22,162 nt of DNA. Source: a virus. The position numbers and the translations under genes are program-made. Location of the stretch: positions 1 through 22,162 of IMG/VR virus record IMGVR_UViG_3300009154_000309. One strand, 5' to 3'. Below the pieces are notes generated by a model. It saw nothing but the letters and a program-made list of their open reading frames with translations. It was not told where the DNA came from and searched no databases. Positions within the stretch are counted from its first letter, which is position 1. Every line of letters begins with the position of its first letter. Below are positions 1-22,162 of the stretch, piece by piece.

Positions 1-186
1 TCCAAGTACATGCCCGCTTTAACTGTTTACACAGTAGCTACGCTTCCCAGTGCAGCGACCGCAGGTGCAAGCGCTCGGTCTTTTGTCTCTGACGCAACAG
101 CTACTACATTTGCTTCTACCGTAGTTGGCGGGGGTGCAAACAAAGTTCCCGTTTACTCAGACGGAACCAACTGGAAAATAGGGTAA
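1..186 (+). CDS. C-terminal end of a probable phage tail or fibre-type protein (5' truncated)
   Basis: Frame 1 is open from the window edge to a TAA at 184-186, giving 61 visible residues. The stretch is rich in Ala, Thr, Ser and Val (TAGASARSFVSDAT, TTFASTVVGGGANKV) and ends in PVYSDGTNWKIG. Endings of the type VPVYSDGTNWxIG are familiar at the C-terminus of phage tail, fibre and other virion surface proteins; that is family knowledge rather than an alignment. An ATG at 10-12 would allow a complete 58-aa protein, but the low-complexity start suggests the tail of a longer gene. It lies 37 bases upstream of the next virion gene in the same orientation, so it belongs to the late operon. The reading frame is secure; the function is only a class-level guess. 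Confidence 0.7.
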   Translation, partial: SKYMPALTVYTVATLPSAATAGASARSFVSDATATTFASTVVGGGANKVPVYSDGTNWKIG

Positions 187-212
187 AGATACAATGCAAA
201 CCACTGCCATCT

Positions 213-217
213 AAGGA
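213..217 (+). promoter_or_regulatory. Ribosome binding site for the 1103-aa virion gene
   Basis: AAGGA lies six bases ahead of the ATG at 224. It supports this start over other in-frame starts and over a six-codon mini-ORF at 194-214, whose stop codon overlaps this site. Confidence 0.7.
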
Positions 218-223
218 CTATTT

Positions 224-3200
224 ATGAGCCTACAACTCGCTGCCAAACATTTAGCCCAACAGGGGCGCGGTAATGACTCCGCGCTCGTCCACATGGCCCC
301 CAGAGAATTGGCGAGCTTGCAAGCTCTTGCGCAAAAACACGGTGGCTCTTTATCTATCAACCCCCAAACTGGCTTGCCCGAAGCTGGGTTCTTAGAGAGC
401 TTGCTTCCCGCTATTATTGGCGGCGGTTTGTCCGTTGCGTCAGGTGGGACTATTGACCCCATGACTGCGGGTATGCTGGTTGGCGGTGGGCAGGCTATGT
501 TGACCGGAGACTTGAACAAGGGTCTGATGGCCGGTATCGGTGCTTATGGTGGCGCTGGTATGGGGCAATACATGGCCAATGCGGGTTCGGTTGTACCCGC
601 CGCCGCCGCAAAAGAAACAGTAAGCATCCCAACTGCCGCAGAAATTGCACCCGCCCGAGCTATAGATACAAACGTGGAGTCAGGTGCAGCTAGCCAACCC
701 GAGCTGTATCAACATGGGGCATACATGCCCGAAAAAACGGGGTTTTCATTTAGTAACAATTTAGGTAACGTTGAACAAGATATAATCCCCACAAGCTATA
801 GCCCAACTGCGGACGCAAAAAGCGATATTACTGCGGGATACAACGCCGCCCCATCAGCAAGCCCACCTAAAGATTTCGCTGCATTCCAGCGGGGGCTCAC
901 TATGGACAACACATTGGGGTTTATGAAGGCCCACCCTATGCAAGCCGCTGCGTTGGCTTCTGGCCCAATTATGGAGGCTACTACACGTCCTCCTCCCACC
1001 GCTGCTGTAGATTCAGACAAAGGCGCAAACGCCAATGCTGGCATTAAGTACCATGCTAACTTCGTTAACCCAACTCCTGCGCCTAACCGTTATGGCATAG
1101 AGCAGGTATACAACCGCCCCACTTACATGGCTGAAGGTGGCCAAGTAGAGCACTATGTTGCTGGTGGGTTAACCCCCGCACTACGGGCGTATCAGCAGTT
1201 GCAACAACAACGGGCTAGCCGTAGGCCTCAAATCAATGCTAAACAGCAGTTTGATGACTACATGAATTCCGTTCGCGGTGGAACTACAAAACCAAAATTT
1301 TGGACGCCTCCAGCACCTGCACCCACACCCGCGCCAATTGCACCAACTCAACCTATTGATACTTCCAATCAAGGCGGTGGCGGCGGTGGCAGTGGTAGAA
1401 CACCGGCAGATTATTCTGCTGCGGGAGAATTTAACCCAACTAGCGAAGGCGCGTATAACGTATCGCGTGCAGGGCAAAGCATTAGCACTATATCCCCACT
1501 CCTTGGTGGTGTTGTAGGCGCATATGGCAACTACTTAGCCAAGAATGTTGACCCTAACTACAGCCATGAGGCTATGCGTAAACCAATTGCAGTAGCGCCT
1601 TTTGTAGATGTAAATAAATACGATAGTAATTTTTACGATGCCCCACTAAGTTCACGTACGGATATTTCTGGTTACCCCCTGCGAGAGTCTGAACTGCGCA
1701 GTCTTGAGAGCGGGTTAAGCTACAAAACACCAGCGCAAGAAGCAGCGGAAGCGGAATTTAATGCGATAGCAGCAGCAGCAGCAGCAACAGAAAATAATAC
1801 CCCCACAGACCCGTTTACTGGCCTACCCAAAGCACAAGTTGCTGCGGGGGATAACCTGCTTATGGGCACAGTTATTCCAGCGGCAAGTGAATCTAATCCT
1901 TACGGTCTAAACTACCAAAAACCAGAGGCAGCAACTAACCCGTTTGTTAATTCAGTTTCACCAGATGGATTTACTACTACGGGCATGACCTATACGATGC
2001 CTGTTAATGCTGAAGAAAGGGCTAATGATTTAAGCGATTACGGCGCGGTCACCAACAAATTTAACCTAGGTACTTTAACTCCCGATTCATTAAACTATGC
2101 GGGCACTGGAGTTTCGGATACATTAAATATGTCTTCTGTGCCCGAAACTACCCCAACAGAAAAAAACATAACGTATACCCCTGCGGAGCAAACAAGGATA
2201 GACAGAGAACAAGCTTTACGCGATTTGCAATCAGCGCAAGAACGCCAATCACCAGATTCAATTGCTAAATACCAAGCGCAAGTAAATGAGTTAAATGCTC
2301 TATCGTTGATGCGCGACAATATAGACACGTTTGGGCCTGTTACTGCGGGTGATGCCGAAGGTGTTTCCGTAGTCCCAGTCTCCGCCCCTGAAGCTGCCCC
2401 AGCCCCCGGTGTTGACCCGTTCAGAGAAAGTATATCCACACAAAATGTTGTGTATGGGCCCGATGGAACGGAGTATGGTACTCCTGCTGCTGCTCTGGCT
2501 GCTGGTGTGACTAACTACACCATGTCTCCACCTGTTGGCATGCCAATTACCCCTATCATCCGGCCTCTTGACCCGTACGCGGTAGATGCTGGCTACGCAA
2601 ATACCCCGGCCCCAAGAGACAGACTTGGCGAACTTAGCGCGTCCTACGGTGGACTTGGAAGTGCTTGGCAAGGGGTTGTTGACCGGGAGGGAAACCCTGT
2701 ATTGACTAGCCAAGGTGCTGCTGAAAAAGCATTCCTAGATTCTCCTCTAGGTATTACAACCGGTAATTTGAACGCGGCTAAAACTTACGCTCCACCTCAA
2801 GACCCTGCCCAACAACAGCAAGCAGCAGCCCAAGCAGCAGCCCAAGCAGCAGCCCAAGCCGACCGGGAACAAGCAGGACGTGAAGCAGCTAGGCAAGCAG
2901 AAGCCCAAGCAGCAGCCCCTGCGCCAGCCCCTGCGCCAGCCCCCGCTCCCGCTCCCGCTCCCGCTCCCGCTCCCGCCCCTCCAAGCGAAGGTAGAGACCC
3001 AGAAGCTACAGGTAGAGACCGTGACACAAGCCCAGTCGGTTCAGAGCATGAAAATGTAGGGGACCGTGATAGTGGTGGTGGTGCAGATGCCCGAGGTGGG
3101 TATTTAGCCCACGGTCAGTTTGACCAACGCATGGCCCGTGGTGGGAATGTGCACGGCAACCTACGCCCACCTCATCCGTTTTTTCAAGATGGCAAATATA

Positions 3201-3535
3201 GCTTCCACCCCCCGCAGATGTACGCAGATGGCGGTGAGTTAGACCCCTATAATCTTGGTTCTTATTCCGATGGTGGTCGGCTGCTCAAGGGCCCCGGTGA
3301 TGGTGTGTCCGATTCCATCCCAGCCACTATTGGTAAGGGGCAACCTGCTCGGCTAGCCGACGGTGAATTTGTGATTCCTGCGCGAATTGTTTCTGAGATT
3401 GGCAATGGCTCTACAGAAGCTGGCGCACGTAAGCTTTACGCTATGATGGACAGAATTCAATCGGCACGAGGTAAAACTGTGGGTAAAGGCAAGGTAGCAA
3501 AAAACACTCGCGCAGATAAATATTTGCCTAGATAA
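224..3535 (+). CDS. Large virion structural protein with C-terminal SDSIPA module
   Basis: This 1103-aa protein starts with MSLQLAAKHLAQQGRG and VHMAPRELASLQALAQKHGGS, an amphipathic N-terminal helix pattern I associate with phage structural proteins. Residues about 55-125 are Gly/Ala-rich and hydrophobic. The middle is low complexity (Pro, Ala, Ser, Thr). Residues about 866-878 are AAAQ repeats and about 899-919 an Ala-Pro repeat, probably an extended linker. The C-terminus (about 1023-1075) holds GPGDGVSDSIPA, then LADGEFVIPARIVSEIGNGS and a Lys/Arg-rich tail. The SDSIPA...DGEFVI signature is widespread in phage tape-measure and other virion proteins. GG motifs (AEGGQV near 303, ADGGEL near 1002, SDGGRL near 1016) recur in the 924-aa protein downstream. 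No catalytic motif is visible. Its place ahead of the GNAT-like and giant genes suggests a virion or ejection-cassette component; the exact role is unknown. Confidence 0.85.
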   Translation: MSLQLAAKHLAQQGRGNDSALVHMAPRELASLQALAQKHGGSLSINPQTGLPEAGFLESLLPAIIGGGLSVASGGTIDPMTAGMLVGGGQAMLTGDLNKGLMAGIGAYGGAGMGQYMANAGSVVPAAAAKETVSIPTAAEIAPARAIDTNVESGAASQPELYQHGAYMPEKTGFSFSNNLGNVEQDIIPTSYSPTADAKSDITAGYNAAPSASPPKDFAAFQRGLTMDNTLGFMKAHPMQAAALASGPIMEATTRPPPTAAVDSDKGANANAGIKYHANFVNPTPAPNRYGIEQVYNRPTYMAEGGQVEHYVAGGLTPALRAYQQLQQQRASRRPQINAKQQFDDYMNSVRGGTTKPKFWTPPAPAPTPAPIAPTQPIDTSNQGGGGGGSGRTPADYSAAGEFNPTSEGAYNVSRAGQSISTISPLLGGVVGAYGNYLAKNVDPNYSHEAMRKPIAVAPFVDVNKYDSNFYDAPLSSRTDISGYPLRESELRSLESGLSYKTPAQEAAEAEFNAIAAAAAATENNTPTDPFTGLPKAQVAAGDNLLMGTVIPAASESNPYGLNYQKPEAATNPFVNSVSPDGFTTTGMTYTMPVNAEERANDLSDYGAVTNKFNLGTLTPDSLNYAGTGVSDTLNMSSVPETTPTEKNITYTPAEQTRIDREQALRDLQSAQERQSPDSIAKYQAQVNELNALSLMRDNIDTFGPVTAGDAEGVSVVPVSAPEAAPAPGVDPFRESISTQNVVYGPDGTEYGTPAAALAAGVTNYTMSPPVGMPITPIIRPLDPYAVDAGYANTPAPRDRLGELSASYGGLGSAWQGVVDREGNPVLTSQGAAEKAFLDSPLGITTGNLNAAKTYAPPQDPAQQQQAAAQAAAQAAAQADREQAGREAARQAEAQAAAPAPAPAPAPAPAPAPAPAPAPPSEGRDPEATGRDRDTSPVGSEHENVGDRDSGGGADARGGYLAHGQFDQRMARGGNVHGNLRPPHPFFQDGKYSFHPPQMYADGGELDPYNLGSYSDGGRLLKGPGDGVSDSIPATIGKGQPARLADGEFVIPARIVSEIGNGSTEAGARKLYAMMDRIQSARGKTVGKGKVAKNTRADKYLPR
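2821..2856 (+). repeat. Three perfect copies of a 12-bp tandem repeat (AAAQ-coding)
   Basis: AGCAGCAGCCCA occurs three times head to tail with no mismatch, inside the 1103-aa gene. It encodes an alanine/glutamine repeat. A 12-bp unit keeps the reading frame if copies are gained or lost, so the linker length can vary without breaking the gene. Confidence 0.9.
2917..2979 (+). repeat. Ala-Pro-coding tandem repeats (12-bp x2, then CCCGCT x5)
   Basis: Two copies of CCCTGCGCCAGC (2917-2940) are followed by five perfect CCCGCT hexamers (2942-2971) and a degenerate end. All encode alternating Ala-Pro, a stiff extended linker. Both unit sizes are multiples of three. Perfect nucleotide copies point to recent slippage rather than old selection on the protein. 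Confidence 0.9.
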
Positions 3536-3537
3536 TC

Positions 3538-3945
3538 ATGCCCTTGTACCAAGTAGCCCCCCGTGAGTTACCTGAACTTTGGCCAATTGCTGCCCCTATG
3601 TTGCAAAGAGCCATTGATGTTGAACCGGATTTCATAACTATCGAGCAAGCGGAAAACTTTATCCGCACTGGCAAAGCTCATTTGTTGGTATGGGAAGAGC
3701 CCGATGTAGGTGTTACCGGGGCTGCGATGGTTGAGTTTCTTGATTACCCACGCGAACGCGTTGCGCATATAAGTCTTACAGGTGGCAAAGGCATAGCAAA
3801 TCCGCTGGTCTTTGGTGAAGTTAAAAATTGGATGCGTCTGTATGGGGCTACTAGAGCCCAATGCTGGACCAAGGGTGCATTAGTCCGTGTGTACGAAAAA
3901 ATTGGGTTTGAAAACACCCAACAAGTCATGCGGATTAAGCTGTAA
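3538..3945 (+). CDS. GNAT-fold acetyltransferase-like protein (T7 gp13-like position)
   Basis: This 135-aa protein has the order and length of a small GNAT domain. An N-terminal helix region (ELWPIAAPMLQRAI) is followed by a strand near LLVWEE, a central strand pair (VTGAAMVEFLDYP, RVAHISLTGG) and a C-terminal VRVYEKIGFENT, the typical tyrosine-Gly-Phe end of GNAT folds. The canonical acetyl-CoA loop (Q/R-x-x-G-x-G/A) is not clear; LTGGKGIANP sits near the expected place, so catalysis is uncertain. It starts two bases after the previous stop, with no strong ribosome site, and so is probably translationally coupled. In T7-like phages a small GNAT-like protein (gp13) lies just ahead of the internal virion proteins, and the layout here is the same. 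It could instead acetylate a host or virion protein. Confidence 0.7.
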   Translation: MPLYQVAPRELPELWPIAAPMLQRAIDVEPDFITIEQAENFIRTGKAHLLVWEEPDVGVTGAAMVEFLDYPRERVAHISLTGGKGIANPLVFGEVKNWMRLYGATRAQCWTKGALVRVYEKIGFENTQQVMRIKL

Positions 3946-3950
3946 AGATT

Positions 3951-3956
3951 AAGGAG
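3951..3956 (+). promoter_or_regulatory. Strong ribosome binding site for the 924-aa virion gene
   Basis: AAGGAG lies five bases ahead of the ATG at 3962, in the 16-base gap after the GNAT-like gene. It fixes the start and suggests independent, high-level translation. Confidence 0.75.
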
Positions 3957-3961
3957 TCATC

Positions 3962-6736
3962 ATGTCAGGCGGAAGCAGTTCACCAACACCAACCTCGACC
4001 ACAACAGGTCTAGCAGCACTGCCAGACTGGGCGCAGGGCTACGCCAAAGATACGCTATCCAATGCAGCATCGCTCACAAACATTAACACCAACCCGTACC
4101 AACAGTACGATGCGCAACGCATTGCAGACTTTTCTCCGTTGCAACAGCAGGCCCAGCAAGGCGCTGCCAACATGCAGACTTCCGGTGCCATTGGTGTTGG
4201 GCAAGACATGGCGCAAGCAGCGGGTCTTTCCGCATTGGGAACTAACTACAACGCAAGCAACTACGGCAGTCAATTTAACCCCCAAGGCATTGGGTACGGC
4301 GCACAAACAATGCAGGGTTACCAGATGGGCCCTGCCGAGCGTATAGGCACTCAAAGTTTTGCTCAGCCCGGTGCAGCGGATGCTTACATGTCTCCGTACA
4401 TGCAAAACGTGGTGGACATCCAAAAGCGTGAAGCACAACGCCAGTCTGGTATTCAAGGCACGCAACAGCAGGCACAGGCAGTTGGAGCAGGAGCTTTTGG
4501 TGGAAGCCGCGATGCTATTCAGCGTGCAGAGCGTGAGCGCAATCTTGGCACTCAAATGAACGACATTCAAGCGCAGGGTTCTCAAGCCGCGTTTGGCCAA
4601 GCACAGCAACAGTTCAATGCAGAGCAGCAAGCACGGTTGGCAGCACAACAAGCTAATCAACAAGCAGGACTTACCACTGGAATACAAAACCTAGGTGCTG
4701 CACAACAAACTGGATTGGCTAACTTAGCTGCTCAGAATCAAGCCGGGCAGTTCAACGCTGGGCAGAACCTGCAAGCCGCAAGTCTAGGTGCTCAATATGG
4801 GCAAGCAGCTAATCAGCTTAACGAGCAGTCTCGCCAGTATGGTGCGGGTCTGGGATTACAAGGTCTTCAAACGGGGCTGCAAGCAGCGGGTCAACTTGGT
4901 ACGTTGGGGCAGAATGAGTACGCCCAGAATATGGGCATCAACCAGCTACAGGGCCAGTATGGTGCACAGCAGCAAGCTCAGCAACAACAAGGACTTACTC
5001 AGTCCTACCAAGACTTCCTGAACCAGCAGAACTACCCATACAAGCAGATGGGCTTCATGTCCGACCTGCTTCGCGGTTTGCCGTTGGGTCAGCAGTCTAC
5101 GCAGTCTATCTATCAAGCCCCCCCGTCAGCAATTCAAAACATTGGCTCTTTGGGTCTGGGCGCGTATGGCGCGAAGCAGTTGGGTATGTTTGCTGATGGC
5201 GGACAAGTGCATAGCTATGCCGACGGTGGTGATGTCAACTCGATGGATGACCCAAACGCAATGACTGCGGCAGTAGCCAAACTTTCTGACGAGCAACTAA
5301 AGCAAATCATTCAACGCCCATCTAGCGCAGCCGAACTCCAAGCGGCTCAACTAGAACTAGCTACCCGTGCATCTGAAAAAAGTGGACTTGCTGGGGCTTA
5401 CAACATGGCTCAAGGTGGCATGGTTGCTTTCGCCCGTGGTGGTATCCCTAGGTACGATGGAGAAAATGGTAGTGTGGTTGATGGAGGTACTAATTACGCC
5501 GCACTTGATTCTTTATCCAATAACTACGACTCTGAAGACGACGACGAAGATACAACCGGTGTAGTTGATTCAAAAGGAAACCCCGATGCGTACAACCAAG
5601 TTACGCAAGAATACCTAAACATGCTGCGGGATAACAAAGACCGTTCAGGTATACAACTGCGTAGCGATAAACAAATGGAAGACGCAGCAATGGCCCGATA
5701 TGGGCGTATGAACGAGAGAATTGGCGGGGATAAAACCTACACCGATATTCAAGACCAGATTTCCAAAATGCGCGGAGAAAATGAAAGCGCGTTAGGTGAA
5801 GGTAAAGGACTGGCTGCACTTCAAGCAGCAGGTGCAATGCTTCAAGGCAATGACCCCATGAGAGGGCTAGGTGCTGCGGGTGCTGCGTTTGCTAGTTCGT
5901 ACGCTCCTGCACTGGCTGCTAAGCGTCGGGCAGACCAATCCTTTACTGAGATGAACATCAACTTAGCCAGAGCCCAACGTGCTGAAAAACAAGGCTTGCT
6001 TAAAGAGGCTGATGCTTATACACAAAGTGCAGAAGCTAATAGGATTAACGCATACAAAGCAGACACCGCAGCACGTAAATTGAGTCTTGATTCCTTGCCT
6101 CGTGCAATGCGGGCACTTAAGCCGGTCATTCCTAAACCTGCGGCAATACCTAAACCCAGCGATATGGCTTTGGCGGTAGATGCTCGTGTGGCTGAGCTTA
6201 CAGGTAATGGTATGGACCCGATTAAAGCAAGGGCCCAAGCGTTTAAGGAAATAGGCACGCAGTTCCATCCTGCACCAATTGCCGCAGGCATCTCCGCAAC
6301 AGCGATGGGCGAAAGGTCTGCTGCCCAGATAGCCGCCGATGAAGAGAAACAACGGAAAGAGATTGCGGAAAAACGAGACGCAGCACGGTTGCTGTTGGAG
6401 AAAGAAGTTGATGCTTCGCTTACGCCAGTAAAACTTATGGAGTACCCTGAGTACGCGGAGGCAATGAAATATTTTGGTAAAACCCCTCCCGCTGGCGTAC
6501 TTACCCCAGCAGAAGTTAGGGAAAAGATTAAAAAGACTGAAGTAGAACGCCGTGCAGGTGCGCGTCCGTCTGCTAGTGGTGAGGGTGCGGGTAGTGGTGC
6601 TGGTGCTGGTGCTGGTGGGGCTATAGCACTTCCTGCCAATGCAACGGCAGCAGCTTTAAAAGACGGACAGTTGTATAAAACTCCTCAAGGTGACGCAAAA
6701 TGGAACGCTGCTAAACAGAAATTTGTAGCGCAATAA
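3962..6736 (+). CDS. Gln/Ala-rich internal virion-type protein
   Basis: This 924-aa protein begins MSGGSSSPTPTSTTT and continues with LPDWAQGYA, PYQQYDAQRIADFSPLQQQA, an N-terminus I associate with phage virion proteins. Residues about 50-390 are strongly Gln/Ala/Gly-rich and mostly helical in character, ending in DFLNQQNYPYKQMGFMSDLL, probably the end of an elongated helical domain. Two paired GG motifs follow: FADGGQVHSYADGGDV (410-425) and AQGGMVAFARGGIPRY (483-498). Residues about 530-545 are acidic (SEDDDEDT). Later segments are Lys/Glu/Ala-rich helices (about 780-840). A Gly-Ala linker leads to a C-terminal LYKTPQGDAKWN element. No enzyme motif is visible. Its position between the GNAT-like protein and the giant protein suggests an ejection-cassette or tail-core component, by analogy with T7 gp14/gp15; that role is inferred. 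Confidence 0.8.
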   Translation: MSGGSSSPTPTSTTTGLAALPDWAQGYAKDTLSNAASLTNINTNPYQQYDAQRIADFSPLQQQAQQGAANMQTSGAIGVGQDMAQAAGLSALGTNYNASNYGSQFNPQGIGYGAQTMQGYQMGPAERIGTQSFAQPGAADAYMSPYMQNVVDIQKREAQRQSGIQGTQQQAQAVGAGAFGGSRDAIQRAERERNLGTQMNDIQAQGSQAAFGQAQQQFNAEQQARLAAQQANQQAGLTTGIQNLGAAQQTGLANLAAQNQAGQFNAGQNLQAASLGAQYGQAANQLNEQSRQYGAGLGLQGLQTGLQAAGQLGTLGQNEYAQNMGINQLQGQYGAQQQAQQQQGLTQSYQDFLNQQNYPYKQMGFMSDLLRGLPLGQQSTQSIYQAPPSAIQNIGSLGLGAYGAKQLGMFADGGQVHSYADGGDVNSMDDPNAMTAAVAKLSDEQLKQIIQRPSSAAELQAAQLELATRASEKSGLAGAYNMAQGGMVAFARGGIPRYDGENGSVVDGGTNYAALDSLSNNYDSEDDDEDTTGVVDSKGNPDAYNQVTQEYLNMLRDNKDRSGIQLRSDKQMEDAAMARYGRMNERIGGDKTYTDIQDQISKMRGENESALGEGKGLAALQAAGAMLQGNDPMRGLGAAGAAFASSYAPALAAKRRADQSFTEMNINLARAQRAEKQGLLKEADAYTQSAEANRINAYKADTAARKLSLDSLPRAMRALKPVIPKPAAIPKPSDMALAVDARVAELTGNGMDPIKARAQAFKEIGTQFHPAPIAAGISATAMGERSAAQIAADEEKQRKEIAEKRDAARLLLEKEVDASLTPVKLMEYPEYAEAMKYFGKTPPAGVLTPAEVREKIKKTEVERRAGARPSASGEGAGSGAGAGAGGAIALPANATAAALKDGQLYKTPQGDAKWNAAKQKFVAQ

Positions 6737-6745
6737 AGGGCTAGC

Positions 6746-9700
6746 ATGGCAAAAGAATTCACTCTAGAGGAAGCACTAGCCCCTCCACCTAAAGCTGCGC
6801 CTAAAGCCGCCCCCAAAGAATTTACCTTAGAAGAAGCATTAGCTACTCCCGCCGCCGCTCCCGCCGCTACCTCAACCGCTGCACAAAACCGGGCCGACGC
6901 ACAAGCTAGGCAGGATGCAGCTTCCCAAGGGCTGGAGCAAATCTCTACCCCCCAAGCGGAGTTGGCTGATGCAGAGAGAAATGTTGCTGCGCTTACCAGA
7001 GAACTGCGACGCAAAGGAGTAGATGCTGGGCCCCGCCCTGCTATTGGTAGCACCAAGGCCGGAGACTTTCTACTCGCTCAAGGAGCCAAAGCCCAAGGCC
7101 AGCAACCCGCCGACGTTGTTGTTCCTCCCCCTGTTGCCCCTCCCCCTGCGGTAACCCCCCAGCTTGCTCCTAAACCTGTGGATGCAGTGGCTGCTGCACG
7201 GGCGGCTATACCGCTTGGAGCTAGCCCTAAGTTCATAGAAAGTATGCGGGCTGAGCTATACCAACTGCCCCCTGAACAACGCGCTGCTGCAATACAGCAG
7301 GTCATAAAAGAGTACGGCAAAGACTCGCTCAAAGGGCGTGTAGTAAGTTTCATAGCAGCAGAAAATGCGGCGCTAAACAAAGCAACAAACAAAACCCCCG
7401 CACTGGAATCACGGTTGGGCACAGCTATGGGGCTCAAACAAGAAGCCCCTGTTACAGGTTACATCCCCAACGCTATTCAAAAATTAAGCCCTCGAATAGA
7501 AGAGGTCACCCAAGAACTGATAGACCAAGGAGTACGTGCCGATATTGCTCCGGGCATTGCTGCAAATAGGATTGCATTTGGGGTTGCTAACCAGCCTATG
7601 GCCTTTGCTGACCGTGATGTAGTCGGCGAACAAGCTGCTGCCGCTGCGGAACAACAAGCCAAAGAACTCAAAGATGCCGGGATGACCAAGCGTGTTGGTG
7701 CTGGGGCTTTGTCGGGGACTAAGAAAAGCCTTGCTGGATTGACTCAGTTTGGGGCGGACCTTTGGGGGGATAAAGCTTTCTCCCAAGAACTAGCAAACAC
7801 CCAACGGATAGAAGGCGCTAAGTCTGCTGCAATTCCCCAAGGCGAAGGTATCTTCGAGAAGTCATTTCAAGGGGCGGCTACAAGTCTTGCAAGTCAAGCA
7901 CCTTTTATGGCATTGAGCGCATTGACAGGTTCATCAGTTCCCATATTAGCGCAAGCAGCACTTCAACAATTTGGAGACTCCTACGGGGAAGGTAAGGCTG
8001 CGGGGTTAAGCACCACGCAAGCTAGTCTACGGGCAGCACCAATGGCTGCGGCAGAAGTGTTTTTTGAACGCTTTGGTATGACCAAAGCAATGGCGGGGCT
8101 GAAATCTTTTGTTGCTGAACATGGTGGGGCCAACATAGCTAAGTACGTAGCCAAGGCTATAGCAGAAGAAATTCCTTCCGAACTAGCTACTACTGCGTCG
8201 CAATACGTAACAGATGTACTGCCCGGCATAGGGATGAATAAAAACCCTAGCCTTATTGACTTGTACAACCAGCTAGAAGAAACACTACGTCAGACAGTAT
8301 TGCAAGCCGGAGTTACCGGGGGTGTAACTATTGCCGGGGTTAAGGGTGTTCAAGGTGCTAAGGCTACCCCCCAAGCAATAGATGCAGCAAAAGAAAGGCT
8401 TCGTGAAACCTCCAACAAGATAGTCGGCATTGAGAAGACCAACGAACTACTCGGCCCCCGCGAAGGTGCTTACGAACGTCCGGGGGAAATAAGCCAAGCA
8501 AAGCTTATGGCCGAAATGCGAAGGGTTCCGTTTGCCTCTAGTTCAGGTGCTTTAAACGCACCTCCGGCAGAAAAAGCCGCCGCTGAACCCAAACTAGGTA
8601 ACCTAGAAAACGTGGGTATGCGGGAAGAGGAAGAACCCAAACTAGGTAACCTAGAGAACGTGCGGGCTGGGGAAGAACCTCCATTCGCTAAAGGCAAAGC
8701 TGCGCCTACAGCCGAAGACACCGAAGCAAAGGTAAATGCTGTTGCCGAGAGATTGCGTTCACGGGGCATACCTAGAGAGAATGCGTTGCGCATAGCGCAG
8801 AGGCAAGTTGCGGAAGAACAAGCCAAAGGAGCCAAAGATGTTGCAGGAACTGAGCCCCCTCCAAGTGGAGAGAGCACTAGCGTGGCTAGTGAGCCCGGAG
8901 CAAAGACCCCCGGAGGACTTGAAACACCTGCACGAGATGGAGTGGTTCCTGTTGAACCGAATGCTGGAGTGTCTGATGCAGGAAAAGCACCAGAGCCCGC
9001 TGCACTGAAAGAAACTAAAGCCGAAGAAAGAACCCCAAGTGGCACTGAAACCGTTGAAGCCAAGCAAACAGAAACGCAAGAACAAGAAGCACCCGCTGCC
9101 CCAGTAAAAATCAGAAAAACTGAACCCGTAGTAAATGAAAATGGCGCATTTATCCCCGCAAAGGAAAAAGGGGGAGAACTAGAAACCACTGCGCATTTCA
9201 AGGTACTAGACGAAGACAACGATATATCAGACAACCTTGTTGGCGCTACCATGATAACGGGCATGGGGGCTACTAAAGAAGGGCAGGGCGAAGGGTCTAA
9301 GCTACTCAAGGCGATTACTGCTTGGGCTGATGCTAACGGTAAAAAATTGGTACTTGTACCTGCGGCGTCCCCTAAAGGCGAACGTGGGCTTTCTCAAGAA
9401 CAACTAAAAGCATGGTACGCCCGAAACGGATTTGAAGACCGCATCGACTACATGGTACGGGAACCCGGCGGTAAAAAAACTGAAGCCCCCGCAGCAATCA
9501 AGCCCGCCAAGCTCGGCAAAGAAGTACACACGACCCCGCAGAACGCTGAGGGCAAGTGGAGCCACGCAATAAACGGCGAGGTGGTTGAAACCTACGACAC
9601 CAAGCGCCAAGCAACTGCTGCAATGCTGTTGGACAAGGCCAAGAAAACGGGCAACGAGGAACTGATTGCCCAACGACAGAAAGTTTTTGATGAGGCGCTG

Positions 9701-12700
9701 AACCCCCAGCAACGAGGCCGACCACCAAAAATTATTCCGCTTGAAACACCAAAGGCAGAGGAAACTAAGGCTGAAGCACTGAAGGCAGAAGAAGCTAATG
9801 CCGCTGAGAAAAAACCCACCGCTGAAGAAAAATTTGAGGCAAGAGCTAAGGCTAACGTAGAAGCGAACCAAAAAGCCATGGCGGAGAAAGCTAAGGCCGA
9901 TGCCGAAGCAAAAGCTAAAGCCGACGCAAGGGCTGAGGAAGAAGTAGACGAGGAGCAAGAGCAAGCTCTTCGGGAAAAAGCTGAAGCTGAAATAGACGCT
10001 GGGCCTATTGGTGAGGCACTGCGCCGCATTGAAGACGGTGACCGGGTTGAGACCAAAGCACAACTACGCCCCTTCATGTTCAAGCTGGAGAAAAACGGCG
10101 TACTCGATGACATCAGTGACATTCAAGAAGCCCTGAGTGACCGTGAGCAGACTGCTGATGACGTGCTCGACATGATGCGTGACCAGCTTGAAACCGCTAG
10201 AGACGATGCAGTAGACGAGCGCATCGACGAACTTAGAGAAGAAGCGGAACAAGAAGTGGAAGCCGGAGACTTAACTAGTAAAAGTATGCTGGGCGTAAAC
10301 GCTGAAGTGCATGAAGAAGCACCATACTTAAAAGACAACGGTCGAACTTTAGACTTAATTGTAAATGGAAAAGTTACTGAAACATTTGAGTTAGTAAGCC
10401 AAGGTTTGTGGAACGCTTTTAAGGGTAAGCCTGAAGCGCAAGAAAACCTATTACGAAATAATGACGCCAGAAAAGTTAATGAACAAGCGCAAAAAGCATT
10501 AAAAACTGCAACATTTAAACACAAAGAATTAGCGCCTTTAAGTCGTATGGAACTAGGTGCGCTTAAAGCTATTAACGAAAACAATATAGAAGAACTGCGT
10601 TTGTATAACATAGGTGCGCAAAACGGCGCTGTTAGAGAATCTATTGCGACTTTAATTTTCCAAGCCCTTCATGAACCCGGCAAACCATTACGTAAGGACA
10701 GACTTACGGACATGGCGGCAAACAATAATACTAGGGGGGTTGCAACTGTTCTAAAGTACGCCCCTGCTTCAATGCTTGAAGGTGTAGATATACCTAAGCC
10801 TGCTGAAGCAGAACAACCCAAATTTGGTGTAGCCCCTGCCGCTAAAGCAACCGAACCCAAACCCAATCTAACGCTCGAAGAAAGAGAGCGGCTGGCAGAG
10901 CTTGAGGACTTGCACAACAACGCCACCAACAACCCAAACACCGAGAGCGGTAAGGCAGCGGCTAAAACTCTTGCGCGTATTACCAAGGATTTTGACGAGC
11001 CCAAAGTTGTGCGTGAGCGGGCCAAGGCAATGTTGTCGGGTGAGTACTCCACACTGGCTATTCAAGCTGCACAGGGTAAGAAAGACCTAGCGTTTAGCAA
11101 GTTCACTACTTCCAGTCAGACCCTATCGCACATCATAAAAACCGGCACGGATTTCCAGAAGAGACTGGCCCGCCGACTGCGTAGCACTGTGCGCGGCGTG
11201 AAGATGGTGGTGGTTGAGAAGGGTCAAGAATTACCAGCAAGCGTAGCTGCGGTTAAGGCTAAGTGGGATAGAGCCCTTGCCATGTACAACACCGAGGAAA
11301 AAGTTGTCTACACCAAGGGTGAATCCTACGGCAGGACCAACGGCCTGAACGCTGTTGTGCAGCTACACGAGCTATTCCACGGGGCTACATCCCAGAAGAT
11401 ACGCACTGCACTGGCCTACATGAAGATGGGTCGGCATCTAGACTCCCAGATGGTCGCGGCGGTCAAAGGGCTGCAAAAAATAATGGACACCGCTAGAGCG
11501 GAGCTAAACAAGCAGATTGAAGCAGGTACTGTAGACCCGGATGTGCACAGCCTAGCTGTCTATGGTGAAGCGTTCACCAACCTCCATGAGTTTGTATCTT
11601 ACGGGAACACTGATGCTAAGCTGCAAGAGTTCCTTAAAAGTGTGAAAGGGTTTGAAAAAGACAAGGGGTTGTTCTCGCCATTTGTTGATGGCCTACGCCG
11701 CTTGATGGGTGTAGCAAAAGAAGATGCTAATGCACTGTCTGACCTCGTCCAGCACACCGACCAACTCATAAGCTCACGTAGACCGGGCGGCTGGGGTTTC
11801 CCAGAAGTAGAGACTCTTGCGTCGGCTGCAATACCACCAAGTCCGGGGGATAGAACCCAAGCGCAATTAGATAAAGACTCTGCTAAGGCTTGGGGCAAAG
11901 TGGACGCCTCCCAAAAAGGACAGGAAAGGGCTGCTGCGCTTAGTAGTCTTATGGCCCTGCGAGACCCTCGCGTTATTTGGGCACGACTCGAAGGTGTATG
12001 GGACAAGCTAGATAACCCAACACGTAAAGCTATTGCGTTGACCTTTGACCGTAACGGCATTGCCAGCACTATAGGTAAGCACATCCCAGCGTTGCACGAA
12101 ATAGCCGACCGCCTCCAAAGAATGGACGGTATGGCAGCTAGCATACGAGCAGGAGCAGCACAGCAGGCTGGTATGGTTGTGAACTTTGCCCGAAAAAACC
12201 GCAAAGCTATGAAGGTGCTTGACCGACTACTACCGGCTTCAACCCTTCTTAGATACGACCCTGCAAACCCACCGGCAAGCGGAATCCGGGATACAGCAAC
12301 GGATGAAGCCTATGCGTCTTTGAAACCAGCGGGCCAACGGGTGTACCGTGAGATTCGGGATTACTTTGCGGACATGTACAGCACAGCACGGGACATCATG
12401 GAGTCCAGTGTTGACGCACTAGACCTACCCGTAGAGGCAAAACAAAAATTAATGGCTAGCATCCGGCTGGCGTTTGAAGAAGGAAAAATTGAGCCGTACT
12501 TACCACTCATGCGCTACGGTGACTACATTTTCCGCATCAAGCAACGGGGTGCTGACGATTATGAATCCTTTAGGTTTGAAACCAAAGCCGAGCGTGATTT
12601 TGCAGCTAGGGCGTACGCCAAAGAACAAGGTGCTGCGCTAGAAGACCTTGACGTACAGTTAGCAAAAGACAGGGGCGGGAAAGAACAGCGGGGTATTGTT

Positions 12701-14785
12701 GAGGGCAATAGCAAGCTGCTGAAGGAGATGTATGAGGCCATAGACTCTATGGACACGGCTGACTCCAACGCCAAGGCAAAACTGAAAGACAACATGTATC
12801 AGGTCTACCTAGACTTGATGCCTGAAGAAAGCGTACGCAAACAGTTCATACACCGCGAAGAAGTTGTCGGCTTTAGCACTGACACGCTACGGATGATTAA
12901 CACCCAAGGCATCAAGCTAGCTAGTGCCCTGTCTAAGCTTCAATACGGTAACGAGCTACGCAATCTGTCTGAGCAAGCCAACCGGCAACTTGAGGGTAAA
13001 GAGCAATACGAAGACTTTGTTGGCGCAATGGATGCGGTTATTGATGAGGCATTAAACCCCAAACCACTTGGCCCTGTTGCTGGGTTCTTTGACCCAGTGA
13101 CTAAGCAATGGACGAAATTTACGTTCATTCACAACTTGACGAGCCTATCGTCCGCCCTAATGCAGCCAGCGGATATTATCTTGACTGCTTCACCTGTATT
13201 AGTCGGTAACCACGGGCCCAAAGCCCTAGTTGAACTGACCAAGATGGCTAACGTGGTTAAGCAGTTTGGTGTGTGGGAGACCCTACCTGATGGGACTAAA
13301 CGGTTCCGTGCACCAAGCATTGCATATGCAAAGGGACTGCCCGATATAGAGCTTAAAGCTATTGCTGACATGGTGGGCGAGTACGGCCTTAGTACCGACA
13401 CGCTTGCCAATGAGATTTTTGATGCTGCCACAAAACCTGTAAACAAGGCTGACCCCAAAGCGGTAGAGCTTGCAAAGGATGCAGCCCACATGCTTGTTTT
13501 TGGCGGGTTGATGCACCATACCGAACGCCTTTCGCGTGAGATTACAGGTGTGGTTGCGTTCCGTTTGCACTACGCAGAGATGGAGAAAGCTTCTCCCGGT
13601 AACCCAGCTAACTACGCCAACGCTGTCAGGGCTGCTGTAGCTGAAGCCAATGAAGCACTAGGTGACTACAGCCCCGGTAATCGCCCGCAAATCATGCGCG
13701 GCCCTATAGGGAAGCTAGTAAGTACTTACAAGTTTTTCCCGCTTACACGTATCAAGCTGCTTGGAGGGAACTTCTTCAGGATGATTCCGTTCCTTAACAA
13801 GGAAGGAAAGATTGCCGCAGCCACTAAGTTCTTTGGCATCTTGGGTACGCACAGCATACTTACCGGAGTAGTCGGCCTACCCATGTACGGAATCATACAG
13901 GCGTTGTGGGGTCAGTGGCAGAAGGATGATGATGCTCCGCAAACCATGAAAGACCTTGACCATGACACATGGTGGCGTACTGACTATTTGCGCAATGAGT
14001 TAGGTGACGGAGAAGTAGCTAAGCTACTTGGAGAAATAGCTAAAGGTGGCGTGCTTAACTATGCAACAGGCATGGCTATCTCTGAACGTCTTGGGTTGGA
14101 CAACATGGTGTTCCGTACCCCAGACCCGGGTAAGAACCTAAAGGAATCTGTAGCAAACTATGCGGAAGCATTTTTTGGTGCGCAGTTGACCCCTATCAGA
14201 GCAACACAAGACTCATGGAACTACTATTCCCAAGGTGAGTATCAGAAAGCCTTTGAATCCCTCCCATTCATGCCTAAGTCCATAAGCGCACTGTCGGCAA
14301 CGGAACGCATTTCTCGTGAAGGTATAGAGACCAAACAAGGTATGCCACTCTTGGACAAGGGTACAGTGACTACAAAAGAACTCATTGGGCAAGCTCTTGG
14401 TTTTCAATCAGCGCGTGTTGCAGAAGCACAGAGGATTGCCCATGCTACGGACGTAATAGAGCGGGGCATCAGCGGTGAGAAACAAGCCATAGTAGGTAAA
14501 GCAGCCACCATGTTCTTGAAGGCTATCAATCCGAACAGAGACCCAGAAGACCGGCAACGCTTCTTGAACATGTACCTAGAGACCTTCCAAGAGATACCTA
14601 AGTTCAACGTGAAGTACCCTGAGCACGGTATTGACGGCAAAGAGATTGACGCCAAAATTAACGCCGAGTTGGAAAAGATCGCTGCTTCTAAAATGTTTGG
14701 CGGAGTGAAAATCAACGACAACAATATCCGGTTGTTCATCCAAGCGGCTTTGGCATCTAGGGAAGCACTCAACAACCCGAAATAA
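6746..14785 (+). CDS. Giant multidomain virion or ejection protein with HExxH metallopeptidase and GNAT-like domains
   Basis: The 2679-aa protein starts at ATG 6746 behind an AAAGGG site. In order it shows KEFTLEEALA twice (3-12, 24-33), Pro/Ala linkers, Gly/Ala-rich amphipathic segments (about 365-540), a duplicated EPKLGNLENV (614-623, 630-639) and a GNAT-like domain (about 815-910, with EGQGEGSKLL and WYARNGFE). An AT-hook-like RGRPPK (990-995) and a charged coiled coil (about 1003-1175) follow. A metallopeptidase domain (about 1450-1690) has H1541-E1542 and H1545 in LHELFHGAT, with E1615 in LHEFVSYGN as likely third zinc ligand. The rest resembles the C-termini of phage and mobile-element polyvalent proteins (PLMRYGDY, FIHREEVVGFS), with a hydrophobic stretch at about 2358-2391. 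Position and size suggest a T7 gp16-like ejected protein, but I see no transglycosylase motif. Confidence 0.85.
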   Translation: MAKEFTLEEALAPPPKAAPKAAPKEFTLEEALATPAAAPAATSTAAQNRADAQARQDAASQGLEQISTPQAELADAERNVAALTRELRRKGVDAGPRPAIGSTKAGDFLLAQGAKAQGQQPADVVVPPPVAPPPAVTPQLAPKPVDAVAAARAAIPLGASPKFIESMRAELYQLPPEQRAAAIQQVIKEYGKDSLKGRVVSFIAAENAALNKATNKTPALESRLGTAMGLKQEAPVTGYIPNAIQKLSPRIEEVTQELIDQGVRADIAPGIAANRIAFGVANQPMAFADRDVVGEQAAAAAEQQAKELKDAGMTKRVGAGALSGTKKSLAGLTQFGADLWGDKAFSQELANTQRIEGAKSAAIPQGEGIFEKSFQGAATSLASQAPFMALSALTGSSVPILAQAALQQFGDSYGEGKAAGLSTTQASLRAAPMAAAEVFFERFGMTKAMAGLKSFVAEHGGANIAKYVAKAIAEEIPSELATTASQYVTDVLPGIGMNKNPSLIDLYNQLEETLRQTVLQAGVTGGVTIAGVKGVQGAKATPQAIDAAKERLRETSNKIVGIEKTNELLGPREGAYERPGEISQAKLMAEMRRVPFASSSGALNAPPAEKAAAEPKLGNLENVGMREEEEPKLGNLENVRAGEEPPFAKGKAAPTAEDTEAKVNAVAERLRSRGIPRENALRIAQRQVAEEQAKGAKDVAGTEPPPSGESTSVASEPGAKTPGGLETPARDGVVPVEPNAGVSDAGKAPEPAALKETKAEERTPSGTETVEAKQTETQEQEAPAAPVKIRKTEPVVNENGAFIPAKEKGGELETTAHFKVLDEDNDISDNLVGATMITGMGATKEGQGEGSKLLKAITAWADANGKKLVLVPAASPKGERGLSQEQLKAWYARNGFEDRIDYMVREPGGKKTEAPAAIKPAKLGKEVHTTPQNAEGKWSHAINGEVVETYDTKRQATAAMLLDKAKKTGNEELIAQRQKVFDEALNPQQRGRPPKIIPLETPKAEETKAEALKAEEANAAEKKPTAEEKFEARAKANVEANQKAMAEKAKADAEAKAKADARAEEEVDEEQEQALREKAEAEIDAGPIGEALRRIEDGDRVETKAQLRPFMFKLEKNGVLDDISDIQEALSDREQTADDVLDMMRDQLETARDDAVDERIDELREEAEQEVEAGDLTSKSMLGVNAEVHEEAPYLKDNGRTLDLIVNGKVTETFELVSQGLWNAFKGKPEAQENLLRNNDARKVNEQAQKALKTATFKHKELAPLSRMELGALKAINENNIEELRLYNIGAQNGAVRESIATLIFQALHEPGKPLRKDRLTDMAANNNTRGVATVLKYAPASMLEGVDIPKPAEAEQPKFGVAPAAKATEPKPNLTLEERERLAELEDLHNNATNNPNTESGKAAAKTLARITKDFDEPKVVRERAKAMLSGEYSTLAIQAAQGKKDLAFSKFTTSSQTLSHIIKTGTDFQKRLARRLRSTVRGVKMVVVEKGQELPASVAAVKAKWDRALAMYNTEEKVVYTKGESYGRTNGLNAVVQLHELFHGATSQKIRTALAYMKMGRHLDSQMVAAVKGLQKIMDTARAELNKQIEAGTVDPDVHSLAVYGEAFTNLHEFVSYGNTDAKLQEFLKSVKGFEKDKGLFSPFVDGLRRLMGVAKEDANALSDLVQHTDQLISSRRPGGWGFPEVETLASAAIPPSPGDRTQAQLDKDSAKAWGKVDASQKGQERAAALSSLMALRDPRVIWARLEGVWDKLDNPTRKAIALTFDRNGIASTIGKHIPALHEIADRLQRMDGMAASIRAGAAQQAGMVVNFARKNRKAMKVLDRLLPASTLLRYDPANPPASGIRDTATDEAYASLKPAGQRVYREIRDYFADMYSTARDIMESSVDALDLPVEAKQKLMASIRLAFEEGKIEPYLPLMRYGDYIFRIKQRGADDYESFRFETKAERDFAARAYAKEQGAALEDLDVQLAKDRGGKEQRGIVEGNSKLLKEMYEAIDSMDTADSNAKAKLKDNMYQVYLDLMPEESVRKQFIHREEVVGFSTDTLRMINTQGIKLASALSKLQYGNELRNLSEQANRQLEGKEQYEDFVGAMDAVIDEALNPKPLGPVAGFFDPVTKQWTKFTFIHNLTSLSSALMQPADIILTASPVLVGNHGPKALVELTKMANVVKQFGVWETLPDGTKRFRAPSIAYAKGLPDIELKAIADMVGEYGLSTDTLANEIFDAATKPVNKADPKAVELAKDAAHMLVFGGLMHHTERLSREITGVVAFRLHYAEMEKASPGNPANYANAVRAAVAEANEALGDYSPGNRPQIMRGPIGKLVSTYKFFPLTRIKLLGGNFFRMIPFLNKEGKIAAATKFFGILGTHSILTGVVGLPMYGIIQALWGQWQKDDDAPQTMKDLDHDTWWRTDYLRNELGDGEVAKLLGEIAKGGVLNYATGMAISERLGLDNMVFRTPDPGKNLKESVANYAEAFFGAQLTPIRATQDSWNYYSQGEYQKAFESLPFMPKSISALSATERISREGIETKQGMPLLDKGTVTTKELIGQALGFQSARVAEAQRIAHATDVIERGISGEKQAIVGKAATMFLKAINPNRDPEDRQRFLNMYLETFQEIPKFNVKYPEHGIDGKEIDAKINAELEKIAASKMFGGVKINDNNIRLFIQAALASREALNNPK
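6752..6844 (+). repeat. Duplicated KEFTLEEALA linear motif
   Basis: Ten identical residues occur at 3-12 and 24-33 of the giant protein, encoded at 6752-6781 and 6815-6844. Six of the ten codons differ, all synonymously, so identity is kept at the protein level. Lys-Ala-Ala-Pro spacers lie between the copies. Confidence 0.9.
8585..8662 (+). repeat. 48-bp-offset direct repeat (EPKLGNLENV twice)
   Basis: Copies at 8585-8614 and 8633-8662 match in 29 of 30 bases and encode the same ten residues. Each holds the 13-base palindrome CTAGGTAACCTAG. The near-identity of the DNA indicates a recent duplication, unlike the older KEFTLEEALA pair in the same gene. Confidence 0.9.
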
Positions 14786-14789
14786 AAAA

Positions 14790-14810
14790 CCCCCGGTTTT
14801 TGGCCGGGGG
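14790..14810 (-). terminator. Intrinsic terminator of the leftward operon
   Basis: A seven-base-pair all-GC stem (CCCCCGG at 14790-14796, CCGGGGG at 14804-14810) closes a seven-base loop. Read on the minus strand it runs straight into TTTTTT and then ATTT, a classic intrinsic terminator. On the plus strand it is followed by TAAGGG with no T-tract, so it should stop rightward transcription only weakly. It lies five bases past the stop of the giant virion gene and 48 bases past the end of the last leftward gene. Confidence 0.9.
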
Positions 14811-14814
14811 TAAG

Positions 14815-14829
14815 GGAAGTACCACTTCC
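14815..14829. other. Small hairpin beside the terminator
   Basis: GGAAGT, a three-base loop, then ACTTCC form a perfect six-base-pair hairpin. It sits four bases from the main terminator stem, so leftward transcripts would fold two hairpins in a row. It has no T-tract of its own. Confidence 0.5.
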
Positions 14830-14857
14830 AAGGAGGAGCAAACGCTACCAGTGTAGC

Positions 14858-15052
14858 TCAAGTCCTCCAGACCCGCAAGCCCTTCACTCCATCCATGATG
14901 ACCACCTTGGTGATGATGGGTATCTTCAGCCGTTTTGTGACCACAGCCAACGTAGCCCGCGCCGCCTTGTGGTCGATGCAGGGGATGAAAAATGAATAGC
15001 CCTTGCGGAACTTGGACCAATCAACTCTGTACGCTACTGTCTCGATTTTCAT
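14858..15052 (-). CDS. Small conserved-type phage protein of unknown function
   Basis: This 64-aa protein (MKIETVAYRVDWSKF, then SFFIPCIDHKAARATL and ITKVVIMDGVKGLRVWR) is basic and compact with alternating strand-like and helical segments, as in a small folded domain. The start overlaps the last 32 bases of the PrimPol-helicase gene, so translation is probably coupled. The ribosome site is weak (GGGCAC). It is the last gene before the leftward terminator, and no competing frame on either strand looks like a real protein. I recall similar short proteins in uncultured phage genomes, without known function. A nucleic-acid-binding accessory to replication is possible given its charge and place, but no motif proves it. 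Confidence 0.6.
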   Translation of the reverse strand: MKIETVAYRVDWSKFRKGYSFFIPCIDHKAARATLAVVTKRLKIPIITKVVIMDGVKGLRVWRT

Positions 15053-17873
15053 CTGTGCCCAGTATGGCTTCTACCCGTAGGGTCTCGTCGGCAGAAGTAT
15101 CAAACTTCAGAACGCGCACAGCAGGGGACACAATCTTCATGCCCTTGGACATGCGCTTGTTGGTAGCCTCTAGGAAAATCCCAAGGTCAGCTAGCTTCCT
15201 CAGTAGCTCTTTGTAGCCCGTCTGCTGCTTGACGCAGAAGACCTTGAACTGCTTGGCCGATATGTAGAGGTGCTTGGTGTCTGGTTCGTAGCGTATGAGC
15301 AACTCCCCTCGTGGCTCCAGCGTCGGCAGTGCCGACAGGTTACTTCGGGAATCGACCTCACCGTTGACCACCAGCGTGTTGTAGATGTGCCCGTTAATGA
15401 ACTCACCCAGCGTAGAGATGGGGGACAGACTAGGAGGCTTCACATCTATGCGCATCTCGCCCAGCATACCCTTCAACCAGCCGTATACGTTGCCCATGTG
15501 GTAGTCATGTAGTCCTAGCTCCTTGGCAATCAAGCCACCGGCAATGTTGCATGCCGACTGCGCAGACCAAAAGCGTTCCCGTGAGGTGAACTGGACTTCC
15601 TTGTCGATGCGGGCCTGTACTTTGCGCACGAGGTCTTGGCAGTACTCAAGGTTGTTGACCAAGAAGCTGATGTAGATTTCCCCAGCGTGGCCGTAGTTCT
15701 CGTTCAGTTGGTGGTCAAACATCTGCTTGCCGAGGGCTACGCCGATTACGTCGTTCGGCTCAATCTTGTACTCCAGCAGACGCACAGACTCACCATCCGG
15801 TGTGTTCTTCAGTTCACCCAACTTCTCGTAGAAGCTGCAATTTGCTGAGGCCAAAGTCATGTTGTTCCATGAGGTGTTGTTAAGCCGCATGCCGTTGACG
15901 TTGCCCCTCAAACGGTTTTTGCCCCGCCCGTGGCTGATACCGTAAGCCAAGTCAGAGAACTCCGCACTCGTCATGTTGGTAATCTCGTCGATGGTGTTGG
16001 GCAGGTTGTTCATTACCCCTAGCTGCTGCATCTTGGCGTTGAGCGTGTCCTTCTCAATCCCCATTAGTTCTTTAGGCTGGCCATACACGCTATTACACAT
16101 ACGCAGAATGGTGGACTTCCCCGACCCAGCCATCTCATAGATGACGTTGATGATTGCCCCATCCAAGCCCGTGAACTTCATCAGTGGCGAACCAAACGCA
16201 GTCAGAGCAGCAAACGCATGCGGCTCCATTCCTGGAAGGGCGTACAGGTTGAACACTTCCTTCCACTTCTCCATAGTGCCCTTGGTGTGAATCTTCTCGG
16301 CAAAGAATTCTGTTGCCTCCGACGGTGGGCTGTAGTACGTACCGTCCTTGGTAATCTCCTTGTCGCCCATGATGAACTTGCTATCGTTCTCTACCCATCC
16401 AAATTGTGTTCTCATAATGTCTGCTTTCTTTGTGTACTGCATGTTTTTAACAAAAGTCACCACGTAAACAGCTAGGTTCTCGTACTGCTTGTGGTGGGCC
16501 ATGACTCCTTGCTGAGCCAATGCTTTACGCAACTCATCCTTGGACGATATAGCTGCGGTGGATATGGAAAATTCTCTGATGCCATCGTGTGGCAGGTGCA
16601 GCCTAAACAATATGACTTCACCCGCTTGAGGGTCGCGCATACGTTTAACCACGTAAAAATCATGTTCATAGACCAGCAAAGGGTCTGCTTCTTCATCGTC
16701 GGCGCGTCGATAGACACCACCGTTTTTCCCGCGAAAAAATGGGAACGGATACTCAGGTATGTTTATGGTTACCTGCTTACCCTCTTCAACTTCAACAACC
16801 ACCTCATTATCTTCATCGTCGGCTTTCTCTATCTCTACCCCCAACACAATCGGGGATTTAATTTTGCCCTTGTGCACACAACCATCGCACCCGCTGGGGT
16901 TCTGCTTCTCAAACGTAGTGCAGTGGTGTGGCCCACCTTTGGTCAGCAAATTGTGTACCTTGACCTCAACCTCGTAAGGGTCGTAGTTGGGGTATTGGTC
17001 TGACATCTTCTTGGTCGCGCTATCTTTGTCTACGCAGAACGCAGCAATCGACAGGGCTGAACGCCACAAGGGTTCCTCAAGGGTTGCTTGGTTCTCAAAG
17101 CAATGAATCAGTTGGTTGCAGCCTTCGCCCTTGGCCGACTTCATCATTATGGTTTTGAACCGCTTGACCTTGTTTGCCATCAACGCTTCCATCATCGGGC
17201 TCATAGAGCTTGGAATGAAGTCAGGCTTCTCAGGCTTGGGGTCAGGCGCACCCAGCAACTCTTTCATTTGCGCATACGGGATGCGCACAGTATCGGAGTT
17301 CAACACCTCTACAGGCATTGGCTCTTCGTTCTTGAAGTTGTATGTGTTGGGGATACGTAGGACTCGTGATGCTTCAAACACCGACGAATCAACGATGAGA
17401 CCCTTCTCTACACACAACTCACGTAGCCGACCCGATAGCGGCTCCCACTCTGCGCGGGACACCGTTTCTTCAAGCAGCCAGTAGGCATGAATCCCGTAAC
17501 CGGAACTCACTAGGATTGGCCTTGGTAGGCCGACAACCTTGCAAAACTTCTGAAACTCAACAAGCCCAGTTTGCTGGTCGATGTAACCCTTGACCCTGCC
17601 CTTTTCATCGGGCTCGGCCTTCGTGGGGCCGCAGTCAATATCCATCCACAGTGCGCGGAAGTAGGTGGCGTTCTCGTGCGTGCGGTTGTTCAGAGGGCCG
17701 TACTTGGCGCACCCAAAATACACATCAGCTTTGCGCTCTACAAACTTCTCAACTAACTTGTCAACCTCTTCTCGTGTATCTGCAAATTGCTGGTCTACGT
17801 ACCTACCAATCCCTAACACGCAGTACCTTCCCCCTACGGGAAGAACCGCATCCAGCAAGTCAAAGTTGGACAT
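15021..17873 (-). CDS. PrimPol-type primase fused to a DUF927-like helicase
   Basis: This 950-aa protein should make primers and unwind DNA for phage replication. Its N-terminal archaeo-eukaryotic primase-type domain (about 60-190) shows WMDIDCG with metal-binding D78 and D80, SSGYGIHAYW with H129, and SRVLRIPNTYNFK with R173. A Cys/His cluster follows (C318, C329, C332, H334), probably zinc-binding. The C-terminal ATPase has a Walker A at 583-588 (GSGKST) and a Walker B at about 629-630 (TIDE). ISHGRGKNRLRGN follows, resembling the conserved GQGKAR-type segment of DUF927 helicases; R698 is a possible arginine finger. The start is three bases after the HTH gene, with a weak AAGAAG site. No DNA-polymerase domain is visible. 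The primase and ATPase calls are firm; DUF927 as against another SF3-like family is less sure. Confidence 0.88.
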   Translation of the reverse strand: MSNFDLLDAVLPVGGRYCVLGIGRYVDQQFADTREEVDKLVEKFVERKADVYFGCAKYGPLNNRTHENATYFRALWMDIDCGPTKAEPDEKGRVKGYIDQQTGLVEFQKFCKVVGLPRPILVSSGYGIHAYWLLEETVSRAEWEPLSGRLRELCVEKGLIVDSSVFEASRVLRIPNTYNFKNEEPMPVEVLNSDTVRIPYAQMKELLGAPDPKPEKPDFIPSSMSPMMEALMANKVKRFKTIMMKSAKGEGCNQLIHCFENQATLEEPLWRSALSIAAFCVDKDSATKKMSDQYPNYDPYEVEVKVHNLLTKGGPHHCTTFEKQNPSGCDGCVHKGKIKSPIVLGVEIEKADDEDNEVVVEVEEGKQVTINIPEYPFPFFRGKNGGVYRRADDEEADPLLVYEHDFYVVKRMRDPQAGEVILFRLHLPHDGIREFSISTAAISSKDELRKALAQQGVMAHHKQYENLAVYVVTFVKNMQYTKKADIMRTQFGWVENDSKFIMGDKEITKDGTYYSPPSEATEFFAEKIHTKGTMEKWKEVFNLYALPGMEPHAFAALTAFGSPLMKFTGLDGAIINVIYEMAGSGKSTILRMCNSVYGQPKELMGIEKDTLNAKMQQLGVMNNLPNTIDEITNMTSAEFSDLAYGISHGRGKNRLRGNVNGMRLNNTSWNNMTLASANCSFYEKLGELKNTPDGESVRLLEYKIEPNDVIGVALGKQMFDHQLNENYGHAGEIYISFLVNNLEYCQDLVRKVQARIDKEVQFTSRERFWSAQSACNIAGGLIAKELGLHDYHMGNVYGWLKGMLGEMRIDVKPPSLSPISTLGEFINGHIYNTLVVNGEVDSRSNLSALPTLEPRGELLIRYEPDTKHLYISAKQFKVFCVKQQTGYKELLRKLADLGIFLEATNKRMSKGMKIVSPAVRVLKFDTSADETLRVEAILGTDENRDSSVQS

Positions 17874-17876
17874 GTA

Positions 17877-18116
17877 CTATTTGCGCTTCTTGAGCTTTTC
17901 TATGTAGCTAAAGAGGCTGTTGTTCATGGAAGCGGTGGGGGTAGTTACCCCCCAAAACCAGTTGTAAACCGTCATACGGCTTACGTTCAGGTATCTCGCT
18001 ACCTCACTAACAGGCACCCCATGCTTGATACATAGGCGACCCAAGGTTACGCCCAAAGATTTAGCGTCGGCCTTTTTATTGGCGTCCACCAATCTTTGGC
18101 TGTAACCATAACTCAT
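17877..18116 (-). CDS. Small helix-turn-helix DNA-binding protein
   Basis: This 79-aa protein has a clear helix-turn-helix at about 35-55 (VPVSEVARYLNVSRMTVYNW), with the usual Ala in the first helix and S-R-x-T-V in the recognition helix. The tail is Lys/Arg-rich (IEKLKKRK). It starts eight bases after a GAGGA ribosome site formed by the last codons of the upstream gene. It lies three bases from each neighbour, between the ssDNA-binding-like gene and the primase-helicase gene. It could repress or activate the operon, or act as an origin-recognition factor for the adjacent primase. The palindrome at 19506-19518 is a candidate target, but nothing in the sequence links the two directly. Confidence 0.8.
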   Translation of the reverse strand: MSYGYSQRLVDANKKADAKSLGVTLGRLCIKHGVPVSEVARYLNVSRMTVYNWFWGVTTPTASMNNSLFSYIEKLKKRK

Positions 18117-18119
18117 GCT

Positions 18120-19034
18120 TTATTCCTCGTCAGTCCAAGCTGCCACTACAGAATCCAAGTTCTTCTTGGCAGTGACAGCAGGTTCGGCTGCTTTCTTAGA
18201 CTCGCGCTTCTTTGGCTCATCAAAAGGTGGTTCATCCGCAACCGGAGCTTGGGCTTTTGGTGGCTCAGCTACACGTACTGGTGCTTCCAACTTCGGCGCA
18301 CGGGCGGATGCGTCGGCTTGATACGGAGTCAACACAACCATCTTTTGCACCGCAGGTAACGCAGCCACTTTGCTTGTGACACCGTGCTCATGCTTGTTAA
18401 TAAACCGCACAGGGGTGAACAACACCGACTGGTTGTCATTGTCCTCGTTGAAGCTCATCTGTGTAACCACGTAGTCCAAGCTCTTGCCGTTGTTAGCAAG
18501 GTACTTGGTATAGCTCTCAAACGGGTGGGTGTTGTCGCCGACGCTATCACCGAACAACGACTTGGAAGCCAAGTTCATCTGATAGACCTCACCCTCAAGC
18601 GAAGTACCAAAGTCTTCTTCCAGCGTCACCGCAATACGGCGCGAGTAGCGGCATGCCTTGGAGTTGCCCATACCCGAACCCTTGATGTTCTGCTGGCATC
18701 CATCGCAACGGTCAGCTTGGGGGTTTGCTGAACCAGCATCAGGCGCAGTACCGTCATTGGAGAAGCAGTCGGGCGCAGTCGGCTCGGCATCGGGAGTCCA
18801 TGCTTGTGCGTAAAAGATACGCCCAACTTTGGGGGATGCATTGACCACGATGACGTTAAGGTTGCCCTTAATTTTGCCCATCTCTTCGCCGCCGACCATC
18901 TTACGAAAGAGGCCGTTTTTCGGCACAATGCGCTTGACACCAGTACGACCAGCGAGTTGTTTTGTAAGCTCACTGACCCCAGCGGTTTGCAGGAAGTCGG
19001 GGAGGTCTTGGTTTAGTAAAGCAATATTGCTCAT
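18120..19034 (-). CDS. Putative ssDNA-binding protein with four-Cys cluster and acidic tail
   Basis: I chose the ATG at 19034 (MSNIALLNQDLPDFLQ), giving 304 aa. An AAGGA site lies upstream, whereas the 29 extra residues of the longer frame overlap the neighbouring gene and look unlike protein. The body (about 30-240) is rich in beta-type segments (LNVIVVNASPKV, SRRIAVTLEEDF, VLFTPVRFI), which fits an OB-like fold. C90, C110, C113 and C128 form a likely zinc site (C-x19-C-x2-C-x14-C). Residues about 245-290 are a Pro/Ala/Lys/Glu linker and the protein ends in AAWTDEE, an acidic aromatic tip like those of single-strand-binding proteins. Its place beside the primase-helicase and SNF2 genes agrees. 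The gene is certain; the ssDNA-binding role is inferred from the tail, size and context. Confidence 0.7.
   Translation of the reverse strand: MSNIALLNQDLPDFLQTAGVSELTKQLAGRTGVKRIVPKNGLFRKMVGGEEMGKIKGNLNVIVVNASPKVGRIFYAQAWTPDAEPTAPDCFSNDGTAPDAGSANPQADRCDGCQQNIKGSGMGNSKACRYSRRIAVTLEEDFGTSLEGEVYQMNLASKSLFGDSVGDNTHPFESYTKYLANNGKSLDYVVTQMSFNEDNDNQSVLFTPVRFINKHEHGVTSKVAALPAVQKMVVLTPYQADASARAPKLEAPVRVAEPPKAQAPVADEPPFDEPKKRESKKAAEPAVTAKKNLDSVVAAWTDEE
18124..18128 (-). promoter_or_regulatory. Ribosome binding site built from the acidic C-terminal codons of the upstream gene
   Basis: On the minus strand GAGGA lies seven bases ahead of the HTH ATG. It spans the last two glutamate codons of the ssDNA-binding-like gene, so the same bases encode its acidic tail and direct translation of the next gene. 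Confidence 0.7.
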
Positions 19035-19035
19035 T

Positions 19036-19461
19036 TCAGTTTTCCTTTGAACGTCTAACAACCACGGAATAAGAATTCTCCACGTTGAGGCCAACGGGAT
19101 ACAGGTCTGGATTCTCTGCAAGAAAGTCCTTCATGTTGGTTTGATGAAGTCGTTTCTCCAGTAGGCCGAATGCACCCTGTTCTTCGATGAACGTGTACAT
19201 AGAATCCCAATCATTTGTCCAGTACCGTGACTTTACTGAACGCATAATCGTGCCGTGTGGGGTCTTGATGCTGTCGGCTCCGATGCGCTTGCATGCTTCA
19301 AGCATCTCATCTGCGATTACCTGCATCTGCTCTTCGAGGCCCTTGTCTTTCTCCTCGAACTCTTTCTTAGCCGTAGCCCGCTTGTCGCGTATCTTGATAT
19401 ACACGGCAGCTAGCTTGTCCATGTCAACGGAGGTGGTTTCCTCCTGAACTGCTTCGTCCAT
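19036..19461 (-). CDS. Coiled-coil phage protein of unknown function, first gene after the internal promoter
   Basis: This 141-aa protein begins after an AGGAG site and has a long charged helix at about 14-58 (KLAAVYIKIRDKRATAKKEF onward), likely a coiled coil. A compact domain follows (IKTPHGTIMRSVKSRYWTND), then a helical region and a conserved-looking end (NPDLYPVGLNVENSYSVVVR). I recall this layout in many phage genomes next to ssDNA-binding-like genes, without an assigned role. An oligomerising helper of the single-strand protein, or a Gam/Gp157-like nuclease-resistance factor, would fit the coiled coil, but neither is shown. The stop is one base ahead of the next ATG, so the two are tightly coupled. 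Confidence 0.8.
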   Translation of the reverse strand: MDEAVQEETTSVDMDKLAAVYIKIRDKRATAKKEFEEKDKGLEEQMQVIADEMLEACKRIGADSIKTPHGTIMRSVKSRYWTNDWDSMYTFIEEQGAFGLLEKRLHQTNMKDFLAENPDLYPVGLNVENSYSVVVRRSKEN

Positions 19462-19467
19462 TGTTTA

Positions 19468-19472
19468 CTCCT
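19468..19472 (-). promoter_or_regulatory. Strong ribosome binding site for the 141-aa gene
   Basis: AGGAG on the minus strand lies six bases ahead of the ATG at 19461, in the leader of the internal promoter. Confidence 0.75.
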
Positions 19473-19490
19473 GTAGTTAATGGGAGAAGA

Positions 19491-19518
19491 ACTATACCAT
19501 AACTTTTGACATTGTCAA
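19491..19518 (-). promoter_or_regulatory. Sigma70-like promoter with palindromic operator candidate
   Basis: On the minus strand a perfect TTGACA (-35, bases 19518-19513) is followed after 16 bases by TATAGT (-10, bases 19496-19491). Transcription should start near 19484, some 20 bases ahead of the 141-aa gene. The -35 box is one arm of the perfect palindrome TTGACA-A-TGTCAA (19506-19518), a likely operator. The box also overlaps the stop codon of the SNF2 helicase gene. Confidence 0.8.
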
Positions 19519-20903
19519 CGAGTTTCTGAAGAAATTTCTTGTCGGTATAAGTCTATGATTTTGCTGTGGTTTTCGATGTTGCCTTGCAACATGCGGTATA
19601 TCTTGGCCTCAACCGGACTGCCTGTGATGTGCACTACGGTCATGTTGTTGACCTGACCGGGGCGGTCGATACGTGCGTTGGCTTGCAGGTAGGTTTCCAC
19701 GCTGGTACAAGGAGCGTACCAAATAATTGTGTTCGCCGCCGTTAGGGTTAACCCGTGAGATGCAGCTTGGGGTTGGATGAGCAACACCTTGGTTGTGGGC
19801 TGTTCTTGGAACCGCTTAACGATGTTGGAACGGTTGTTAACACTGACGCTCCCGTTGATGACTTCACACGTTATGCCGTTCTTGGTCAGGTGTTTCTCCA
19901 GTAACTCTATGGTGTGAGTAAAGGGCACAAACACCAGCACCTTGTGGCTTGACTCCTCAATGACTTCCTGCACCACATTCAACCGACTGCTCACATCAAA
20001 CTCGATGACTTCGCCCTTGTCGGTATACACCGCACCACCGGCAATTTGCAGCAGCTTGCTTATCTGTACCGCAGCGTTGACCGCGCTCACTTCTTCCCCG
20101 TCGGCTTCGATAAGCATTTGCTTCTTCAGGGTGTTGTAGTACTTAAGCTGTTGCGGCGACATTCGTACATCCCGCTCGGCAAAAACAACCGGAGGTAAGT
20201 CAAGACACTGCTTCTTCTCAAACCTGATAGCGGGCTGAAGAATCTTGTGTACGATGTCTTTTGCATTGGGCTTAGGGACCCAGCGGTACATGCTTACCTT
20301 GGTCATCACCGTGTCCTTGAACTGCCCGAAGAACGGCGACACAGCTTTGGGGTTGACTAACTTAGCTAGTCCGTAAGCATCCACAGGAGACTGCGCAGCG
20401 GGTGTACCCGTAAGCATCCACAACCCCTTGATGGACTTGTTCAGGTCACGCATGATTTTCCAGCGGGTTGTCTGCGCGTTCTTGTATGCGGATGCTTCAT
20501 CCACCACAATCAAGTCAAAGCCGCCTTCGAGGATTTCCTTCTTGACGATGCCGACCCCATCGAAGTTGATGATGACAAACTCCGCATTGCCCCCGATGAT
20601 TTCTTTGCGCTTTTCTGCGCTGCCATAAGCTATCGAAACCGTGCGGTGGATAGCAAACTTAAATAGGTCACTTTGCCACGCCGACTTCATAATGGACAGG
20701 GGGCACACCACTAACACTCGTTTCACCAGACCAACCTGCATGAGGTAGTCCACGGCCCAAATCACTGATGCTGTCTTACCTGTACCTTGCTCGTTGAAGC
20801 AGAAGGCTCTTGGGTTTGCTAATAGGAACTCGGCTGTTAACTTCTGATGCGCGAACGGGGTGAACCCGTGTGGACGGGGCCACTCATACTCTGATAGGTT
20901 CAT
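19515..20903 (-). CDS. SNF2-type superfamily 2 helicase/ATPase
   Basis: This 462-aa protein has the full set of SF2/SNF2 motifs. These are FTPFAHQ (H19-Q20), Walker A NEQGTGKT (37-44), VVDEASAYK with D135-E136, LTGTPA (164-169), ASHGLTLTAAN (381-391) and QANARIDRPGQ (407-417) with the arginine fingers of motif VI. SNF2-like proteins move on double-stranded DNA or remodel protein-DNA complexes, using ATP. The short length and absence of extra domains are normal for phage members. The start has an AAGGA site inside the 62-aa gene, with a 20-base overlap. Together with the nucleases upstream it suggests a recombination, repair or fork-remodelling role; its exact substrate is unknown. Confidence 0.93.
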   Translation of the reverse strand: MNLSEYEWPRPHGFTPFAHQKLTAEFLLANPRAFCFNEQGTGKTASVIWAVDYLMQVGLVKRVLVVCPLSIMKSAWQSDLFKFAIHRTVSIAYGSAEKRKEIIGGNAEFVIINFDGVGIVKKEILEGGFDLIVVDEASAYKNAQTTRWKIMRDLNKSIKGLWMLTGTPAAQSPVDAYGLAKLVNPKAVSPFFGQFKDTVMTKVSMYRWVPKPNAKDIVHKILQPAIRFEKKQCLDLPPVVFAERDVRMSPQQLKYYNTLKKQMLIEADGEEVSAVNAAVQISKLLQIAGGAVYTDKGEVIEFDVSSRLNVVQEVIEESSHKVLVFVPFTHTIELLEKHLTKNGITCEVINGSVSVNNRSNIVKRFQEQPTTKVLLIQPQAASHGLTLTAANTIIWYAPCTSVETYLQANARIDRPGQVNNMTVVHITGSPVEAKIYRMLQGNIENHSKIIDLYRQEISSETR

Positions 20904-21072
20904 CTTCTTCCTTTGGTCTCAATCTAACTTGCATGGTTACCCAATCTACCTGTAGCTTCCCTGCTGCGCTCAAACGCTTGAAGGCAAGGGACAACGCTTC
21001 GTTACCGTCTACTGCCTCTATCGTATGCCAATCTCTCCCAAGTATCAGCAGCCATATACCCTCGTCCGTCAT
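20884..21072 (-). CDS. Small orphan protein between HNH nuclease and SNF2 helicase
   Basis: This 62-aa protein reads MTDEGIWLLILGRDWHTIEA, then LSLAFKRLSAAGKLQVDW and VTMQVRLRPKEEDEPI. Its ATG overlaps the HNH stop as ATGA and its end overlaps the SNF2 start by 20 bases, typical of a co-translated operon gene. The strand and helix alternation looks like a small folded domain, with an acidic C-terminal end. I do not recognise it. It may be an adapter or inhibitor for one of the flanking enzymes, but the sequence gives no direct evidence. A chance ORF is less likely because both junctions are so exact. Confidence 0.6.
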   Translation of the reverse strand: MTDEGIWLLILGRDWHTIEAVDGNEALSLAFKRLSAAGKLQVDWVTMQVRLRPKEEDEPIRV

Positions 21073-21344
21073 TTCTTCGGCTTGTTGACTTTGACCGTGT
21101 GGTCTGAGTTGCGGGTGAAAGAGCGGTTGGCACTTGGGCTTTTCAGCTTCAGATTACCCGCAGCGTTTGTGCCGCCTTTGGATAGGGGGACTGCATGGTC
21201 AATGTCTTTACCGGCTCGGTCAACACCCTTTTTATCCATCTCGGTGCGGGCGCGTTGACGCTCAAGGCGGGGCTTCTCTTCGCCTCGGTCTAGCTGTTGT
21301 TGGTATTCCTTTTTGTAGGGGCGGGGTTTGTTTACGTAGGGCAT
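21069..21344 (-). CDS. HNH endonuclease
   Basis: This 91-aa protein has a basic N-terminus (KPRPYKKEYQQQLDR, then RLERQRARTEMDKK) and an HNH core. The core is DIDHAVPLSKGGTNAAGN with D49 and H50, then a central N64 and SANRSF with N73 as the third-position residue (an H-N-N variant, common in the family). The family cuts DNA with one metal ion. There are no Cys pairs, so no structural zinc is expected. The start follows an AGGAG site eight bases upstream and lies two bases past the nuclease gene. The last four bases overlap the next gene. It may cut phage or host DNA in recombination or packaging, or be a free-standing homing-type nuclease. Confidence 0.88.
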   Translation of the reverse strand: MPYVNKPRPYKKEYQQQLDRGEEKPRLERQRARTEMDKKGVDRAGKDIDHAVPLSKGGTNAAGNLKLKSPSANRSFTRNSDHTVKVNKPKK

Positions 21345-21346
21345 GA

Positions 21347-22012
21347 TTAACTCCTGTTGTACTCACATGACTTTACCGCACAGAACTTGCACAGCGGCCC
21401 GCTGATGGGGTTCCACACCCCGTTCTTTACCGCTGCCTCGATACGGGCAACGTCTTGTGATGGCTTTTCTAAATACTTAGCCATCATTTCTCTGTAGTGC
21501 TCGGCCTTAATCATCTCCTTGCTCACCACAAAGATAAGGGCGGACTTCACCTTCTCCAGCTTCGGGAACTTGGCAAACAGGCCACAAGCTACGATGTCTA
21601 GTTGCTTCACATCCGCATATCTCGCACTCTTGCTTGTCTTGTAATCTACTGAATGGGCTATCCCCTTCTCCTGATTGATAACTACCAAATCGGCTATCCC
21701 ACGCCACCATACATTCGGCGCAGCGAAGTCGCACGCCTCTAAGTCCTTGGTCAACCCCAGCTTCACTTCGCATAACTTTTCTCCTTCCACTTTCTTGAGT
21801 GCGTCCAACGTAGGCTTCATGTATTCAAAGGCGGGGGGAACTGGCACATCGTCGCGGATGTATTCCTCGGCCACCGTGTGAGCGGTCTTGCCATACAGCG
21901 TAGCTTGCGTATCGGGTTCAACAACGTCCTTGGCTATCTTGGTGTGGTAGTACTTCCTTGGACATTGCTGAAACGTCTTTAGGCTGCTGAATGACCAGAC
22001 TATGGGTTTCAT
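21347..22012 (-). CDS. Cas4/RecB-like PD-(D/E)XK nuclease with Fe-S-type cysteines
   Basis: This 221-aa protein matches Cas4 and RecB-family nucleases in length and motif order. It has SSLKTFQQCPRKYY (C17), YGKTAHTVAEEY (H45), WRGIADLV (D108), SVDYKTSK with D123 and K125, and QLDIVACGLF (Q137). The C-terminal CKFCAVKSC supplies C208, C211 and C216. With C17 these give the four-cysteine arrangement that holds a 4Fe-4S cluster in Cas4 and AddB. Such enzymes are single-strand exonucleases used in end resection and recombination. An AAGGA site precedes the ATG, whose first bases overlap the upstream stop as ATGA. No CRISPR array or cas1/cas2 gene lies near, so a phage recombination role is more likely than adaptation. 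Confidence 0.92.
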   Translation of the reverse strand: MKPIVWSFSSLKTFQQCPRKYYHTKIAKDVVEPDTQATLYGKTAHTVAEEYIRDDVPVPPAFEYMKPTLDALKKVEGEKLCEVKLGLTKDLEACDFAAPNVWWRGIADLVVINQEKGIAHSVDYKTSKSARYADVKQLDIVACGLFAKFPKLEKVKSALIFVVSKEMIKAEHYREMMAKYLEKPSQDVARIEAAVKNGVWNPISGPLCKFCAVKSCEYNRS

Positions 22013-22161
22013 TTTGTTCCTTGTTGCCCGTGTTCAAACCTTGCGGCTCGGGCAGCGGCGTATGCCTCCACTACTTTAGGGTAGTGCTTAGCTGTATATA
22101 CTTGCCTCATATCAATCCCCCAATTGTCTCCTTCGTGGTCCAAACCATACACGGGCTCTAC
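22009..22161 (-). CDS. C-terminal part of an unknown phage protein (5' truncated)
   Basis: The minus-strand frame is open from the window edge and encodes 50 residues before a TGA at 22011-22009, which overlaps the nuclease start as ATGA. It starts VEPVYGLDHEGDNWGIDM and ends in a helical, Ala/Arg-rich segment (YAAARAARFEHGQQG). I do not recognise it. Clean coding character and the exact overlap make it a real gene of the leftward operon. Confidence 0.65.
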   Translation of the reverse strand, partial: VEPVYGLDHEGDNWGIDMRQVYTAKHYPKVVEAYAAARAARFEHGQQGTK

Positions 22162-22162
22162 A

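Follow-up and report, generated by a model that had tools for sequence, protein, structure and literature searches.

Phage polyvalent proteins, as defined by Iyer et al. in 2017 (PMC5512222), are large chains in which several unrelated catalytic or LPD domains are joined, and they are encoded with late or virion genes. Self-processing and the release of cargo have been proposed in general terms for such domains (PMC5512222). The virion RNA polymerase (vRNAP) of phage N4, which bears a homologous zincin, is packaged uncut and at full length, and its residues 2130-2448 have already been assigned to the zincins (PMC5512222); an HExxH motif in the N4 C1 domain was also remarked in an N4 cryo-EM preprint (PMC12633501). 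In the ejection protein of phage PhiM1, a stretch homologous to the same domain is termed endolysin/exotransglycosidase-like (PMC11440229).

In this study, we examine a 2679-aa protein encoded on a viral contig of 22,162 nt (IMG/VR record IMGVR_UViG_3300009154_000309), the whole of which is called the window. The protein joins LPD39, a zincin, a GNAT-like module and a PLxRFG domain in one large chain and is a polyvalent protein as defined by Iyer et al., a known class. We show the homologies of its domains, the conservation of predicted ligands, the swapping of modules among its relatives and a near-fixed neighbourhood of zincin and PLxRFG. This zincin-PLxRFG regularity and the placing of a so-called endolysin domain in the zincin family are additions to a first-pass annotation of the same DNA.

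RESULTS

The giant gene and its context

The giant gene follows three other genes on the plus strand:

224-3535, + strand: 1103-aa protein, probable tail or virion part, with conserved ends and a variable middle
3538-3945, + strand: small GNAT-like gene, 135 aa (phrog_1249, E 7e-4)
3962-6736, + strand: probable DNA ejection protein, 924 aa, directly upstream of the giant gene (phrog_4287, E 0.0069, weak)
6746-14785, + strand: polyvalent protein, 2679 aa, with an ATG start and no internal stop

Near-identical and 92%-identical copies occur in IMG/VR, the latter figure being that of the zincin region. A homologue of the 924-aa gene, at L056:9992-11020, matches phrog_4287 in PHROGs at E 1.6e-12, and in L056 this ejection-protein gene is preceded by genes for tail fibre, holin, endolysin and virion structure. 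The L056 context and the weak match in the window place the giant gene with late or virion genes, in an operon of tail, lysis and virion functions. The virion or ejection context proposed in the first-pass annotation is retained, since the gene directly follows an ejection-protein gene and its zincin is homologous to ejection proteins (below). The association suggests a virion location for the giant protein. We found no virion proteomics for this phage, and virion mass spectrometry of the giant JC1 protein, gp69, was set aside as direct evidence because gp69 lacks detectable homology to the window zincin or PLxRFG profiles.

The small GNAT-like gene has an equivalent relative position in phages Parlo, ZX1 and JC1. 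In the 1103-aa protein, the first ~120 and last ~100 residues are conserved among relatives and the middle varies; it has no family match in Pfam or PHROGs. On the opposite strand, an SNF2-type helicase forms a separate gene (19515-20903, -), unlike in other PLxRFG phages, where helicase and methylase domains are fused into the giant protein. For a DUF927 primase/helicase-like gene (15021-17873, -), the nearest genome relatives lie in metagenome-assembled genome (MAG) contigs, at 72% in one labelled beta-proteobacterium and at 48% in one labelled Actinomycetota. Genome contigs searched with the giant protein yielded nothing, and those searched with the helicase gene yielded two MAG contigs, one beta-proteobacterial and one actinobacterial.

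The zincin-like domain

11123-11785, + strand: zincin-like metallopeptidase domain, about residues 1460-1680 (alignments, profiles and AF2 model)
11366-11380, + strand: HELFH, residues 1541-1545, predicted zinc-binding and catalytic motif (conservation)
11588-11590, + strand: E1615, predicted third zinc ligand (invariant in all three zincin alignments)

Whole-protein scans of Pfam, PHROGs and NCBIfam missed the zincin and gave no peptidase match, and the sequences of alignment A1 had diverged too far to be used for scanning the collection. HExxH is present once in the 2679 residues and arises in 2.7% of composition shuffles of the protein; the motif alone is thus weak evidence, and its meaning rests on conservation. 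The four residues singled out by the first-pass annotation, H1541, E1542, H1545 and the downstream E1615, are at those positions and are invariant in 14 aligned, diverged homologues from viral contigs (18-89% identity). Another alignment, of eight diverse proteins, shows no variation at H, E, H, N and E.

In a BLAST search of phage records, residues 1401-1750 matched phiKMV-like phages in their internal virion proteins and N4-like phages in their virion RNA polymerases. Two profiles were used, A5 built from PLxRFG relatives alone and A3 from a wider set. Against the PDB, A5 matched 9sfn_G, an internal virion protein of 1337 aa (phiKMV-type gp37), at E 5e-19 and 8vb2_A, the PhiM1 tetrameric ejection protein gp48, at E 1e-4, the third and only remaining match being at E 0.75. 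It also matched the DEV vRNAP (E 2e-11 at PDB-size search space). By hhalign, A5 gave 98% for LUZ19 gp37, 97% for DEV vRNAP and 73% for N4 gp50, and A3 matched the N4 C1 stretch at 96%.

In the AF2 model of the region (pLDDT 71; model numbering), a helix (69-79) precedes three strands (86-90, 112-115, 120-124); HExxH lies on helix 136-161 and E215, which corresponds to E1615, on a separate helix (213-222). This agrees with the order of elements given for polyvalent zincins, namely helix, three strands, HExxH helix and E helix (PMC5512222). Foldseek found 18 viral models at E<=1e-3. They include LPD proteins, an internal core protein of phiKMV-like type (TM 0.62), close relatives of which had gone into the input alignment, and further internal virion proteins; a vRNAP narrowly missed the threshold. 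Against the PDB there was no match at E<=0.001, and some zincins were among the weak matches. The fold check suggested in the first-pass annotation thus has a mixed outcome, in that HExxH and E1615 lie on separate helices after a three-stranded sheet but no PDB match is significant. The homology of residues 1460-1680 to known zincin domains is firm at the level of sequence and bears out the earlier assignment to a metallopeptidase family; the domain would accordingly be predicted to bind metal and to act as a peptidase.

The same comparisons bear on the PhiM1 label. We read the PhiM1 stretch as a zincin because the alignment printed in PMC11440229 retains HEAAH and DTHEF. By sequence, what is named an "endolysin" domain in the ejection proteins of PhiM1 and phiKMV-type phages is a member of the window protein's zincin family, and the label is probably a mis-annotation that has spread through many phiKMV-like genomes. 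In LUZ19 gp37 (L004:4804-8817) and in PDB 8vb2 chain A, the "Endolysin domain" annotation covers the zincin domain.

The C-terminal LPD39 and PLxRFG part

12050-12445, + strand: LPD39, residues 1769-1900 (Pfam PF18858, E 1.7e-6, 28.3 bits vs a cut-off of 27)
12494-14686, + strand: PLxRFG C-terminal domain, residues 1917-2647 (NF032893, E 1.5e-70)
12503-12520, + strand: PLxRFG signature, reading PLMRYG, residues 1920-1925 (A4 alignment)
13829-13885, + strand: hydrophobic segment, residues 2362-2380, conserved in the PLxRFG family (hydropathy, A4 alignment)

The polyvalent-type regions noted earlier are resolved here into LPD39, above its cut-off, and PLxRFG, which scores 238.5 bits against a curated cut-off of 100. 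P1920, R1923 and G1925 are invariant in the 15 sequences of the A4 alignment, and the domain is conserved at ~21-25% in Serratia, Klebsiella, Erwinia, Vibrio, Pseudomonas, Agrobacterium and Microcystis phages. The hydrophobic segment first reported near 2358-2391 is real, but its peak hydropathy over 19 residues is only 1.46 (homologues, 1.4-2.2), so that a transmembrane helix is uncertain.

The C-terminal model was poor (pLDDT 62) and had no significant Foldseek match in the PDB. That PLxRFG might be homologous to the C2 domain of N4 or DEV, or to the C-terminus of LUZ19 gp37, was dropped, as there was no signal for it. The PHROG match of the window protein to DarB rests solely on the C-terminus (1904-2663). 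A Pfam scan of the window protein found neither SNF2 helicase nor methylase domains, and the "DarB antirestriction" label was not carried over to it on that ground.

The N-terminal region, linker and GNAT-like module

7181-8380, + strand: N-terminal region, residues 146-545, with Ala/Gly-rich hydrophobic segments at 388-406 and 517-535
9128-9481, + strand: GNAT-like module, residues 795-912, ~120 aa (A2 alignment)
9713-9730, + strand: AT-hook-like RGRPPK, residues 990-995, within a low-complexity linker
9803-10261, + strand: charged helical segment, residues 1020-1172 (homologue comparison)

The N-terminal region is conserved in L012, L020, L039 and others and is replaced in L014, L016 and L017; its hydrophobic segments may have a membrane role. 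RGRPPK is where the first-pass annotation put it, and 5 of 13 homologues carry [RK]GRP, where shuffles would give 0.76. What had been called a coiled coil corresponds to a coiled-coil-like charged helical stretch at about 1020-1172, an assignment made without a coiled-coil predictor. This segment is 79-93% identical between proteins that are ~30% alike elsewhere. At the DNA level, 446 bp of the window (9809-10254) are 91-93% identical in two such homologues, the loci concerned being L014, L016 and L018, and the genes that contain this stretch are elsewhere too diverged to align; it suggests a recent exchange or a recombination anchor.

The block proposed as GNAT-like at 815-910 was nearly right, the conserved unit being about 795-912. 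It aligns with eight homologues at 36-95% identity and keeps GNAT motif A (GxGxxLLKxITxWA) and motif B (WYxRNGF). Acetyltransf_7 (Pfam) is matched by 8 of 9 module members with a best E of 1.4e-4, yet all fall below the cut-off, the best members scoring 22.6 bits vs a curated 27. The acetyl-CoA loop R/Q-x-x-G-x-G/A is seen in relatives such as L017 and L041, and the window has E at its first position (EGQGEG). The top PDB matches, both acetyltransferases, are weak (AcrVA5, 6iuf, E 0.13; 1r57, E 0.57). We consider "GNAT-like" a fair description of the sequence of 795-912, and the module may acetylate.

A near-constant pair among exchanged modules

Of 25 PLxRFG proteins, a set that is phylogenetically non-independent and was retrieved in part with the window protein, 24 have an HExxH or HExxxH motif no more than 420 aa ahead of the point where the PLxRFG profile begins. 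Outside this zone, five such motifs fall in 66,014 aa. Nine members of the set come from named phages at ~24% identity, and eight of these have the motif. In L014-L017 and L036, the zincin of window type is replaced by an HExxxH zincin, which is followed in L016 and L017 by ART-PolyVal (E 2e-22). GNAT stands before or after the zincin, depending on the homologue. Among full-length homologues fetched without the GNAT query, it is present in the window protein, L012 and L017 and absent from L014, L016, L020, L049 and L056; L034-L047 were retrieved with that query and give no reading of GNAT frequency. A zincin thus almost always accompanies PLxRFG, whereas the GNAT, ART and GHKL-type ATPase modules are present in some proteins and missing from others.

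In L022:1-8979, L039:3883-12357 and L049:12927-22094, ~750 additional residues separate the window-type zincin from PLxRFG. An ATPase region of GHKL/HSP90-like type lies in this insert (HATPase_c at 8.8e-4 in L022 and 2e-4 in L039, the two scanned), as does a second zincin-like motif, HELAH.

DISCUSSION

We favor, with middling confidence, a reading of the window protein as a polyvalent protein of podovirus type that would be packed in a short-tailed phage particle and injected together with the DNA. The helical PLxRFG/LPD39 part (~950 aa) would form a constant virion or ejectosome anchor, and the N-terminal hydrophobic part and disordered linkers would bear swappable cargo, here the GNAT-like module and the AT-hook-like motif. 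The zincin adjoining the anchor would be an HExxH metallopeptidase that most likely cuts its own chain near the cargo/anchor boundary; such self-cleavage, around ejection, would release the cargo from the channel-forming part. That the zincin is nearly fixed in place, with cargo on one side and the anchor on the other, points to a part in handling its own chain more than to a free effector. The uncut packaging of N4 vRNAP favors activity that follows ejection over activity that precedes it, and makes earlier cleavage unlikely in that phage. In the giant protein no cleavage site was found, and a counterpoint to cargo release is that the zincin also occurs in phiKMV-type gp37 (1337 aa), in which no cargo domain was identified.

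A broader reading, which we offer only tentatively, is that the zincin and its "endolysin"-named homologue constitute a widespread podovirus entry protease, for which cleavage of the ejected chain, or else of a target in the envelope, would be a regular step of infection while the cargo cassettes around it are exchanged. Less likely is an ejected effector, as proposed in the first-pass annotation, that works as soon as it has entered; its zincin would cleave a protein of the host or the envelope, and its GNAT would acetylate host proteins. Domains of all three kinds, GNAT, ART and zincin, are indeed of effector type (PMC5512222), and the best PDB profile match of the GNAT module, although not significant (E 0.13), is the anti-CRISPR acetyltransferase AcrVA5; the zincin, however, behaves as a near-constant PLxRFG partner, unlike optional cargo. 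Processing during assembly, in which the zincin would trim the giant protein or a neighbour in the procapsid, has a precedent in P1 DdrB, which carries an MPTase and for which processing before packaging is described (PMC5512222). The full-length packaging of N4 vRNAP (PMC5512222) runs against it, and we judge it unlikely to a somewhat greater degree. That the domain is an endolysin-like enzyme opening the cell wall or envelope appears improbable: gp37 and PhiM1 TEP 268-528 are so annotated and the domain is found in envelope-crossing proteins, but by sequence this stretch is a zincin, bearing HExxH...E and akin to the C1 domain of N4 vRNAP, and a lysozyme motif is already present in the neighbouring gp36. 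A structural relic, with a zincin fold that only aids packing or metal-dependent folding, is very improbable, since the catalytic E1542 is as invariant as the zinc ligands, even though we found no literature report of activity for any member.

Comparison with known systems

The window protein can be set against several described systems. With the polyvalent proteins of Iyer et al. (PMC5512222), the window protein shares a large multi-domain chain, zincin MPTase, GNAT, LPD39 and late-gene context, and it differs in the combination and order of domains. The near-fixed zincin-PLxRFG pair was not found in the passages searched, and the term PLxRFG is absent from that text. The DarB-like protein of Serratia phage Parlo (3764 aa; also in ZX1 and Skulduggery) has the PLxRFG C-terminus in common and matches the window-type zincin (3.9e-25) and GNAT (7.8e-13), but is larger, ~24% identical and furnished with different cargo. 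LUZ19/phiKMV gp37 and PhiM1 gp48, each the largest protein of an ejection gene cluster, have a homologous zincin but are half the size and annotated endolysin-like; no PLxRFG was detected in LUZ19 gp37, the comparison being confined to that protein of the two. Set against T7-type ejected internal core proteins, the window protein has a zincin domain homologous to ejection proteins; no such homology was detected for the rest of the chain. The N4 and DEV virion RNA polymerases have a homologous zincin, in N4 the C1 domain, and after it a C-terminal part that is large and helical, as here, but the window protein lacks the polymerase and its PLxRFG has no detectable relation to N4 C2.

The zincin is the most common domain of polyvalent proteins, and the near-fixed zincin-PLxRFG pair, together with the zincin homologues in the cultivated phages LUZ19, N4, DEV and PhiM1, makes its role testable by single-residue mutants. 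The comparison also suggests that the gp37 endolysin-domain annotation, used in many phage genomes, is wrong.
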